Below are positions 1 through 64,000 of a stretch of DNA of 64,000 nucleotides, piece after piece (positions within the stretch are counted from its first letter, which is position 1; the number at the start of each line of letters is the position of its first letter). The notes beneath the pieces were generated by a model. The model was not told the DNA's origin and ran no database searches. It was given only the letters and a program-made list of their open reading frames with translations. The position numbers and the translations under genes were made by a program. Source of the stretch: Inediibacterium massiliense (GTDB lineage Bacteria > Bacillota > Clostridia > Peptostreptococcales > Thermotaleaceae); the NCBI RefSeq assembly GCF_001282725.1, contig NZ_LN876587.1, forward strand, positions 20,108 to 84,107. The letters run 5' to 3'.

Positions 1-359
1 TTATGGAAAAAAAAAGCAAGAAAAATAAATTTAAAGTATTTCAGCAAAAAAATCTAAAAATAATAAACTGAAAATAAAAAAAATTAATAATATAAAGTGG
101 AAAGATACATGATCCTTTTAAAATCGTTGAAATTGAGGAGGACAATAAAATTATTGAAATAAAATTACAAAATAAAAAATATGTTAATACAGAAAGACAT
201 ATATGAAATGTTTCAGATAAAATTATTCATAATTTCCAAAATCTTAAAAAAAAGATTGTTAAAAAAATATCCAAAATACCAATATTATTTGTTATAATAA
301 TAAAAAATTTGAAAGGTGACATAAGTTTTTTAGCGGTAAGGATTAAAGGGGGAACAAAT
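1..359. other. AT-rich non-coding leader before hndA
   Basis: No intact gene is visible here. The stretch is extremely A/T rich. A short frame around 110-207 encodes protein-like sequence with many Lys/Glu/Ile codons and then stops, so it may be the tail of a decayed gene, but that is weak. A TATAAT hexamer at 293-298 lies about 60 bases before the hndA start and could be a -10 element; no convincing -35 is at the right distance. Confidence 0.4.
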
Positions 360-833
360 ATGGCAAAGAATATTTTTACAGAAGAAAATTTTTTAAAGTT
401 AGAGGAAGTTATTCAAAAGCATAGAGAACAAAAAGGTGCCTTGATTCCTGTTTTAAATGATGCACAAAAAATATTTGGGTGTTTACCTATGGAGGTACAA
501 AAGAAGATATCAGAAGGACTTCATATTCCATTAGCAGAAATTTATGGAGTTGTTACATTTTATGCCCAATTTTCAATAGAGCCAAAAGGAGAATATACAA
601 TCGGTGTCTGTTTAGGAACGGCTTGTTATGTTAAGGGATCACAAAAGATATTAGATAAAATACAAAAAGAGTTAAATGTAGAAGTTGGGAAAACTTCAGC
701 AGATGGAAAATTCACATTAGAAGCAACTAGATGTATAGGAGCTTGTGGACTAGCACCTGTGATTACTGTAAATGAAGATGTGTATGGAAGACTAGTGGAA
801 TCTGATATACCGGCAATACTCAAAAAGTATTAA
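360..833 (+). CDS. hndA: NAD(P)-dependent [FeFe]-hydrogenase, 24-kDa NuoE-like subunit HndA
   Basis: This 157-residue protein belongs to the NuoE / 24-kDa thioredoxin-like [2Fe-2S] ferredoxin family. The four cluster cysteines are visible as C-x4-C (CLGTAC) and, about 36 residues later, C-x3-C (CIGAC). In the family it passes electrons within a soluble NAD(P)-linked complex. I start it at the ATG at 360, which follows an AAGGGGGAA ribosome binding site; an upstream in-frame start would add 17 residues that do not look conserved. It is the first gene of a tight four-gene set with hndB, hndC and hndD, so it is assigned to the electron-bifurcating or NADP-reducing hydrogenase rather than to complex I; no membrane Nuo subunits are nearby. 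Confidence 0.93.
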   Translation: MAKNIFTEENFLKLEEVIQKHREQKGALIPVLNDAQKIFGCLPMEVQKKISEGLHIPLAEIYGVVTFYAQFSIEPKGEYTIGVCLGTACYVKGSQKILDKIQKELNVEVGKTSADGKFTLEATRCIGACGLAPVITVNEDVYGRLVESDIPAILKKY

Positions 834-845
834 GGGGGAAAGGAA

Positions 846-1211
846 ATGAAATCATTAGAAGAATTAGAAAAAATTCGTGAAGAAGCATGGCGTGAAGTTG
901 ACATTAGATGTGAGAGAGAAAGAACAAAAATTGTTGTAGGAATGGATACTTGTGGAATAGCTGCTGGGGCAAGAGATGTTTTGATTGCTCTTTTAGAAGA
1001 GGTCAAGCTTCAAAATATTAAGGATGTAGTAGTATCTCAAACAGGATGTATTGGTGTATGTAAATTAGAACCTATGGTAGAAGTATATAAACCAAATGAA
1101 GAAAAGGTTACTTATATAGAGATGACTCCACAAAAGATCAAAAAAGTAGTACAAGATCATATTTTAAATGGAAAAATAGTACAGGAGTACACCATTAACG
1201 CAGCAAAGTAA
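846..1211 (+). CDS. hndB: [2Fe-2S] thioredoxin-like hydrogenase subunit HndB
   Basis: A small 121-residue thioredoxin-fold [2Fe-2S] ferredoxin. The cysteine pattern is C-x10-12 spaced near residue 37 and a second pair in TGCIGVCKLEP near residues 61-65, which resembles the N-terminal domain of the NuoF-like subunit next door. It lies 12 bases after hndA behind an AAGGGGGAAAGGA ribosome binding site. In Desulfovibrio-type hndABCD operons this subunit is an extra electron-transfer protein. Its presence distinguishes this four-gene operon from the three-gene hydABC type. Confidence 0.88.
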   Translation: MKSLEELEKIREEAWREVDIRCERERTKIVVGMDTCGIAAGARDVLIALLEEVKLQNIKDVVVSQTGCIGVCKLEPMVEVYKPNEEKVTYIEMTPQKIKKVVQDHILNGKIVQEYTINAAK

Positions 1212-1235
1212 AAATGAGTGTAAGGGGGAAAGATC

Positions 1236-3032
1236 ATGGAAATTTATAGAGCACATGTTCTTATTTGTGGTGGTACAGGATGTACTTCTTCAGGATCTCA
1301 AAAATTAATATCTACTTTTGAAGAAGAATTAAAAAAGCATGGATTAGATAGAGAAATAAAATTGGTCAAAACAGGATGTTTCGGTTTGTGTGAAGCAGGT
1401 CCTATTGTTATTGTCTATCCAGAAGGAGCTTTTTATAGTCATGTAAAGGTAGAAGATGTAAAAAGAATTACAGAAGAACATTTATTACATGGAAAAATTG
1501 TAAAGGATTTATTATTTAAAGATGCTATTGAAGAAGATAAAATTAAATCTATTGGGGAAGTACAGTTTTATAAAAAGCAAAAAAGAGTAGCTTTAAGAAA
1601 TTGTGGAAGAATCAATCCAGAAAACATAAGAGAATATATTGCTTTTGATGGATATAAAGCTTTAGGAAAAGCTTTAACGGACATGTCTAGAGAAGAAGTC
1701 ATTGATACTGTTAAACAATCAGGCTTAAGAGGACGTGGAGGTGGTGGATTTAGTACTGGAATGAAGTGGCAATTCACCTATAAAGCAGAGGGAGATCAAA
1801 AGTATGTAGCGTGTAATGCAGATGAAGGAGATCCAGGAGCTTTTATGGATAGATCTATATTAGAAGGAGATCCTCATTCTGTTATTGAAGCCATGGCAAT
1901 AGCTGGATATGCTGTAGGTGCTAATCAAGGGTATGTTTATATAAGAGCAGAATATCCAATTGCAGTCAATCGTCTTCAGGTTGCTATTGATCAAGCAAGG
2001 GAATATGGTCTTTTAGGAAAGAACATCTTTGGAAAAGGTTTCGATTTTGATGTAGAAATTAGATTAGGAGCAGGAGCCTTTGTTTGTGGAGAGGAAACAG
2101 CTCTTTTAAATTCTATTGAAGGAAAAAGAGGTATGCCAAGGTCAAGACCACCTTTTCCTGCTGTTAAGGGGTTATGGGGAAAACCAACGTTACTTAACAA
2201 TGTAGAAACTTATGCAAATATTCCTCAAATTATTCTAAATGGTCCTAAGTGGTTTTCAGATATGGGAACGGAAAAATCAAAAGGAACAAAGGTGTTTGCA
2301 TTAGGAGGAAAAATTAATCACACAGGACTTGTAGAAATTCCTATGGGAACGACTCTAAGAGAGATTATTTATGAAATTGGAGGGGGAATTCCAAAGGGAA
2401 AGAAATTTAAAGCTGTACAAACAGGAGGTCCATCAGGAGGTTGTGTGCCTAAAGAATACTTAGATACGCCTATTGATTATGATAACTTAATTGAGTTAGG
2501 ATCTATGATAGGTTCTGGCGGTATGATTGTTATGGATGAAGACAATTGTATGGTGGATATTGCAAGATTCTTTTTAGATTTTACAGTAGATGAGTCTTGT
2601 GGGAAATGTCCTCCTTGTAGAATAGGAACAAAAAGAATGCTTGAAATATTAGATAAGATTACTTCTGGAAAAGGTGAACTTGAAGATATTGATCGATTAG
2701 AACAATTAGCTGCAAATATCAAAGCATCTGCTCTTTGTGGACTCGGTCAAACTGCCCCAAATCCAGTTTTATCTACACTAAGATATTTTAGAGATGAATA
2801 TGAAGCTCATGTAATAGAAAAAAGATGTCCAGCAGGAGTCTGTCAAAATCTTCTATCCTATACCATTGATTCAGAGTTATGTAGAAAATGTGGTATTTGT
2901 GCATCAAAATGTCCAGCGGGATGTATTAGTGGACTCAGAGGAAAAAGAACTTTCCATATTGATAAAGAAAAATGCTTAAAGTGCGGTGCTTGTATGGAAG
3001 CTTGTCCATTTGACGCCATTTCAAAAAAATAA
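1236..3032 (+). CDS. hndC: NAD(P)H-binding flavoprotein subunit HndC (NuoF-like)
   Basis: A 598-residue NuoF-like subunit, expected to hold FMN and bind NAD(H) or NADP(H). Domain order is an N-terminal thioredoxin-like [2Fe-2S] domain (Cys at CGGTGC near residue 11 and CFGLC near 48), then the NAD/FMN region with the glycine-rich motif GRGGGGF near residue 165. A [4Fe-4S] motif CGKCPPCRIGT follows near 455, then a C-terminal pair of ferredoxin-type [4Fe-4S] motifs (CRKCGICASKC and CLKCGACMEAC, residues about 548-590). The added N- and C-terminal cluster domains are typical of bifurcating hydrogenases rather than complex I NuoF. It lies 24 bases after hndB and 31 bases before hndD. Whether NAD or NADP is used cannot be read from the sequence. 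Confidence 0.93.
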   Translation: MEIYRAHVLICGGTGCTSSGSQKLISTFEEELKKHGLDREIKLVKTGCFGLCEAGPIVIVYPEGAFYSHVKVEDVKRITEEHLLHGKIVKDLLFKDAIEEDKIKSIGEVQFYKKQKRVALRNCGRINPENIREYIAFDGYKALGKALTDMSREEVIDTVKQSGLRGRGGGGFSTGMKWQFTYKAEGDQKYVACNADEGDPGAFMDRSILEGDPHSVIEAMAIAGYAVGANQGYVYIRAEYPIAVNRLQVAIDQAREYGLLGKNIFGKGFDFDVEIRLGAGAFVCGEETALLNSIEGKRGMPRSRPPFPAVKGLWGKPTLLNNVETYANIPQIILNGPKWFSDMGTEKSKGTKVFALGGKINHTGLVEIPMGTTLREIIYEIGGGIPKGKKFKAVQTGGPSGGCVPKEYLDTPIDYDNLIELGSMIGSGGMIVMDEDNCMVDIARFFLDFTVDESCGKCPPCRIGTKRMLEILDKITSGKGELEDIDRLEQLAANIKASALCGLGQTAPNPVLSTLRYFRDEYEAHVIEKRCPAGVCQNLLSYTIDSELCRKCGICASKCPAGCISGLRGKRTFHIDKEKCLKCGACMEACPFDAISKK

Positions 3033-3063
3033 AGTTGGATGTTAGGAAAAGGAGAGTGACAAA

Positions 3064-4872
3064 ATGGAAAAAGTAAATTTGACCATTGATAATATAAAAG
3101 TTCAAGTTCCAAAGGATTATACTATATTACAAGCTGCTAAAGAATGTGGAATAGATATTCCAACTTTATGTTTTTTAAAAGGAATCAATGAAGTAGGAGC
3201 CTGTCGCGTCTGTCTTGTAGAAATTGAAGGCGCAAAAGCATTACAAGCATCTTGTGTATATCCAGTATCTGAAGGTATGGTTATAAAAACAAATAGTAAA
3301 AAAGTAAGAGAAGCAAGAAAATCAAATGTAGAACTTATATTATCCAATCATAATAGAGAATGTTTAACTTGTGTAAGAAATAAAAATTGTGAACTACAAG
3401 CTTTAGCAGAAGAATTAGGAATCAGAGAAATTCCTTTTGAGGGAGAAAAACCAAAAAGTGTAATAGATGATACATCTTTTTCTATTGTAAGGGATCCAAG
3501 TAAGTGTATTCTTTGTGGAAGATGTGTAAGTACTTGTAAAAAGGTGCAAAATATAGGAATTTTAGATTTTGTGAATAGAGGATTTAAAACAGAAGTAGCT
3601 CCTGCATTTGAAAAAAGTATGGCAGATTCACCTTGCGTTTATTGTGGCCAATGTATTGTTAGTTGTCCAGTAGGGGCATTAACAGAAAAAGATGATACAC
3701 AAAAGGTATGGGATGCTTTAGATAATCCAAATCTTCATGTAGTAGTACAAACAGCACCTGCAGTAAGAGCAGCTTTAGGAGAAGAATTTGGACTTCCTAT
3801 CGGAACAAGAGTAACAGGAAAAATGGTGGCAGCTTTAAAGAGATTAGGTTTTGATAAAGTATACGATACAAATTTTGGAGCAGATTTGACGATTATGGAA
3901 GAAGGCTATGAGCTTTTAGATCGAATACAAAATGGTGGAGTATTACCTATGATTACTTCTTGTTCTCCTGGTTGGGTAAGATATTGTGAATATTATTATC
4001 CAGAATTTATTCAGAATCTATCTAGTTGTAAATCACCTCATCAAATGATGGGTGCTATTATTAAATCTTATTATGCAAAAAATAAAAATATTGATCCTTC
4101 TAAAATATTTGTAGTATCTATTATGCCATGTACTTCTAAAAAAACTGAGTCTAAAAGACCTGAGATGCAAGTAGACAAATTAAGAGATGTAGATGCTGTT
4201 TTAACTACAAGAGAGCTAGGTAGAATGATCAAGCAATCAAGAATCAAGTTTTTAGAGCTTGAAGATGAAAAATTTGATCAAGATTTATTAGGAGAGTACA
4301 CTGGAGCTGGAGTGATCTTTGGTGCTACAGGAGGAGTGATGGAAGCTGCCTTAAGAACAGTTTCTGATGTATTGGAAGGAAAAACTATTGAAAAAGTTGA
4401 GTATAAAGAAATAAGAGGGATCAAGGAAATTAAAGAAGCAGCCTTGACCATTGGAGGAAAAGATATTAAAATTGCTGTAGTACATGGAACAGGTGCTGCA
4501 TCTAAATTATTAGATTTAGTAAAATCAGGAGAAAAACAATATGATTTTATAGAAATTATGGGATGTAGTGGAGGTTGTGTCTGTGGAGGAGGTCAGCCTC
4601 ATGTATCTGCTAAAACATTGATGGAGGTAGATGTAAGGGTTGAAAGAGCCAAAGCATTGTATGAAGAAGATGAAATTTTACAATATAGAAAATCCCATGA
4701 GAATCCACAAATCAAAAAATTATATGAAGAATTTTTAGAAAAACCAAATAGTCATAAAGCCCATGAGTTATTGCATACTCATTATAATAGAAAAGAAAAA
4801 TTTCCAAAGGATGTAGAAGAATGTTGTTGTGAAGAAACAGCTTGTGGAAATTGTAATCATTTATCTAACTAA
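3064..4872 (+). CDS. hndD: [FeFe]-hydrogenase catalytic subunit HndD
   Basis: A 602-residue catalytic subunit that reversibly reduces protons to H2. It has an N-terminal plant-type [2Fe-2S] domain (Cys near 36, 47, 50, 64), a His/Cys-ligated [4Fe-4S] motif (HNRECLTC then NC), two ferredoxin-type [4Fe-4S] motifs (residues about 145-205) and the H-cluster domain. The three H-cluster signatures are TSCSPGW near 298, MPCTSKK near 353 and a GCSGGCVCGGGQP motif near 499. The TSCSPGW form instead of TSCCPAW is the version usual in multimeric NAD(P)-linked enzymes. The C-terminus carries an unusual cysteine-rich tail (ECCCEETACGNC), which could bind a further metal site. Last gene of the hnd operon. 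Confidence 0.95.
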   Translation: MEKVNLTIDNIKVQVPKDYTILQAAKECGIDIPTLCFLKGINEVGACRVCLVEIEGAKALQASCVYPVSEGMVIKTNSKKVREARKSNVELILSNHNRECLTCVRNKNCELQALAEELGIREIPFEGEKPKSVIDDTSFSIVRDPSKCILCGRCVSTCKKVQNIGILDFVNRGFKTEVAPAFEKSMADSPCVYCGQCIVSCPVGALTEKDDTQKVWDALDNPNLHVVVQTAPAVRAALGEEFGLPIGTRVTGKMVAALKRLGFDKVYDTNFGADLTIMEEGYELLDRIQNGGVLPMITSCSPGWVRYCEYYYPEFIQNLSSCKSPHQMMGAIIKSYYAKNKNIDPSKIFVVSIMPCTSKKTESKRPEMQVDKLRDVDAVLTTRELGRMIKQSRIKFLELEDEKFDQDLLGEYTGAGVIFGATGGVMEAALRTVSDVLEGKTIEKVEYKEIRGIKEIKEAALTIGGKDIKIAVVHGTGAASKLLDLVKSGEKQYDFIEIMGCSGGCVCGGGQPHVSAKTLMEVDVRVERAKALYEEDEILQYRKSHENPQIKKLYEEFLEKPNSHKAHELLHTHYNRKEKFPKDVEECCCEETACGNCNHLSN

Positions 4873-4967
4873 TGGATTGTATTCATTAGGAGGATCTAAA
4901 AAATCTAATTGCAAGGATGAATCTGAGCAAAAGGTAAGAGGGTGATTTTATGAATTTTTTGTGATAT

Positions 4968-5229
4968 AAAAAACTTTCCTTTAAGTTAAGAAAACTTTAG
5001 CTTAATGACAAAGACATAAAAATAGTCACTAAGTCCTCGAATTTGGAAAATATATAGAAACCATAGAAAATAGCATTACAAACTCGCTTAAGCTCAAACA
5101 GTATAATGCTAAACATTTTCTCTCTTATTTCTATATTTTCATAAATTCTGTGGAATCGTTCCTAATTTTTTATGACTTTGCCATAAGATTTACAGGCTAA
5201 TTTCTCTTATATCGTAAGGAAAGTTTTTT
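4968..5229. repeat. 262-bp palindromic element between hndD and the hyd regulator
   Basis: The ends are a perfect 14-bp inverted repeat (AAAAAACTTTCCTT at 4968-4981 and its complement at 5216-5229). Inside, further complementary blocks line up: GACAAAGACATAAAAA with TTTTTATGACTTTGCC, and TAGCATTA with TAATGCTA. The whole stretch could therefore fold into one long imperfect hairpin. It contains no gene. A 40-bp block at 5013-5052 recurs at 29,771-29,810. It could be a MITE-like element or a structured RNA; no transposase is linked to it here. Confidence 0.6.
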
Positions 5230-5255
5230 TTATGGGAAGGAGTAGGAGTAGTAAG

Positions 5256-5501
5256 ATGAACAAAAGAATAGGAGTTATTGCAATTATTGTTGAAGATAAA
5301 GAAAGTGTAGATATGGTGAATAAATTTTTAAGTGATTTTGGAGAGATTATTGTAGGGAGAATGGGGGTACCTTATAAAGAAAAGCAAGTCAGTGTCATAT
5401 CTATCATTGTAGATGGTACAACAGATGAGATAGGGGCCCTCACAGGAAAATTAGGAAGATTAAAAGGAGTTAGTGTAAAAAGTGCACTCACTCAAAAATA
5501 G
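5256..5501 (+). CDS. Putative [FeFe]-hydrogenase system regulator, TM1266 family
   Basis: An 81-residue protein matching the small ferredoxin-fold/ACT-like family named for Thermotoga TM1266, which is regularly found beside [FeFe]-hydrogenase maturation genes. It starts with the typical RIGVIAIIVED strand and has the SVISIIVDG strand near residue 50. The start at 5256 is chosen because AGGAG lies 7 bases upstream; an earlier in-frame ATG at 5232 lies inside the edge of the palindromic element. It is followed 11 bases later by hydG, so it probably opens the maturase operon. The regulatory role comes from family context only. Confidence 0.8.
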   Translation: MNKRIGVIAIIVEDKESVDMVNKFLSDFGEIIVGRMGVPYKEKQVSVISIIVDGTTDEIGALTGKLGRLKGVSVKSALTQK

Positions 5502-5512
5502 GAGGAGTTTAT

Positions 5513-6886
5513 ATGAGCACTTATCATATTATCGATGAAGAAAAAATCAATAAATTATTAATAGAAGGAAAAAAAGCTAGTAAAAGTGAAGTTTTAGATA
5601 TTATCAAAAAAGCAAGAGATTGTTATGGATTATCTTTAGAAGAAGTGGGGGTATTGCTTCAAGTAGAAGATGAGGATCTATTGAATGAATTGTTTCAAAC
5701 TGCAAGATATATAAAGGAGACTATATATGGAAATCGAATTGTTTTGTTTGCTCCTTTGTATACAAGTAATGAATGTACAAACAATTGCCTTTATTGTGGA
5801 TTTAGAATGGAAAATAAATTGCTTCATAGAAGAACTCTTTCACCAGAAGAAATTGTACATGAGGCAAAAGCTATTGAATCTCAAGGCCATAAACGAATTT
5901 TATTAGTCTGTGGAGAAGACGCTAAAAAGACTCATATTGATCATATTGTAGATGGAGTCACAGCTATTTATGAAAATGCAGACATTCGAAGAATTAATGT
6001 AAATGCGGCTCCTATGACTGTGGAGGATTTTAAAAAGTTAAAAAAATGCGGAATAGGAACTTTTCAAATTTTTCAAGAGACTTATCATAGAGAAACGTAT
6101 AAAAAAATGCATCCAACAGGAGCTAAAAAAGATTACGATTATCGTTTGACTGCTGTGGAGAGAGCTTTTCAAGCAGGAATTGACGATTTTGGAATTGGTC
6201 CTTTGTTAGGTCTTTATGATTATAAATTTGATATATTAGGCACATTAATGCATTCTCAATATATGGATCAAAAATATAGTGTAGGGCCTCATACTATATC
6301 TGTTCCAAGACTTAGACCAGCTCTTGGCTCAAAGCTTAAAGAGATTCCTTTCCCTATTACAGATGAAGAATTTAAAAAAATTATAGCGGTACTTCGTCTT
6401 ACAGTTCCTTATACAGGAATGATTCTTTCTACAAGAGAAGCACCGCATCTTCGTGATGAACTCATCAATTTAGGAATTTCTCAAATATCTGCAGGATCCA
6501 GAATCAATCCAGGAGGATATGAAGAGGATGATCGAGATGCTACTCAATTTGAAGTCAATGATGAAAGAAGCTTAGATGAGATGCTTCGTGTTATTGTAAA
6601 GAATGGGCATCTTCCAAGCTTTTGTACAGCTTGTTATAGAAATCATAGAACAGGAGAAGCTTTTATGGAGCTTGCAAAGGATGCGCATATTCATGAATTT
6701 TGTCATCCAAATGCTATTCTTACATTTAAAGAAAATTTAGTTTCTTATGCTTCAGAACAAACGAAGGAAATAGGAGAAAAAATGATCAAAGAAGAAATAA
6801 ATAAAATAGAAAATGAAAAAATAAAGGAAGAAACTATAAAAAGAATAAAACAAATAGAAGAAGGACAAAAAGATTTATACTTTTAG
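5513..6886 (+). CDS. hydG: [FeFe]-hydrogenase H-cluster radical SAM maturase HydG
   Basis: A 457-residue radical SAM enzyme. HydG cleaves tyrosine to supply CO and cyanide ligands for the H-cluster. The radical SAM cluster motif is CTNNCLYC (C-x3-C-x2-C) near residue 84. The HydG-specific C-terminal auxiliary cluster motif C-x2-C-x22-C is intact, starting at FCTAC near residue 370. The last 50 residues are a Lys/Glu-rich helix that looks dispensable. The ATG follows a GGAGGAG site. The gene is followed 9 bases later by hydE. Confidence 0.96.
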   Translation: MSTYHIIDEEKINKLLIEGKKASKSEVLDIIKKARDCYGLSLEEVGVLLQVEDEDLLNELFQTARYIKETIYGNRIVLFAPLYTSNECTNNCLYCGFRMENKLLHRRTLSPEEIVHEAKAIESQGHKRILLVCGEDAKKTHIDHIVDGVTAIYENADIRRINVNAAPMTVEDFKKLKKCGIGTFQIFQETYHRETYKKMHPTGAKKDYDYRLTAVERAFQAGIDDFGIGPLLGLYDYKFDILGTLMHSQYMDQKYSVGPHTISVPRLRPALGSKLKEIPFPITDEEFKKIIAVLRLTVPYTGMILSTREAPHLRDELINLGISQISAGSRINPGGYEEDDRDATQFEVNDERSLDEMLRVIVKNGHLPSFCTACYRNHRTGEAFMELAKDAHIHEFCHPNAILTFKENLVSYASEQTKEIGEKMIKEEINKIENEKIKEETIKRIKQIEEGQKDLYF

Positions 6887-6895
6887 GAGGAATTT

Positions 6896-8182
6896 ATGAT
6901 CAAACACTATCTAATCATGGCAGCATCTACTAATTATATGTTAAGAGGGGATCAGTGTTTAAAGGAGGCAGGAATCAAAACCTTATTGGTTCCTGCTCCT
7001 TCTGAATATGGATCTGTTTGTGCTACAGCCATAAAAATAAAAAAAGAGGATTTAGAAAAAGTAAAAGAAATATTAAAAGAAAAAAATATAAAATTAAGTG
7101 GAATTTATGAGGACAAGCCAAAAAGACTTTTAGGACTTTTAGAAAAGCTCTCTCAAGATATGATTTCAGATGAATTTTTAAAGATTTTGAAAAAAATAGA
7201 AAATGGAGAAGAGTTAAATTTTGAAGAGATTGTGATTTTACTCAAAACAGATCGTAAAGCAGAGATAGATGCAATTTTTAAAGCTTCAGATCAAATGAGA
7301 AAAGAAATTGTTGGAGATGTAGTAGATATAAGAGGAGCCATTGAGTTTTCAAATATTTGTAGAAGAAATTGCAAATACTGTGGGATCAGAAAAGATATAA
7401 ATATTCATAGATATAGAATGACTGAAGATGAAATATTAGAGGTTGTTCATGAAATGAATCATATGGGACTAAAAACTGTGATTTTACAATCAGGAGAAGA
7501 TCTATGGTGGACAAGTGAGAAGATAGTATCTTTGATTCAAAGAATCAAAAAAGAAACAGGGATGAGAATTACTCTAAGTATAGGAGAAAGATCAAAAGAA
7601 GAATATGCTCTTTATAAGAAAATGGGAGCCAATAACTTTTTATTAAAGATTGAAACTACCAATAAAGAAATTTTTAGATTTATTCATCCAGATGATGACT
7701 TTGATGAAAGGCTACAGTGTTCTAAATGGTTAAAAGAGCTTGGATATTTAAATGGATCGGGAAATATGCTTGGTCTTCCAGGACAGAGAGTAGAAGATAT
7801 TGCAAAAGATATTTTATTCTTTAAAGAAATGGGCATTAATATGATAGGAATAGGACCTTTTCTTCCTGTAGAGGGCACTCCTTTTGAAGAATATCCTATA
7901 GGTTCTGTTGAAATGACGCTAAGAGCCGTAGCAGTCACAAGAATTGTATGTAAAAGAGTGTTTCTTCCTGCTACAACTGCATTAGCTAGCATTGATCCAG
8001 ATGGACAAACGAAGGCTTTACAGGCAGGGGCGAATACAATTATGCTTATTAATACTCCTCCTAAGTATAGATATAATTATCAAATTTATACAGATAAAAA
8101 TATGGTAGATTTAGATAGTGCTTATAAAGCTATCAAAGAGTCAAATAGGAAATTGCCACCCTATATTAAAAAGGAGGTTTAA
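6896..8182 (+). CDS. hydE: Radical SAM maturase HydE with N-terminal DUF3343-like domain
   Basis: Residues about 80-428 are a standard HydE, the radical SAM enzyme that acts in making the dithiolate bridge of the H-cluster; its CRRNCKYC motif (C-x3-C-x2-C) is near residue 156. Residues 1 to about 75 are extra compared with the usual HydE of about 350 residues. They resemble DUF3343, a small family predicted to carry selenium or sulfur (motifs HYLIMAASTNYMLR and a single Cys in GSVCATAIK). The start is supported by AGGAGG 6 bases upstream, and no frameshift separates the two parts, so the fusion is real in this sequence. The gene ends one base before hydF. Confidence 0.93.
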   Translation: MIKHYLIMAASTNYMLRGDQCLKEAGIKTLLVPAPSEYGSVCATAIKIKKEDLEKVKEILKEKNIKLSGIYEDKPKRLLGLLEKLSQDMISDEFLKILKKIENGEELNFEEIVILLKTDRKAEIDAIFKASDQMRKEIVGDVVDIRGAIEFSNICRRNCKYCGIRKDINIHRYRMTEDEILEVVHEMNHMGLKTVILQSGEDLWWTSEKIVSLIQRIKKETGMRITLSIGERSKEEYALYKKMGANNFLLKIETTNKEIFRFIHPDDDFDERLQCSKWLKELGYLNGSGNMLGLPGQRVEDIAKDILFFKEMGINMIGIGPFLPVEGTPFEEYPIGSVEMTLRAVAVTRIVCKRVFLPATTALASIDPDGQTKALQAGANTIMLINTPPKYRYNYQIYTDKNMVDLDSAYKAIKESNRKLPPYIKKEV

Positions 8183-8183
8183 T

Positions 8184-9404
8184 ATGCAGGATACACCAAG
8201 AAGCAACAGACTACACATTTCATTATTTGGAAAAAGAAATGTAGGAAAATCAAGTCTTATCAATAGTTTAACCAATCAAGATATAGCACTTGTATCCAAT
8301 GTAGCAGGAACAACCACAGATCCTGTTTATAAGTCTATGGAGATACTCCCTATAGGTCCTGTAGTATTAATAGATACAGCGGGAATAGATGATATTGGAA
8401 ACCTAGGGAAATTAAGAATACAAAAAACTCATGAGGTTCTTAATAAAACAGAGCTTGCTTTACTTATTTTTACAAAAGAAATAACTTCCTTTGAAAAAGA
8501 TATGCTTCAAAGAATGAAAGAAAAAAATATTCCGTTGATAGGAGTCATGAATAAAATAGATGAAAAAGATGTAGAAGAATCTATTTTAATAGAATGGGAA
8601 AAAGTATATGATATTCCCTTTGTAAAGGTAAGTGCAAAGACAAAATATGGAATAGAAAATTTAAAAGAAACCATTATAAAAGTAGCAGATATCAAAAAAC
8701 ATGAAAAAGTAATTGTAGGAGATTTAATAGATGAAGGAGATTTTGTAGTATTGGTAACTCCTATAGATAAAGCAGCACCAAAGGGAAGACTAATACTTCC
8801 TCAGCAGCAAACCATAAGAGATATTATTGATCATGGAGGTATTGCTATTGTTACAAGGGAGACGGAGCTTACAAAGACATTAAAAGATATTGGAAAAAAA
8901 CCTAAAATGGTCATTACGGATTCTCAAGCTTTTAAAAAAGTAGACGAATTGACTCCAATAGATATTCCTCTTACATCATTTTCTATTTTATTTGCAAGAT
9001 ACAAAGGGGATTTGGAAACTTTAGTACTTGGAGCAAATAAAATAAAAAATTTAAAAGAAGGAAGTAACGTTTTAATTTGTGAAGGATGTACTCATCATAG
9101 ACAAGAAGGAGATATAGGAAAAGATAAAATTCCAAAATGGATAGAAAATACAGCAGGAGCAAAATTAAATTTTGAATGGCTTAGTGGAACCTCTTATCCA
9201 GATGAAGAAAATATCAAAAAATATGATTTGATTGTTCATTGTGGAGGTTGTATGTTAAATCCTAAGGAAATGGAGTTTAGAATCAAAAAATCCAATGAAT
9301 ATCATATTCCTATTGTAAATTATGGAGTATTGATAGGATTGGCTACAGGAGTATTAAATCGTGCATTAGATTTATTTCCAAATATAAAAGAAAAATTTAA
9401 ATAG
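8184..9404 (+). CDS. hydF: [FeFe]-hydrogenase maturation GTPase HydF
   Basis: A 406-residue GTPase and scaffold on which the H-cluster precursor is assembled before transfer to the hydrogenase. The N-terminal GTPase has the P-loop GKRNVGKSS and the NKID motif. The C-terminal cluster-binding residues are visible as C-x-H (CTH) near residue 303, followed about 50 residues later by HCGGC. I start at 8184, after AAAGGAGG, rather than at an in-frame codon inside hydE. The gene directly abuts hydE and ends at a palindromic terminator. Confidence 0.96.
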   Translation: MQDTPRSNRLHISLFGKRNVGKSSLINSLTNQDIALVSNVAGTTTDPVYKSMEILPIGPVVLIDTAGIDDIGNLGKLRIQKTHEVLNKTELALLIFTKEITSFEKDMLQRMKEKNIPLIGVMNKIDEKDVEESILIEWEKVYDIPFVKVSAKTKYGIENLKETIIKVADIKKHEKVIVGDLIDEGDFVVLVTPIDKAAPKGRLILPQQQTIRDIIDHGGIAIVTRETELTKTLKDIGKKPKMVITDSQAFKKVDELTPIDIPLTSFSILFARYKGDLETLVLGANKIKNLKEGSNVLICEGCTHHRQEGDIGKDKIPKWIENTAGAKLNFEWLSGTSYPDEENIKKYDLIVHCGGCMLNPKEMEFRIKKSNEYHIPIVNYGVLIGLATGVLNRALDLFPNIKEKFK

Positions 9405-9424
9405 GCTGCATATGCAGCCTATTT
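9403..9424. terminator. Bidirectional terminator between hydF and peroxiredoxin
   Basis: AGGCTGCATATGCAGCCT is a perfect 18-bp palindrome overlapping the hydF stop codon. It has an A/T-rich stretch on both sides, so it could end transcription from hydF and from the convergent peroxiredoxin gene. Confidence 0.7.
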
Positions 9425-9425
9425 A

Positions 9426-9965
9426 TTATAATTGTGCATCTCCGGGATTCCAATCAAGAGGACATAATCCTCCAGATTGTAGCCCTTGTAATACTCTTAA
9501 TGTTTCGTCTGCACTTCTTCCTACATTTAAATCATGGATGACAGAGTATTTCAAAATGCCATTTGGATCAATAATAAATAATCCTCTTAAAGCAATACCA
9601 TCTTCTTCTATTAATATGCCATAATCTTTGGATACTTGATGTGTTTTATCAGAAGCTAATGGAAATTCAAGTTTTCCAAGTCCTCCTTTTTCCCCGGGAG
9701 TATGAATCCATGCTTTGTGAGAATGTTCACTATCTGTACTTACTCCTAAAATTTCAGCACCTAGCTTTTTAAAATCTTCTATTCTTTTATTAAAGCCAGT
9801 AATTTCTGTTGGACACACAAAAGTAAAATCTAGTGGATAAAAAAACATCACAAGCCATTTTCCTTTGTAGTCCTCTAATGAAACTTTTCCAAAATTTTCT
9901 CCTGCTCCATCTATTGTTTTCATTTCAAAATGGGGAGCAGCCTTTCCTATCATTCTTTCAGCCAT
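9426..9965 (-). CDS. 2-Cys peroxiredoxin (AhpC/Prx1 type)
   Basis: A 179-residue thiol peroxidase that reduces hydrogen peroxide and organic peroxides. The peroxidatic cysteine lies in DFTFVCPTEI near residue 50 and the resolving cysteine in GGLCPLDWNPGD near the C-terminus, so it is a typical 2-Cys enzyme of usual length. Two adjacent ATG codons are possible; the second (9965) has the better spacing to GGAGG. No reductase gene is adjacent. A Fur/PerR-like box lies about 100 bases upstream. It is convergent with hydF and may protect the oxygen-sensitive hydrogenase, which is inference from position. Confidence 0.93.
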   Translation of the reverse strand: MAERMIGKAAPHFEMKTIDGAGENFGKVSLEDYKGKWLVMFFYPLDFTFVCPTEITGFNKRIEDFKKLGAEILGVSTDSEHSHKAWIHTPGEKGGLGKLEFPLASDKTHQVSKDYGILIEEDGIALRGLFIIDPNGILKYSVIHDLNVGRSADETLRVLQGLQSGGLCPLDWNPGDAQL

Positions 9966-10064
9966 CATATACCCTCCTTATTTCTTTTCAATATATTGAA
10001 TGTATTTCATTTAGACTAAGCCTATTTTAGATATTCCCTAAAATAAATTTTCTAAACAGAAAAA

Positions 10065-10079
10065 TGAGAATTATTATCA
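10065..10079. promoter_or_regulatory. Fur/PerR-like operator upstream of peroxiredoxin
   Basis: TGAGAATTATTATCA matches the 7-1-7 Fur-family consensus TGATAATNATTATCA at 14 of 15 positions counting the free centre. It lies between the peroxiredoxin and the HD-GYP gene, both on the minus strand. A second inverted repeat, TATTTTAG...CTAAAATA (10,023-10,045), is closer to the peroxiredoxin start. Confidence 0.6.
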
Positions 10080-10100
10080 AAATAAAGAGGATCAAAAATC

Positions 10101-10652
10101 TTATGGTTTTATTATTTTTATGAATTGATCTGCAATAGTGGTGTCAAACTGAGTACCTCTATTTTTAAAAATTTCGTTTAATGCTTGTGGAATACTTATT
10201 TGCTTTTTATAAACTCTTGGTGATATCATAGCATCAAAAGAATCGGCTACAGCTATAATTCTAGATAAAAAAGGAATATGATTTCCAATTAATCCATATG
10301 GATACCCTTGTCCATCGTATCTCTCATGGTGATACAAAATAATATGAGATATATCATTAAATATATTGACTTCAGATAAATATTCCATGCCTATTTCACA
10401 GTGTGTTTTTATAATTTCATATTCGTTTTTTGTTAATGAATTTGGTTTATTTAATATTTCCTGTGGAATGCCGATTTTACCTATATCATGTAAAAGGGAT
10501 GCAATCAATAAGTCTTTCATATCTTTTTGAGAAAGATCAAATGAATGACCTATTTTCATGGATAATTTAGAAACTCTAATACAATGATTTAATGTATCTA
10601 TAGACTTTAAAGCGATCCTATGTAAAAAAAAATCAACATATTTAAAAAACAA
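10101..10652 (-). CDS. HD-GYP domain protein (putative c-di-GMP phosphodiesterase)
   Basis: A 183-residue stand-alone HD-GYP domain. The HD motif HDIGKIGIP (near residue 55) and the GYP region HHERYDGQGYP (near 109) are intact, so hydrolysis of cyclic di-GMP is likely. No sensor or receiver domain precedes it. The start is uncertain. TTG at 10,652 is the first standard start codon in frame. The only good ribosome binding site (GGAGG on the minus strand, 10,694-10,698) is placed for an in-frame ATC at 10,683-10,685. A mutated or rare start is therefore possible. Confidence 0.8.
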   Translation of the reverse strand: MFFKYVDFFLHRIALKSIDTLNHCIRVSKLSMKIGHSFDLSQKDMKDLLIASLLHDIGKIGIPQEILNKPNSLTKNEYEIIKTHCEIGMEYLSEVNIFNDISHIILYHHERYDGQGYPYGLIGNHIPFLSRIIAVADSFDAMISPRVYKKQISIPQALNEIFKNRGTQFDTTIADQFIKIIKP

Positions 10653-10789
10653 TAGATCTTTTGTGTTGTGTTCATATTTTTTGATTGTAAATACCTCCTT
10701 GAAATATATATTCTACTTTATTTTCCATATATCTATGAGTTTTTACATATTTTACTATAATTATAGCTGTTGGAATCTCCTTTTCAAGA

Positions 10790-10854
10790 TGTAGACATAA
10801 AATGTCTACAAACCGTCATTGACTGATTATGTCATAGGTGTTTCGTTGAAACAC
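10790..10854. promoter_or_regulatory. Operator-like inverted repeats upstream of the HTH gene
   Basis: Two perfect inverted repeats lie in the 270-bp gap between divergent genes: TGTAGACA...TGTCTACA (10,790-10,810) and GTGTTTC-GTT-GAAACAC (10,838-10,854). The second overlaps TGAAAC-AC-GTTTCA. They are candidates for binding sites of the adjacent HTH protein or for the promoter region; this is inference. Confidence 0.4.
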
Positions 10855-10924
10855 GTTTCATTATTACTTATAATGAGTAATGGAAAATATTATCAATCTA
10901 TAAAATACTATATAGAGGTGTATC

Positions 10925-12451
10925 ATGGCAAAATATACAAACTTCGGTATATGTCTCAATGAACTACTTAATATTACGAATATTAAGGTAAGGCAATTAG
11001 CTAATGCAATCAATGTAGATCCTTCTTTAATAAGTAAATGGAAAACAGGCCAAAGAAAAATAGTTACTCATTCTAATTATTTAAAAAATATTTCTAATTA
11101 TTTGTCTGAACATATTCATAATGAATATCAAAAAAATGACATTATACATATTGCAAACCAATTTAAATTTTATATGGATGTTGAGAATTTTAATGGTATG
11201 AATAATTATATATATGAGCTTTTGTTAGGGCTGTTACAAGATTACAAAAAAAATAATGTGATGAATTCTGATTTTCATGAAGCACAGGAAAAGAGTTTTT
11301 ATGATTTGAATTATATGAGTAATTTTGAATTGATAAAAGGTGAAGAGAACATCATTAATACAGGTATGGCTCTTTTAAAATCTATACCTGAAAAACCGTA
11401 TCATATAAAAGAACCTATTGTTATTACATTTTTTACTGAATTTAAATGTAACTCTTATCTTGAGAAGGTTTATTCTCAATGGAATGATGTTTTACTAGAA
11501 GTTCAAAAAAAAGGTTGGTCTATTTATAAAGTGGTCAATATAAATAATAATGCAGAAAGAAATAAGAAAATTATAAATGAACTCTTAAATAATATATTCT
11601 CTGAAAAATATAATTTATATTTTTGGAATAAATATGATATTGTACTTCAATATAGAGAAATTATGTTTATTCCTAATACGGGTACTTTGATCGTTTTTTT
11701 TAATAGAAAATCAAAAAAAATGGATAATGCTTTCTTAATTAAAGATATTCATGCATTAGAAGTTTTTCAAGATTATCTTTCTCTAAATAATAAATACTTA
11801 TCATCTTTAATTATAGATAAAGTCAAATTTACAAGCCCAAATATATTAGAAAATTTTACAGTTTATGAAAATTTAAATGGGAATAGATTTATTTATAATT
11901 GGTGCTTTCATTCTATATCTATTCCAGAGGAACTTTATGATAAAATTTTTTTATTATACAACAAAACCATAAAAGAAAAAGAGTTATCATTATTTATAGA
12001 AAAACAAAAAAATGTAAAAAAAGATTTTCATATACAGATTCAAAGCTATAAATTCATAGAGATATATTCTAAAGATTTTATCGAAAATTTAGTGAAAACT
12101 AGCAAAGAACCTGGCGCATATTTAAATTCTTATGATGTATACATACTTTTAAAAAATATAATATATATGCTTGAGAATTATGAGAATTACAATATAGCTT
12201 TAATAAATGATCAAGAAAAAAGCATTTTCGATGATTTTTCTTGGATGATTAAAGAGTCTAATGTTGTACTTATTCATAATTTTCATCAACCTATTGAAGA
12301 AAATGAAAAGGTTTGCATATCTATTACAGAGCCCACTATGGTTCATTATGTTACAAATTGTTTTAAGGAAATGTTAAATGAAATTGCTCCTTTTAATAAA
12401 GAAAAAAAAAATGTTATTTCATGGTTTAAAATTCAGATGAAATATTTATAA
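10925..12451 (+). CDS. HTH-domain protein of unknown function
   Basis: A 508-residue protein. Residues about 8-50 form a Cro/CI-like helix-turn-helix (NELLNITNIKVRQLANAI, then DPSLISKWKTGQRKI). The remaining 450 residues are rich in Asn, Lys, Ile and aromatic residues, without any family I recognise. The C-terminal region around CISITEPTMVHYV resembles the end of large orphan HTH regulators that are common in Clostridia. No transmembrane segment is seen. It stands alone, divergent from the HD-GYP gene and preceded by two inverted repeats. It is probably a regulator; its signal and targets are unknown. Confidence 0.6.
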   Translation: MAKYTNFGICLNELLNITNIKVRQLANAINVDPSLISKWKTGQRKIVTHSNYLKNISNYLSEHIHNEYQKNDIIHIANQFKFYMDVENFNGMNNYIYELLLGLLQDYKKNNVMNSDFHEAQEKSFYDLNYMSNFELIKGEENIINTGMALLKSIPEKPYHIKEPIVITFFTEFKCNSYLEKVYSQWNDVLLEVQKKGWSIYKVVNINNNAERNKKIINELLNNIFSEKYNLYFWNKYDIVLQYREIMFIPNTGTLIVFFNRKSKKMDNAFLIKDIHALEVFQDYLSLNNKYLSSLIIDKVKFTSPNILENFTVYENLNGNRFIYNWCFHSISIPEELYDKIFLLYNKTIKEKELSLFIEKQKNVKKDFHIQIQSYKFIEIYSKDFIENLVKTSKEPGAYLNSYDVYILLKNIIYMLENYENYNIALINDQEKSIFDDFSWMIKESNVVLIHNFHQPIEENEKVCISITEPTMVHYVTNCFKEMLNEIAPFNKEKKNVISWFKIQMKYL

Positions 12452-12624
12452 GAATGAAAAAATCATATGATTTCTTTTCTTTTAAATTCCCTCCTATGAA
12501 TAGATTTCCACATGAAAGAATTAAATTTTTTTTAAATCAATAAAATATATTTATGGATTGGTTGAAATAATCTATAAGCATATACTATAAGATTTTTTAA
12601 TAAATATTTATAGGAGGTGGGAAA

Positions 12625-13968
12625 ATGGAAAATAAAAAAAATAAAGGGATGACCTTTTTTTTATGTTTTTTGATATGTGCTTTTTTGATTTTTGGTCCTT
12701 TTTATTTTCTACAATATAAATTAAAAAGTAACTCTATTCAAAAAGAGGAGAATTTTAAAGGCGTGATTGAATTTTGGGATTATCCTCATCTAGATTGTGA
12801 AAATGGAACAAGATTTGGATGGATTTTAGAAAAAATAAGAGTTTTTGAAAAACAAAATCCAGGTGTCTATATTGATTTTAAGCCAATATACCCATTGAAT
12901 GGACCTATTGAAATAGAAACGAGTATAAAAACTAATTCTTCTCCTGATATTGCTCCTATAGGTTCAGATCAAAATGTAATCCATAAAAAAGTACTAGAGC
13001 CTTTAGATCAATATTTATCTCATGAAGAATGGGATGATTATAAGGAAGAGTCATTAAAGGCTGTGACAGCAAAAGGAAGAAAATGGGGAATCCCTTGGAT
13101 GATAGATATATATAAGATGTATATAAATGTAGATTTATTTCATGAAAAAAATATTGAAATTCCTAAAAATGGTGAATGGACGTACAAAGAATTTGTGGAT
13201 CATGTAAAACAGCTGACTTATGATCAAGATGGAGATAAAAAAATAGATACATATGGATTTTACTCTTTTGTAGGAGAAAATCATCCTTTATGGGGGATTT
13301 TATTAAGTGATGGAGCTACTATTTTTGAAAAAGATCAAAGCTATGGATTTGATGATGAAAAAGCTATAAGTGGATTAAAAAAATTAGTAGATTTAAAATA
13401 CATGTATAAAGTAACCCCAGATGATTTTGGGGAAAATTCAGAAAAGGATGCGTGGGATTTATTTTGTAAAGGGAAAGTAGCTGTATATCCTGCTGAAACT
13501 TCAAAGACGTCGTCTCTTAAGAAGCTTAAAAATGAAGGGGGATTTGAATTTGAAGTAGTGGGGTTTCCTATAGGAGAAGAAAAAGAATCTTTATCTATTT
13601 GTACTCCTATAGATGCATATGGCATTTTTAAACAAGAAGACCCTAAAAAGTTAGAGATGTGTGTAAAGTTTTTAAAATTTATTACAAAGGATGACTATCA
13701 AAGACAATTGTATCGGTTAGGAGTTTTTCCAGCAAAAAAATCTATAGGAGAGATCTATAAAAATGATCCTTATTTGTCAACAATAGAAAATGAGTTAGAA
13801 GATATAAAAATGATCCATACCCATCCTAAATGGAGAAGCATTGAAGAAATTTTACAAAGTCAGATTCGCCAAGCATTACTAGGTAAAAAGTCTTCTCAAG
13901 AGACTATAAAAGATTCAAAGGAAAAAATAAAGGATTATATGGAAAGTATAAGAAAAATCAATGACTAA
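12625..13968 (+). CDS. Extracellular solute-binding protein, family 1
   Basis: A 447-residue sugar-type ABC transporter binding protein. It has an N-terminal membrane segment (residues about 9-29, FFLCFLICAFLIFGPF) used as signal anchor; no clear lipobox cysteine follows. The mature part has typical family 1 features: FWDYPH opening strand, NSSPDIAPIGSD near residue 115 and PWMIDIYKMYINVDLF near 155. No permease or ATPase gene is next to it, so it is an orphan here and its ligand is unknown. The start follows GGAGGTGGGAAA. Confidence 0.8.
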   Translation: MENKKNKGMTFFLCFLICAFLIFGPFYFLQYKLKSNSIQKEENFKGVIEFWDYPHLDCENGTRFGWILEKIRVFEKQNPGVYIDFKPIYPLNGPIEIETSIKTNSSPDIAPIGSDQNVIHKKVLEPLDQYLSHEEWDDYKEESLKAVTAKGRKWGIPWMIDIYKMYINVDLFHEKNIEIPKNGEWTYKEFVDHVKQLTYDQDGDKKIDTYGFYSFVGENHPLWGILLSDGATIFEKDQSYGFDDEKAISGLKKLVDLKYMYKVTPDDFGENSEKDAWDLFCKGKVAVYPAETSKTSSLKKLKNEGGFEFEVVGFPIGEEKESLSICTPIDAYGIFKQEDPKKLEMCVKFLKFITKDDYQRQLYRLGVFPAKKSIGEIYKNDPYLSTIENELEDIKMIHTHPKWRSIEEILQSQIRQALLGKKSSQETIKDSKEKIKDYMESIRKIND

Positions 13969-14041
13969 TGCCTTGTATTTCAAATGAGGAATAGGTATAC
14001 TGAAAAAGAATCTATGAAGGAGAAATGAAGGAGTGGAGAAA

Positions 14042-14956
14042 GTGAATATAGAAAATATTTATTATAAATTGATAGAAAAAATAAATCCAGAATCTATTTT
14101 AAAAAATGAACCTATGAGTAAACATACTTCTTTTAAAATAGGAGGACCAGTGGACCTAATGGTATTACCTAAAACGATAGAAGATATAAAAGAAACTATT
14201 CAAATTTGTAAAACAAATCATATAGATTATTATATTATAGGAAATGGGAGCAATATTTTAGTGCTAGATAAAGGAATAAGAGGAGTCGTGATTAAGATTG
14301 GAGATACCTTTAATGGGGTAGATATAAAAGAGAATGAAATCAAAGCAAAATCAGGAATACTTTTATCCTCTTTAGCTAGCATAGTTGTCAAAAATGGTTT
14401 AGAAGGATTTGAATTTGCAAGCGGAATACCTGGGACTTTAGGTGGAGCCATTGCTATGAATGCAGGAGCCTATGGAGGGGAAATGAAGGATGTAGTAAAA
14501 GCTGCTTTAGTGATGGATGAAGAAGGTAATATGATATATTTAAAAAAGGAAGAATTAGAGCTTGATTACAGAAATAGTATTATCCCTAAGAAAAAATATA
14601 TTGTATTAGAAGTGGAGATAGAGCTTCAAAAGGGAGACGAAGAAGAAATTAAAGCAAAAGTCAAAGACCTTACTCAAAAAAGAGTGACAAAGCAACCTTT
14701 ACAATTTCCTAGTGCAGGAAGCACATTTAAGAGACCTCAAGGTCATTTTGCAGGTAAATTAATAGAAGATGCAGGACTAAAAGGAGTAAGAATAGGAGGC
14801 GCACAAGTATCTCCTCTTCATGCAGGCTTTGTGGTAAATGTAGATCGTGCTTGTGCAGAAGATGTAATGAATATTATAAGTCTTGTGCAAAAAACAGTGT
14901 ATGATAAATTCTCTGTATTATTAGAACCAGAAATAAAAATAATTGGAGAAGAATAA
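14042..14956 (+). CDS. murB: UDP-N-acetylenolpyruvoylglucosamine reductase MurB
   Basis: A 304-residue FAD enzyme that makes UDP-MurNAc in peptidoglycan synthesis. Family motifs are present: HTSFKIGGP near residue 24, GNGSNILV near 66, GIPGTLGGAIAMNAGAYGG near 125, YRNSIIP and SAGSTFKRP near 223. It is the short type II MurB. GTG at 14,042 is preferred because GAAGGAG lies about 9 bases upstream; the GTG at 14,033 touches that site. It leads a run of cell-envelope and regulatory genes (PHP, rapZ, yvcK) on the same strand. Confidence 0.95.
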   Translation: MNIENIYYKLIEKINPESILKNEPMSKHTSFKIGGPVDLMVLPKTIEDIKETIQICKTNHIDYYIIGNGSNILVLDKGIRGVVIKIGDTFNGVDIKENEIKAKSGILLSSLASIVVKNGLEGFEFASGIPGTLGGAIAMNAGAYGGEMKDVVKAALVMDEEGNMIYLKKEELELDYRNSIIPKKKYIVLEVEIELQKGDEEEIKAKVKDLTQKRVTKQPLQFPSAGSTFKRPQGHFAGKLIEDAGLKGVRIGGAQVSPLHAGFVVNVDRACAEDVMNIISLVQKTVYDKFSVLLEPEIKIIGEE

Positions 14957-14977
14957 AAGAAATGGAAGTGAAAACAA

Positions 14978-15706
14978 ATGAAAATATTTGCAGATTATCA
15001 TACTCATACCATATATAGTCATGGAAAGGGTACCATTCAGGATAATGTGGATATAGCAATTCAAAAAGGTTTAAGAGAAATTGGAATTTCAGATCATGGA
15101 TTTAGACATCTTTTATATGGAGTCAAAAGAAAAAATCTTTCAAAGATGAGAGAAGAAATTGATGCAATCAACAAATCTACAGATAAAATAAAAGTAAAGC
15201 TTGGAATGGAACTCAATATTATGGGTTTAGATGGCAGACTAGATATAGATGATGAAAATTTAAAAAAATTAGATATTGTTCTTGCGGGATATCATTTTGG
15301 AGCATTACCCTATCATATTTCAGATTGTTTTAGAATTCATGGAAATAATTTTTTAGCAAGATATTTTCCAACGGTAGATAGAAAAGTTCGAGTGATCAAT
15401 ACAGATGCAGTAGTAGCTGCTATTTATAATAATAATATTGATATTCTTACACATCCAGGGGCAAAAGCCAATATAGATACAAAAGAGGTAGCGAAAGCTG
15501 CAAAAGAAAGAGGAACTGCTCTTGAAATCAATAGCAGCCATGGCTATTTAACAGTAGAATATATAAAGGTTGCTATGAAAGAAGGAGTTAAATTTGTTAT
15601 AAGTAGTGATGCCCATAGACCTGAGGATGTAGCAAATGTACAAAAAGGAATCCAAAGAGCCATACAGGCAGGTTTGAGTGTAGACCAAATTATAAATGCA
15701 GAGTAG
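14978..15706 (+). CDS. PHP-domain phosphatase/phosphoesterase (YcdX-like)
   Basis: A 242-residue PHP-domain metal-dependent phosphoesterase. The HTHT motif near residue 8 (DYHTHT), the GISDHG motif near 38, GMELNIMG near 75 and the C-terminal SSDAHRP motif supply the predicted metal ligands. Substrate unknown. It lies between murB and rapZ in a tight same-strand set, as in other Clostridia. Confidence 0.85.
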
Positions 15707-15717
15707 GGGGAGTCGCT

Positions 15718-16575
15718 ATGAAATTTGTAATCATTACAGGCTTATCTGGAGCAGGAAAAAGTCAAGCTATGAAAAGTATGGAAGATATGGGATTTTATTG
15801 TGTAGACAATCTTCCACCTGCTTTAATTCCTAAATTTACAGAGCTTTGCTTTCATGCACAAGGAGAAATTGAAAAAATTGCATTAGTCATTGATATTAGA
15901 GGTGGAAAATTTTTCAATGATCTTTTTGAAAGCTTAGATATTCTTAAAAATCAAGGATATAATTATGAAATATTATTTTTAGAAGCATCGGATCAAGTAC
16001 TGATCAAAAGATTTAAAGAGACAAAAAGGGTGCATCCTCTAAGTCCACAAGGTAGAATTATAGATGGAATTGGTAAAGAAAGAGAAAGACTTGCAAAGTT
16101 AAAGGAAAAAGCAAAATATATTGTAGATACGTCTAATCTTACTTCCTATCAACTCAAAGATGAAATTAAAAAAATGTATATAGAAGGAGTAAAGACGGAC
16201 AACCTTACTATATTTATTCAGTCTTTTGGATTTAAAAAGGGAATTTTATTAGATGCAGATTTAGTATTTGATGTAAGATTTTTACCAAATCCTCATTATA
16301 TAGAAACTTTGCGAGAGTTTACAGGAAATGATAAAGCTGTACGAGAATATGTAATGAAATGGCCAGAAAGTATCGCTTTTGTAGAAAAATTAAATGATAT
16401 GGTAGATTTTTTAATCCCTCTTTATATTAAAGAAGGAAAATCTCAATTGGTAATCGGGATTGGTTGTACAGGCGGAAAACATAGATCTGTGACGATTGCA
16501 AATATATTATATGAAACTCTAAAGGAAAAAGGACATAGAGTAATTATTAATCATAGAGATTCAGTATATTGTTAG
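15718..16575 (+). CDS. rapZ: RNase adapter / nucleotide-binding protein RapZ (YvcJ)
   Basis: A 285-residue RapZ/YvcJ family protein. The P-loop [12 protein letters not shown] is at residues 7-18, VIDIRGG lies near 59 and the C-terminal signature [10 protein letters not shown] is near 257. It binds nucleotides; in Bacillus it is YvcJ, in enteric bacteria an RNA-binding adapter for glucosamine-6-phosphate control. The order rapZ-yvcK-whiA-crh is the conserved Gram-positive arrangement. Full length. Confidence 0.96.
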
Positions 16576-16589
16576 GGGAGTAGAGGGGG

Positions 16590-17921
16590 ATGAATTTATT
16601 TGACTGGCTTAAGCCGGGACTCAAAATCAAAAGGTGGATTTTTATAGGAATTATTGGGATTGCTTTTATGATTATTGGCACTTTTCCTCTCTTAGATCCT
16701 TTTTTAATAGAGAAAGGAATACTAAAATATTTTTTGTTTTTTATTATGGGGGGAGGAACTCTTTTAATTATTGCTGTAAAGAGAGGATTTTTATCTATAT
16801 TAAAAATACTTGATTTTCCAAGTTTATCCAAACAACAAAAAATTGATGAAAAGTTGTATGAAAAAAGGATTTTAAATAAAGGGCCTAGAGTTGTAGTAAT
16901 TGGTGGAGGAACAGGACTTTCAGTACTTTTAAGGGGACTTAAAAAATATACTTCTAACATAACAGCAATCGTTACAGTAGCAGATGATGGAGGAGGCTCA
17001 GGAGTTTTAAGAGAAGATTTAGGAATGCTTCCTCCAGGAGATATTAGAAACTGTATTTTGGCTTTGGCTAATACAGAGCCTATTATGGAAAAGCTTTTAC
17101 AATATCGTTTTTCAGAAGGACAATTAAAAGGCCAAAGCTTTGGGAATCTTTTGATTGCAGCTATGAACGGTATATCAGATGGTTTTGAAGAAGCTATCAA
17201 AAAAATAAATGATGTATTGGCAGTTACAGGAAAGGTATTACCTGTAACTACAGAGAATATTACTTTATATGCAAAACTTAAAAATGGAAAAGTTATTAAG
17301 GGAGAATCACAGATTCCATTGAAGGCAAAAGAATTTGAAAGTCCTGTTGAAAAAGTTTTTATCAAACCATCTAATGTAGCAGCACTAAAGGATGCGGTAG
17401 AGGAAATTCTTTATGCAGATGTGATTGTTTTAGGGCCAGGAAGTTTATATACAAGTATTATTCCGAATTTACTAGTGGAAGATATAAAAAAAGCAATGAA
17501 AGAATCATCTGCAATGAAAGTTTATATTAGTAATGTAATGACTCAACCAGGAGAAACAGATGGATATAGTGTTGCAAAACATATAGAGGCTATTTTAGAA
17601 CATTTAAAATTAGACAAAATTGATTATGTATTTGCAAATAATAAAGAAATACCTAAAGAAACTTTGAAAAAGTATATTTTAGATGGAGCCATGCCTATAA
17701 AGCCTTCTAAAGAAGATTATGATTACCTTAAAAAAAATAATATACAAATGATAGAAGGATCTTTTGTAGACATTAGGAAAAGCTATATTCGACATGATGC
17801 GGATAAACTTTCTAAAAAGATTATTGAAATGGTGTTAAAAGAAAAATATACAATAGATAAAAAAAGAATTGTAGATTATTATTTATTAAAGGAAGATATG
17901 AAGAAAAAATATATGTTATAA
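16590..17921 (+). CDS. yvcK: Gluconeogenesis factor YvcK (CofD-like, membrane-anchored)
   Basis: A 443-residue YvcK/MgfK protein, needed in Bacillus for growth on gluconeogenic carbon sources and for cell shape. Two N-terminal membrane segments (residues about 16-62) precede the CofD-like domain with VIGGGTGLSVLLRGL near 109 and VADDGGGSGVLRE near 131. The anchored form is usual in Clostridia. It lies 14 bases after rapZ. Confidence 0.94.
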   Translation: MNLFDWLKPGLKIKRWIFIGIIGIAFMIIGTFPLLDPFLIEKGILKYFLFFIMGGGTLLIIAVKRGFLSILKILDFPSLSKQQKIDEKLYEKRILNKGPRVVVIGGGTGLSVLLRGLKKYTSNITAIVTVADDGGGSGVLREDLGMLPPGDIRNCILALANTEPIMEKLLQYRFSEGQLKGQSFGNLLIAAMNGISDGFEEAIKKINDVLAVTGKVLPVTTENITLYAKLKNGKVIKGESQIPLKAKEFESPVEKVFIKPSNVAALKDAVEEILYADVIVLGPGSLYTSIIPNLLVEDIKKAMKESSAMKVYISNVMTQPGETDGYSVAKHIEAILEHLKLDKIDYVFANNKEIPKETLKKYILDGAMPIKPSKEDYDYLKKNNIQMIEGSFVDIRKSYIRHDADKLSKKIIEMVLKEKYTIDKKRIVDYYLLKEDMKKKYML

Positions 17922-17929
17922 TAATTTTT

Positions 17930-17940
17930 TGTGGTATAAT
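17930..17940 (+). promoter_or_regulatory. Extended -10 promoter before the NUDIX gene
   Basis: TGGTATAAT (ending at 17,940) is a TGn-extended -10 hexamer located 86 bases before the NUDIX start, just after the yvcK stop. No strong -35 is needed for this class. Confidence 0.45.
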
Positions 17941-18025
17941 AATAAAAATGCCAGCAATGACATCCTCAAAATATTTATTGAGAACAAAACGAAGGAGTTC
18001 TTTCATGTAGCGAGGGGTGGAAGTC

Positions 18026-18448
18026 ATGAAGAGAGAGATGAGTTCTGGTGGTGTAGTTGTTTTTGGCAATGCCATTCTTCTTTTACGTAAATACAATGGA
18101 GATTGGGTGCTTCCTAAAGGAAAAGTAAAAGAAGATGAAGACATTGATCGGGCAGCTATTCGAGAAGTGTATGAAGAAACTCATGTAAAAGCTGAAATTA
18201 TAAAATATATTGACAAAATAAACTATTCTTTTAAAAATGGTTGGGACACAAATGAAATGGTTTATAAAACGGTTCATTGGTATTTAATGAAAACAAGAAG
18301 TATGGATGCATCTCCTTTAAAAGAGGAAGGATTTATTGATGCTAGATTTGTTCACATGAATCGAGCCATAGAGATTGCCAAGTATGATGATGAAAGTCAG
18401 ATTATTCAAAAGGCTATAAAAGAAATTCAAAAAGACCTTCAATTATAA
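18026..18448 (+). CDS. NUDIX hydrolase
   Basis: A 140-residue NUDIX pyrophosphohydrolase. The 23-residue Nudix box begins with GKVKEDEDID near residue 33 and contains the metal-binding REVYEE. The start at 18,026 is placed 8 bases after GAGGGG. It fills the position between yvcK and whiA and resembles the Ap4A/8-oxo-dGTP type, but its substrate cannot be read from the sequence. Confidence 0.9.
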   Translation: MKREMSSGGVVVFGNAILLLRKYNGDWVLPKGKVKEDEDIDRAAIREVYEETHVKAEIIKYIDKINYSFKNGWDTNEMVYKTVHWYLMKTRSMDASPLKEEGFIDARFVHMNRAIEIAKYDDESQIIQKAIKEIQKDLQL

Positions 18449-18468
18449 ATAGGTCTTTTTCTTTTTTA
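18429..18468 (+). terminator. Terminator of the NUDIX gene
   Basis: AAAAAGACCT and AGGTCTTTTT form a 10-bp stem that overlaps the last codons of the NUDIX gene, followed by CTTTTTT. Confidence 0.75.
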
Positions 18469-18581
18469 TGAAATTATACAAATTTTATTTTTATAATTTC
18501 TCTAATGTATTTCAACAAAGTTTACTGAATAATTTTTTGAAGAAAGACTTTGTTCTAAATATATGCTATAATATAGAAATA

Positions 18582-18590
18582 TGGTATAAT
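18582..18590 (+). promoter_or_regulatory. Extended -10 promoter before whiA
   Basis: TGGTATAAT ends at 18,590, 57 bases before the whiA start; a second extended hexamer, TGCTATAAT, ends at 18,572. Both lie after the NUDIX terminator, so whiA and crh likely have their own promoter. Confidence 0.45.
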
Positions 18591-18647
18591 TTTAAAATAA
18601 GGGAAAATGTACCTAAAAGCTTTTGTTCTTAGGGGTAGGTGATGAAT

Positions 18648-19610
18648 ATGTCATTTTCTATGCAAGCAAAAAATGAGTTAGCAAGAATTATTCCAGAGAA
18701 TCGTTGTTGCCAAATTGCAGAACTATCTGCTTTGATTCGTATGAGTGGTACAATTCAGCTTGTAGGATTTCAAAAGATGAATATTAAGATTGTTACTGAA
18801 AATGCGGCTGTTGCGAGAAAAATTTTTACTCTTTTAAAAAGATGTTTTGGTGTGCATACAGAATTAAGAGTAAGAAAAAACAAACTTTTAAAAAAGAATA
18901 ATCACTATATGATGATGATTAGTAGTGATTTGGGGGCAAACGATATCCTTAAAGAAGCAGGAATCTTAAAAACAAATAACGACAAACTTTATATAGATTA
19001 TAATGTACCATATATATTGATTAAAAGCAAATGCTGTAAAAGAGCTTATTTAAGAGGAGCTTTTTTAGGAGCAGGATCTGTGAGTGATCCTGAGAAAACC
19101 TATCACTTAGAGTTTGTAACAAGCAGTGAGGAGCATAGCCAAGGATTAAAAGACCTTATTAACGATTTTGAGCTAGGAGCTAAAATTGTCCAGCGTAAAA
19201 ATAGTTATGTGATTTATTTAAAAGAAGGAGATTGTATTGTAGATCTTCTCAATATTATGGGAGCTCATTCTGCTTTATTAAATTTAGAAAATATAAGAGT
19301 AGTCAAGCAGGTTAGAAATAATGTGAATAGAATTGTAAATTGTGAAACAGCAAATTTAAGTAAAATTGTAAATGCATCCGTTAGGCAAATTGAGAACATA
19401 GAATATATTCAAGCCCATGCAGGATTTAAAACTCTTCCAGAAGGACTTAGAGAAATTGCGCAGTTAAGGCTTGAATATAAGGAAGCAAGTCTTAAAGAAC
19501 TAGGACAGATGCTAGACCCTCCTGTTGGAAAATCAGGTGTTAATCATAGATTGAGGAAAATTGAGAGAATTGCAGAAAAACTAAAAGAAAGTAAGGGGGA
19601 GATAAGATGA
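18648..19610 (+). CDS. whiA: Sporulation/cell-division DNA-binding regulator WhiA
   Basis: A 320-residue WhiA protein: an N-terminal LAGLIDADG-homing-endonuclease-like fold without catalytic function (RGAFLGAGSVSDPEKTYHLE near residue 134) and a C-terminal helix-turn-helix (ASLKELGQMLDPPVGKSGVNHRL). I use the ATG at 18,648 (MSFSMQAKNEL matches the family start). Its stop codon overlaps the crh start as ATGA, so the two are probably translationally coupled. Confidence 0.95.
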   Translation: MSFSMQAKNELARIIPENRCCQIAELSALIRMSGTIQLVGFQKMNIKIVTENAAVARKIFTLLKRCFGVHTELRVRKNKLLKKNNHYMMMISSDLGANDILKEAGILKTNNDKLYIDYNVPYILIKSKCCKRAYLRGAFLGAGSVSDPEKTYHLEFVTSSEEHSQGLKDLINDFELGAKIVQRKNSYVIYLKEGDCIVDLLNIMGAHSALLNLENIRVVKQVRNNVNRIVNCETANLSKIVNASVRQIENIEYIQAHAGFKTLPEGLREIAQLRLEYKEASLKELGQMLDPPVGKSGVNHRLRKIERIAEKLKESKGEIR

Positions 19611-19873
19611 TTAAGAAAGAAATATCTATCATGCACGAACAAGGATTAAGAGCAAGACCAGCAGCGATGTTTGTGCAATTAGCCAATAAATTTATGTCTG
19701 ATATTTTTGTAGAACAACAATATAAAAAAGTAAATGCAAAAAGTATTATGTGTATCATGGCATTAGGACTTTTAAAAGGAGAAAGTATTGCAGTAAGTAT
19801 TGATGGTCCTGATGAAGAAGAGGCTATAAAAGCTATTGAGGATTTTTTTCAAAATCCAAAAGAGAACCTATAA
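19607..19873 (+). CDS. crh: Crh-like HPr paralogue lacking the phosphorylatable histidine
   Basis: An 88-residue HPr-fold protein. At the position of the PTS phospho-histidine (residue 15) there is Arg: GLRARPAA instead of GLHARPAA. Ser46 is present in NAKSIM. It can therefore not carry PTS phosphate but could be phosphorylated on serine, as Bacillus Crh is (which has Gln15). Its position directly behind whiA is that of Crh. It most likely acts as a regulatory HPr-like protein. Followed by a strong terminator. Confidence 0.88.
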   Translation: MIKKEISIMHEQGLRARPAAMFVQLANKFMSDIFVEQQYKKVNAKSIMCIMALGLLKGESIAVSIDGPDEEEAIKAIEDFFQNPKENL

Positions 19874-19904
19874 AAACTATTCCGAAGAGGAATAGTTTTT
19901 TTTA
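19873..19904 (+). terminator. Terminator after crh
   Basis: AAAACTATTCC and GGAATAGTTTT form an 11-bp stem with a short GAAGA loop, followed by TTTT. Confidence 0.9.
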
Positions 19905-20027
19905 GTGAAATTTTTGTAAATTTATGAAATGTTTATATAATTATCATCATGAATTAAAGGAGTTTGTATCATTTTGGCGAATAAAATAATTAGTATGATT
20001 TGGTATATCTCACATTTGGAGGAACTT

Positions 20028-21098
20028 ATGTTTAAAGTAAATATTGAATATATAAAGCCAGGAATGATTTTAGCAAAAACTCTTCAAAATATAGATGGAC
20101 AAATTTTATTAAGTGCAGGTGTAAAATTAAAAGAAAATTATATACAAAAACTTAGAGAAATAGGAATTAACCAAGTATACATAGAGACCGAAGAAACTTC
20201 TGACATTGTAATTGAAGATGTGATTTGTGAGCAAAATAGATTTGAAGCAAAAAAAGTGATTAGAGAGACGATGAATGATCTTTATATGGGAAGACATGCT
20301 CAAATGGAAGGAGTCTTTCATACAATTAGTAATCTATTAGATGATCTTTTAGGAAATAGGGATATTCTTCTCAATCTTTCAGATATAAAAACAGCAGATG
20401 AATATACTTTTGCTCATTCTGTAAATGTGTGTGTATTATCTTTGATTACAGGAATAGCTATGGGATATAATAGAGAAAGATTAGAAAAATTAGGGGTTGG
20501 AGCAATTCTACACGATATTGGAAAAGTGTGGATTCCAAAAGAAATACTCAATAAACCTGCCAAACTGACAGAGGAAGAATATAAAAGGATCAAAACTCAT
20601 TCTAAATTAGGGTATGATATGATTAAAAGATATGATTATATTAGTAGTTTGAGTGCTATCGTTGTTTTAACTCATCATGAAAGATATGATGGGAAAGGTT
20701 ATCCGTTAGGGAAAAAAGGGGAAGAAATTCATGAGTTTGCTAGAATTGTCTCTATAGCTGATGTATATGATGCCCTAACTTCTGATAGAGTATATAAAAA
20801 GAAGATGTTTCCTCATGAAGCTGTAGAATATTTAGTTTCTATGGGAGGACATCAATTTGATTATGAAATTGTAAAAAAATTTATTGCACATGTAGCAGTC
20901 TATCCTTTAGGAACGATGGTTGTTTTGAGTACAGGAGAAAAAGGAATTGTTATAAAAGTAGATCATACATATCCAAACCGTCCCACTATAAGATGTATGT
21001 ATGGAGTAGATGGTGAAAAATATGATATTTTTAAGGAGTTAAATTTAATAGATTATCCATCCATTATGATTATAGAGGTGTTAGAGAAACTTGAATAG
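20028..21098 (+). CDS. HD-GYP domain protein (putative c-di-GMP phosphodiesterase)
   Basis: A 356-residue protein with an N-terminal domain of about 110 residues resembling the segment that often precedes HD-GYP domains (VNIEYIKPGMILAKTL). An intact HD-GYP domain follows, with HDIGKVWIP near residue 163 and HHERYDGKGYP near 217. A short C-terminal strand-rich region (residues about 290-356) contains a KGIVIKVD motif. The start at 20,028 follows GGAGG; an earlier in-frame start would add 18 residues that look untranslated. Cytoplasmic, no membrane segment. Confidence 0.88.
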   Translation: MFKVNIEYIKPGMILAKTLQNIDGQILLSAGVKLKENYIQKLREIGINQVYIETEETSDIVIEDVICEQNRFEAKKVIRETMNDLYMGRHAQMEGVFHTISNLLDDLLGNRDILLNLSDIKTADEYTFAHSVNVCVLSLITGIAMGYNRERLEKLGVGAILHDIGKVWIPKEILNKPAKLTEEEYKRIKTHSKLGYDMIKRYDYISSLSAIVVLTHHERYDGKGYPLGKKGEEIHEFARIVSIADVYDALTSDRVYKKKMFPHEAVEYLVSMGGHQFDYEIVKKFIAHVAVYPLGTMVVLSTGEKGIVIKVDHTYPNRPTIRCMYGVDGEKYDIFKELNLIDYPSIMIIEVLEKLE

Positions 21099-21112
21099 TT
21101 TTGGTATAATAA

Positions 21113-21141
21113 AGTATGAATGATGAGTTCATACTTTTTTT
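21113..21141 (+). terminator. Terminator after the second HD-GYP gene
   Basis: AGTATGAA and TTCATACT form a perfect 8-bp stem followed by TTTTTT. Confidence 0.85.
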
Positions 21142-21177
21142 AATAGATATATAGTTGCATAGAGGTAGGTGATGTAT

Positions 21178-22476
21178 ATGACAAAAAATGAACAGATTAT
21201 TGATTATATAAAAAATCTTTCTATAGGAAGCAAAATTTCAGTAAGACAAATTGCACAAGATTTAGATGTAAGTGAAGGAACAGCATACAAAGCTATTAAA
21301 GATGCAGAAAGAGATGAATTGGTAAGCACCATTCCTAGAGTAGGAACCATAAGAGTAGAAAAAGTGAAAAAAAAGAGCATTGACAAGGTAACTTTTTCAG
21401 AAGTTTTAAATATTGTAGAAGGACAAGTATTAGGAGGACATGAAGGAATTTATAAGATCGTCAATAAATTTGTCATAGGAGCTATGGATGTAGGGGATAT
21501 TGAAAAATATATTTCAAAAGGAGATCTTTTGATTGTAGGAAATAGAGAAGATGCTCATAAACTCGCATTAGATAAAGGATGTGCTATTTTAATTACTGGA
21601 GGGTTTACTTGTAAAGAGGAAATAAAAAAAATAGCCAATGAAAAAAAACTTCCAGTTCTTTTAACAAGCTATGACACTTTTACTATAACAACTATGATTG
21701 ATCGAGCTTTACATGAGAGACTGATAAAAAAAGAAATTCTTTTAACAGAAGATATTATGCCCAGTACTTTATGTTATCTGAAAGAAGAAGATAAAGTTTG
21801 TGATATGAAAAAAGCGATGAAAAAAACTGGACATAGAAGATTTCCAGTGGTAGATGAAAATTTATATGTGATAGGAATGGTCTCTCCAAGAGATATTGAA
21901 GGAGTAAATGCAGAGACTTCTATTATAGATGTTATGACACCTAATCCTATTACAGTGGCTCCTAATACTTCCGTAGCATATATTTCTCATATTATGATTT
22001 GGGAAGGAATCAAGCTTGTGCCTATAGTAGAAAATAAAAAGCTTGTAGGAGTGATTACTCGTCAAGATGTGATTCGGGGACTCAAAAACATGAGAAATCA
22101 GCCTCATATGGCAGAACCCTTTGAAGATATGCTGATCAATCAATCAAAAATCGAGGAAACACCTACTGGAATTTCATTAACAGGAGAAATTACTCCTATG
22201 ATGCTTAATGAAAGAGGCATTGCTAGTGCAGGAGTTTTGGTTATGCTTATGTCTACAGCAGGTTCTATGGCTATAAGAAAGCAAAAAAGTTTAGATAGTA
22301 TTATTGATAGTTTTATGATTTATTTTATTAAACCCTTACAAATTGAAAGCAAGGTAGAAATTCATGCAGATATTATCAATATTAGTCGAAAATTTTATAA
22401 AGTAGAAGTGACAGCTTATTATAATGGAGAAATTGTTTCAAAGGCTATGATGTCTGCAAAATTATTGAGAAGATAG
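21178..22476 (+). CDS. HTH-DRTGG-CBS-hotdog regulator (YtoI-like)
   Basis: A 432-residue multidomain protein: an N-terminal winged helix-turn-helix (residues about 10-60), a DRTGG domain (about 65-185), two CBS domains (about 190-310; CBS pairs usually bind adenosyl nucleotides) and a C-terminal hotdog thioesterase-like domain (about 315-432). This order matches Bacillus YtoI. DNA binding linked to nucleotide or acyl-CoA sensing is expected; the ligand is unknown. It lies 13 bases before dnaE on the same strand, which is the usual neighbourhood in Firmicutes. Confidence 0.88.
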   Translation: MTKNEQIIDYIKNLSIGSKISVRQIAQDLDVSEGTAYKAIKDAERDELVSTIPRVGTIRVEKVKKKSIDKVTFSEVLNIVEGQVLGGHEGIYKIVNKFVIGAMDVGDIEKYISKGDLLIVGNREDAHKLALDKGCAILITGGFTCKEEIKKIANEKKLPVLLTSYDTFTITTMIDRALHERLIKKEILLTEDIMPSTLCYLKEEDKVCDMKKAMKKTGHRRFPVVDENLYVIGMVSPRDIEGVNAETSIIDVMTPNPITVAPNTSVAYISHIMIWEGIKLVPIVENKKLVGVITRQDVIRGLKNMRNQPHMAEPFEDMLINQSKIEETPTGISLTGEITPMMLNERGIASAGVLVMLMSTAGSMAIRKQKSLDSIIDSFMIYFIKPLQIESKVEIHADIINISRKFYKVEVTAYYNGEIVSKAMMSAKLLRR

Positions 22477-22489
22477 AGAGGAGGAAGCT

Positions 22490-25400
22490 ATGAGGGATTT
22501 TGTTCATTTACATGTCCATACAGAATATAGCTTATTAGACGGCGCTACTCGTATTAAAGATCTGATCAAGAAAGTAAAAGAATTAGGAATGAAAGCTATT
22601 GCCATTACAGATCATGGGTCTATGTTTGGAGTTATTGATTTTTATAAAGAGTGTAAAAAGCATGGAATCAAACCTATTATAGGATGTGAAGTATATACAG
22701 CCAGTAGGACTATGAAAGATAAAGATCCAATAAAAGACAAAAGGATGGGGCATTTGGTGCTTCTTGCTAAAAATCAATTAGGCTATCAAAATTTGATGAA
22801 GATTGTATCATTGGGCTATGTAGAAGGTTTTTACTATAAACCTCGTATAGATTTATCTGTACTCCAAAAATACAGTGAAGGAATTATTGCTCTTAGTGCT
22901 TGTCTGGCAGGAGAAGTACAGCAACATCTTTTAGACAATAATTATGAAGAAGCAAAAAAACATGCAAAAAGATTACAAGAAATATTTGGAGAAGATCATT
23001 TTTATTTAGAGCTTCAAGATCATGGGATATCAGAGCAAAAAATAGTCAATGAACAGCTTATTCGATTAAGCAGTGAAACAGGTATTCCACTAGTGGCTAC
23101 TAATGATGTTCATTATCTCAAAAAAGAAGATGCACCTATTCATGATGTTTTATTGTGTATTCAAACAGCAAAGACATTAGAGGATGAGGATCGAATGAAG
23201 TTTCCAACTCCTGAATTTTATCTAAAGTCTCCACAGGAGATGGAAGAATTGTTTTCTTATGCAAAAGAAGCCCTAGATCATACAGCAAAGATTGCAGATT
23301 TGTGTCATGTGGAATTTGATTTTAACCAGATGCATCTTCCAAACTATGAAGTTCCTCAATCCTATACGGCTAAGGAGTATTTGAGAAAGCTTTGTAAAGA
23401 AGGTTTAAAGAAAAGATATGAAAATATTACAGAGAAATTAAAAGAAAGATTAGAATATGAATTAAACACTATAGAAACCATGGGATATGTGGAATATTTT
23501 TTAATCGTATGGGACTTTATAAGATATGCAAAAGAAAACAATATTATGGTAGGACCAGGGAGAGGATCTGCTGCAGGAAGTATTGTCTCTTATACTTTAG
23601 GAATTACAGATATAGATCCTATCAAATATAATCTAATCTTTGAAAGGTTTTTAAATCCTGAGCGTGTGACTATGCCAGATATTGATATTGACTTTTGCTT
23701 TGAAAGAAGACAAGAGGTTATAGATTATGTAGTAAGAAAATATGGAAAAGAAAAGGTAGCACAAATTATTACCTTTGGAACGATGGCTGCAAGAGCTGCT
23801 ATAAGAGATGTGGGACGTGCTATGAATATTTCTTATGGAGAAGTAGATACAATTGCAAAACAAATTCCTATGCAGCCTGGAATAACTATAGATAAGGGAC
23901 TTGAAATCAATCCATCACTAAAAGATATTTACAATAGAGATGAAAAGGCAAAATATTTGATAGATGTAGCAAGAGCCGTAGAGGGGATGCCAAGGCATGC
24001 ATCTACTCATGCAGCAGGAGTAGTGATATCTAAAAAAGCTATTGATGAGTATGTTCCTTTGTATGTTCATAATGAAGGGGTTACCACCCAGTTTACAATG
24101 GGTACGCTAGAAGAGTTAGGATTACTCAAAATGGACTTTTTAGGTCTTAGAAATCTTACAGTGATTCGAGATGCATTAGAAAGCATCAAAAGGAATTATA
24201 AAGTAGAGATAGATTTTTCAAGTATGCCTTATACAGACCCAAAGGTATATCAGCTTATTAGCAAAGGAGATACTTTAGGAGTGTTTCAGCTTGAAAGTGC
24301 TGGTATGAGGCAATTTATGAAGGAATTAAAGCCAGATTGCTTTGAAGATATTGTAGCGGGTATCTCTCTTTATAGACCAGGACCTATGGATTCTATTCCT
24401 AAATATATAGAATACAAAAATAATCCAGAAAAAATACAATATCTTCATCCAAAGCTTGAACCTATTTTAAATGTAACCTATGGATGTTTGATTTATCAAG
24501 AACAGGTTATGCAGATTGTAAGAGAACTAGGTGGATACTCCTATGGACGAAGTGATTTGGTACGTCGAGCTATGAGTAAAAAGAAAATGGAAGTCATGGA
24601 AGAGGAAAGAAAATATTTCATTTATGGAAAAGAAGATGAAAATGGAAATATAGAAATTGTAGGATGTATAAGAAATGGCGTAGATGAAAAAATAGCAAAT
24701 CAAATATATGATGATATGATTGACTTCGCCAAGTACGCTTTCAACAAATCTCACGCCGCGGCTTATGCAGTATTAGGTTATGAAACAGCCTATTTGAAAT
24801 ATTATTATCCTGTAGAATTTATGGCAGCGTTGCTGACAAGTGTTATAGGAGATAGTGCTAAAATTGCACAATATATAGAGGACTGTAAAAAAAGAAATAT
24901 AGAAATTTTACCACCTAGTGTCAATGAAAGTAGAGAAAATTTCACAGTAGAAGATGGAAAAATCAGATTTGGTCTTTTAGCAGTAAAAAATGTAGGATTG
25001 GGTGTAATAGATTCTATTGTAAAAGCAAGAGAAGAAAAAGAAAAGTATTTGAGTTTTACGGATTTTTGTGAAAAAGTAGACATGAAAGAAATTAATAAAA
25101 GAGCTGTAGAAAGCCTCATAAGATCTGGAGCCTTTGATGGTATGGGAGCCAATCGAGCACAACTTCTGGCGATTTATGAAAAGGTTATGGATGGAATTAA
25201 CCAAGATCGAAAAAGAAATATAGCAGGACAAGTATCATTTTTTCAAGCTTTTGATACGGCTATTACACAAGGGGCAAAAAAAGATGAACTTCCAGATGTA
25301 GCTGAATTTCCGCAAAAAAATCTTTTGATGATGGAAAAGGAAGTATTAGGACTATACATCAGTGGACATCCTTTATCTGAATATGAACAAGAAGTCAAAA

Positions 25401-25966
25401 AAATTTCAACATTTCATACGATAGATTTGTTAGAAATAGATGAAAATCAAAATCAAAAAATAAAAGATGGAGGATTTATAAGAATTGCAGGATTAATTGT
25501 TCATAGAAAAAATAAAATTACAAAGAATAACAATATGATGGCATTTATTACATTAGAAGATTTATTTGGATCTATAGAAGTCCTTGTTTTTCCTAAAATA
25601 TTTGATCAATATATGAGCTTTTTACAAGAAGATCAAATCGTTGTGATAGAGGGAAAAATTAGTTTGAAGGAAGATGAAGAACCTAAAATTATTGCAAATA
25701 AAATTCTTCCTTTAGTCAAAAACGAATATGCACAAAACATGAAACTATATTTAAAAATTAGTAAGGAAAAGGATGAAAAAGAAGTTTTTCAAAATATTAA
25801 AAATATCCTTAAAAAATGGAAGGGTATGGTTCCTGTCTATATTTATATAGAAAAAGAAAATAAAAAATTAAAAGCAGATACATCCTTATGGATTCATATA
25901 CAAGATGGTTTGATTGGGGAATTAAAAGAACTATTAGGAAAAGAATGTGTAAAAATAATAGAATAA
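22490..25966 (+). CDS. dnaE: DNA polymerase III alpha subunit DnaE
   Basis: A 1158-residue replicative polymerase of the DnaE1 type. The N-terminal PHP domain starts with HLHVHTEYSLLDG. The polymerase active-site aspartates are in PDIDIDFCFE near residue 395, with the upstream GPGRGSAAGS near 357. The C-terminal OB-fold is near residues 1000-1080. It lacks an integral DnaQ-like exonuclease domain, unlike PolC. Full length, no frameshift. Starts after GAGGAGG. Confidence 0.97.
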   Translation: MRDFVHLHVHTEYSLLDGATRIKDLIKKVKELGMKAIAITDHGSMFGVIDFYKECKKHGIKPIIGCEVYTASRTMKDKDPIKDKRMGHLVLLAKNQLGYQNLMKIVSLGYVEGFYYKPRIDLSVLQKYSEGIIALSACLAGEVQQHLLDNNYEEAKKHAKRLQEIFGEDHFYLELQDHGISEQKIVNEQLIRLSSETGIPLVATNDVHYLKKEDAPIHDVLLCIQTAKTLEDEDRMKFPTPEFYLKSPQEMEELFSYAKEALDHTAKIADLCHVEFDFNQMHLPNYEVPQSYTAKEYLRKLCKEGLKKRYENITEKLKERLEYELNTIETMGYVEYFLIVWDFIRYAKENNIMVGPGRGSAAGSIVSYTLGITDIDPIKYNLIFERFLNPERVTMPDIDIDFCFERRQEVIDYVVRKYGKEKVAQIITFGTMAARAAIRDVGRAMNISYGEVDTIAKQIPMQPGITIDKGLEINPSLKDIYNRDEKAKYLIDVARAVEGMPRHASTHAAGVVISKKAIDEYVPLYVHNEGVTTQFTMGTLEELGLLKMDFLGLRNLTVIRDALESIKRNYKVEIDFSSMPYTDPKVYQLISKGDTLGVFQLESAGMRQFMKELKPDCFEDIVAGISLYRPGPMDSIPKYIEYKNNPEKIQYLHPKLEPILNVTYGCLIYQEQVMQIVRELGGYSYGRSDLVRRAMSKKKMEVMEEERKYFIYGKEDENGNIEIVGCIRNGVDEKIANQIYDDMIDFAKYAFNKSHAAAYAVLGYETAYLKYYYPVEFMAALLTSVIGDSAKIAQYIEDCKKRNIEILPPSVNESRENFTVEDGKIRFGLLAVKNVGLGVIDSIVKAREEKEKYLSFTDFCEKVDMKEINKRAVESLIRSGAFDGMGANRAQLLAIYEKVMDGINQDRKRNIAGQVSFFQAFDTAITQGAKKDELPDVAEFPQKNLLMMEKEVLGLYISGHPLSEYEQEVKKISTFHTIDLLEIDENQNQKIKDGGFIRIAGLIVHRKNKITKNNNMMAFITLEDLFGSIEVLVFPKIFDQYMSFLQEDQIVVIEGKISLKEDEEPKIIANKILPLVKNEYAQNMKLYLKISKEKDEKEVFQNIKNILKKWKGMVPVYIYIEKENKKLKADTSLWIHIQDGLIGELKELLGKECVKIIE

Positions 25967-26090
25967 TATGGAATATTGACTTAGATTATATTGCAAGAAT
26001 GATAAAATATAATTTCTATATATTGAAATTTACTCAAAATTAGAATAAAATAGTAACAAAATCAATATACTCCAAAGGGAGGTCCAGAAT

Positions 26091-26270
26091 ATGTGGACAG
26101 TAGTATATATGGCACATAATAAAGAAGATGTACAAAAAATAAAAAGGCTTTTGGATGGAGAAGGATTTTTAGTAAAAATTAAACAAATAGGAAAAGAAGA
26201 TAAAGTATATGAAGTACTTGTTCCTAGTGGAGAAGTAGAAGAAGCTCATGAAGTATTGGTAAATATTTAA
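26091..26270 (+). CDS. Small conserved protein upstream of pfkA
   Basis: A 59-residue gene with a strong GGGAGG site 8 bases before its ATG. It reads MWTVVYMAHNKEDVQ and continues to EVLVPSGEVEEAHEVLVNI: two beta-alpha units that resemble the small DUF2007-like signal-transduction fold. Short proteins of this type often lie before pfkA in Clostridia, sometimes with an unsupported enzyme name. Its function is unknown. Codon use matches its neighbours. Confidence 0.7.
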   Translation: MWTVVYMAHNKEDVQKIKRLLDGEGFLVKIKQIGKEDKVYEVLVPSGEVEEAHEVLVNI

Positions 26271-26282
26271 TATTAAAATCAT

Positions 26283-26313
26283 AGGGAAAGTACCTGGTTT
26301 AGGAACTTTCCCT
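26283..26313 (+). terminator. Hairpin between the small gene and pfkA
   Basis: AGGGAAAGT and ACTTTCCCT form a perfect 9-bp stem with a 13-base loop. Only TCTC follows, so it may be a weak terminator or a processing/regulatory hairpin in the pfkA leader. Confidence 0.5.
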
Positions 26314-26338
26314 TCTCAAATAGATAGGAAATACTTAA

Positions 26339-27325
<987 letters not shown>

Positions 27326-27341
27326 TTGGAGGGGAATATAT

Positions 27342-29099
27342 ATGAGAAAAACAAAGATTGTTTGTACCATAGGTCCCGCAAGTGAAAAAAAAGAAGTATT
27401 AAAAGAAATTATCCGAAAAGGGATGAATGTAGCAAGGCTTAATTTTTCCCATGGAACCCATGAAGAACATCAAGTAAGAATTGATACTATCAAAGAAGTT
27501 AGAGAAGAATTAGGATTACCTATTGCACTTTTATTAGATACAAAAGGTCCAGAAATCAGAACTGGTAATTTTAAAGATGGAGAAGTTTATTTAAAAGAAG
27601 ATAATTATTTTACATTAACAACAAGAGAGATCATTGGAGATGAAGCTATAGGTAGTATTACATATAAAGGGCTTCCACAAGATGTAAAAAAAGGAGATAC
27701 CATCTTAATCGATGATGGATTGATAGGTCTTGAAGTAGTAGAAATTATAGATGATACAGATATAAAATGTATCATTAAAAATTCAGGAGCTGTGAAAAAT
27801 CATAAAGGAATCAATGTACCAGGAGTGAAAATCAATCTTCCTGCCATTACACAAAAGGATATAGATGATATCTTATTTGGTATTAAAAATGGAATAGACA
27901 TTATTGCAGCTTCCTTTGTGAGAAAAGCCCAAGACGTATTAGAGATTAGAAAAATATTAGAAGAAAATGAAGCAGATGATATTTTGATTATTTCCAAGAT
28001 CGAAAATCAAGAAGGAGTAGAAAATATTCATCAAGTTATAGAGGTTTCTGATGGAATCATGGTGGCAAGAGGAGATATGGGAGTTGAAATTCCTACAGAA
28101 AGAGTACCAATTGTTCAAAAGATGATTATCAAGGAATGTAATAGTGTTGGAAAGCCAGTTATTACGGCTACTCAAATGCTTGATTCTATGATGAGAAATC
28201 CAAGACCTACAAGAGCAGAAGTTACAGATGTTGCAAATGCTATTTTTGATGGAACAGATGCCATCATGTTATCTGGGGAGACGGCTGCTGGAAAATATCC
28301 AATAGAAGCAGTTAAAACAATGGCAAATATAGCAGAAACAGCAGAAGAATCTATTGATTATCATGCTATACTTAGAGAAAAATCAGTAGGAAAAGAAAGA
28401 AGTATTACAGATGCAGTAAGCCATGCAACTTGTAGTAGTGCTCAGGATTTGGGAGCCACTGCAATTATTACAGCTACAGCTTCTGGATATACGGCAAGAA
28501 TGGTATCTAAATTTAGACCCAAAGCACCTATTATTGTAGCTACGACAAATGAAAAAGTTATGAGAAAAATGGCTTTAACTTGGGGAACTTATCCTGTAAA
28601 AACGCAAGATGGACATTCAACAGATGAAGTGTTTGACATATCTATTGAAAAAACATTAGAGGCAGGATATATAAAACCTGGAGATCTTGTTGTAATTACA
28701 GCAGGAGTGCCAGTAGGAGTAGCAGGAACTACCAATACCATAAAGGTACATATTGCAGGAGAAATTTTGGCTCAAGGTATGGGAATTGGAAAACAATCGG
28801 CTATTGGAAATATATGTGTAGCTTGTAATGCAAAAGAAGCTGAGGAGAAATTCAAGGAAGGAAATGTTTTAGTAACCATTGCTACCGATAAAGATATGAT
28901 TCCATATATGGAAAAATGCTGTGCAGTGATTACAGAAGAAGGGGGACTTACTTCTCATGCTGCTATTGTAGGACTCCATCTACATAAACCAGTCATTGTA
29001 GGAGTAGAAAATGCTACAAAAGTATTAAAGGATAATATGCTTGTTACAGTAGATACAATTAGAGGACTTGTATATAGCGGAAGAGCTAATGTATTGTAA
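27342..29099 (+). CDS. pyk: Pyruvate kinase with C-terminal PEP-utiliser domain
   Basis: A 585-residue pyruvate kinase, converting PEP and ADP to pyruvate and ATP. The N-terminal ARLNFSHG, LLDTKGPEIRTG and the active-site region KIENQEG...MVARGDMGVEI are present. Residues about 475-585 are the extra PEP-utiliser (phosphohistidine-type) domain found in Gram-positive enzymes, with the GGLTSHAAIVG motif that holds its histidine. Ends at a hairpin. Confidence 0.97.
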   Translation: MRKTKIVCTIGPASEKKEVLKEIIRKGMNVARLNFSHGTHEEHQVRIDTIKEVREELGLPIALLLDTKGPEIRTGNFKDGEVYLKEDNYFTLTTREIIGDEAIGSITYKGLPQDVKKGDTILIDDGLIGLEVVEIIDDTDIKCIIKNSGAVKNHKGINVPGVKINLPAITQKDIDDILFGIKNGIDIIAASFVRKAQDVLEIRKILEENEADDILIISKIENQEGVENIHQVIEVSDGIMVARGDMGVEIPTERVPIVQKMIIKECNSVGKPVITATQMLDSMMRNPRPTRAEVTDVANAIFDGTDAIMLSGETAAGKYPIEAVKTMANIAETAEESIDYHAILREKSVGKERSITDAVSHATCSSAQDLGATAIITATASGYTARMVSKFRPKAPIIVATTNEKVMRKMALTWGTYPVKTQDGHSTDEVFDISIEKTLEAGYIKPGDLVVITAGVPVGVAGTTNTIKVHIAGEILAQGMGIGKQSAIGNICVACNAKEAEEKFKEGNVLVTIATDKDMIPYMEKCCAVITEEGGLTSHAAIVGLHLHKPVIVGVENATKVLKDNMLVTVDTIRGLVYSGRANVL

Positions 29100-29110
29100 A
29101 AACAAAGAGA

Positions 29111-29136
29111 AGCCAAGCTTAGCTTGGCTACTTTTG
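29111..29136 (+). terminator. Terminator after pyk
   Basis: AGCCAAGCT-T-AGCTTGGCT is a near-perfect 19-base hairpin followed by ACTTTTG. The T tract is short. Confidence 0.65.
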
Positions 29137-29151
29137 TGAAAGGATGATTTT

Positions 29152-29568
29152 GTGTATACGAATGACGCATCTGTTCAAGTAAGATATCAAGAAACAGATC
29201 AAATGGGCGTTGCCTATCATGGAAATTATTATACTTGGTTTGAAGTAGGAAGATCTTCTTTTTTTCGTTCTTTAGGGTATACTTATGCAAAGCTTGAACA
29301 AGAAGGGGTAATCCTACCCGTCATAGAAAGTAGATGTATTTACAAATCATCTGCTAAATATGATGACGAGCTTTATATAAGGACTCGTATAGAAAAGCTT
29401 AAAGGTGTAAGAATAGAGTTTTATTATGAAGTGATTCGAAAAGTAGACAATGAAGTATTAGCACAAGGAACAACTATTCATGCATTTGTAGATAAAAATT
29501 TAAAACCTATGAATTTTAAAAAAGCCCATCCAGAAGTTTGGGAGATGCTTTCTGCTTGTTTAGAATAG
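29152..29568 (+). CDS. Acyl-CoA thioesterase, YbgC/FcbC (4HBT hotdog) family
   Basis: A 138-residue single hotdog-fold protein. The 4HBT active-site region RYQETDQMGVAYHGNYYTWFE near residue 11 has the catalytic Asp in the usual place. It likely hydrolyses short- or medium-chain acyl-CoA; the substrate is not evident. GTG start at 29,152, preceded by AAAGGA. Confidence 0.85.
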   Translation: MYTNDASVQVRYQETDQMGVAYHGNYYTWFEVGRSSFFRSLGYTYAKLEQEGVILPVIESRCIYKSSAKYDDELYIRTRIEKLKGVRIEFYYEVIRKVDNEVLAQGTTIHAFVDKNLKPMNFKKAHPEVWEMLSACLE

Positions 29569-29697
29569 GAATTTTTACGAAATATTAAATATTTTATCCA
29601 ATATAGTAAAATTTATAGTATAATATTTAAAAATATGTATTATAATCTATAATGAGACTTTTGTATTATAGGCTAACTGATTCTATTATTATCTTGA

Positions 29698-29725
29698 AGG
29701 CACCAAAGTGGTGTCTATTTTTTTT
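29698..29725 (+). terminator. Terminator before rlmD
   Basis: AGGCACC and GGTGTCT pair (one G-U) around a 5-base loop, followed by a run of eight T residues after TA. Confidence 0.8.
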
Positions 29726-29770
29726 GAAAAGAGAAAAGAGATTTTAAGAAAATAGGAAATTGTAGATACA

Positions 29771-29810
29771 GTCATAAAAAACGTCACTAAATTTTCAAAT
29801 TTGGAAAATA
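29771..29810 (+). repeat. Second copy of the 40-bp block from the 5-kb element
   Basis: Aligned without gaps to 5013-5052, about 33 of 40 bases match, including CATAAAAA, GTCACTAA and AATTTGGAAAATA. The rest of the 262-bp element is not evident here, so this may be a decayed or partial copy. Confidence 0.5.
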
Positions 29811-29887
29811 GGATTTACTTTATGGCTTGAAAAAACATAAAGATACTTTATAATATTTGATAAAGAAGAATATAAGGAGTTTTGAGT

Positions 29888-31270
29888 ATGGAAAACATAG
29901 TAAAAAAAGGTCAGGTTTATGATGTGCTGATACATGATATAGGAGAAAATGGAGAAGGAATAGGAAGAGTAGATGGATTTACTGTTTTTGTAGATGGGGC
30001 AGTAATAGAGGATGAAGTGAAGGCTAAAATAGAAGTAGTCAAAAAAAATTATGCCATAGGAAAAATTATAAAATTAGTAAAGCCATCTCCTTTTAGAATC
30101 CATCCTATGTGTGAATATACTAGAAAATGTGGAGGATGTCAGATTCAAAATATAGATTATTCTATGCAGCTACAATTAAAAACAAATAAAGTGAAAGCAA
30201 ATATTGAAAGAATCGGAAAAATCAAAGATGCAATCATTCATGATACAATTGGAATGGATCATCCTTATGCTTATCGAAACAAAGCACAATTTCCTGTAGG
30301 TATGAAAGATGGACAAGTCCAGATAGGATTTTATCAAAAAAAGAGTCATAATATTATAGATCTACATAATTGCTATATACAAGATGAGATGAATGCAAAA
30401 ATTATAAAAGTTATAAGAGATTATATAAACAATTATAATGTACCTAATTATAATGAAAAAAGTGGAAAAGGAATTATAAGACACATTGTAACGAAGGTTG
30501 CTTTTTCTACAAAAGATATAATGGTTGTAATTGTTACAAATGGTAGAGAGCTTCCTAAAAAAGATATATTGATTGAAAATCTTTTAGAAGAAGTTCCAAA
30601 TATAAAAAGTATTGTACAAAATATTAATTCTAAAAAGGGAAATGTAGTATTAGGAAGAGAATGTATCACATTGTACGGAGAAGAAAAAATTATAGATACA
30701 ATTGGAACATTAAAATTTAATATATCACCTTTGTCATTTTTTCAAGTAAATCCTATTCAAACAAAGGTATTGTATGAAAAAGCATTAGAATATGCATCAC
30801 TATCAGGAGAAGAGGTAGTTTACGATATTTATTGTGGAATTGGAACTATTTCATTATTTTTAGCACAAAAGGCAAAAAAGGTATATGGAATAGAAATTGT
30901 ACCACAGGCCATAGAAGATGCAAAGGAAAATGCAAAATTAAATGATGTGGAGAATGTAGAGTTTTTTGCAGGAGCAGCAGAAGAGGTTGTTCCAAGGCTT
31001 TATAAAGAAGGGATTCTAGCTGATGTAGTAGTAGTAGACCCACCAAGAAAGGGCTGCGATGAAAAGGTATTAGATACTATTGTAAAGATGAATCCTGAAA
31101 AAATTGTTTATGTATCTTGTAATCCTTCAACTCTAGCAAGAGATTTAAAATATTTAGATGAGAATGGATATAAGACTATGGAGGTACAACCTGTAGATAT
31201 GTTCCCTCATACGGGGCACGTTGAAACGATAATAATGATGACGAAATGTGGTTCAGAGGGCAAAAAGTAA
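29888..31270 (+). CDS. rlmD: 23S rRNA (uracil-5-)-methyltransferase RlmD/RumA, with ICE-altered 3' end
   Basis: A 460-residue SAM-dependent RNA m5U methyltransferase. It has an N-terminal TRAM domain (residues 1-60), a [4Fe-4S] motif (CEYTRKCGGC near 76), QVNPIQTKVLYE near 288, DIYCGIGTISLF, DPPRKGCDEKVLDT and the catalytic YVSCNPSTLARDL near 412. The frame ends normally after DMFPHTGHVETI. The last 20 or so codons are richer in C and G than the rest, and from here on the sequence is element-like. rlmD/rumA is a known insertion site for clostridial and streptococcal ICEs that rebuild the gene end, which is the likely explanation. Confidence 0.93.
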   Translation: MENIVKKGQVYDVLIHDIGENGEGIGRVDGFTVFVDGAVIEDEVKAKIEVVKKNYAIGKIIKLVKPSPFRIHPMCEYTRKCGGCQIQNIDYSMQLQLKTNKVKANIERIGKIKDAIIHDTIGMDHPYAYRNKAQFPVGMKDGQVQIGFYQKKSHNIIDLHNCYIQDEMNAKIIKVIRDYINNYNVPNYNEKSGKGIIRHIVTKVAFSTKDIMVVIVTNGRELPKKDILIENLLEEVPNIKSIVQNINSKKGNVVLGRECITLYGEEKIIDTIGTLKFNISPLSFFQVNPIQTKVLYEKALEYASLSGEEVVYDIYCGIGTISLFLAQKAKKVYGIEIVPQAIEDAKENAKLNDVENVEFFAGAAEEVVPRLYKEGILADVVVVDPPRKGCDEKVLDTIVKMNPEKIVYVSCNPSTLARDLKYLDENGYKTMEVQPVDMFPHTGHVETIIMMTKCGSEGKK

Positions 31271-31276
31271 ACTTTG

Positions 31277-31348
31277 ACCACAACATGTTGTGGTTTTGGA
31301 GCGATTTTGAGGCTTGAAAATGGGCAAAAAAGTGCCGTTTTTGAGCCT
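31277..31348. promoter_or_regulatory. Palindrome and hairpin just inside the ICE left end
   Basis: ACCACAACATGTTGTGGT (31,277-31,294) is a perfect 18-bp palindrome 7 bases after the rlmD stop. It is followed by an imperfect hairpin at 31,310-31,348 (AGGCT...AGCCT arms). They may terminate rlmD transcription or belong to the attachment region. Confidence 0.5.
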
Positions 31349-31470
31349 TAAAAAATGGTGAAAATATAGATGACATAGTCAGTTTTTAGGAAAATTAAAG
31401 ATTTGAGTATGATTAGCGAAAAACTAGGCACATGATTATAAATCGAATTGGTAAGGAGGGCTCTTGTATA

Positions 31471-32667
31471 ATGGACCAATTACTATTAGAAATATTGTCA
31501 TTAGATGCATATCGTAGCATAAGTTATTATGTTTGTCATTTGACGTTCGCTTTATATAGGCATTTCGGAGGAATGAAATGGAATGGAACTCAAAATTACC
31601 TTAAACCGCTAGTAAATGAAACAAAACAACTCATAGAAAGAAGTGGAATATCCCAAGAAACCATTCTGCAATACTTGGCTAGTGATATTTCAAATCCCTC
31701 ATATCTATTTGTTGCACAGGCTATCCTTGCTTATGCTGTTCCAATTAAATTAGATGATATGCAAAGATATAACATTGTAACAAAGCAGACATCATTACCT
31801 AAAGATATACATATTGATGATGAAATACTTGCATGTGCCTTAGTTTGTTATGTATTAGATGGGAATAGGTATTCAGAGTGGGATTTTAATATAATTGTTA
31901 CAGAAGAAAAGTTTTTTTATCCAACCAATGATTATCATTTAACCAAGGTAGAAAATATTGATTTTCGGCAAAGTGGTTTTGTTTTTGATAATAAATATTA
32001 TCTTTACAATTTATATATAGATAGAAAACCTCTCCATGCAGGGGAACCCATTCCTGCTGTGTTCAGAATTATGCAAGATGGTGTTGATATAAGCAAAGCA
32101 GATCTCCTTTTTCGATTAGATGAACGATTAGCTATAGAACTTGATAAAGCTGATATTTGTCATTATGAATTTTTTGAAAAATTCTATGGTCCATCATTTC
32201 TTTTTTCGCAAACTAGATTAGAAAGAGCAAAGAATATTACTGTTCACTATGATCCTGAAACATTTAACAAATTATTGATGGTCATTAAGCGGGATTATGA
32301 TACTATTCTTGATGAAGAGTTTTGGCATATTGAGGTAGAGCAACTTCCAAACATTGCAGAAGCTTATAAGCCTAAGTTTGTATTAACAACTTTTGTTCAC
32401 GGAAAATATTACCCAAACAGAAAATCTTTTAGACATATTGATTTTATAAAAAATGAGTATAGCACAGAGAAATATAAGCAAAAACATAACGGATGTTCTA
32501 ATTCAGATATTTCCATTGACTACTATACTGAAACAAAGGATGAACATTATAAAATATGGTGCATAGAAAATATAGATATGAGTGAAGAGTTATGGTATAA
32601 ACTCACATTAGTATCTTTAGCTCCGAAATATAAGATTTTATTCAATGAGATGCTAGAAAAAATATAA
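31471..32667 (+). CDS. Hypothetical protein at the ICE left end
   Basis: A 398-residue protein that I do not recognise. The N-terminal 110 residues look helical (LLLEILSLDAYRSISYYVC); the rest is strand-rich with many Tyr, Phe, Asp and Glu residues. No membrane segment, signal peptide or nucleotide-binding motif is visible. It is more A/T rich than the conjugation genes and is isolated from them by a strong terminator, so it may be a cargo gene. Start at 31,471 follows AAGGAGG at a slightly long distance; an upstream in-frame ATG at 31,432 lacks a good site. Confidence 0.55.
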   Translation: MDQLLLEILSLDAYRSISYYVCHLTFALYRHFGGMKWNGTQNYLKPLVNETKQLIERSGISQETILQYLASDISNPSYLFVAQAILAYAVPIKLDDMQRYNIVTKQTSLPKDIHIDDEILACALVCYVLDGNRYSEWDFNIIVTEEKFFYPTNDYHLTKVENIDFRQSGFVFDNKYYLYNLYIDRKPLHAGEPIPAVFRIMQDGVDISKADLLFRLDERLAIELDKADICHYEFFEKFYGPSFLFSQTRLERAKNITVHYDPETFNKLLMVIKRDYDTILDEEFWHIEVEQLPNIAEAYKPKFVLTTFVHGKYYPNRKSFRHIDFIKNEYSTEKYKQKHNGCSNSDISIDYYTETKDEHYKIWCIENIDMSEELWYKLTLVSLAPKYKILFNEMLEKI

Positions 32668-32690
32668 TGGTTTATTATCAATTTAATTTA

Positions 32691-32741
32691 TAAGGCTAAG
32701 CCTTAGGTCAACTTAAGACCTACAGACTTAGCCTTATTTTT
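32691..32741 (+). terminator. Compound terminator after the left-end gene
   Basis: AAGGCTAAG and CTTAGCCTT form an outer stem, with AGGTC/GACCT as an inner stem; ATTTTT follows. Confidence 0.85.
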
Positions 32742-32775
32742 ATGCCCAAAAACAAAAAGAAAGGAAATGATAAGA

Positions 32776-33465
32776 ATGTCAAAATTATTTATGTACGGTA
32801 CAAGGTTACAGGAGTTTGAGCAGATGATGATGCTTGTGCCAAACTTTAGTAAGCGAGGGAAAGGATTAATTGTATTAAAAGGGTTTCCGTTTACCGAAGA
32901 AAATGTTGCCTGTAGGTTTTGCACTGAATATCCAAAATGCAAGAATGATGAAAGCAAGTACCTAGTTTTATCTGAAAGATTAAAAGCCAACGCAGTATGT
33001 TATGAAAACATAGTAAGAAATACGTTTAAAGACTTCAGAGCATATAATCTCAAAAAACGATTGAGTCAATTGGTTTCAGAGTTTAATGGCGATTTCTTTT
33101 GCGACAGCAGTCACCGACAGCGATTTGAAAATATTATTAAAATGAAAAACAGAGTGGTAAAGAAAATTGACAATCAATTTCTTGCCACTCTGTTTTTGCT
33201 TACAGCGGATGATGAACTATGGGAATGGTCTAACCCACATATTTATTTAACCAAGGTTGATTTTAAATCAATCCATTTAAAAGGGATTGATACAAGCAGA
33301 TATGCTGTCTATCAAACCGCAAAGACAATATCTACAGGAAAAGAATATATTAAGCTAAATGAAATCGCCGATGAAAGCCTTATTGATGAGAGAACCTTTC
33401 AAGTAATTGTTCATGCCGTACTCCTTGCCAAGTACGGGCAAGACATATTGAGCATCTGCAAATAA
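32776..33465 (+). CDS. ICE accessory protein, DUF6075-like
   Basis: A 229-residue protein of the kind found near the left end of Tn1549-type elements. The N-terminus has a C-x2-C-x5-C arrangement (CRFCTEYPKC near residues 49-56), suggesting a metal site; the C-terminal half carries ATLFLLTADDELWEW and a helix-rich end. The family assignment is from memory of the context and is tentative; the function is unknown. Its end faces the repressor gene across a shared hairpin. Confidence 0.55.
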   Translation: MSKLFMYGTRLQEFEQMMMLVPNFSKRGKGLIVLKGFPFTEENVACRFCTEYPKCKNDESKYLVLSERLKANAVCYENIVRNTFKDFRAYNLKKRLSQLVSEFNGDFFCDSSHRQRFENIIKMKNRVVKKIDNQFLATLFLLTADDELWEWSNPHIYLTKVDFKSIHLKGIDTSRYAVYQTAKTISTGKEYIKLNEIADESLIDERTFQVIVHAVLLAKYGQDILSICK

Positions 33466-33467
33466 AA

Positions 33468-33490
33468 AGAGCCTGTAAAAAACAGACTCT
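33468..33490. terminator. Bidirectional terminator
   Basis: AGAGCCTGT and ACAGACTCT pair with one mismatch around AAAAA between two convergent genes. Confidence 0.65.
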
Positions 33491-33503
33491 GTATCAACGA
33501 GAT

Positions 33504-33743
33504 TTACTTTGTATAGGTCATCAAATCGGAAATCTTGCAATCCAAAACAAAGCAGATGCGAGTGAGGACATCAATATCCATACGCTCAATATTTCCGTTG
33601 TACCATTTGTCGGCTACTTCAAAACGAATATTAGCAAGTTTAGCAAGCTTGCTTCTGGTCATATCTTTGCTGTCCATGATTTCTTTTACATGAAAGCTAA
33701 CTTTTCCATAATCCCTAATTTCAAAGATTGAGTTGTTGTTCAT
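33504..33743 (-). CDS. XRE-family repressor of the ICE
   Basis: A 79-residue Cro/CI-type helix-turn-helix protein (MTRSKLAKLANIRFEVADKW near residue 29), similar to small YozG-like regulators. The ATG at 33,743 has AGAGGTGG upstream on the minus strand. It is transcribed away from the SLOG-ArdA operon, with a palindromic A/T-rich promoter region between them. It is probably the switch controlling that operon, by analogy with other ICE repressors. Confidence 0.8.
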   Translation of the reverse strand: MNNNSIFEIRDYGKVSFHVKEIMDSKDMTRSKLAKLANIRFEVADKWYNGNIERMDIDVLTRICFVLDCKISDLMTYTK

Positions 33744-33786
33744 ATTAACCACCTCTCTATATCTATTCTATATGCAACATTACGTA

Positions 33787-33826
33787 TTGACTATATACAT
33801 ATAAATAGATACTATATATATAGTAT
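33787..33826 (+). promoter_or_regulatory. Divergent promoter with palindromic operator
   Basis: TTGACT (33,787-33,792) and TACTAT (33,810-33,815) are separated by 17 bases. The -10 is inside the perfect 18-bp palindrome ATACTATATATATAGTAT (33,809-33,826), a likely operator for the adjacent XRE repressor. Confidence 0.6.
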
Positions 33827-33846
33827 TATAAAGGAGGCATAAAACT

Positions 33847-34353
33847 ATGCAGAAAAAAGAAAACGCTCTATGCTTTAGCGGTCATCGGAGTGAAAAACTA
33901 CCGCAAAGCAAAGAGCAGATTGAAAAACTTAAGGTAAGACTATGGGAAGAAATCGATGAGGCAATTGCAAATGGAGCAAACACATTCTACTTCGGAGCGT
34001 GTTATGGATTCGACTTACTATGTGCAGATGTTGTGCTAAAGCGAAGAAAGGTTATCAAACCGAATGATCCAAAAGCGATAACACTAATTGCTGTGATACC
34101 ATTCGAAGAACAAGCAAAAAATTGGGATGAAACAAATCGGGACAAGTATTATGACATACTTGAACAGTGTGATGAAGCGTTAATGCTGAATACATATTAT
34201 CGCCCAGGTTGTTATAACCAAAGAAACCGATACATGGTGGACCATAGCAGTAAAATGATATGTTACTATGATGGAGGTAAAGGCGGTACAGCATATACCG
34301 TAAAATATGCCGAACAAAAAAATCTGCAAATTACAAACCTATATGAAAACTAG
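33847..34353 (+). CDS. SLOG-family protein (DUF1273/YpsA-like)
   Basis: A 168-residue SLOG Rossmann-like protein. FSGHRSEKLPQ at the N-terminus and FYFGACYGFDLLCADVVL near residue 48 match the DUF1273/YpsA branch, predicted to bind a nucleotide-derived ligand. Such genes are routine in Tn1549-type elements. It is the first gene after the divergent promoter, preceded by AAAGGAGG, and ends in a terminator-like hairpin. Confidence 0.8.
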   Translation: MQKKENALCFSGHRSEKLPQSKEQIEKLKVRLWEEIDEAIANGANTFYFGACYGFDLLCADVVLKRRKVIKPNDPKAITLIAVIPFEEQAKNWDETNRDKYYDILEQCDEALMLNTYYRPGCYNQRNRYMVDHSSKMICYYDGGKGGTAYTVKYAEQKNLQITNLYEN

Positions 34354-34360
34354 CAAATGT

Positions 34361-34388
34361 GAGCCACTTTAAAAGGTGGCTCATTTTT
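34361..34388 (+). terminator. Terminator/attenuator after the SLOG gene
   Basis: GAGCCAC and GTGGCTC form a 7-bp stem extended by TTTT/AAAA pairs, followed by ATTTTTAA. Confidence 0.75.
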
Positions 34389-34419
34389 AATGTCAGAAAC
34401 ATGAAATGGAGGAATGAAT

Positions 34420-36078
34420 TTGAGAATTACAATTAAGAACCCTATAAACGAAAAAGTCGAAACCTTATGGTTTCCTTGGAAAGCTGAGGATTTTGAAAAA
34501 GTTTGTCTTGGCTTAGAAATCGTGCCAAGCACAGAACCAAACTGTATTATTAAGGATATATCCGATGAAAGGCTATCGACTTTTCTGAAAGATAAGGCTT
34601 GCAACATTGATGAATTAGATTACCTAATGAAAAGATTGGACAGTTTCGATAATGATGAATTGCAGACATTTTATGCAGTGGCATACTCAGAAAAAGCAGA
34701 AACAACAGCAGAACTCATCAATATTTCTTTTAACACGCACTGTTACAGCCTTGTAGCCGATTTCAGCGACCTTGATGCAGTAGGCAAGAGAATGTACCTA
34801 ACAGAGCAAGGAGCAGTCAGTGAGAAAGAATTGCAAAGCTTTTACGGCAGAGCGTATTTTGAACAACTGCTTGCTCAAAACCAAAAGCCAAGGGTTACTC
34901 CTTACGGAATACTTTATCAAAACAAAAACCCTATACAGACAATTTATGACGGAATGCACTTTCCCCTGTATCATTGGCAAGATGAAATTGCAGAGTTAGA
35001 AGTCGGAAAAGACGGATACAGTCAATCTCTCTATCTGCCTTGTACTCAAATGCAAATAGAATATGCCTTGCTGAGATTGGATGCAAATTCCCTTTCAGAA
35101 TGCAGTCTAAGCCTTACAAGTGACCACTTTTCAGACAGAATGCTTGATATCATAACTTCCGAAAAACCACTATGCGAAAATATGGATGATATTAATTACT
35201 TTGCAAGTAAGTTTCGAGAGATTGGCACACAAGAAGAAAGCTATTTTGAAAAGCTGATGGAATTTGTTAAGCCAAATAATCAAAAGGACGTAAAAGCACT
35301 ACTCTATAGTATGTATGAGTTTGAACTCTTCCCTAATATCCATACTGCTGAAGAATACGGAAAGTACATAATCTGCGACAGCGGTCATTTTGAGTATGAC
35401 GAAAACCTTGAAGAATATATAGACTTTAAGGGATATGGACAGCAGAAAATTGCAAACCAAAACGGTGCATTTACCGAAAAAGGATACATTATCTATCATG
35501 GTTATAATGCAGAGCTTGCACAGGTTTTATCGGAGCACCTTGGAATAGAAATTCCAAAGCAAGACTCACAGGAATTAAAGCTCTATATGCCACTTCGTGC
35601 GACCACATATTATGATGAAAATAACTATGGTGACCTTTATCAAGTAGACTATGAAATTGAGGTTTACCCCGATGAACTGGCGGAATATAAGGACGAAATT
35701 ATGCAAGCGATTGAAAAAAATGCTTTGCCAGAAGAAACGGAACGTGGATTAATGAAATACTACAGCGAACAGGACAGCATCAATGCAAAGGTAAAAAGAT
35801 ATGATTTCTCTGTAGAAGAGATAAATGGTCAGTTGATGGGTGTAGCCAATCTTATACTAAATGCTCCCCTTGATGACAATGAACTTGCCAAAATAAAGGA
35901 TGAAATCACAGGTCAAGCGAGTGACGGTTGGGGCGAAGGTTTTGAGCAACGAGAGATTAAATGCAATGGTAAAGAAGTATACGTCAGCTTTTGGAGAGCA
36001 AAAAACTGGAGTTTACAGACGGCTGAGGAAATGGGAATAAAACAGCAAAATCATGAAATGAAATTTGGAGGGATGTAA
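34420..36078 (+). CDS. ArdA-like antirestriction protein, multidomain
   Basis: A 552-residue protein. The first 180 residues and the section around 200-350 contain ArdA-type repeats (PNCIIKDISDE, LDELDYLMKRLDSFDNDELQTFYAVA). ArdA proteins are acidic DNA mimics that block type I restriction, and this one is rich in Asp and Glu. The C-terminal 150 residues (strand-rich, ending in SFWRAKNW) are a further domain I do not recognise. TTG at 34,420 fits the GGAGG site better than the ATG at 34,414, which touches it. Followed by a DUF4314 gene. Confidence 0.7.
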   Translation: MRITIKNPINEKVETLWFPWKAEDFEKVCLGLEIVPSTEPNCIIKDISDERLSTFLKDKACNIDELDYLMKRLDSFDNDELQTFYAVAYSEKAETTAELINISFNTHCYSLVADFSDLDAVGKRMYLTEQGAVSEKELQSFYGRAYFEQLLAQNQKPRVTPYGILYQNKNPIQTIYDGMHFPLYHWQDEIAELEVGKDGYSQSLYLPCTQMQIEYALLRLDANSLSECSLSLTSDHFSDRMLDIITSEKPLCENMDDINYFASKFREIGTQEESYFEKLMEFVKPNNQKDVKALLYSMYEFELFPNIHTAEEYGKYIICDSGHFEYDENLEEYIDFKGYGQQKIANQNGAFTEKGYIIYHGYNAELAQVLSEHLGIEIPKQDSQELKLYMPLRATTYYDENNYGDLYQVDYEIEVYPDELAEYKDEIMQAIEKNALPEETERGLMKYYSEQDSINAKVKRYDFSVEEINGQLMGVANLILNAPLDDNELAKIKDEITGQASDGWGEGFEQREIKCNGKEVYVSFWRAKNWSLQTAEEMGIKQQNHEMKFGGM

Positions 36079-36079
36079 A

Positions 36080-36361
36080 ATGAGAGGGTATCCGACACAG
36101 GCACAAGTTGAAAGAATTAAACTGCAATATCCCGTTGGTACGAGATTAGAACTGCTTAGTATGTCAGATCTGTATTCACCTGTACCGCCGGGTACACAAG
36201 GGGAAGTAACTTCAGTTGACGATATGGGAACTCTGCATATGAAGTGGGATAATGGTCGTTCCCTCGGTGTGGTAATAGGTGAAGATAGTTTCAAGGTGAT
36301 TTCAAGACCACAGGAGGAACAAACAATGGATTCACCTAAGATGGGAGGAATGAGCCTATGA
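36080..36361 (+). CDS. DUF4314 protein
   Basis: A 93-residue protein with the DUF4314 pattern: VERIKLQYPVGTRLELLSM, PPGTQGEV and LHMKWDNGRSLGV, a small SH3-like barrel. Its role is unknown; it is standard in ICE regions next to ArdA-like genes. The ATG at 36,080 follows GGAGGGA. It overlaps the next gene by ATGA. Confidence 0.8.
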   Translation: MRGYPTQAQVERIKLQYPVGTRLELLSMSDLYSPVPPGTQGEVTSVDDMGTLHMKWDNGRSLGVVIGEDSFKVISRPQEEQTMDSPKMGGMSL

Positions 36362-37551
36362 AAAAAGTAATGCAAGCAGAACTCTGCGATAAAGGCGGAA
36401 AGATATATGCAAACATAGAACTCCCTGCCACTTTTGAACAAATGGAGGACTGCTTAGAAAAAATACACAGTACATCTGAAGACAGCAAGGTTATTTCTGC
36501 GGAATGTTTGATGGAATATGACATACTTGCCGAAAAAGAACTGGAGCCTTGCAGTCTGTATGAACTCAATCATTTTTCAGCGTTAGTGGAAAATTTTGAT
36601 GAAGTTGACCAACAGCGATTTGAAGCCTTGACGGTTCTTGCCTGTAAAAATGATACGGTAACGGTAAGTGAACTTATTAATATAGCAATTAATCTAAATG
36701 AAATAGATATGCACTGTATCCCCGTTCTTAATGATAAGGAACTTGGGAATTTTTATATTGATAATGAGTTTGTACCACAGCTTGATAATCTTCCAATGGA
36801 AAAAGCAGATTGGTTACTTTCCCATATCGACTGTGAAAAAGTGGGTAAAGAAATGCGGGAACAAGAAAAAGGCATTTATTGCGGTAGGGGCTATGTGGTC
36901 TTAAATGAAGAACTGAAACAGCTGTATAACGAAAACTTCCCTGTTCCTCAGCCCAAAGATTATGTGTTTCGATTAGAGATTGCCAAAGCACCCATAGGAG
37001 ATATTCCAAATGATGAACATACTGTAACTCTTACACTGCCGGTAAATGATACGAACATTATAACAGCTGTAAAGAAAGTTGGGGCAAGCACCCTACAAGA
37101 ATGTGTGTTTTATGAGTATGAAAGCACCATACCACAGCTTGAAGAAGAGTTTTATGATATGAGTGACTTATACACTCTCAATGAACTTGCAAGAAAAATT
37201 GAAACAATGAAAGCTTGTGGTGATATTCCTAAATACAAAGCAATGCTGACTACACTGGATAAATTCAATCTGCATACTGCATTAGAGGTTACGGAATATC
37301 TAAGTGAATTCACCTTGGAGTGTGGATGTGAAACTTCATCGGAATATGCAATAAAAATGCTTAAAGATATTGATATGACTTTAAAAGATGACTTGCTTTT
37401 CTATCTTTCTACTGATGGGTACGGAACGGCATTGATGCAGAAAAACGGCGTGGAGAAAACACCCTATGGAATGTTAGTGCCTTTCTCTGGAGTGACACTC
37501 TCTATGCAGATGGAACAAAACAAATCAACCATGACAATGGAAATGAAATGA
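36358..37551 (+). CDS. Second ArdA-like antirestriction protein
   Basis: A 397-residue acidic protein with the same ArdA-type segments as the gene at 34,420 (SLYELNHFSALVENFDEVDQQRFEAL, then VSELINIAINLNEIDMHCI). The two are paralogues that flank DUF4314. It overlaps DUF4314 by four bases and is probably translated with it. It is followed by a strong terminator. The DNA-mimic function is inferred from the family. Confidence 0.65.
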   Translation: MKKVMQAELCDKGGKIYANIELPATFEQMEDCLEKIHSTSEDSKVISAECLMEYDILAEKELEPCSLYELNHFSALVENFDEVDQQRFEALTVLACKNDTVTVSELINIAINLNEIDMHCIPVLNDKELGNFYIDNEFVPQLDNLPMEKADWLLSHIDCEKVGKEMREQEKGIYCGRGYVVLNEELKQLYNENFPVPQPKDYVFRLEIAKAPIGDIPNDEHTVTLTLPVNDTNIITAVKKVGASTLQECVFYEYESTIPQLEEEFYDMSDLYTLNELARKIETMKACGDIPKYKAMLTTLDKFNLHTALEVTEYLSEFTLECGCETSSEYAIKMLKDIDMTLKDDLLFYLSTDGYGTALMQKNGVEKTPYGMLVPFSGVTLSMQMEQNKSTMTMEMK

Positions 37552-37566
37552 ATATAAAGCAATAAC

Positions 37567-37610
37567 GGCCGACAGGAAGATGTGAAAGCATCAACTTGCC
37601 GGCCTTTTTT
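37567..37610 (+). terminator. Terminator after the ArdA operon
   Basis: GGCCG...CGGCC arms with an inner GATG/CATC stem, followed by TTTTTT. Confidence 0.9.
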
Positions 37611-37635
37611 GTTTGTACGGAAAGGAAGAATGTGA

Positions 37636-38373
37636 ATGCATGAACTAAAGATTTTTGAAAATGAGAAATTTGGGCAGATAAGAACCTTGCTCATTGATGG
37701 TGAACCTTGGTTTGTGGGAAAAGATGTAGCACAAATTTTAAAATATAGCAATCCCCAAAAGGCAATCCGAGATCATGTTGACGAGGATGATAGGACGGTG
37801 AACGAAACGTTCACCGTCAACGGAACAAAAGGAACTCTTATTAATGAAAGTGGTCTTTATTCCCTTATTCTCTCCAGTAAACTACCTACCGCTAAGAAGT
37901 TTAAGCGTTGGGTAACTTCTGAAGTCCTCCCCTCTATTAGAGCCTATGGTGGATATATCACCAAAGCAAAGCTTGATGATATTTTCCATAATCCCGAAAA
38001 CTTGGCGGTGTTTTTAAGACAGATGTTAAAGGTAGCGGAAGAAAATGAAAGACTGAAAGATGAAATTGACACTTTAGAACCCAAAGCAGATTACTTTGAC
38101 ACCTTGGTGGATAACAAATTGCTTGTTAATTTCCGAACTACCGCAAAGGAACTTGGTATTAAACCAATGAGATTCACCCAATTTCTGCTTGATAAAAAGT
38201 TTGTGTTCCGTGACACAAAGCAAGTCATTCACCCAATGCAGCCATTTGTTCATAGCGGACTTTTTGAAATCAAAGAGTTTTGCAGAAACGGACACAGTGG
38301 CACACAAACCCTCATCACTCCAAAAGGCAGACAGTATTTTATGAAACTGCTTATTGAGTGTGAGATTATATGA
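37636..38373 (+). CDS. Phage-type antirepressor (BRO-N / KilA-C)
   Basis: A 245-residue antirepressor. The BRO-N domain spans about residues 1-110 (QIRTLLIDGEPWFVGKDVAQILKY, KFKRWVTSEVLPSIRAYGGY) and the KilA-C domain about 130-240 (FRTTAKELGIKPMRFTQFLL). Such proteins inactivate repressors in phages and ICEs. It stands as a single unit between two terminators. Confidence 0.88.
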   Translation: MHELKIFENEKFGQIRTLLIDGEPWFVGKDVAQILKYSNPQKAIRDHVDEDDRTVNETFTVNGTKGTLINESGLYSLILSSKLPTAKKFKRWVTSEVLPSIRAYGGYITKAKLDDIFHNPENLAVFLRQMLKVAEENERLKDEIDTLEPKADYFDTLVDNKLLVNFRTTAKELGIKPMRFTQFLLDKKFVFRDTKQVIHPMQPFVHSGLFEIKEFCRNGHSGTQTLITPKGRQYFMKLLIECEII

Positions 38374-38387
38374 TTACCGCAGACTAA

Positions 38388-38437
38388 AAGGCTGATTGTT
38401 TCACTGCAAATGCAGTAAAGCAGTTGGCCTTTTTTTG
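38388..38437 (+). terminator. Terminator after the antirepressor
   Basis: AAGGC...GGCCTT outer arms and ACTGC/GCAGT inner stem, followed by TTTTTTT. Confidence 0.85.
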
Positions 38438-38463
38438 TTTTTCAGAAAGAAGGTGGTAGAAAA

Positions 38464-39426
38464 GTGAATAGCTTTATTTCATGGATTGGCGGAAAAAAGG
38501 CTCTAAGGAAGTTATTATATAAGCTGTTTCCCAAAAAACATACTCGATATATAGAAGTATTTGGTGGTGGTGGTTGGGTACTTTTCGGGAAAAGACAGAG
38601 AAAAAACTGTATGGAGGTTTACAACGATTTTAATTCAAATCTTGTAAACCTTTTTTTATGTGTGAAAGAACGTCCACTTGCTTTTTTAAAAGAAATTGGA
38701 TTCTTACCTCTGTGTTCAAGAGATGAATTTGGAGTTTTTAGAAATTTTATTGAGCAGGAAGAGTTTACTGACGCATATATGGCTGAGGAACTGAAACTGG
38801 CAGAAAAATATATTGCTCCACCATCTGCTGAAGAAATGAAACTTCTATATGAAAAGAAAACAGAGCTATACGAAGTAAAAAGAGCAGCAGCTTTTTTCAA
38901 GCTTATCAAGTACAGCTATGGCAGCAGTACAACATCCTTTGGAGGTCAACCCTGTGACATCCGAAAGTGTTTCAGAATTATATGGGAAGCCTCTGAAAGA
39001 TTAAAAGATGTTGTCATAGAGAACAAGGACTTTGAGGACTTAATCAAGCAGTATGACAGAGAGGGTGCATTCATCTATTGCGATCCGCCTTATTTTGGAA
39101 CAGAAGGGCATTATGCTGTGGGATTTGCAAAAGAGAACCATGTAAGACTTCGAGATACGCTTTCAGAGTGCAAGGGATTATGGATGGTGTCATATAACGA
39201 TTGCGAGTACATTAGAGAACTTTATAAGAATTTTTATATTCGCTCTGCTGTTCGTATCAATAATTTGGCTCAGCGTTATGAAGGAGGTGCGGAGTACAGT
39301 GAATTAATTATTACAAATTATGATCCAAAGAAGATGATTATGGAGGACTTGAGCTTTCAAATGAACCTTTTCTCTAATTTGCAGGAAGAGGACGAACAGT
39401 TTGAATATTACTTAAAAGAGGATTAG
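38464..39426 (+). CDS. DNA adenine N6-methyltransferase, D12 (Dam-like) class
   Basis: A 320-residue D12-class methyltransferase. The SAM-binding motif is WIGGKKALRK with YIEVFGGGGWVL near residue 30, and the catalytic motif is DPPYFG near 205. GTG start at 38,464 follows AAGGTGG. No restriction endonuclease is adjacent, so it is likely an orphan methylase protecting the element. It stands close before the AbrB-like gene. Confidence 0.92.
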   Translation: MNSFISWIGGKKALRKLLYKLFPKKHTRYIEVFGGGGWVLFGKRQRKNCMEVYNDFNSNLVNLFLCVKERPLAFLKEIGFLPLCSRDEFGVFRNFIEQEEFTDAYMAEELKLAEKYIAPPSAEEMKLLYEKKTELYEVKRAAAFFKLIKYSYGSSTTSFGGQPCDIRKCFRIIWEASERLKDVVIENKDFEDLIKQYDREGAFIYCDPPYFGTEGHYAVGFAKENHVRLRDTLSECKGLWMVSYNDCEYIRELYKNFYIRSAVRINNLAQRYEGGAEYSELIITNYDPKKMIMEDLSFQMNLFSNLQEEDEQFEYYLKED

Positions 39427-39439
39427 GAGGAATATGTAC

Positions 39440-39919
39440 ATGAAAAAATTAAATGCGCAGCAAGGCTTGGTTGTTGAAAATGAAATGATAGAATTTGCAA
39501 ACTTAGGTGATGAAGTAGTTCTTACCGCAGTAGACCGTCTTATTGTGTTGACAAAGGCAAAGATGACGGCAATGGATATGGTGAAAACCATTGGAACGCT
39601 TACGGATATCACTCAAAATCTGCTTGAAGTCTTAGCAAAAAATTGTGGTACTTGTGAGGATTGTGGCCATTGTGAAGAAATGGATACAGATAATATTAAA
39701 CTTCCCGACTATATGCTCGAAACCGCAGGAATTCCAAAAGATGCAAAACTGATTGCATATGCTGAGGAAGACAGCGGAATTGTGCGTGTGGAACAAGCAG
39801 AATACGACCATGATATTGCAGATATTCCCGAAGAAATTCGTGAATTACTTTATAACTATGGAATTTGTATGGGCGAACTTGATGCTTTGCTTGTAAAGGG
39901 GGAACTTCTTCATGGATAA
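39440..39919 (+). CDS. ICE-conserved protein with AbrB-like C-terminal half
   Basis: A 159-residue protein. The middle has a C-x2-C-x2-C-type cluster (CGTCEDCGHC near residue 71), possibly zinc-binding. The section LPDYMLETAGIPKDAKL resembles the first strand-helix of AbrB/MazE-type DNA-binding domains. Role unknown. The ATG at 39,440 is 9 bases after AGGAGG. It overlaps the next gene by 8 bases. Confidence 0.55.
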   Translation: MKKLNAQQGLVVENEMIEFANLGDEVVLTAVDRLIVLTKAKMTAMDMVKTIGTLTDITQNLLEVLAKNCGTCEDCGHCEEMDTDNIKLPDYMLETAGIPKDAKLIAYAEEDSGIVRVEQAEYDHDIADIPEEIRELLYNYGICMGELDALLVKGELLHG

Positions 39920-40649
39920 GAATTATGTATATCCTTACAGCTTTCAGTTTGCAAAGGAAAATCAAGAACTTGATTTATATAAGGAGTCACATAAAGTAAA
40001 TGTAGAGTGTAAAAATGCCATTGAAAAAGTCATTGCCCATAATTTTGATGGCTTAAGGCTTGGAAAAAACACAGCAGAACAAGTGATTTCACAGTTTGGA
40101 TATGACAGAGTTAATTTTGTCCTTGCCAACTCTGTACAGCAAAAAAGTCATGACGGCAGATTTTCTCGTGAAAATAAGGAATGGGCAAAAAGCTTTTATA
40201 TTTCTCCCGATAAGATTCAAGGATTTGATAAGCGGTTGGAGTTTGCAGTGGACAGCCACCCTGCTGTACTGGATGGATTTATCAACCAGGCAAGACGAGC
40301 CTACCAAGCTTTAAATTTATGGGAGCCAAAACACTGCAATGATCCGACAGGGCTTAACTTTGAGGGTAAGGTGATGGTGCTTCGTCCCACAAACCTCAAA
40401 GATGAGTATAAAAATCCTCGTGACCAGCTTGTTTTGTGTGAGGGCGGCTTTGGCTGCTCTCCTACGGCAAGTGGAAGAAAGGTGTTCGGCAGATTTCTTT
40501 CCGATGGCGAAAAGTGCCAATATGAACGTAGCGACTTTATCGGAGAATTGAAAACCGAGCATCTCCCAGATTGGGCATTGGAAAAACTAAATGAGATAGG
40601 AGTGAACATGGAGGAAAATCAAGATATGGGAGGAATGAAAATGCAGTAA
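39912..40649 (+). CDS. DUF3849-type ICE protein
   Basis: A 245-residue protein whose first 130 residues (YPYSFQFAKENQELDLYKES, DRVNFVLANSVQQKSHDGRF) match the DUF3849 pattern, followed by a domain with LVLCEGGFGCSPTASGRKVFG. Function unknown, commonly found in clostridial ICEs. Overlaps the preceding gene and ends in the MGGMKMQ-type tail shared by several neighbours (34,420 and 36,080 genes end similarly). Confidence 0.65.
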   Translation: MDKNYVYPYSFQFAKENQELDLYKESHKVNVECKNAIEKVIAHNFDGLRLGKNTAEQVISQFGYDRVNFVLANSVQQKSHDGRFSRENKEWAKSFYISPDKIQGFDKRLEFAVDSHPAVLDGFINQARRAYQALNLWEPKHCNDPTGLNFEGKVMVLRPTNLKDEYKNPRDQLVLCEGGFGCSPTASGRKVFGRFLSDGEKCQYERSDFIGELKTEHLPDWALEKLNEIGVNMEENQDMGGMKMQ

Positions 40650-40662
40650 TGAGGAGGACTTT

Positions 40663-41220
40663 ATGGATAGCATTAAACTGAAAAACGGCTGTATTTATTA
40701 CTATGGTAGTCCTGCGGGATATGTAAAGGACGGCAAAGCATCAGTAGATACCATGTTTGATTGTGTGGAACTGAAATCATGGTGCGAAAAGAGGAATTAT
40801 GAAATCAATGTTATGGAGGGCATCTTTGATAAGCTTTCCAAAGGCGAAAAGATTGCTGAGTTAAACGAAGATTACAAGCCACTAAAAAAAGTCCGAATTT
40901 GGCAGTTAAATGCTGATTCGGATTTTTCTATGCGTTTTATCTCATTGGAGGAATTTCAAAAGAAGTTCGGCGAGCCGGCCGCTGATCATTACAAAGTTGT
41001 ATTTGATGGTGAACTCGATACAAATGATTTGGAATCTATCTATACCATATGCAATATAGATCATCCAAAAGGCTACAATGGGCATTCTCTTTCCATGTCT
41101 GATGTAGTGGAGCTTTACGATGATACAAGCAGTAGTTTTTATTATGTGGACAGATTTGGATTTAAAGAAATAGGCTTTATGGAGCCAAAATTACAACAAG
41201 AAATGGGAATGCAGATGTAA
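40663..41220 (+). CDS. YodL-domain ICE protein
   Basis: A 185-residue protein. The C-terminal half has the YodL-like pattern (KKVRIWQLNADSDFSMRFIS, SLSMSDVVELYDD, FYYVDRFGFKEIGF). Function unknown; typical for this part of Tn1549-type elements. It ends with the same Met-rich tail as its neighbours. Confidence 0.65.
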   Translation: MDSIKLKNGCIYYYGSPAGYVKDGKASVDTMFDCVELKSWCEKRNYEINVMEGIFDKLSKGEKIAELNEDYKPLKKVRIWQLNADSDFSMRFISLEEFQKKFGEPAADHYKVVFDGELDTNDLESIYTICNIDHPKGYNGHSLSMSDVVELYDDTSSSFYYVDRFGFKEIGFMEPKLQQEMGMQM

Positions 41221-41267
41221 AAACTGTATTCCTTTTTTTATGACTAAAAAGCAGGAGGAAGAAGAAT

Positions 41268-41528
41268 ATGAAACAAAACAACGCACTTCAGTACGATGTG
41301 AAAATTGGAAGTATTAAGCCAGAGGGTGCACTTAAAGCGATTGCATCCGTAAATATTAACGGTGCTTTTGCTGTACGTGGTATTCGGTTGATTGAAGGCA
41401 GTAAAGGATTGTTTGTTGCTATGCCAAGTCAAAAAAATCAAAAAGGAGAGTACCAAGATATCTGCTTTCCAATTACTGCGGATGCTCGAAAGGCACTGCA
41501 AAATGCTGTAATTGAAGAATATAACTAA
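41268..41528 (+). CDS. spoVG: SpoVG-family protein, shortened by an in-frame stop
   Basis: An 86-residue SpoVG-type RNA/DNA-binding protein (KIGSIKPEGALKAIASVNINGAF, GIRLIEGSKGLFVAMPS, DICFPITADARKAL). The frame stops with TAA at 41,526-41,528. The same frame then stays open for 26 codons to TAA at 41,607. Those codons encode a Gln/Glu-rich tail ending in PTMTM, like the tails of other ICE SpoVG proteins. A single CAA-to-TAA change explains this. The core domain is complete and probably still functional. Confidence 0.8.
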   Translation: MKQNNALQYDVKIGSIKPEGALKAIASVNINGAFAVRGIRLIEGSKGLFVAMPSQKNQKGEYQDICFPITADARKALQNAVIEEYN

Positions 41529-41626
41529 TTTCTTACGCAAGGGCAGAAACAAAAAGAAGAACAATCAGTAGAACAGGAGCAAAGTTCTGCTCCAACAATG
41601 ACAATGTAAATTAGGAGGATTTGATT

Positions 41627-41878
41627 ATGAAGAAAATTATTTGTTTTGCAAATGAAAAGATGGATAAGGCACAAGCATTTTTTATGGTTCAGAGAATGAA
41701 AATGAGATCTGCTGTTTTAAATAACAGAGGTGAAAATTATGTGGACAGTGCAGTCAAAATCTTGATTGCAGTTGTACTTGGCGGACTGCTTCTTGCAGGA
41801 CTTTATGCTTTATTCGGAGATGTAGTAATGCCGACACTCAAAAGCAAAATCCAAGAAATGTTTAACTACCAAGGTTAA
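41627..41878 (+). CDS. Small pilin-like membrane protein (DUF6133-like)
   Basis: An 83-residue protein with NNRGENYVDSAVK at residues about 34-46, followed by one hydrophobic segment (LIAVVLGGLLLAGLYALF). The G-E junction before the segment resembles a prepilin cleavage site. The same NN-x-G-x-x-Y motif starts the hydrophobic segments of the proteins at 53,465 and 53,869. It may be the major pilin of the Tad-like system encoded downstream. ATG at 41,627 follows AGGAGG. Confidence 0.65.
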   Translation: MKKIICFANEKMDKAQAFFMVQRMKMRSAVLNNRGENYVDSAVKILIAVVLGGLLLAGLYALFGDVVMPTLKSKIQEMFNYQG

Positions 41879-41890
41879 CGGAGGGATAAT

Positions 41891-44539
41891 ATGAATCAGA
41901 AATTTAAAAAGACTTCTTCTTTTCTGCTCATTGTCTGCCTTATCGTTTCAATGTTTGCAGGCAGTGCCTATGCTATGCATTTATACTTTGAGGATGCGAA
42001 AGGACATTGGGCAGAAGAAGCAATTCAAAAACTAACAGAGCAAGGTATTGTTACTGGTTTTCCCGATGGTCTTTGCCATCCCGATGAAACCATTACCCGT
42101 GGAGAATTTACTACACTTCTTGCAAGAACGTTAAAGATATCTGAAGATAAGGAATATCCATCCTCTTCTTTTTCGGATATTGAAAGTCATTGGTCGGAGG
42201 ATAATATTTTATTTCTTGTAAGCAAAGACATTATTGAAGAATCTGATTACAAGGATCATTTATTTAAACCCGATGAACCAATCACAAGAATGGAAATTGT
42301 AAAGATGTTGGTTCGTGCATTAGGTGCGAACTGCCACAGCAAAGATTGTACTTGTAATCTTGATTTTACAGATATTCAGCTTTTGAACAAAGAGGATAAG
42401 CTGTATCTTTGCATTGGTGAAAAGTATTACATTATCCATGGCTACCCTGATAAAACAGTAAAGCCAAATGATACAGCTACCCGTGCGGAAGCCTTTCAAA
42501 TGCTTGTGAAAGAAAAAAAAGCAAAAGAACAGATAAAAAAAGAGGAACAAAATCCACCTGTTGTAAAACCGGATGAAAAACCTTCGCATGGAAATAGCAG
42601 TGGCGGAAGTTCCTTCTATGTTCCTGAACCACAGTTTAGCTTTACTCTTCCAAAAACAATCTATGTAGGAGAATCTATTACCGTTGTACCGCAAAGCAAA
42701 TATGTAAATTCTGTCGTTTGGTCTGTCAGTAAGAATGATCTTCCCATTGAATTTTCAAAGACTTTTGAGGGCGAGCTGAAAGCTGACGGAGGTACGATCA
42801 AAGCAAAAGATGCAGGTACTTATGTTATTACCGCAACAGCTAAGAACAGCCGTGGCAGAGAAATTACATATAAACAGACTGTATCCGTTTACCCTGTTAT
42901 GACAGCTGATTTTACTTTGCCGAATACAGCACATACCGATACAAGTATTGCAGTAGATTTAAAAGCTGAAAACCTTGGCAGTAACTCTGTTGTATGGACT
43001 CTTACGAAAGATAATAAATCAGCAAAAATAGCAGATTCCCTTGTAGGCAAACTTGGAAATACTGGAGGAACGGTGCAGTTTAAAGAAAAAGGCATTTACA
43101 CTCTAACCGCCACTATTACTGATGAAATCGGAAAAGTTGTGACGGTTTCTCATGAAATCACGGTCTATCCTGTGGCTGATGTAAAACTCAACTTACCGAA
43201 TGTTACACATACCGATAAAACAATTATTCTTACGACAGAGAATAAAAACAGTAAGGATTTGTCGGCATCATGGAGCCTAACAAAAGACGGAAAAGAAGTT
43301 GAGATTGCAAAATATATCAAAGGAAACCTTACTCTGAGTGACAGCGACATTGGTTTCACAGAAAAAGGTGTCTATCAGCTGACGATTACATTAACCGATA
43401 AAGCAGGCAGAAAATTCACCGATACCGCTAAAGTTACGATTTATCCCGTAGGCTCTGTAGGATTTTATCTTCCGACTATTCTTCATACTGATGATACGGT
43501 TAAGGTAGAAACCACTTTAGGAGAAGTCGGCGACAAAACTGCCATATGGACACTCGAAAAAGATGGACAGAAAGTTGCTCTTGCTGATTGTATAAGTGGC
43601 AGCTTGACAAATGATGGTGGCAATATTCGTTTTAAAGAAAAAGGAAACTATGTTTTAAAAGCCTCATTTACTGATGATGTCGGCAGGAGTTATTCCTATG
43701 AGCAAAATGTCAAAGTATACCCTGTGCCGACTGTGACTTATTCCGTGCCAAAGTATGCTCATACCGATACGAAGATTGAGATTACGGTAAGTGGTACAGA
43801 TTTAGATGATCTTACCTTGGAGTGGCTTGTAGATAATGCCTTTGGTTATCAAGATTGGAACACTTTTGTCAATGGAAAACTTAATAATAGTGGTGGTTCA
43901 ATCTATTTTAAGAGAGCAGGCATTTATGAACTTGTGTGTCGAGTTACCGATGAAACAGGCAGAGTATTTTTATTTGAACCAAAGAAAACAACAGAGGTTC
44001 TACCTGTTCTTGCAATTGGCTTCGAACTGCCAAAGGTGGCCTATACCGATACGGAAATAGATCTTCGCACAAGCGGTCATAATAACACACTTCCCGTGGA
44101 GTGGACAGTAACGAAAGACGGTGAAAAAAAATCTCTTGAAACGATTCTTGACGGCAACCTCAATGCACTTGGTGGTAAGGTAAGATTTAAAGAATATGGA
44201 GAATTTGTATTAACCGCAGATATGACAGATTTACTTGGCAGAAAGTATTCTCACAGTGAAAGCATTACGATTATGCCTGTATTGGATTTTGGCTTTACCA
44301 TGCCAAATGAAATTCATTATGGCAAGGAGTTCAATGTAAAAGTCAGCAAATCCGAACATATCGAAAACGCAAAGGTTTCTTGGATGCTCAGCAAAAACGG
44401 TGCTCCTGTAAGTTATACCGGAGTGCTGACAGATAAGGGGGCTCAATCTCGATTTTCGATACAGGTGAATTTGCTCTTACTTCTGTTGCAACCGACCGTT
44501 TGGGAAGAGAAAGCAGATGCACACAGAAAATTACTGTAA
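41891..44539 (+). CDS. SLH-domain surface protein with Ig-like repeats, N-terminal part before a frameshift
   Basis: The first 845 or so residues are a secreted cell-surface protein. A signal peptide (residues about 1-29, ending GSAYA) is followed by three SLH domains that bind the cell wall (about 30-215). A charged linker with a Gly/Ser stretch follows, then seven Ig-like repeats of about 90 residues (each with LP...HTDT, KEKG.Y.LTA and a YPV end). At the G5 run 44,437-44,441 the frame shifts: the true continuation is in the -1 frame, and this frame ends in an unrelated 35-residue tail at 44,539. One more G restores the protein. It may be an adhesin or pilus-associated surface protein of the ICE. 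Confidence 0.85.
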   Translation: MNQKFKKTSSFLLIVCLIVSMFAGSAYAMHLYFEDAKGHWAEEAIQKLTEQGIVTGFPDGLCHPDETITRGEFTTLLARTLKISEDKEYPSSSFSDIESHWSEDNILFLVSKDIIEESDYKDHLFKPDEPITRMEIVKMLVRALGANCHSKDCTCNLDFTDIQLLNKEDKLYLCIGEKYYIIHGYPDKTVKPNDTATRAEAFQMLVKEKKAKEQIKKEEQNPPVVKPDEKPSHGNSSGGSSFYVPEPQFSFTLPKTIYVGESITVVPQSKYVNSVVWSVSKNDLPIEFSKTFEGELKADGGTIKAKDAGTYVITATAKNSRGREITYKQTVSVYPVMTADFTLPNTAHTDTSIAVDLKAENLGSNSVVWTLTKDNKSAKIADSLVGKLGNTGGTVQFKEKGIYTLTATITDEIGKVVTVSHEITVYPVADVKLNLPNVTHTDKTIILTTENKNSKDLSASWSLTKDGKEVEIAKYIKGNLTLSDSDIGFTEKGVYQLTITLTDKAGRKFTDTAKVTIYPVGSVGFYLPTILHTDDTVKVETTLGEVGDKTAIWTLEKDGQKVALADCISGSLTNDGGNIRFKEKGNYVLKASFTDDVGRSYSYEQNVKVYPVPTVTYSVPKYAHTDTKIEITVSGTDLDDLTLEWLVDNAFGYQDWNTFVNGKLNNSGGSIYFKRAGIYELVCRVTDETGRVFLFEPKKTTEVLPVLAIGFELPKVAYTDTEIDLRTSGHNNTLPVEWTVTKDGEKKSLETILDGNLNALGGKVRFKEYGEFVLTADMTDLLGRKYSHSESITIMPVLDFGFTMPNEIHYGKEFNVKVSKSEHIENAKVSWMLSKNGAPVSYTGVLTDKGAQSRFSIQVNLLLLLLQPTVWEEKADAHRKLL

Positions 44540-45564
44540 CCAATACGGCTCCCCAAATTTCTGAGTTTACAATAACCCCAACAAGAACTACAAAAGATGG
44601 TAAGTTTCTAGTAAATATCTCTGCCACAGCAAGTGATCCAGATGAAGATACTATCGTGCTTGAATGGCAAGGTGAAAATGTAGACGGCTACTATGCTGTG
44701 GGAACATATACGGTTAAAGTTCGTGCAAAAGATACGGCAGGGACTTATTCCGAATGGTCAGAGAAGTCATTTACAGTTGCAAACTCAGCACCTACTATCA
44801 CAAATTTTACAGCAACTCCAACAAGAACTGCAAAAGATGGTAAGTTTCTTGTAAACATCTCTGCTACAGCAAGCGATGCAGATGGAGATGAAACCATACT
44901 TGAATGGCAGGGCAAAAATGCAGACGGTTACTATACGGTAGGAACATATACGGTTAAAGTTCGTGCAAAAGATACGACAGGGACTTATTCCGAATGGGAA
45001 GAAAAGTCATTTACAGTTGCAAACTCAGCACCTACAAGACCTGTCATTACCAGAACACCAAATGGTAACAGTGTAGCACCGGGTACACTCGTTACTATTA
45101 CAGCACAAAGCATTGACCCCGATGGTGATAACATTACCTATGTCTGGGAGAACAGACCGAGCCAAACAGGCACTTATTCTCTAGGAAAAAATGTAGTGCG
45201 AGTAAAAGCGGTTGACAGTACTGGTGCTGAATCCCCATGGTCAGCAATTGTATTCTTTGTTGCCGATTCAAACGGCTCAGGTGGAATGACACTAACAGGC
45301 CCCGACTCTACTATCTTGGAAAACGGAATTGAGGGTGCAACTATCACAAAATATACCTTTACTGTTCCACCTGTCAGTGGGCATAGCGGCAATGACTTTG
45401 GTAGAGTAAAAGGATACAACATTCTAACAAAGCAGTGGGAACAGCTTGATTACGGAACTACAAGCAATGGAATCACCTTTGAGCGAAGCTTAACAAGTGG
45501 ACTTTATTCCAAACTGGAGTTTTACTACTATACCAATCATAATTGCATGTATGTGCGTCCGTAA
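44500..45564 (+). pseudogene. C-terminal part of the SLH-Ig surface protein (exon 1 continues to 45,552)
   Basis: This frame continues the previous gene after the G5 frameshift; coding similarity starts already at about 44,442. It holds two nearly identical 80-residue PKD/fibronectin-like units, a related third unit and a C-terminal domain. The group II intron begins at 45,553, so the last 4 codons here are intron sequence; spliced RNA would continue in exon 2 at 48,048. It has no ribosome binding site of its own that I trust, so it is not an independent gene. Confidence 0.75.
44542..45021 (+). repeat. Two tandem 240-bp units in the surface-protein gene
   Basis: Units 44,542-44,781 and 44,782-45,021 have a period of exactly 240 bases (80 codons) with only scattered mostly silent differences. 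This points to a recent in-frame tandem duplication. Confidence 0.9.
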
Positions 45565-46136
45565 GGACTTTTTAGTATCGCCCATGAGTGGGCATTAGAT
45601 TAAAGAGAAATCTAATTGGTCAGCCGACTTACCAGTAGCCGAAAGGTCAATGGGAACAAAGCACGTCGGAAAAGCATATTTGTTTTGAAGTCAGGGATAA
45701 GCAAGATATGCAAGACCACAGCGTAATATGGCTAAGACTATACTGTTTTAATCCCAGTTTCTTCGCTTTAACATGGTGGGCAAACACACACTGACTTATG
45801 TGTTTGAGGATAAATCTATGAAAATATTTGTACATTGTTTTCATACTCTTTGATTTATTCCGACGTACAATCAGTACGTTAAAGAAACGAAAAGGAAGCC
45901 TAAGTTACACCAACTGTACTATTAAGTTTAAACGGAGATTGCCTAAGTTAGAATGCCGTCTTTATGGCTATATGTAATGCCTTTATGGTGATAAATCTCA
46001 AGGATAAAACTAAGAGAGATGACATTGAATATCTAATATGGCAACGGAGCTTTCATAGTAGTCCGAGCAAGGGAAAGCCTTGTACATGGCGAAGGAAAGC
46101 AGATTGTTTGATTGATAAAGAATGGAGGTATGCGAA

Positions 46137-47936
46137 ATGCAAAATGCTAATACGATTTTATCAATACTAAATCAGAAATCCAATACTGATGAACACTATG
46201 TATTCCAAAGAATATATAGACTCTTGTACAACAAAGAGTTTTATGTTAATGCCTATGCCAAAATCTACTCCAAAGAGGGGAATATGACAGAGGGTGTTGA
46301 CGGCAAAACCATTGATGGTTTCAAGTATGAAATCATTGATAATCTGATTGAAAAACTAAAAACAGAACAGTATTATCCAAAACCAGTAAGAAGAACCTAT
46401 ATCCCAAAAAAGAACGGTAAGAAAAGACCTCTTGGAATACCATCTTTTGAAGATAAATTGTTGCAAGAAGTTATTAGACAAATCCTTGAAGCCATTTATG
46501 AGCCAATTTTCAATGATAAGTCTCATGGTTTTAGACCGAATAGAAGTTGTCATACTGCACTGTGTCAAATCAAAGATACAATGAGAGGAACAAGTTGGGT
46601 TATCGAGGGTGATATAACAGGGTGCTTTGATAATATCGACCACACAATCCTATTAAATATTTTATCTAAGAAGATTGGTGATGGGAGATTTATCGAGTTA
46701 ATTAGAAGATTTTTGAAAGCAGGATATATTGAGTTTAAGCAAATGCATAACTCCATTTCTGGTTGCCCACAAGGTGGCATTATCAGTCCTATTTTATCTA
46801 ACATCTATCTAAACGAGTTTGACAAATACATGGACGAGATTATCTCCAAAAACACCAAGGGCAAAAATAGAAAGCACAATCCCGAATACGAGAGATTGCG
46901 TGGAAAAAGATATACTGCAATGAGGAATAACAACCTTGAAGAAGTCAAACGATTGACAAGCATATTGCAAAGTATCCCCACCACCGACCCAATGGATAGC
47001 AATTTTACAAGAGTGCGTTATGTGCGTTATGCTGACGATTTTGTAATTGCCGTCATTGGTAGTAAGGAAATGGCGAAAGGCATAAGGGAGGATGTTGCAA
47101 AGTTCCTAAAAGACAACTTAAACCTTGAACTAAATGAGGACAAGACCCTCATTACAAATCTTGCAACGGAAAAAGCCAATTTCTTAGGCTATGAATTTAT
47201 GAAAGCACACAACAACACAAAAATGGTTAAGGATAAAAAGGGCAACAAAAAGCGTTCTATTAATGGTCAAATTCAACTATTAGTACCCCATAAGGTTATC
47301 AATCAGAAAATCAAGGACTTTACGAGCAATGGAGAATCAAGTGTTTTCAAACCAAGATTAAAATTGCCTGTTCTTGATATTATCAGTGAATACAATGCTG
47401 AAATCAGAGGGTTATACAATTATTATTGCTTAGCTCACAATGTTAGCAAAAGGCTGTACAAGTTTAAATATTATCACTATTTTAGTATGCTCCACACAAT
47501 CGCAAGAAAAGAAAATATATCTGTTAAAAAGGTTATCAAAAAGTATGGTATTGATGTGCCAATAAAAGATGGCACAGGAACTCGCCGAGTAGTGGGTATG
47601 AAATATCGGACCAAGAAAGGCGAAAAAGTAATGACATACTTTAATGACAGTATTGTTAGAAAAGATTTTGCTGAAAAAATAGTGCTTGATAGCTTTGGTT
47701 ATGGTGTGCCTTTTCGTGCACAACTGATAACGAGATTAAATGCAAATCAATGCGAATTGTGTGGCAGTGACGAAAATGTGGAAGTTCATCATGTAAGAAA
47801 ACTAAAGGATATTAAAGACAAGTATAAAAAACGTGGCACACGCATTCCAAACTGGAGTTTGGTTATGTCACAGATGAATAGAAAAACCTTAATCGTCTGT
47901 AAAAACTGCCACTGGAATATCCATAGAGGCAACTGA
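46137..47936 (+). CDS. ltrA: Group II intron reverse transcriptase/maturase with HNH endonuclease
   Basis: A 599-residue intron-encoded protein. The reverse transcriptase domain has RPNRSCHTAL, the PQGGIISPIL motif near residue 208 and the active-site RYADDFVI near 300. A maturase (X) domain follows, then a C-terminal HNH endonuclease with CELCGS, EVHHVRK and CKNCHWNIHRGN. All key residues are present, so the intron may still move. The ATG at 46,137 lies 8 bases after GGAGG. Confidence 0.95.
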   Translation: MQNANTILSILNQKSNTDEHYVFQRIYRLLYNKEFYVNAYAKIYSKEGNMTEGVDGKTIDGFKYEIIDNLIEKLKTEQYYPKPVRRTYIPKKNGKKRPLGIPSFEDKLLQEVIRQILEAIYEPIFNDKSHGFRPNRSCHTALCQIKDTMRGTSWVIEGDITGCFDNIDHTILLNILSKKIGDGRFIELIRRFLKAGYIEFKQMHNSISGCPQGGIISPILSNIYLNEFDKYMDEIISKNTKGKNRKHNPEYERLRGKRYTAMRNNNLEEVKRLTSILQSIPTTDPMDSNFTRVRYVRYADDFVIAVIGSKEMAKGIREDVAKFLKDNLNLELNEDKTLITNLATEKANFLGYEFMKAHNNTKMVKDKKGNKKRSINGQIQLLVPHKVINQKIKDFTSNGESSVFKPRLKLPVLDIISEYNAEIRGLYNYYCLAHNVSKRLYKFKYYHYFSMLHTIARKENISVKKVIKKYGIDVPIKDGTGTRRVVGMKYRTKKGEKVMTYFNDSIVRKDFAEKIVLDSFGYGVPFRAQLITRLNANQCELCGSDENVEVHHVRKLKDIKDKYKKRGTRIPNWSLVMSQMNRKTLIVCKNCHWNIHRGN

Positions 47937-47952
47937 TTTAGAAACAATTGGA

Positions 47953-47988
47953 GAGCCGTATACATTGAAAGGTGTACGTACGGTTCGG
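47953..47988 (+). ncRNA. Group II intron domain V
   Basis: A 36-base hairpin with GAGCCGTA and TACGGTTC arms, a two-base bulge and a GAAA tetraloop, the catalytic core of the ribozyme. Confidence 0.9.
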
Positions 47989-48047
47989 AGGGGGGCAGAC
48001 AAAAACCTACCATAGAAATATGGCAAGGCGTTGGTTGCCTACCCTAC

Positions 48048-48092
48048 AACAAGTCAAACATTACTTACAGCGTAGAATATTTCTTTGAATAA
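48048..48092 (+). other. Exon 2 of the SLH-Ig surface protein
   Basis: After removal of the intron, the codon TAT at 45,550-45,552 is followed in frame by 14 codons (NKSNITYSVEYFFE) and TAA at 48,090-48,092. The prepilin peptidase ribosome binding site begins right after this stop. The unspliced message instead ends three codons into the intron. Confidence 0.8.
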
Positions 48093-48103
48093 TGGAGGCT
48101 TTT

Positions 48104-48550
48104 GTGTCATTTCAGTACATTATACAAGCTATATTATTTAGCATTCTGCTTATAATCATTTCCGTTATTGATGTCAGAAAGAGAGAAATCCCACCAATTT
48201 ATTGTGTGGCGGTTGCACTTTGTTCGGTGCTTGATTTTAAGGTGGCAAATCTGTTGGGATTAGGCATTGCTCTTATTTTATGGATATGTGCAGCGTTCAT
48301 ATGTCCCAATATGCTTGGCGGCGGTGACATTAAACTCACCGCCGCTGTAAGTCTTGTTCTTGGATTTACAGCCACGGCTTACGGAATCATTATTGGCTTT
48401 ACACTGGAACTCATTTGTTTTTCAGTGATAAAGCATCAAAAGAAGCTATCAGAGCAAGAGGCAAAGAATTACTTCATGCCCCTTGCTCCTTTTTTATCCA
48501 TCGGTTTTTTAACCACATATTTTATAAACTTGGGAGGACTTAGTATATGA
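48104..48550 (+). CDS. cpaA: Prepilin peptidase, CpaA/TadV type
   Basis: A 148-residue membrane aspartic protease that would process pilin-like precursors. The two catalytic aspartates are in DVRKREIP near residue 18 and in GGGDIKLTAA near 70. Four to five hydrophobic segments are visible. GTG at 48,104 is 5 bases after GGAGG; an ATG at 48,092 has no site. The end overlaps the cpaB start by ATGA. Its likely substrates are the pilin-like proteins at 41,627, 53,465 and 53,869. Confidence 0.85.
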   Translation: MSFQYIIQAILFSILLIIISVIDVRKREIPPIYCVAVALCSVLDFKVANLLGLGIALILWICAAFICPNMLGGGDIKLTAAVSLVLGFTATAYGIIIGFTLELICFSVIKHQKKLSEQEAKNYFMPLAPFLSIGFLTTYFINLGGLSI

Positions 48551-49323
48551 AAATTTTCAAAAACAGAACAACACTTGGCATTCTCTGCATTGTAATATCT
48601 TTGCTTATCTGCTTTGGAATTACACCGCTTTTCAATAAAACGATCAGTCAGAAGACAGAAATTGTGAGAGTTGCAAAGGAAATCAAGTTGGGCGATAAAA
48701 TAGCAAAGGATATGGTGCAGACTGTGGAAGTAGGTGGATATAACCTGCCCGAAAATGTTATTAAAAACAAAGATACAGTTATTGGCGCGTTTGCAGCTGC
48801 TGATTTATCTGTTGGGGATTATATCTTAAACACAAAGATATCTAAAACACCCGCACAAGATAATGCATATCTATATCGATTAAATGGTGAGAAACAGGCA
48901 ATTTCACTTACACTGAAAACCTTTGCAAGCGGTCTTTCGGGCAAACTTCAAAGCGGAGATATTGTTTCGGTGATTGCACCCGATTATAGAAAACAAGGGA
49001 TGACCGTTATTCCGCCCGAACTGAAATATGTGGAAGTAATTTCGGTTACTGCACCAAGCGGTTATGATGCTAATACAGGAGAAGTCATTGAAAATGAAGA
49101 TGAACGAGAACTACCTACCACTGTTACACTTCTTGCCACAGCAGAACAAAGTAATATCTTAGCAGAACTTGAGTCAGACGGAAAAAGCCATGTTTCTCTT
49201 GTTTATCGCGGGGATTCAAAACAAGCAGAAAAGTTTATTTCTATTCAAGAAGAAGTGCTTAATAAACTTTATCATTCAGAGATCAGCACAGAGACTACGC
49301 AAGAAAACGAGGTGGTGCAGTAA
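48547..49323 (+). CDS. cpaB: Flp pilus assembly protein CpaB-like (SAF domain)
   Basis: A 258-residue protein with an N-terminal membrane segment (residues about 11-32), then a SAF domain (VRVAKEIKLGDKIAKDMV) and a CpaB core (GKLQSGDIVSVIAP near 137). In Tad systems CpaB is periplasmic or extracytoplasmic. It overlaps both neighbours and is part of the operon. Confidence 0.85.
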   Translation: MKIFKNRTTLGILCIVISLLICFGITPLFNKTISQKTEIVRVAKEIKLGDKIAKDMVQTVEVGGYNLPENVIKNKDTVIGAFAAADLSVGDYILNTKISKTPAQDNAYLYRLNGEKQAISLTLKTFASGLSGKLQSGDIVSVIAPDYRKQGMTVIPPELKYVEVISVTAPSGYDANTGEVIENEDERELPTTVTLLATAEQSNILAELESDGKSHVSLVYRGDSKQAEKFISIQEEVLNKLYHSEISTETTQENEVVQ

Positions 49324-50132
49324 TGAATTTTATGAAAGGCTCCATTTTTTCACGAGGTCAAACGCAGAAAGTACCAAAAGAACAGGCACTCCATGGCGGT
49401 GTTCTTGCTGTTTGGGGAAGTCCTTCAAGTGGTAAAACAACTGTTGCTGTAAAGATTGCAAAATACCTTGCAGATAAAAAGAAAAATGTAGTACTGGTGC
49501 TTTGTGATACGACTGCGCCCATGATCCCCTGTATCTGCTCGCCATCAGATTTAGAATGCGAAAAATCACTGGGAAGCATCTTAGCCGCACAACATGTTAC
49601 CGAATCACTGGTGAAATATCATATGATTACTCATAAAAAGATGGATTACCTTACCATTCTTGGCATGCTAAAAGGAGAAAACGAATATTCCTATGCACCT
49701 TATAACGAAACACAGGCAAAAGAACTGATTGCAAGTCTTAGAAAAATCGCTCCCTTTGTCATAATTGACTGTGGAAGTTATATTGCAAGTGATATTCTCT
49801 CTGCTGTAGCCTTGATAGATTGTGATTCTATGTTAAGGCTTGCAAATTGTGATTTAAAATCCATCAGTTATTTATCCAGTCAGCTATCTATTTTGCAAAC
49901 CACAGGACTTGACTTTGAGAAACAATATAAATGTGCATCAAATATGAAATCAAATCACGGTATTGAACATATGGCGGGTGCTATGGGAAGTCTTACTTTT
50001 CAAATACCTCATTCCAATGAGGTAGAACAGCAATACTTGGAGGGTAATCTCTTTGCAGATTTGACTTTAAAAGACAGCCGAGAATTTCGCAAAAAGATTG
50101 AAAAAATCGTAAAGGAGGTGTTCGGATGTTGA
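49323..50132 (+). CDS. tadZ: TadZ/CpaE-like ParA-MinD ATPase
   Basis: A 269-residue P-loop protein with Walker A GSPSSGKTT near residue 35 and a second conserved strand VIIDCGSYI near 140. It lies between cpaB and cpaF, which is the TadZ position; TadZ localises Tad pili at the cell pole. No N-terminal receiver-like domain is seen, so it is shorter than many TadZ proteins. Confidence 0.78.
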   Translation: MNFMKGSIFSRGQTQKVPKEQALHGGVLAVWGSPSSGKTTVAVKIAKYLADKKKNVVLVLCDTTAPMIPCICSPSDLECEKSLGSILAAQHVTESLVKYHMITHKKMDYLTILGMLKGENEYSYAPYNETQAKELIASLRKIAPFVIIDCGSYIASDILSAVALIDCDSMLRLANCDLKSISYLSSQLSILQTTGLDFEKQYKCASNMKSNHGIEHMAGAMGSLTFQIPHSNEVEQQYLEGNLFADLTLKDSREFRKKIEKIVKEVFGC

Positions 50133-51643
50133 AAAAGATTATAGAATTCTTTTTCAAAAGGAAAGAGAAAAGTCCAAAGAATGATGCTTATGAACCAGAC
50201 AATAAAACTACCTCGATATGTAATAGAGTCAATGAACTGCTTGCAGTACCAAATGAAATAACAAGTCCTGTGAAACTGGGGGTTAAGAAGAATACACACT
50301 CTTTATTTTTTGCTCAAGAGTGCGAGTATAGGGAGTTTTCACAAGTACTAAAACAGGTGCAGGAGTATATATCCGAAAACTATGCGAACCTCATTACCGA
50401 CAGTAATTTAGAAGATGCCAAAGAACAGATGAAACGATATATTAGCAAGTATGTTATGGATGAGAAAATTGCTGTTAATGGGATGAATGAGAATGAGCTA
50501 ATTGATACTCTATACACTGAAATGGCGGAGTATGGTTTTTTAACAAAATATATCTTCGGAAAAAACATTGAGGAAATAGATATCAACTCTTGGCGGGATA
50601 TTGAGGTGCAATATTCTGATGGCAGAACGGTAAAGCTTGATGAGCATTTTGATTCACCGGAACATGCTGTCAATGTGGTTCGGAGAATGCTCCATGTATC
50701 GGGAATGGTTTTGGACAATGCAAGTCCTGCAGTTCTTGGGCACCTTTCAAAAAATATCCGTATTGCCACATTAAAGACACCTCTTGTGGATGAAGATGTT
50801 GGCATTGCGGCATCCATTCGTATTGTAAATCCACAGAGTATGAAGAAAGAGGATTTTGTACAAGGTGGAACGGCTACCGATGAAATGCTGAATATGCTGT
50901 CACAGCTTGTTCGATATGGTATTTCCGTTTGTATTGCAGGTGCAACTTCAAGCGGTAAAACCACAGTGCTTGGATGGCTGTTGACAACAATCCCAAACGG
51001 AAAACGAATTTATACCATCGAAAACGGTTCAAGAGAGCTTGATCTTGCACGATATGAAAATGGTAAAGCCGTGAATTCGGTCATTCACACGATTACAAGA
51101 GATAGTGATAATGATAAGCAAAAAATTGACCAAATCACACTCCTTGATATGGCACTTCGTTTTAATCCTGATATTGCAGTAATCGGAGAAATGCGAGGCC
51201 CCGAAGCCAATGCAGGACAAGAGGCGGCAAGGACAGGTATTGCTGTTATAACAACTCTTCATGCAAATTCAGCTGTTGCAGTGTATCCAAGAATGGTATC
51301 CCTTTGCAAACGTGCGGTGGATATGGATGATAAGACATTATACGGATATGTAACAGAGGCATACCCAATCGTGGTATTCTGTAAACAGCTTGAAAACAAG
51401 CAAAGACGCATGATGGAGATTATGGAATGTGAAATTATGCCCGATGGGACAAGAAATTTTCGCAGTTTATATCAGTATATTGTTACAGAAAATGAAATTG
51501 ATAAAAATGGTAATTTCATCATTGAGGGGCATCACAAACGAATACATGGTATTTCCGACAGCTTAGCAAAACGACTGCTGGAAAACGGTATGCCTCTTGA
51601 AATGATTAACACCTTACAGAAAGCTGAGGTGAGTAACAATTGA
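50126..51643 (+). CDS. cpaF: Secretion ATPase CpaF/TadA
   Basis: A 505-residue type II/IV secretion ATPase. Walker A is GATSSGKTTVLGW near residue 270, the Asp box is around IYTIENGSRELDL, Walker B IAVIGEMRGPEA near 350 and the His box TTLHANSAVAVYPR near 374. It overlaps tadZ by 7 bases and tadB by 4. It would power the Tad-like pilus; the VirB11 alternative is less likely because tadB and tadC follow directly. Confidence 0.93.
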   Translation: MLKKIIEFFFKRKEKSPKNDAYEPDNKTTSICNRVNELLAVPNEITSPVKLGVKKNTHSLFFAQECEYREFSQVLKQVQEYISENYANLITDSNLEDAKEQMKRYISKYVMDEKIAVNGMNENELIDTLYTEMAEYGFLTKYIFGKNIEEIDINSWRDIEVQYSDGRTVKLDEHFDSPEHAVNVVRRMLHVSGMVLDNASPAVLGHLSKNIRIATLKTPLVDEDVGIAASIRIVNPQSMKKEDFVQGGTATDEMLNMLSQLVRYGISVCIAGATSSGKTTVLGWLLTTIPNGKRIYTIENGSRELDLARYENGKAVNSVIHTITRDSDNDKQKIDQITLLDMALRFNPDIAVIGEMRGPEANAGQEAARTGIAVITTLHANSAVAVYPRMVSLCKRAVDMDDKTLYGYVTEAYPIVVFCKQLENKQRRMMEIMECEIMPDGTRNFRSLYQYIVTENEIDKNGNFIIEGHHKRIHGISDSLAKRLLENGMPLEMINTLQKAEVSNN

Positions 51644-52569
51644 ATATAATTTTATTAACTGCCTATATCGGAATGATAACAGGCTTTTTTATTTTATTTT
51701 CCCTATCTCTATCGGAGTTTACAGATGGAGTTTTCAAATCCTTTTTAAATGGTCCAAAAAGTATAAAGGAAGAGATCAATAAAACAACGAATAGAAAAAA
51801 GGTTGCTTTCTTTAAACGAGAGATAAAAGAGGTACAGGAAATTTTAAAAATAACTGGTCGAGCAAGCCGTTTCCCAATGATTTGTATAATTTCACTTGCA
51901 TTGTTTGCAGTTGGAACATCCATAGCAATTATGATGGGCAACTTCTTCCTTGTACCGGTTCTTGCAGTAGGAATGATGCTTTTGCCTTTTTGGTATGTTC
52001 GACTCACTCAAACTCATTTTAAAAAGGATATTGCCGCAGAACTTGAAACAGCGCTGTCTATCATTACCACCTCATATCTAAGAAATGAGGACATTTTGAC
52101 AGCGGTGGAGGAAAATATAAACTACTTAAATCCGCCTGTGCTTTCCGTATTCAAAGGTTTTGTTTATCGAATTAAGATGATCAATCCAGACATTAATACA
52201 GGGTTGCAAAGCATAAGAAAGCAGATAGATAACGCTGTCTTTCGAGAATGGTGTGATGCGTTGATTGCGTGTCAGCAGGATAGAAGTCTTAAAAGCACAT
52301 TGACACCAATTGTATCAAAACTTTCTGATATGCGGGTAGTAAACGGTGAACTTGAAAACTTGGTATTTGAGCCGAGAAAAGAGTTTATTACGATGCAGAT
52401 GTTGGTGCTTTGCAATATTCCTCTGCTGTATTTTTTAAACAAAGACTGGTATCACACTCTAATGCACACCATTCCAGGGCAGATTGTACTTGCGGTTTGT
52501 TTTATCATCATGTTTGTATCTATGGCATTTGTGATTAAGCTGACTCAGCCAGTTGAGTATAGGAGGTGA
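51640..52569 (+). CDS. tadB: TadB-like inner membrane protein (T2SSF family)
   Basis: A 309-residue platform protein with hydrophobic segments at residues about 3-24, 85-125 and two at the C-terminus, and a T2SSF-type cytoplasmic region (ELETALSIITTSYLRNEDI). TTG start overlapping the cpaF stop. It pairs with the next gene as TadB/TadC. Confidence 0.82.
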   Translation: MNIILLTAYIGMITGFFILFSLSLSEFTDGVFKSFLNGPKSIKEEINKTTNRKKVAFFKREIKEVQEILKITGRASRFPMICIISLALFAVGTSIAIMMGNFFLVPVLAVGMMLLPFWYVRLTQTHFKKDIAAELETALSIITTSYLRNEDILTAVEENINYLNPPVLSVFKGFVYRIKMINPDINTGLQSIRKQIDNAVFREWCDALIACQQDRSLKSTLTPIVSKLSDMRVVNGELENLVFEPRKEFITMQMLVLCNIPLLYFLNKDWYHTLMHTIPGQIVLAVCFIIMFVSMAFVIKLTQPVEYRR

Positions 52570-52577
52570 AAAGGCAT

Positions 52578-53450
52578 ATGCAAATTATAATGATTCTTTT
52601 TGCTGTTTTCTTTGCAATGGGATTATTCTTTATCCTTGCAGAATTTCTGAAACTCCCAAGCTTAGCCGCAGAAAAAGCAATGCTTTCTGCGGCTAAGGAA
52701 AGCAGTAAAAAAACTAAAAATATAGAAGTTCTGCTTAACGGATTTGCAGTAAGGATTGCAAAATATTTGCCTATAGATGAGTACAAGAAAATACGTATGA
52801 GAAATACCTTGAATGCTGCAGGAATGAAAGAAACCCCCGAAGAATTTATGGCAAATGCACTTGTGAAATCAGGTGTCATTCTCTTTGGAATCATTCCTGC
52901 GCTTATTCTTTTTCCTCTGCTTGCTCCTATAGTTTTAATTCTTGCCGTGATTGTTTATTTTAAAGAAATCCGCAAGGCTGATGAAAAGCTAAATGCAAAG
53001 AGAGAAAAAATTGAAATAGAACTTCCAAGGTTTGTGGCAACTGTTAAACAGGAACTAAAGGCAAGCCGTGACGTGCTTTCAATCCTTGAAAACTTTAAGA
53101 AAAATGCAGGTACAGACTTTGCTAAAGAGCTGGATATTGTAACAGCGGACATGCGGTCATCATCTTATGAGGCGGCACTTACAAGGTTTGAGGCGAGAAT
53201 CAATTCAACAATGCTGTCTGATATTACTCGTGGACTAATTGGTGTGCTGCGTGGTGATGATGGTGCGATGTATTTTCAAATGCTGAGTCATGACATGAAA
53301 CAGTTGGAGTTGCAAAGGCTGAAAGCAGAGGCGATGAAGATACCTTCGAAAATCCGTATATTTAGCTTTTTGATGCTCATGTGTTTTCTAATGACTTATA
53401 TCGTCATTATCATTTCTGAAATCATTCATTCACTCAGTGCAATGTTATAA
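52578..53450 (+). CDS. tadC: TadC-like inner membrane protein (T2SSF family)
   Basis: A 290-residue platform protein with an N-terminal hydrophobic segment, a central pair near residues 95-125 and one at the C-terminus. The T2SSF core is visible as ELPRFVATVKQELKASRDVLSILENF. I start at the ATG at 52,578; a GTG at 52,566 lies within the AGGAGG site. Confidence 0.82.
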   Translation: MQIIMILFAVFFAMGLFFILAEFLKLPSLAAEKAMLSAAKESSKKTKNIEVLLNGFAVRIAKYLPIDEYKKIRMRNTLNAAGMKETPEEFMANALVKSGVILFGIIPALILFPLLAPIVLILAVIVYFKEIRKADEKLNAKREKIEIELPRFVATVKQELKASRDVLSILENFKKNAGTDFAKELDIVTADMRSSSYEAALTRFEARINSTMLSDITRGLIGVLRGDDGAMYFQMLSHDMKQLELQRLKAEAMKIPSKIRIFSFLMLMCFLMTYIVIIISEIIHSLSAML

Positions 53451-53464
53451 GGGAGGTGCTTTTT

Positions 53465-53869
53465 ATGCATAAAATGCTGAAATCTCTCCGAAACAATCGT
53501 GGTGAGGGATACATTGATGTAGTAGTGTTTGTCCTTTGTGCAATGCTCATAATTGCTGTCGCGGTTAAGGTATTCCCTGCCTATATTGCCAAACAGCAGG
53601 TTGATACTTTTGCGACAGAACTTGTACGTGAAGCAGAAATTGCAGGTCGAGTAGGGACAGAAACGGCAAGACGAGAGCAAGTGCTTATTGAAAAAACAGG
53701 ATTTCATCCAGAGGTTAAATGGTCAACAACAGGCAAAATACAGCTAAACGAAGAAGTTTCTGTTATAGTCACTTATGATATGGATATCGGGTTGTTTGGT
53801 GGTTTTGGTTCATTTCCTGTTACGCTACGAGGTGAAGCAATGGGGAAAAGTGAGGTGTATTGGAAGTGA
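53465..53869 (+). CDS. TadE-like pseudopilin (DUF4320-like)
   Basis: A 134-residue protein: NNRGEGYIDVVVFVLCAMLI at residues about 9-28 combines a prepilin-like G-E site with a hydrophobic helix, followed by a strand-rich C-terminal half. This matches DUF4320 / TadE-like proteins of clostridial ICEs. A CpaA substrate by inference. Confidence 0.72.
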   Translation: MHKMLKSLRNNRGEGYIDVVVFVLCAMLIIAVAVKVFPAYIAKQQVDTFATELVREAEIAGRVGTETARREQVLIEKTGFHPEVKWSTTGKIQLNEEVSVIVTYDMDIGLFGGFGSFPVTLRGEAMGKSEVYWK

Positions 53870-54417
53870 TGAAAAAACGAATAAAACCATTACAAAACAA
53901 TCATGGCAACGGTTATCCTTTAGCTGTTGCTATTACTCTTTGTCTTGTAATGATTTTTACAGGCATCTCTGAATATTTTCGTCTTTTAATCGTTGCACAG
54001 GGAGTTCGTGATGCAATGCAAGATGCAGTCATTTCTACGGTTACAGAGAATTATGATGATGTGTATCACGGAGTTAGAGAAGGATATTCGGGCGGCTATC
54101 AGCCAAACCTTGATGACTTTAAAGAGTCCATTGATTATGGCGATATTTATGATAAAATGGATACAATACTTGGTTTAACAGTAGAAAATGACTATCACAA
54201 AAAAGTAACAGAGGATAATAACAATACCCAGTTTAAAATTTGGAATCTTGATGTGGATATTAAAAATGCACCTTTTGCAAGCGGTGATCTGGATAGCCAA
54301 AGATTTAAAATAAATAGCTCTGTGAACTTAGAAGTCCCTGTATCCTTTGGAGGAAAACTGTTGCCGCCGATGCATATCAAGGTAGAAAACAGTGCGGGAT
54401 ATACACCTAAATTTTAA
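53869..54417 (+). CDS. Pseudopilin-like protein
   Basis: A 182-residue protein with NNHGNGYPLAVAITLCLVMI at residues about 9-28, the same motif and helix as the upstream gene, then a soluble domain with conserved GG residues near the end (VPVSFGGKLLPPM). Its start overlaps the previous stop (TGATG). It may be TadF- or TadG-like. Confidence 0.6.
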   Translation: MKKRIKPLQNNHGNGYPLAVAITLCLVMIFTGISEYFRLLIVAQGVRDAMQDAVISTVTENYDDVYHGVREGYSGGYQPNLDDFKESIDYGDIYDKMDTILGLTVENDYHKKVTEDNNNTQFKIWNLDVDIKNAPFASGDLDSQRFKINSSVNLEVPVSFGGKLLPPMHIKVENSAGYTPKF

Positions 54418-54514
54418 CTTTATGATAACTTTTAAATCTTTAGTAGACTTTTAAAAAATCTTGTGATACGGTTTGACTTAATAGAAGAATTTATATATAA
54501 GGAGGCCTCGGTTT

Positions 54515-55045
54515 ATGAAAAACATAAATGATAAAACCCAAAAGTGGCTCATCATAACAGGCGGTATAGTAATAAGCATTTCACTGATTGTTATGATAGG
54601 AGTAAGATTTCAGAAACCTCCTGTTAAGGATGTCGATATTTCCTCTCAAAGTAGTGAGGTTCAAGATGTAGTGACAAAAACACCCACTACTTCAGAAAAA
54701 GAAGATGAAATTAAGGTACCGCCTATTGAAGTTCCACAGCAGATGGAAACGGATAACGGAGCGGTAGATACAGGTACAGAACAGAAAATTCAAGGAGATG
54801 CTGAAAAGCCTACATATACAGAAGAACAGCTTACAAATCCAAATGAAAAACCAAATGGTGATAAGGTAACAGCAGATGATAAGCCTGTTGAACATGATAA
54901 AGTGGAAAAACCAACTGCACCAACGCAAAATACATCTGGTGGGTTACCTGGATTCGATAATGTACCCAATGGTGGTGAGAATGAAGTTGTTGATGGTGTA
55001 AGTGATGGTGATATCAATAAGCAAGTAGGAAATATGGGAGAATAA
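54515..55045 (+). CDS. Membrane-anchored protein with charged Pro/Glu-rich stalk (DUF6550-like)
   Basis: A 176-residue protein with one N-terminal hydrophobic segment (residues about 12-31) and a low-complexity region rich in Pro, Glu, Lys and Thr up to a Gly/Asn-rich end. It is a common companion of Tad-like genes in such ICEs. Probably an extracytoplasmic stalk; function unknown. Confidence 0.55.
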   Translation: MKNINDKTQKWLIITGGIVISISLIVMIGVRFQKPPVKDVDISSQSSEVQDVVTKTPTTSEKEDEIKVPPIEVPQQMETDNGAVDTGTEQKIQGDAEKPTYTEEQLTNPNEKPNGDKVTADDKPVEHDKVEKPTAPTQNTSGGLPGFDNVPNGGENEVVDGVSDGDINKQVGNMGE

Positions 55046-55062
55046 AATATAATCAAGGTTAG

Positions 55063-55088
55063 TGCACTGCAAAAGCAGTGCATTTTTT
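55063..55088 (+). terminator. Terminator before the secreted 562-residue protein
   Basis: TGCACTGC and GCAGTGCA form a perfect 8-bp stem with an AAAA loop, followed by TTTTTT. Confidence 0.9.
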
Positions 55089-55107
55089 CTTGGGGAAAGG
55101 AGCCTTA

Positions 55108-56796
55108 ATGAAAAAGATATTAACAACAATATGTATTTCTCTAATCATTGTCTGTTGTTATTCCATATCTGTTTTTGCTGTTGGGGATGGAAATATTGAT
55201 GGTGGAGGTGGAGGAATGGGCAGTGGTACAAGCAACAATGTATGGTCACCAGGCAATGATGGTGTTCGTGTGACCGTAGTTAGAACCAAGGATCATGCGA
55301 TAGTGACTACTCCCATAGATATAACTAATAAACCTCCAGATTCATCTATCTATAACTTCGGTAAGATAAGCAAGATTCAATATGGAAATGGTAAAGCTTT
55401 GTTCCCACAAAAAGGTGGATATAACTGTATTAAGCCACCCAAAGCAATACCCAGAATCGTAAGTACGAATGGCAGTAACAATATTGAAACTATAAAAAAA
55501 TATTTCTGCTCGGAGTATACAGTGCAGATGATAGCCAATCACACAGGCATGAACTACGATGTGCTAATTGGTGGAGAGTATAAATTACTGCTTGAACCAA
55601 TTGCTTATTACAAGTTTGAGGGTGTTATGATTGCAACCACTGCAACTGAGGCGGCCATGTATGATGAAAAGGTCAGTGGATTGCTGCGAAAGCGAATGGT
55701 TTCTTTATCTCACAAAAACCTACCTCTTGCAATGTTTTTGGAAGTATCTGACTTAGGCTATCCTGCGTGGAATGGCAGTACAACCAAGGCAGCAACCAAT
55801 GCGGATATTAAATCATTGCTTGGACTTGGGGTTGTGCGTTTTACAGAACAGCCGGAACCACCTGTTGTTTCAACGTATGATTATGAATACCGTGTAAGCA
55901 CAGAGGTCATTACCTCCGTTATGATCAGCGGTGGGCAGTCTGATCCCGACAATCCGACTCGTGTCAGCTTTCATATTAACGGTAAAAACTATAATGTAGG
56001 TAATATATATTATCCCGAAGGTGACAGTCAGCTTGCGTGGGTAAAATGGACTACTCCCAACATAGAACAGAATATGAACATAGATGTAACTGTAAAAGGT
56101 CCGGGAGGAACAGATAAAACCACCATTCATTGCAAAATTGTTGACCTTGATAAAAATCCGCCACCAAACCCTGTTGCTGATGATAGAGATGATGACTTTT
56201 CATTATCACCTATTCCTCAAAGAGCAGAAAAAACAAAGGCTGAATGGACTGTTTGGGACCCGTGGTGGCATGAATATTGGGTATGGCATAGCACAGGTGA
56301 AAATAGTGGGTATTGGTGCGACCATGGATGGTGGGAGTTTGAACTGAACAAGTATTATGCTGTCTTTTCGGCAGAGATGAAGTTACTTTGCGATGGTAAA
56401 AATCCAACTGCAAATGGTAAGACAATGAAATCTGGATATGGCGTTAATCAAGAAGTATCTGCTTCCGTAAGCAGTAATCAATTCTCGGCAGTGACCAACC
56501 CACAAAACGCAGTGAGCTACTTTCCAGAATTTAATTACAACACCTATTGGCGACTATTGGAACAAGTTCAGAATGGTAGTAATGCTCGTTTTGAATTTCA
56601 AAAAAATAAGTACTCTACCTATAAAAATCGAACTCACTTTACACCAATTTGGATGCCAAACGGAAAATATGAAGTGAACACGTGGATAATAGACAGCTGG
56701 ACCCCTGTAGGAATGATGTCTAAAAATCTTAGTGACAGTTTAATGATTCATGGTTCGCTGTGGGATGATTGGCACGCCGCACCATTAAAACCATAA
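55108..56796 (+). CDS. Large secreted protein of the ICE (DUF5704-like)
   Basis: A 562-residue exported protein with a signal peptide (residues about 1-23, ending SVFA) and a Gly-rich start (DGGGGGMGSG). A domain near residues 260-340 looks like a beta sandwich. A Trp-rich patch (WTVWDPWWHEYWVWH near 390) is striking and could bind carbohydrate or membrane; that is a guess. ATG at 55,108 follows AAAGGAG; the upstream in-frame ATG lies in the terminator. Confidence 0.6.
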   Translation: MKKILTTICISLIIVCCYSISVFAVGDGNIDGGGGGMGSGTSNNVWSPGNDGVRVTVVRTKDHAIVTTPIDITNKPPDSSIYNFGKISKIQYGNGKALFPQKGGYNCIKPPKAIPRIVSTNGSNNIETIKKYFCSEYTVQMIANHTGMNYDVLIGGEYKLLLEPIAYYKFEGVMIATTATEAAMYDEKVSGLLRKRMVSLSHKNLPLAMFLEVSDLGYPAWNGSTTKAATNADIKSLLGLGVVRFTEQPEPPVVSTYDYEYRVSTEVITSVMISGGQSDPDNPTRVSFHINGKNYNVGNIYYPEGDSQLAWVKWTTPNIEQNMNIDVTVKGPGGTDKTTIHCKIVDLDKNPPPNPVADDRDDDFSLSPIPQRAEKTKAEWTVWDPWWHEYWVWHSTGENSGYWCDHGWWEFELNKYYAVFSAEMKLLCDGKNPTANGKTMKSGYGVNQEVSASVSSNQFSAVTNPQNAVSYFPEFNYNTYWRLLEQVQNGSNARFEFQKNKYSTYKNRTHFTPIWMPNGKYEVNTWIIDSWTPVGMMSKNLSDSLMIHGSLWDDWHAAPLKP

Positions 56797-56819
56797 GAAA
56801 AAGGAAGGTAGATAAATAT

Positions 56820-57161
56820 ATGAATAAACACAAGAAAATTGCATTCATTCTCATAGTAGCACTGCTTATTTGTCTGTTATTTAGCACTACTGTTTTTGCA
56901 GCTGGAACAGGAGATGTAGCCGGAGCTATTGAAGGTACATGGAAAGATGCATCAAGTCAGATTAAAACGGTGGTTAACAAGGTTATTTTCCCAGCTATTG
57001 ATTTAATTCTTGCGGTGTTTTTCTTTGCCAAATTAGGTCTTGCCTATTTTGATTATAGGAAACATGGTCAATTTGAGTGGGCGGCACCGGCAATCCTTTT
57101 TGCATGTTTGGTGTTTACTTTAACGGCACCGCTTTATATTTGGACTATTTTGGGTATGTAG
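56820..57161 (+). CDS. VirB2/TrbC-like small membrane protein (DUF3852-like)
   Basis: A 113-residue protein: signal peptide ending VFAAG near residue 29, then two hydrophobic helices (about 55-75 and 90-110). Size and layout are those of conjugative pilin-like VirB2/TrbC proteins. It stands between the secreted protein and the VirB6-like gene. Confidence 0.65.
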   Translation: MNKHKKIAFILIVALLICLLFSTTVFAAGTGDVAGAIEGTWKDASSQIKTVVNKVIFPAIDLILAVFFFAKLGLAYFDYRKHGQFEWAAPAILFACLVFTLTAPLYIWTILGM

Positions 57162-57194
57162 CAAAGTAAATATTGTTTGAATTTTACTTCAATT

Positions 57195-57653
57195 CTTGTT
57201 GGTATTGGGTATAGCTTAAACTTAGACTTTAGGGTATGCTTTGCTTGCAAAATTAAAAACAGGAGGAGAAAAAGCTATGGAGGAATCCAAAAGTTTATGT
57301 GCTAAAATTCCGATAGAATTGCACAATAGAGTAAGAGCAAGCCAAGAAGAAAGCGGACTTACCCTAAATCAATATGTAGAAAAGCTGATTATTGAATACT
57401 ATCAAATGAAGGAGATGAAAAACATGGCACAAACAAGGACACTTGCACTGCAAATATCAGAGGAAATCTTTGCGAGAATAAAAAAACACCTTGATAAGAA
57501 CCCACACTTAACCCAAAAGGCATTTATCACTGAACTAATTATAAAAGCACTAGATGAAGCTGAGTTGCAAGAAGATAATAATCAGTAGCAAGGATAGAAA
57601 ATGTCCTTGTTTTTTTAATGTCAAGTTTGTTGGTTTCTGTGTATAGCTTAAAT
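57195..57653 (+). repeat. Repeated leader motif before two small genes
   Basis: TTGTTGGT followed by GTATAGCTTAAA occurs at 57,195-57,221 and again at 57,625-57,653, each upstream of a small gene (57,277 and 57,698). It may be a shared promoter or binding site. Confidence 0.4.
57277..57588 (+). CDS. Tandem ribbon-helix-helix-like protein
   Basis: A 103-residue protein with two similar halves: KIPIELHNRVRAS...LTLNQYVEKLIIEYYQ and LQISEEIFARIKKH...KAFITELIIKAL. Each looks like an RHH (Arc/CopG) unit, so one chain could form the usual RHH dimer. A likely DNA-binding regulator of the transfer genes. ATG at 57,277 follows AGGAGG. Confidence 0.6.
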   Translation: MEESKSLCAKIPIELHNRVRASQEESGLTLNQYVEKLIIEYYQMKEMKNMAQTRTLALQISEEIFARIKKHLDKNPHLTQKAFITELIIKALDEAELQEDNNQ

Positions 57654-57697
57654 CAATTTATTGTGCTATTGTGTTGTGCTTGAGGGAGGTGGAGAAA

Positions 57698-58000
57698 ATG
57701 CAGAAAGAAAAATTACTTAGCGAGTTGTACAACGGAAATCTGTGTCCCATGGCAAAGGAAGTGGTTCATGGCAGTGAATACCAAAAGAGTCTGAATGAAA
57801 TAGCTGAACTTGAAGAACAACTCAACAAGCTGTTAGATGCACAAGGAAAAGAAAAACTGCAAGACTTTGTCACAGCACAAGGAAAACTCAGTTATATAAA
57901 TGCTGAGGAACGCTTTACACAAGGCTTTCGTATGGGAGCAAAACTGATATTGGAAATAATGAATGAAGATGACGGAAAGCTAAAATCTTTGAAGGATTAG
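57698..58000 (+). CDS. Small conserved ICE protein (DUF6809-like)
   Basis: A 100-residue protein, LLSELYNGNLCP at the start, a charged coiled helix in the middle and EERFTQGFRMGAKLILEIM at the end. Such short proteins recur in clostridial ICEs and phages. Function unknown. Good GGGAGG site upstream. Confidence 0.6.
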   Translation: MQKEKLLSELYNGNLCPMAKEVVHGSEYQKSLNEIAELEEQLNKLLDAQGKEKLQDFVTAQGKLSYINAEERFTQGFRMGAKLILEIMNEDDGKLKSLKD

Positions 58001-58085
58001 CACCCCGTCATTTTTTATGCAAAGCTTGGGCATATCGTGAAAACGGTATGCTCTTTTTACTTGGAAAGAAAGGAGGTTTCACCTT

Positions 58086-58988
58086 TTGTTTATATGGGAT
58101 TTTTTGCTCAGTGACGTGATGGATCAAATCATTGATTGGTTTTATGGACATCTTGTAGGGTTTCTCGGTGACTTCTTTGCCCAGATGGGTAATATGGGTG
58201 TGGAGTTATTTGAGATGAATTGGGTTCAAAGCATTGTACTGTTTTTTTCTTATCTTGCATGGACTCTTTATGTTACAGGACTTGTGGTGTCATGTTTTGA
58301 AACGGGAATTGAATATCAGTATGGTCGAGGAAATCTTAAGGATACAGGAATAAATGCTATTAAAGGATTTATGGCGGTAAGCCTTTTTACCGTTGCCCCT
58401 ATAGAACTGTATAAGTTATCGGTAAATCTGCAAGCAAGCCTTACTACAGGAATTACAGGTCATGCAAATGGAATCAGTGACTTGGCTAACGGTATTATTA
58501 CCGAATTAAATAACGTAGGAACGCTTGATGCCGTTGGACATTCTAATATATTTGGAGGATTGTCGGCCATCACTTCACCTATTATGGCACTGTTTATTAT
58601 TATCCTTATGGGATATGCGGTGATAAAAGTGTTTTTTGCAAATCTCAAGCGTGGTGGTATTTTGCTCATTCAAATAGCGGTTGGAAGTTTATATATGTTC
58701 TCTGTTCCAAGAGGTTATTTGGATGGATTTATAGGGTGGTGCAAACAAATCATAGGACTTTGCTTAACTACTTTTCTGCAAGCAACCATACTTACAGCAG
58801 GCCTGATGGTGTTAAAAGACCATGCATTACTTGGTTTGGGACTTATGCTATCTGCGGGGGAAGTTCCAAGAATTGCGGGTGCATTTGGTTTGGATACCTC
58901 GACAAAAGCGAACGTGATGAGTGCGGTATATACGGCTCAAGCAGCAGTCAATACAACTCGGACCATTGTGCAAGCGGTACCGAAGTAG
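58086..58988 (+). CDS. VirB6/TrbL-like conjugation membrane protein (CD0415/CD1112 type)
   Basis: A 300-residue polytopic protein with about six hydrophobic segments (near residues 50-80, 98-118, 155-185, 190-215, 222-250). The start MFIWDFLLSDVMDQIIDWFYG fits the VirB6-like component of Tn1549-type conjugation systems. TTG start at 58,086 preceded by AAGGAGG. The methyltransferase gene follows. Confidence 0.78.
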   Translation: MFIWDFLLSDVMDQIIDWFYGHLVGFLGDFFAQMGNMGVELFEMNWVQSIVLFFSYLAWTLYVTGLVVSCFETGIEYQYGRGNLKDTGINAIKGFMAVSLFTVAPIELYKLSVNLQASLTTGITGHANGISDLANGIITELNNVGTLDAVGHSNIFGGLSAITSPIMALFIIILMGYAVIKVFFANLKRGGILLIQIAVGSLYMFSVPRGYLDGFIGWCKQIIGLCLTTFLQATILTAGLMVLKDHALLGLGLMLSAGEVPRIAGAFGLDTSTKANVMSAVYTAQAAVNTTRTIVQAVPK

Positions 58989-59031
58989 AAAGGAAAGTGC
59001 CTATGGAATGGAGATGATATAAATATTTACA

Positions 59032-59243
59032 ATGGGAAGCCTTTTTGATGGGATTGGCGGATTCCCCCTTGCTGCAGTTCACAATGGAATTGTGCCTTTA
59101 TGGGCCAGTGAAATCGAAAGTTTTCCCATCGAAGTAACAAAAATACGATTTCCCGAGATGCTCCATGTTGGTGACATTACAAAGCTTGATGGGAGCAAAC
59201 TTCCTGTTGTGGATATTATTTGTGGAGGTTCGCCTTGCCAAGA
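59032..59243 (+). pseudogene. 5' part of an interrupted C5-cytosine DNA methyltransferase
   Basis: Encodes GSLFDGIGGFPLAA (motif I, SAM binding), a region with WASEIE (motif II), VGDITKLDG (motif III) and then GGSPCQD, the catalytic PC motif (motif IV). Directly after the Gln codon the RIT-like element begins. The continuation is found at 63,130 in the same frame. The reading frame itself runs 16 codons into the inverted repeat to a stop at 59,290. Confidence 0.9.
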
Positions 59244-59325
59244 TTATGCCGAGGAAATAGTTATCCCGAAGTTTAAGCCACAGCCCTTGTAAATAAAGGG
59301 ATTGTGGTCAAAAAATTCGGGATAA
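59244..59325 (+). repeat. Left inverted repeat of the RIT-like element
   Basis: The first 48 bases are identical to the complement of the right repeat (63,018-63,099); the remaining 34 differ at about 7 positions. It contains TTATCCCGAA (59,261-59,270) and TTCGGGATAA (59,316-59,325), mirror copies of one motif. Confidence 0.92.
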
Positions 59326-59342
59326 CAATATTGGGTATTTCA

Positions 59343-60368
59343 TCAGATTAAGCCAGAGAGCTTGAGGATCATTTCATCATCATTAATCCAAATCGGCACA
59401 GGTGGTGAAGCGCTGCCTCGAACAACATCGGCCTTGTCAATTGCAGCGCGTTTCATTTCGGTGTCCGCGTAGGCGTAAACTTTGGTTGTTTCCTCACTGG
59501 CATGGCCGAGATATTCGGAAAGCAGCATCATCGGCATTCCCTGGTGGTACAGGTGCATTGCTCTGGTATGCCTGAGCATGTGGGCGTGAATATGCGGTGG
59601 AACCTCAGGGCAGGCACGGCAAGCTAAATCACCGTATTTTTTCAGAAACAGTGCCACCGTATCTGCGGACATCGGCTGTTGTATTCCGTGAATAATGGTA
59701 TAGAATAAAGGTTTTTCGCTGTCCATCGGTTCGCAGGGATGAAATGTGCGCAAATATCGCTCACAATGCTGAACTGTTCTGGAAAGCAAAGGTACAGTGC
59801 GAGTTTTGCTTCCTTTCCCGTGTAAATAGGCAATGGGGTGCTGAACACGAATGCGTAAGTCACGAACCTTCATGTCCAAAAGTTCACCGCAGCGCGCCGC
59901 TGTATCATACATCAGCACCATGAAAAAGGAATTGCGCAGCCCGGTTCGCTTTGCCGGATCGGGCTGTTTCAGCAATGCCTCCAGCGCTGTTTCCGAAAGA
60001 TACTCTACCACCTTGCTTTGCGGCGTTTTAATCGGAACATTTTGGACGGTTACGCTTAATGCGATCTGCGTGCAGTCAAGCTCCCCGGCGTAATCAAAAA
60101 ATGAGCGCAATACCATAAGCCGTTGGTTGCGGGTATTGACGCCGCAGTGCCGGTCATTTTCCAGCCAATCAAGAAAATTCAGAATCATTTCTCTGTTCAT
60201 GGTATCAAATCGTATTTGCTTAACGGACATCCTTTGTTCCGTCCGCAAATACAGAATGAATAGATTCAGTGCCTGGCGGTAGGATCGAATCGTGTTTTCG
60301 CTGAAACATCTTTGGTTGGGCAGATATTCCAGCAGGAAGCTCCTAACGGTGTTAAAAAAATCATTCAT
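59343..60368 (-). CDS. Tyrosine recombinase, third gene of the trio
   Basis: A 341-residue integrase with an N-terminal SAM-like core-binding domain (residues about 1-110) and a catalytic domain. The R-H-R-H-Y set is visible: AARCGELLDMKV (Arg I), HAHMLRHTRAMHL (His-Arg), YLGHASEETTKVYAY (His and nucleophile Tyr). Overlaps the second gene by 8 bases. Probably cooperates with the other two in moving the element. Confidence 0.9.
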   Translation of the reverse strand: MNDFFNTVRSFLLEYLPNQRCFSENTIRSYRQALNLFILYLRTEQRMSVKQIRFDTMNREMILNFLDWLENDRHCGVNTRNQRLMVLRSFFDYAGELDCTQIALSVTVQNVPIKTPQSKVVEYLSETALEALLKQPDPAKRTGLRNSFFMVLMYDTAARCGELLDMKVRDLRIRVQHPIAYLHGKGSKTRTVPLLSRTVQHCERYLRTFHPCEPMDSEKPLFYTIIHGIQQPMSADTVALFLKKYGDLACRACPEVPPHIHAHMLRHTRAMHLYHQGMPMMLLSEYLGHASEETTKVYAYADTEMKRAAIDKADVVRGSASPPVPIWINDDEMILKLSGLI

Positions 60369-61329
60369 CGCATTCCACCTCCGGCAGAAGATGTTCTGAC
60401 GCTGAATAATCGAACCCCGTCATTTTTTCAAACAGGCCCGGAACCAAGTGGATATAGTAATATGTGTCGCTTAACTGCGCGTGGCCCATATACGCGCTGA
60501 GATACGGCAGCATGGCGGTTACGTCCTTGCCATCACACATCCACTGGTACAGACGGTGCGTCGCGAATGTGTGCCGGAAGTCGTAAAGCCTGGGGGAATA
60601 CTCGCCGGACGTTCCAATTCCTGCTTTCGCTTTGGCAATGCGGAAAGTCTTGTTGAGTCCTACTTTACCATAAATATTTCCGTTGGAATCAGGAAAAAAC
60701 AGTTCGCGTCCGGGCATGACTTTAGAAACTGTTTCATCATACTTCCGGCATATTTCCGTAACATCATCCGCCATCATCACGATCCGGCTTTTGTGGCCTT
60801 TGCTTTCTACAATATCCAGCCGCCCCTTTTCCAAATCCACATCAGCGGTACGGAGCTTTCGGGTCTCGCAAGGGCGTAAACCACAGCAGTATAGCAAGCG
60901 GACAAGTGTTGGGAAGACAAAGTGGCGGATAGGATACCCCTTGCGGGGCCGCAGATGGTCTAAAACATTCCACAGCGCGGCGATTTCTTCTTCACTGTAA
61001 ATGTGCGGGATATGCCGCGGACCTTTCTTCGCGAAATTCGGTGTGAGAACAAACGCCGGTTCCCCGCAGCGGTTCAGGTAACGGGCAAATTCCCTGACCG
61101 GCATTAAACGGTTGCGAAAGGTGTTGTTGCCCTCTGTATCTTTCCGAACTGCCCACGCCAAACAAATCTCTTTGGTTAGAGTGGTTTCGGAGGGGAATTT
61201 GTCAAGGCAGAACCGGTCAAAGTCGAGCAGCAGTCGTAACGATTCGTCATACGGAAAACCGACGGCATTCTTTTGCTGTGCGAAGCCGCGCAGGCGCTCG
61301 GAAAAAAGGCTCTTAAACGTATGCTTCAC
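60361..61329 (-). CDS. Tyrosine recombinase, second gene of the trio
   Basis: A 322-residue integrase. Arg I is in CCGLRPCETRKL near residue 152; the box II region reads YDFRHTFATHRL, with Tyr where the first box II His is usual; GHAQLSDTYYYIH supplies the second His and the Tyr nucleophile. It overlaps the first gene by 4 bases and the third by 8, so all three are translated from one message. Confidence 0.9.
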   Translation of the reverse strand: MKHTFKSLFSERLRGFAQQKNAVGFPYDESLRLLLDFDRFCLDKFPSETTLTKEICLAWAVRKDTEGNNTFRNRLMPVREFARYLNRCGEPAFVLTPNFAKKGPRHIPHIYSEEEIAALWNVLDHLRPRKGYPIRHFVFPTLVRLLYCCGLRPCETRKLRTADVDLEKGRLDIVESKGHKSRIVMMADDVTEICRKYDETVSKVMPGRELFFPDSNGNIYGKVGLNKTFRIAKAKAGIGTSGEYSPRLYDFRHTFATHRLYQWMCDGKDVTAMLPYLSAYMGHAQLSDTYYYIHLVPGLFEKMTGFDYSASEHLLPEVECDE

Positions 61330-62939
61330 ACCAAATCACCCGCCTTTCCGCAGGGCACAAGCCCCAGCGCGCAGGTTTTCAGGCCCTGCTCATCTACGGA
61401 TAGATACGGTTTCGCCGAATCAATCTTTGAATGCCCCAAAAGTTGTCGGAGCAATTCAAGCGGTATCTCGTTTTGCAGCAGCCGGGTTCCAAACGACCGC
61501 TGGAAGCTGTGGAATCCCCGGCGGGGAATATGTGAAACAATGTTCGCACGGCGTAGATATTTTGTCACAAGGGCGCTGGCGCTACGATTGTTGATGGGGC
61601 GTAGTGCGCCAGTGTGACACAGGAAAATATACGGCAGATCACTTTCTGGACGGGCGTGGAGCAGATAGTCCGCGATTGCGTTGCCGCTTTCGGGTTCAAG
61701 AGGCAGACTTAGCTGCTTTCCCGTTTTTTGCTGAACAATGCGAATCTCCCCGGCCCGCCAGTCAATATTCTCCCGCTTGAGGTTGACAACATCACAGGCG
61801 CGCAGGCCGGTTTGGGCAGCCAAGAGCATCATGGCGTAATCACGCTTGCCAAAGGCCGTTTCTAAATTTGGCTCATCCAGTAAGCGCGCTGTTTCACCAC
61901 CAGTAAAGCCCTCTCGGAATACTGTTCTGCACGCGACCATCTCGGGAACCGCAAGGCTCAGGTTCTCCGGCGTAAAATTGTTTTCATACAAATGCAGAAG
62001 AAATACCCGAACGGAAAAGATAGCCGAGTGTAGTCCTCCGGTGTACCTATCTGCCATACGAGTTATGGTATCGCTGACCTCTGCCAAAGTAATGCCGTCA
62101 AAGGATTTCCGGCCGCGTGCTTCCAGCTCGAAGAAAAAGGTGCGTATGGCGCTTCGGGCCACCTTGACCGTGCTGCCCGCAAGTATGCCCGTGCGATTGG
62201 CGTTGTCGCAGAAATGGAGAAGCAAGGCTGCAAATTCGGGAGCCGGTTCGCGTTGTCCCCAATCTGGGACCTTGTAGAGAGTAATATCTCCGGTTCGGTG
62301 CATTTCAGCCAGAAGGAAACTCGCTTTGCGCAGGTTCTGGTATGAAACCCGCGAAGTGAGCCCCTGCTCATATTTGCTCCGTATTTCCGCCACCATGTCG
62401 GATACCAGCGATTCAGAATAGTGTACCAGCCCTTGCTCTGTGTGCCTGCGCAAAATGACTGTCATTCCTTCGGCTGTGTAATGCCGCACTGTTCGCTTCG
62501 TCAGGCCCGCTTTGAGAAGCTCTTGCTTAACTCGCCAAATCAGTGCGAAAAGGTCATCGGGGTCAGCCAGTTGTTCAGGTGTGGGCATGTCCAGCTCAAC
62601 ACTTTGGCGCGGTTTTCTCAGAACAGGTTCCCATGGTCTGAGCTCTGTCAATTCTACTGTACCGGTTTGTGCAAAGTGTTTGAGCAACTCACTCCCGCGG
62701 CGAACCAGCCGCCATTTCCATTCGGAAAATTCTCTGCGCTCAAAAAGCTCGCGCTGTTCCAGCACAAACGCGTCAAGCATTTTGGCGCTCACGTTCAGAA
62801 CACCCTGGCGGGTGAAATGACGGATAACCGCGCCAAAACCTGTGGTTCGATACTCTTTCACCGTCTTTGCACTTGCGTCACCTTGCTTCAACAGCCTTAA
62901 CGACTGTTCGGCAACTTCTTGCAGATTAAATGTGTCCAT
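61326..62939 (-). CDS. Tyrosine recombinase, first gene of the trio
   Basis: A 537-residue integrase, longer than its partners. Two N-terminal helical regions (residues about 1-110 and 140-230, the second a partial duplicate of the first by eye: RQGVLNVSAKMLDAFV and EQGLVHYSESLVSDMV) precede the catalytic domain. Arg I is in TGLRACDVVNLKR near 386, then HSFQRSFGTRLL and LLGHSKIDSAKPYLS. ATG follows GAGGT on the minus strand. First gene transcribed in the element. Confidence 0.88.
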   Translation of the reverse strand: MDTFNLQEVAEQSLRLLKQGDASAKTVKEYRTTGFGAVIRHFTRQGVLNVSAKMLDAFVLEQRELFERREFSEWKWRLVRRGSELLKHFAQTGTVELTELRPWEPVLRKPRQSVELDMPTPEQLADPDDLFALIWRVKQELLKAGLTKRTVRHYTAEGMTVILRRHTEQGLVHYSESLVSDMVAEIRSKYEQGLTSRVSYQNLRKASFLLAEMHRTGDITLYKVPDWGQREPAPEFAALLLHFCDNANRTGILAGSTVKVARSAIRTFFFELEARGRKSFDGITLAEVSDTITRMADRYTGGLHSAIFSVRVFLLHLYENNFTPENLSLAVPEMVACRTVFREGFTGGETARLLDEPNLETAFGKRDYAMMLLAAQTGLRACDVVNLKRENIDWRAGEIRIVQQKTGKQLSLPLEPESGNAIADYLLHARPESDLPYIFLCHTGALRPINNRSASALVTKYLRRANIVSHIPRRGFHSFQRSFGTRLLQNEIPLELLRQLLGHSKIDSAKPYLSVDEQGLKTCALGLVPCGKAGDLV

Positions 62940-63017
62940 TCGTTTACCTCGTATTTTCAGATAGTCAGGTTAAAACCTGCCTTTTCTATTATACGAATAA
63001 ACGATGGACACCATTTA

Positions 63018-63099
63018 TTATCCCGAGGTTTTTGACCGCAGACCCTTTATCTACAAGGGCTGTGGCTTAAACTTCGGGATAACTATTTCCTCGGCATAA
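63018..63099 (-). repeat. Right inverted repeat of the RIT-like element
   Basis: Complementary to 59,244-59,325 with about 7 differences, all in the inner 34 bases. Contains TTATCCCGA (63,018) and TTCGGGATAA (63,073-63,082). Confidence 0.92.
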
Positions 63100-63100
63100 T

Positions 63101-63130
63101 CCTGATTATCCCGACATCGGGATAATCAGG
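63101..63130. repeat. 30-base palindrome beside the right repeat
   Basis: Arms CCTGATTATCCCGA and TCGGGATAATCAGG are perfectly complementary with a CA centre. The arms share TTATCCCGA with both terminal repeats. It belongs to the inserted DNA, because the methyltransferase codons resume at 63,130. Confidence 0.85.
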
Positions 63131-63573
63131 ACTTATCTGTAGCGGGAAAGAGAGCAGGACTTGATGGCGAACGTTCAGGACTCTTTATGGAGCAGATTAG
63201 AATAACAAAAGAAATGAGGTATGCCGATGGAAAAGACGGAAAAGCAAATGACCTTATTCGACCTCGATTCTTCGTTTGGGAAAATGTTCCCGGAGCCTTC
63301 TCATCTCAAAACGGAGAAGATTTCAAAGCGGTCCTCGAAGAGAGCATACGAATTGCAGACCACACCGTATCTGTACCTCGACCTGCGGGAGGGGTATGGA
63401 AATCTGCTGGGTGCATTTTGGGAAGAGAATTCTCCCTTGCTTGGAGAGTTCTGGATGCTCAATACTGGGGTGTCGCCCAAAGGCGCAAAAGAATCTTTCT
63501 TGTCGCAGATTTTGGAGGACACACCGCTCCCAAAATACTATTTGAGCAAGACCGCTTGCTTGGGAATACTTAG
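63130..63573 (+). pseudogene. 3' part of the interrupted C5-cytosine methyltransferase
   Basis: Continues the methyltransferase in the same frame: DLSVAGKRAGLDGERSGLF, then WENVPGAFSS (motif VI ENV), and WRVLDAQYWGVAQRRKRIFLVADF (motifs VII-VIII). It stops at 63,573, before the target-recognition region and motifs IX-X. An ATG at 63,187 could start a fragment, but motifs I-IV are lost. Downstream sequence typical of this methyltransferase family lies in another frame (see the next entry). Confidence 0.85.
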
Positions 63574-64000
63574 ACGAGCAAAATCGAGGGGTAAAGAGTT
63601 GCCAAAACAATTAAAAACAGCATTGGAAATACAAGCTGGAATTACACAGATAGATAACAGCAGCCTATCAAATATGAAAGAACTGAAATCCTATCACATT
63701 AATCAAAGGAATGAAGGTATTGACCTTGAAAATCTTTCGGGTGCATTGATGGCAACACAGAATATGCAGATGCAGACTTTTGTTACAGAACCAATGATAT
63801 GTTTAAATGACCAAGGCGGAAACCGCATGGATATTACTGAAAATATAACATCTACATTAAGAGCAAGTATGGGTGGAAATCTTCCCATTGTTATGGGAAG
63901 TCAGCAAGGTGGTGCGGAAATTTGTGAAAATCTTTGCCCGACGATTACATCAGCTGCTGGAACAAGTGGAAATAATCAGCCTGTACTGTTTGATAATCAC
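63227..64000 (+). CDS. Overlapping reading frame, open to the window end
   Basis: A frame of 258 codons without stop, shifted +1 relative to the methyltransferase fragment and overlapping it for 347 bases. ATG at 63,227 lies 6 bases after GAGGT. The first part (EKTEKQMTLFDLDSSFGKMF, LNTGVSPKGAKESFLSQILE, KYYLSKTACLGILRRAKSRG) resembles proteins often encoded beside phage/ICE cytosine methyltransferases. The later part (ICLNDQGGNRMDITENITST, PTITSAAGTSGNNQPV) resembles the variable target-recognition region of those methyltransferases. It may be a separate overlapping gene or the frameshifted end of the enzyme. Confidence 0.7.
   Translation, partial: MEKTEKQMTLFDLDSSFGKMFPEPSHLKTEKISKRSSKRAYELQTTPYLYLDLREGYGNLLGAFWEENSPLLGEFWMLNTGVSPKGAKESFLSQILEDTPLPKYYLSKTACLGILRRAKSRGKELPKQLKTALEIQAGITQIDNSSLSNMKELKSYHINQRNEGIDLENLSGALMATQNMQMQTFVTEPMICLNDQGGNRMDITENITSTLRASMGGNLPIVMGSQQGGAEICENLCPTITSAAGTSGNNQPVLFDNH

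Follow-up and report, generated by a model that had tools for sequence, protein, structure and literature searches.

Does a clostridial conjugative element encode a pilus of its own? In the excerpted text of a 2025 review, Gram-positive systems are described as encoding no conjugative pili (PMC12857230), and the Tad-type gene block of Inediibacterium massiliense puts this question at the level of the genes. The window, meaning the whole stretch of 64,000 nucleotides analyzed (assembly GCF_001282725.1, contig NZ_LN876587.1, positions 20,108-84,107, forward strand), holds this block inside an integrative and conjugative element (ICE) with genes for a VirB2-like protein, VirB6, VirB4, a MobL relaxase, VirD4 and a serine recombinase. 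Profile matches identify the combination of relaxase (MobL, 5.7e-27), coupling protein VirD4 (6.9e-43), VirB4 (VirB4-type P-loop models, up to 3.4e-10) and VirB6 that marks an ICE, and the serine recombinase, at L007:1166-2827, supplies the integrase. The two flanks tried for att repeats share no common word of at least 12 bases. The element is 92.5-92.9% identical in nucleotides to elements in Anaerovorax, an Oscillospiraceae MAG and Anaerotignum, and the ICE family carrying the Tad block is found mostly in clostridia. On balance, we read the block as the machine for a Tad-like type IV filament in a monoderm, part of the transfer region of this family and probably serving mating contact.

From the A24 peptidase to TadC, the genes form a tight block of overlapping frames at 48,092-53,450. 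Throughout 48092-54417, adjacent genes overlap by 1-10 bases, the sole exception being a 5-base gap before the DUF4320 gene. The genes given here with window coordinates lie on the forward strand. The A24 prepilin peptidase (TadV-like; 48092..48550; PF01478, 4.7e-10) has the catalytic residues Asp27 and Asp79 (GGGD), both invariant in 24/24 aligned sequences of 33 rows; the alignments (A1, A2 and A5) comprised 19, 19 and 24 sequences hand-picked from 34, 32 and 33 rows, plus the window. It is followed by CpaB/RcpC (48547..49323), which matches PF16976 above its cut-off (3.2e-12) and TIGR03177 under it (3.2e-15), and by a P-loop ATPase (49323..50132; PF01656, 1.4e-6) that matches general ParA/MinD-type models in Pfam and NCBIfam and is called TadZ-like from its position between CpaB and CpaF. 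The CpaF/TadA ATPase (50126..51643) matches PF00437 above its cut-off (2.6e-26). The curated NCBIfam equivalog cut-offs are not reached by CpaF or CpaB.

The two presumed platform proteins come next. The TadB-like membrane protein (51640..52569) is assigned by position, length and overlap, and the T2SSF model finds no match in this copy or in the 19 relatives scanned. TadC (52566..53450) is assigned from its relatives and its fold: this copy matches no type II F model in Pfam or NCBIfam, and 14 of the 19 relatives scanned match PF00482 (best 9.1e-4). In structure comparison it aligns with PilC/OutF/EpsF at Z 10.8-11.8 over about 105 residues, a match that spans one cytoplasmic domain and whose Z, below about 13, may reflect a common helical-bundle arrangement. 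The top seven structures are all type II F/PilC proteins or SpoIIIAB (Z 10.7-11.8), followed by TcpE at rank 8 (Z 8.2), with the first unrelated row at 5.5. Foldseek aligns TadC to 5nbg_A with a probability of 0.97 and a TM score of 0.71 by target, but with an E value of 1.0. With TadC or DUF4320 as query, profile searches against solved structures returned nothing under E 0.2. The sequence-only reading had described a complete Tad-type core of overlapping genes on a conjugative element. The Tad type, the overlaps and the location are borne out by the Pfam matches and gene boundaries, and the A24 peptidase, CpaB, TadZ-like protein, CpaF and TadC are all present, but "complete" is too strong, because no canonical Flp, TadD or TadG was seen and the sequence leaves TadB unproven. 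The secretin RcpA is not expected in a monoderm, and reading through the listed ORFs brought none to notice.

Three small proteins are candidate prepilins for this peptidase. The first, a DUF6133 protein (41621..41878; PF19629, 1.9e-34; NNRG|ENYVD), is the candidate major, Flp-like subunit; its motif glycine is Gly37 counted from the TTG start, or residue 10-12 from likelier internal ATGs. The other two, a TadE-like DUF4320 protein (53456..53869; PF14208, 1.2e-36; NNRG|EGYID) and a 185-aa candidate minor pilin with no Pfam family (53860..54417; NNHG|NGYPL), both carry it at Gly16. The sequence-only reading had proposed a shared NN-x-G motif and, as its check set beforehand, an alignment across homologues. 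The glycine came through this check, being kept in 35/37 DUF6133 relatives (rows with the N-terminal half), 32/32 DUF4320 relatives and 31/31 relatives of the 185-aa protein. The NN part is present in all three proteins here but is not conserved, and NN-x-G was rejected as the motif: asparagine occupies position -4 or -3 in only about half of the rows (24/40, 14/32 and 17/31 at -4; 19/40, 16/32 and 14/31 at -3, in the same order). The conserved core is instead G|x-x-[YF], to which two of the three candidates add an Asp at +5. This Asp is found in 36/37 DUF6133 rows, while G, E+1, G+2, Y+3 and D+5 are each present in 32/32 DUF4320 rows; the 185-aa relatives show the pattern G-x-x-[FY]-P-L, with P+4 in 31/31 and no acid. 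In more distant modules, at sites chosen by script, the acid at +5 is often lost.

Judged from these alignments, the conserved Gly and Asp+5 of DUF6133 and DUF4320 are the putative cleavage glycine and acid-5 of type IV prepilins, for which Glu or Asp at +5 is usual according to the excerpt of Imam et al. 2011 (PMC3244431). Both proteins show the broad prepilin pattern of a glycine before a hydrophobic helix with an acid at +5, whereas the 185-aa protein has the glycine and helix but lacks the acid. The proposal of three candidate prepilins for an encoded peptidase with intact catalytic residues is supported. A rule of G-x4-[DE] followed by a hydrophobic helix, framed after the motif had been seen, passes 2 of 441 ORFs of at least 50 aa in the window and L006-L008, both of them from this set of candidates. 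In the structural model of DUF4320, a 47-residue helix (residues 17-63) begins directly after Gly16. This model has no Foldseek match at E<=0.001. A whole-protein pilin fold was considered and set aside: VIA aligned full-length PAK pilin (1oqw_A, Z 5.9, model residues 14-133), but this match ranks below unrelated rows and is therefore not used as evidence. A Geopilin domain chain in the DUF4320 profile search, at E 0.79, is at chance level.

Compared with known Tad/Flp loci, the block shares CpaF, TadC, an A24/TadV peptidase with two Asp, RcpC, a TadZ-like ATPase and the acid at +5 in two pilins, but it differs in having no canonical Flp motif or TadE family and no TadD or TadG that could be seen. 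The Flp rule is Glu/Asp+5 with Tyr+6, and Flp-like pilins lacking Tyr+6 are also known, as excerpted (PMC3244431); DUF6133 has D+5, S/T+6 and Y/F+3, and none of the three candidates matches a TadE model at E<=1. The same excerpt reports a distant clostridial tad-like group (C. kluyveri, C. bolteae and others) with no apparent prepilin motif. If these loci belong to the same family, DUF6133, DUF4320 and the 185-aa protein may supply their candidate pilins.

Downstream, the pilin genes lead into the type IV secretion system (T4SS). A DUF6550 protein (54515..55045; PF20187, 3.4e-11), by eye apparently a single-pass membrane protein, precedes a 572-aa protein with no Pfam family and an apparent Sec signal (55078..56796), which we regard as a candidate tip protein or adhesin. 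Next come a VirB2/TrbC-like DUF3852 protein (56769..57161; PF12963, 1.9e-47; TrbC 1.4e-4, under its cut-off) and VirB6/TrbL (58086..58988; PF19511, 3.1e-148), matches that bear out the earlier suggestion that VirB2/VirB6-like genes and a T4SS are physically linked to the Tad core. Terminator-like stems separate the pilins from the T4SS. Such sites at 55061, 57587 and 58028 are on the gene strand downstream of the pilins, so a single transcript cannot be assumed. Terminator-like sites are slightly more frequent than in shuffled sequence (16 vs 10.7, sd 3.3), and promoter-like sites occur at the shuffled rate (49 vs 53.1).

This linkage extends to relatives. Of the 25 close VirB4 loci that could be assessed, 22 carry the Tad module within the same cluster, one has a remnant of it and two are without it. 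Among 398 genomes of the phylum there are 16 close VirB4 copies, the window's own included, 12 of them within 30 kb of a CpaF gene; of the other four, one (G211) is divided where its contig ends within the 572-aa gene, one (G112) is a remnant and two have no module. The class of G206 yielded 14 new VirB4 copies, of which 12 regions were examined, 3 of them ending at a contig edge; the other 2 copies lie at contig starts. Here the module is present at 9/9 further assessable loci. Seen from CpaF, VirB2-like or VirB6-like genes lie in the examined stretch at 27/34 loci, where the gene order runs on into them. Of the remaining seven, L014, L021, L030 and L031 stop at a contig edge, L042 stops at DUF4320, in L023 an intron sits at the 572-aa gene (in an Rfam scan that covered loci mostly picked for split-looking genes) and L017 continues with genes that were not recognized. 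Module relatives also adjoin another, pLS20/CD1115-type T4SS on clostridial plasmids (8 matches, 6 regions read, H1 and H3-H7, with H2 unannotated and H8 of the same length and scores as H7), and relatives of the 572-aa protein travel with the module across T4SS types, plasmids included. The Tad module is probably not stray cargo.

The T4SS can nonetheless persist without it, since the close loci L073 and L074 have no module and that of L107 is decayed. These two Tad-less relatives speak for a reading, unlikely in our judgment, in which the pilus serves host adhesion, colonization or biofilm formation and rides on the element with no part in transfer. Tad loci elsewhere serve adhesion and colonization, according to the excerpt of a study on a Cutibacterium acnes Flp-pilus plasmid whose authors call the conjugation link of that putative conjugative plasmid unclear (PMC5696575). 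The plasmid resembles our element in that it is mobile, comes from a Gram-positive host and combines tad with VirB4/TcpC-like genes, and its TadE-like protein was detected in the surface fraction; it differs in being a linear plasmid of an actinobacterium, and the excerpt makes no mention of DUF6133 or DUF4320 (PMC5696575, as excerpted). Weighing against this alternative are the persistence of the module and its gene order at close VirB4 loci and its recurrence next to a second kind of T4SS on plasmids. Cargo genes tend to be more labile.

In L073, the region upstream of the Tad-less T4SS contains a sortase-pilus cassette that includes SpaA, pilin and thioester domains. Efficient conjugation in Bacillus subtilis requires the thioester adhesin of pLS20, an unrelated protein with a comparable proposed role, holding mating partners (PMC8092201, as excerpted). 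Together, the two transfer-system types and this one replacement would favor mating contact over chance cargo. Linkage and co-divergence also fit co-inheritance without shared function. Relative to L009-L011, where dS is small (it is saturated against other loci), dN/dS is 0.07-0.16 for CpaB, TadZ, CpaF, TadB, DUF4320 and the 185-aa protein and 0.08-0.21 for TadC, with looser values for DUF6133 (0.24-0.37) and A24 (0.20-0.44). These substitution ratios indicate that the Tad block is under purifying selection.

A second alternative, which we consider improbable, would make CpaF, TadB and TadC part of the T4SS itself, with a VirB11 stand-in and a short pseudopilus moving DNA or building the channel, and no external pilus. 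CpaF does match the VirB11 model TIGR02788 (4.5e-32, under its cut-off), and the excerpted review states that Gram-positive T4SSs lack VirB11 and describes PAPI-1 as possibly a chimera between a type IV pilus and VirB4/VirD4 (PMC12857230). However, the best NCBIfam match of CpaF is TIGR03819 (5.6e-38, under its cut-off) and its nearest solved structures are those of CpaF (8.2e-19), with VirB11-like ones at 5.3e-9; a closer kinship to VirB11 than to CpaF was rejected on both rankings. A pilin set and peptidase, needless for a VirB11, are retained, and Tad-less relatives exist.

Much less probable is a Tad- or type-II-like pseudopilus exporting the 572-aa and SLH-Ig proteins; the former's association with the module across T4SS types would fit, but both begin with apparent Sec signals (by eye), and in a monoderm there is no outer membrane in the way. 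Least probable of all is a DNA-uptake filament, suggested by Micrococcus luteus, whose transformation depends on its tad locus (work cited in the excerpt of PMC5696575), since the linkage is to conjugation genes and no com genes were noticed on reading the list of the element's longer ORFs.

Under the preferred reading of a Tad-like filament for mating contact, DUF6133, DUF4320 and the 185-aa protein would each be cut by the A24 peptidase behind the conserved Gly and may act as the major, a TadE-like and a minor subunit, respectively. TadB and TadC would form the platform, CpaF would drive assembly and probably also retraction, and CpaB, DUF6550 and the 572-aa protein may form envelope and tip parts. 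The filament would bring or hold donor and recipient together while the adjacent VirB4/VirB6/VirD4 channel passes DNA. Comparable systems are known in Gram-negative bacteria, as far as the excerpted reports go. To stabilize mating pairs in broth and gut, the conjugative plasmid TP114 relies on a type IV pilus, whose pilins are needed for mating in broth (PMC9045228); like it and the R64 thin pilus, our block is a putative type IV pilus locus beside conjugation genes on a mobile element, but those systems are Gram-negative, with the PilV shufflon, whereas the present one is of Tad type, in a monoderm. PAPI-1 likewise integrates and combines VirB4/VirD4 with a type IV pilus, which is essential under all mating conditions (PMC12857230), but it is Gram-negative, and our element has VirB2-like and VirB6 genes as well.

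The locus would be a gene-level exception to the absence of conjugative pili from Gram-positive systems, with a VirB11-superfamily ATPase alongside, and bears on the way in which Gram-positive donors that lack PrgB-like adhesins locate and retain recipients. Among the matches listed in the open-licence literature, none dealt with Tad loci of clostridial ICEs. More tentatively, and with somewhat less confidence than not, we suggest that a large clostridial ICE/plasmid family brings a conjugative pilus of its own, in the form of a retractable Tad-type filament that pulls Gram-positive partners together and can be exchanged for sortase/thioester adhesins. This would refute "no conjugative pili" for this family.

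The SLH-Ig surface protein, which the sequence-only reading had cited alongside the pilus genes, has a disrupted gene here; an intact adhesin in this copy was rejected on account of a frame break and a group II intron. In relatives, the gene is often absent from the stretch examined or sited elsewhere. Its 5' exon (41891..45552; SLH, 3.7e-27; Ig/PKD) breaks frame near 44,500 and is split over two overlapping ORFs, 41891-44539 and 44500-45564, whereas L009-L011 have a single 1235-aa ORF. The intron (45553..48047; GTGCG at 45553, RF00029 at 47951-48047), with its reverse transcriptase ORF at 46122-47936, lies near the 3' end of this gene, and a second DUF6133 copy broken by it was rejected. By eye, its flanks agree with the uninterrupted C-terminus of L009-L011; comparison with relatives places the 3' end of the gene at 48048..48092, the last base of its stop codon being the first base of the peptidase start.

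In the window, six overlapping genes (48,092-53,450) encode an A24 peptidase, CpaB/RcpC, a TadZ-like ATPase, CpaF, a TadB-like protein and TadC. With VirB4, VirD4, a MobL relaxase and VirB6 on the same element, this confirms the sequence-only reading of a Tad-type core packed with overlaps on a conjugative element. TadC is directly followed, in order, by DUF4320 and a 185-aa protein, and these by DUF6550, a 572-aa secreted-looking protein, DUF3852 (VirB2/TrbC-like) and VirB6/TrbL; DUF6133 lies upstream of the six-gene block, at 41,621. VirB4, an M23 peptidase, the MobL relaxase, VirD4 and a serine recombinase are located beyond the window (fetched regions L006 and L007). The gene left of the element start (29,882-31,270) looks, from its sequence, like an RlmD/RumA-type RNA methyltransferase, and comparison of the two flanks for shared words of >=12 bases found no att repeat. 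In the region made up of 59032-59292, 59343-62939 (minus strand) and 63187-64000, three consecutive tyrosine-recombinase-like genes split an apparent element gene for a DNA cytosine methylase (names by eye). A SAM-methyltransferase-like gene, also named by eye (L006:2068-2982), separates VirB4 from its upstream neighbour; the same pair is adjacent in L073, a locus of genome G069.

The three candidate prepilins, DUF6133, DUF4320 and the 185-aa protein, had been credited with a common NN-x-G motif. When they were aligned with homologues from 34 CpaF-bearing loci (named genomes and MAGs, whose rows are not independent, some loci being near-identical), the glycine before the hydrophobic helix proved to be kept, but the NN pair is not conserved. 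Numbered from the presumed cut after Gly-1, DUF4320 has Gly-1, Glu+1, Gly+2, Tyr+3 and Asp+5 each in 32/32 rows. DUF6133 yielded 40 rows; leaving aside three 3' fragments, 35 of 37 keep the glycine (L026 and L036 have Ala) and 36 have Asp+5. The 185-aa protein has Gly, [FY]+3 and Pro+4 each in 31/31 rows, and its +5 residue is Leu in 30 rows and Phe in one. Because mean column identity is only 51% in the DUF4320 alignment and 45% in that of the 185-aa protein, the prepilin-like motif is more conserved than its surroundings. By the prepilin rule given in PMC3244431, residue +5, which lies beyond the cut and inside the hydrophobic N-terminus, is acidic. The predicted structure of DUF4320 (mean pLDDT 77.4) has a single helix at residues 17-63, directly after Gly16, followed by a helix and three strands; comparing this model with other structures picked out no clear match. 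In distant modules, including those on plasmids, the basic/polar stretch, Gly and hydrophobic helix are still visible in most rows, and +5 is variable (DUF4320, Asp 9/21 and Glu 2/21; DUF6133, Asp 6/13), the site being auto-picked and several picks clearly wrong.

VirB2-like or VirB6-like genes adjoin the module in 27 of the 34 loci, within the stretch available for each. A sample of 398 genomes from across the phylum has DUF4320 in 39 (36 over cut-off), and VirB4 copies close to that of the element (E<=1e-200) number 16, its own included. Of these 16, 12 share a contig with a CpaF gene at most 30 kb away. In G211 a contig ends within the 572-aa gene, cutting the close VirB4 locus in two (L105, L106), the module beside that of G112 is a decayed remnant (L107), and G069 and G326 have close VirB4 loci without a module. 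In the class of G206, module genes adjoin the T4SS in all nine further loci with enough sequence. In total, 22 of 25 assessable close VirB4 loci have the module, one has a remnant and two are without, which bears out the proposed physical joining of the Tad module to T4SS genes. CpaF distances track both VirB6-like (r 0.83, n 22) and VirB2-like distances (r 0.65, n 31), with 0/2000 permutations as high, a sign of shared descent and not of function.

The best-supported reading, which we hold to be somewhat more probable than all others together, is a Tad-like filament that would assist contact between mating partners. Precedents are TP114 (PMC9045228), PAPI-1 (as given in PMC12857230) and a C. 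acnes plasmid (PMC5696575); in the comparison of type IV filament systems in PMC6668835, Tad is the one most often found on plasmids. The parts are individually known; the steady union of a Tad module with Gram-positive transfer systems is at odds with the current general statement that such systems encode no conjugative pili (PMC12857230). Some points do not fit a mating filament: the disrupted SLH-Ig gene of the window copy, the many loci in which that gene is unseen or placed elsewhere, terminator-like stems between the pilin and T4SS genes, and the two close T4SS loci without Tad. Carriage of the module as adhesion cargo seems to us fairly unlikely, a VirB11-like role in the channel less probable again, a secretion system very improbable, and DNA uptake the least probable role of all.

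Against solved structures, the element's CpaF is matched best by CpaF (8.2e-19), with VirB11-like proteins at 5.3e-9; its NCBIfam matches are TadA-type (5.6e-38) and VirB11 (4.5e-32), all under curated cut-offs. The two catalytic aspartates of the A24 peptidase (Asp27 and Asp79) are invariant in 24/24 aligned sequences. No type II F model in Pfam or NCBIfam matched the window TadC, and its relatives give a weak T2SSF match in 14/19 (best 9.1e-4); TadB relatives give one in none of 19 scanned. The predicted TadC structure (mean pLDDT 70.6) resembles PilC, OutF and EpsF (Z 10.8-11.8), followed by SpoIIIAB (10.7), TcpE (8.2) and a first unrelated row (5.5), a match spanning one domain (residues ~137-264) in a search tool that cautions about helical bundles. 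A Tad-less relative retains a TadZ-like ATPase (L074:5871-6623, minus strand) and a YodL-like gene beside VirB2-like, so TadZ may have a function in the T4SS as well.

The module core genes are under purifying selection. Over the block 48,048-56,800, nucleotide identity is 92.5-92.9% with elements found in Anaerovorax sp. IOR16, in an Oscillospiraceae MAG and in Anaerotignum sp. MB30-C6. Going by their names, these belong to different families, so the block has moved recently and the module was kept. Loci L011 and L015 both come from the Anaerotignum strain. The SLH-Ig surface protein had been named alongside the pilus genes; the reading frame breaks near 44,500, either genuinely or through a sequencing error, and a group II intron (45,553-48,047) lies near the gene's end, so the protein is doubtful in the window copy. 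The gene is unseen or placed elsewhere in many of the 34 loci. Rfam, run on eight sources mostly picked for split-looking genes (the window, L010, L012, L014, L022, L023, L028, L031), found group II introns in or beside module genes in six: besides the window, in the 572-aa gene (L010:16296-18972, L023:16916-19599, L028:16299-18978), DUF6133 (L014, to 7610) and the SLH-Ig 3' end (L012:6694-7372). Two DUF6133 copies occur per locus in L012, L013, L018, L025 and L039, with the SLH-Ig gene between them in L012 and L039; recombination between such copies could delete or swap the surface protein gene.

The host genome has five PF00437 matches, three over cut-off: the element's CpaF and a neighbouring pair at 980-982 kb of C14, the contig containing the window, which we take to be a putative type IVa pilus locus of the host. 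Beyond the peptidase of the element, the genome has a single A24 match over cut-off, at C14:984 kb, so a host peptidase could also process the element's pilins. L073 shares the T4SS of the element but has no Tad module. It encodes, 7-11 kb upstream of its VirB2-like gene, two sortase-like proteins (one confirmed by Pfam) and two LPXTG-type proteins, of which one has pilin and SpaA domains and the other combines SpaA and thioester domains; the element's Dam-like and 554/397-aa-like genes stand between. This single example puts a different, putative surface pilus in the same element.

Terrisporobacter and Clostridioides plasmids (matches H1, H3, H5) carry a related module, with CpaF 43-52% identical, adjoining a CD1115-family VirD4 and pLS20_p028-type genes; H1 also has a MobP2 relaxase. 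Upstream of the H4 module are PrgI, an ATP-binding protein and an NlpC/P60 protein. The T4SS on these plasmids is a distant relative of the element's, its VirB4-like proteins scoring 61-89 bits against the element's VirB4 profile. In H6, DUF3852 lies 14 kb from the module; in H7, two DUF4320 modules occur together with an FtsK-type gene. Since relatives of the 572-aa protein travel with the module in 5/6 plasmid loci, this protein is probably a partner of the pilus and not of any single T4SS. In two genomes, G231 (L075/L076) and G206 (L088), a second, distant Tad module lies ~17 kb upstream of the first, with CpaF 38-39% identical and a protein of 1,043-1,079 aa alongside that is weakly related to the 572-aa one.
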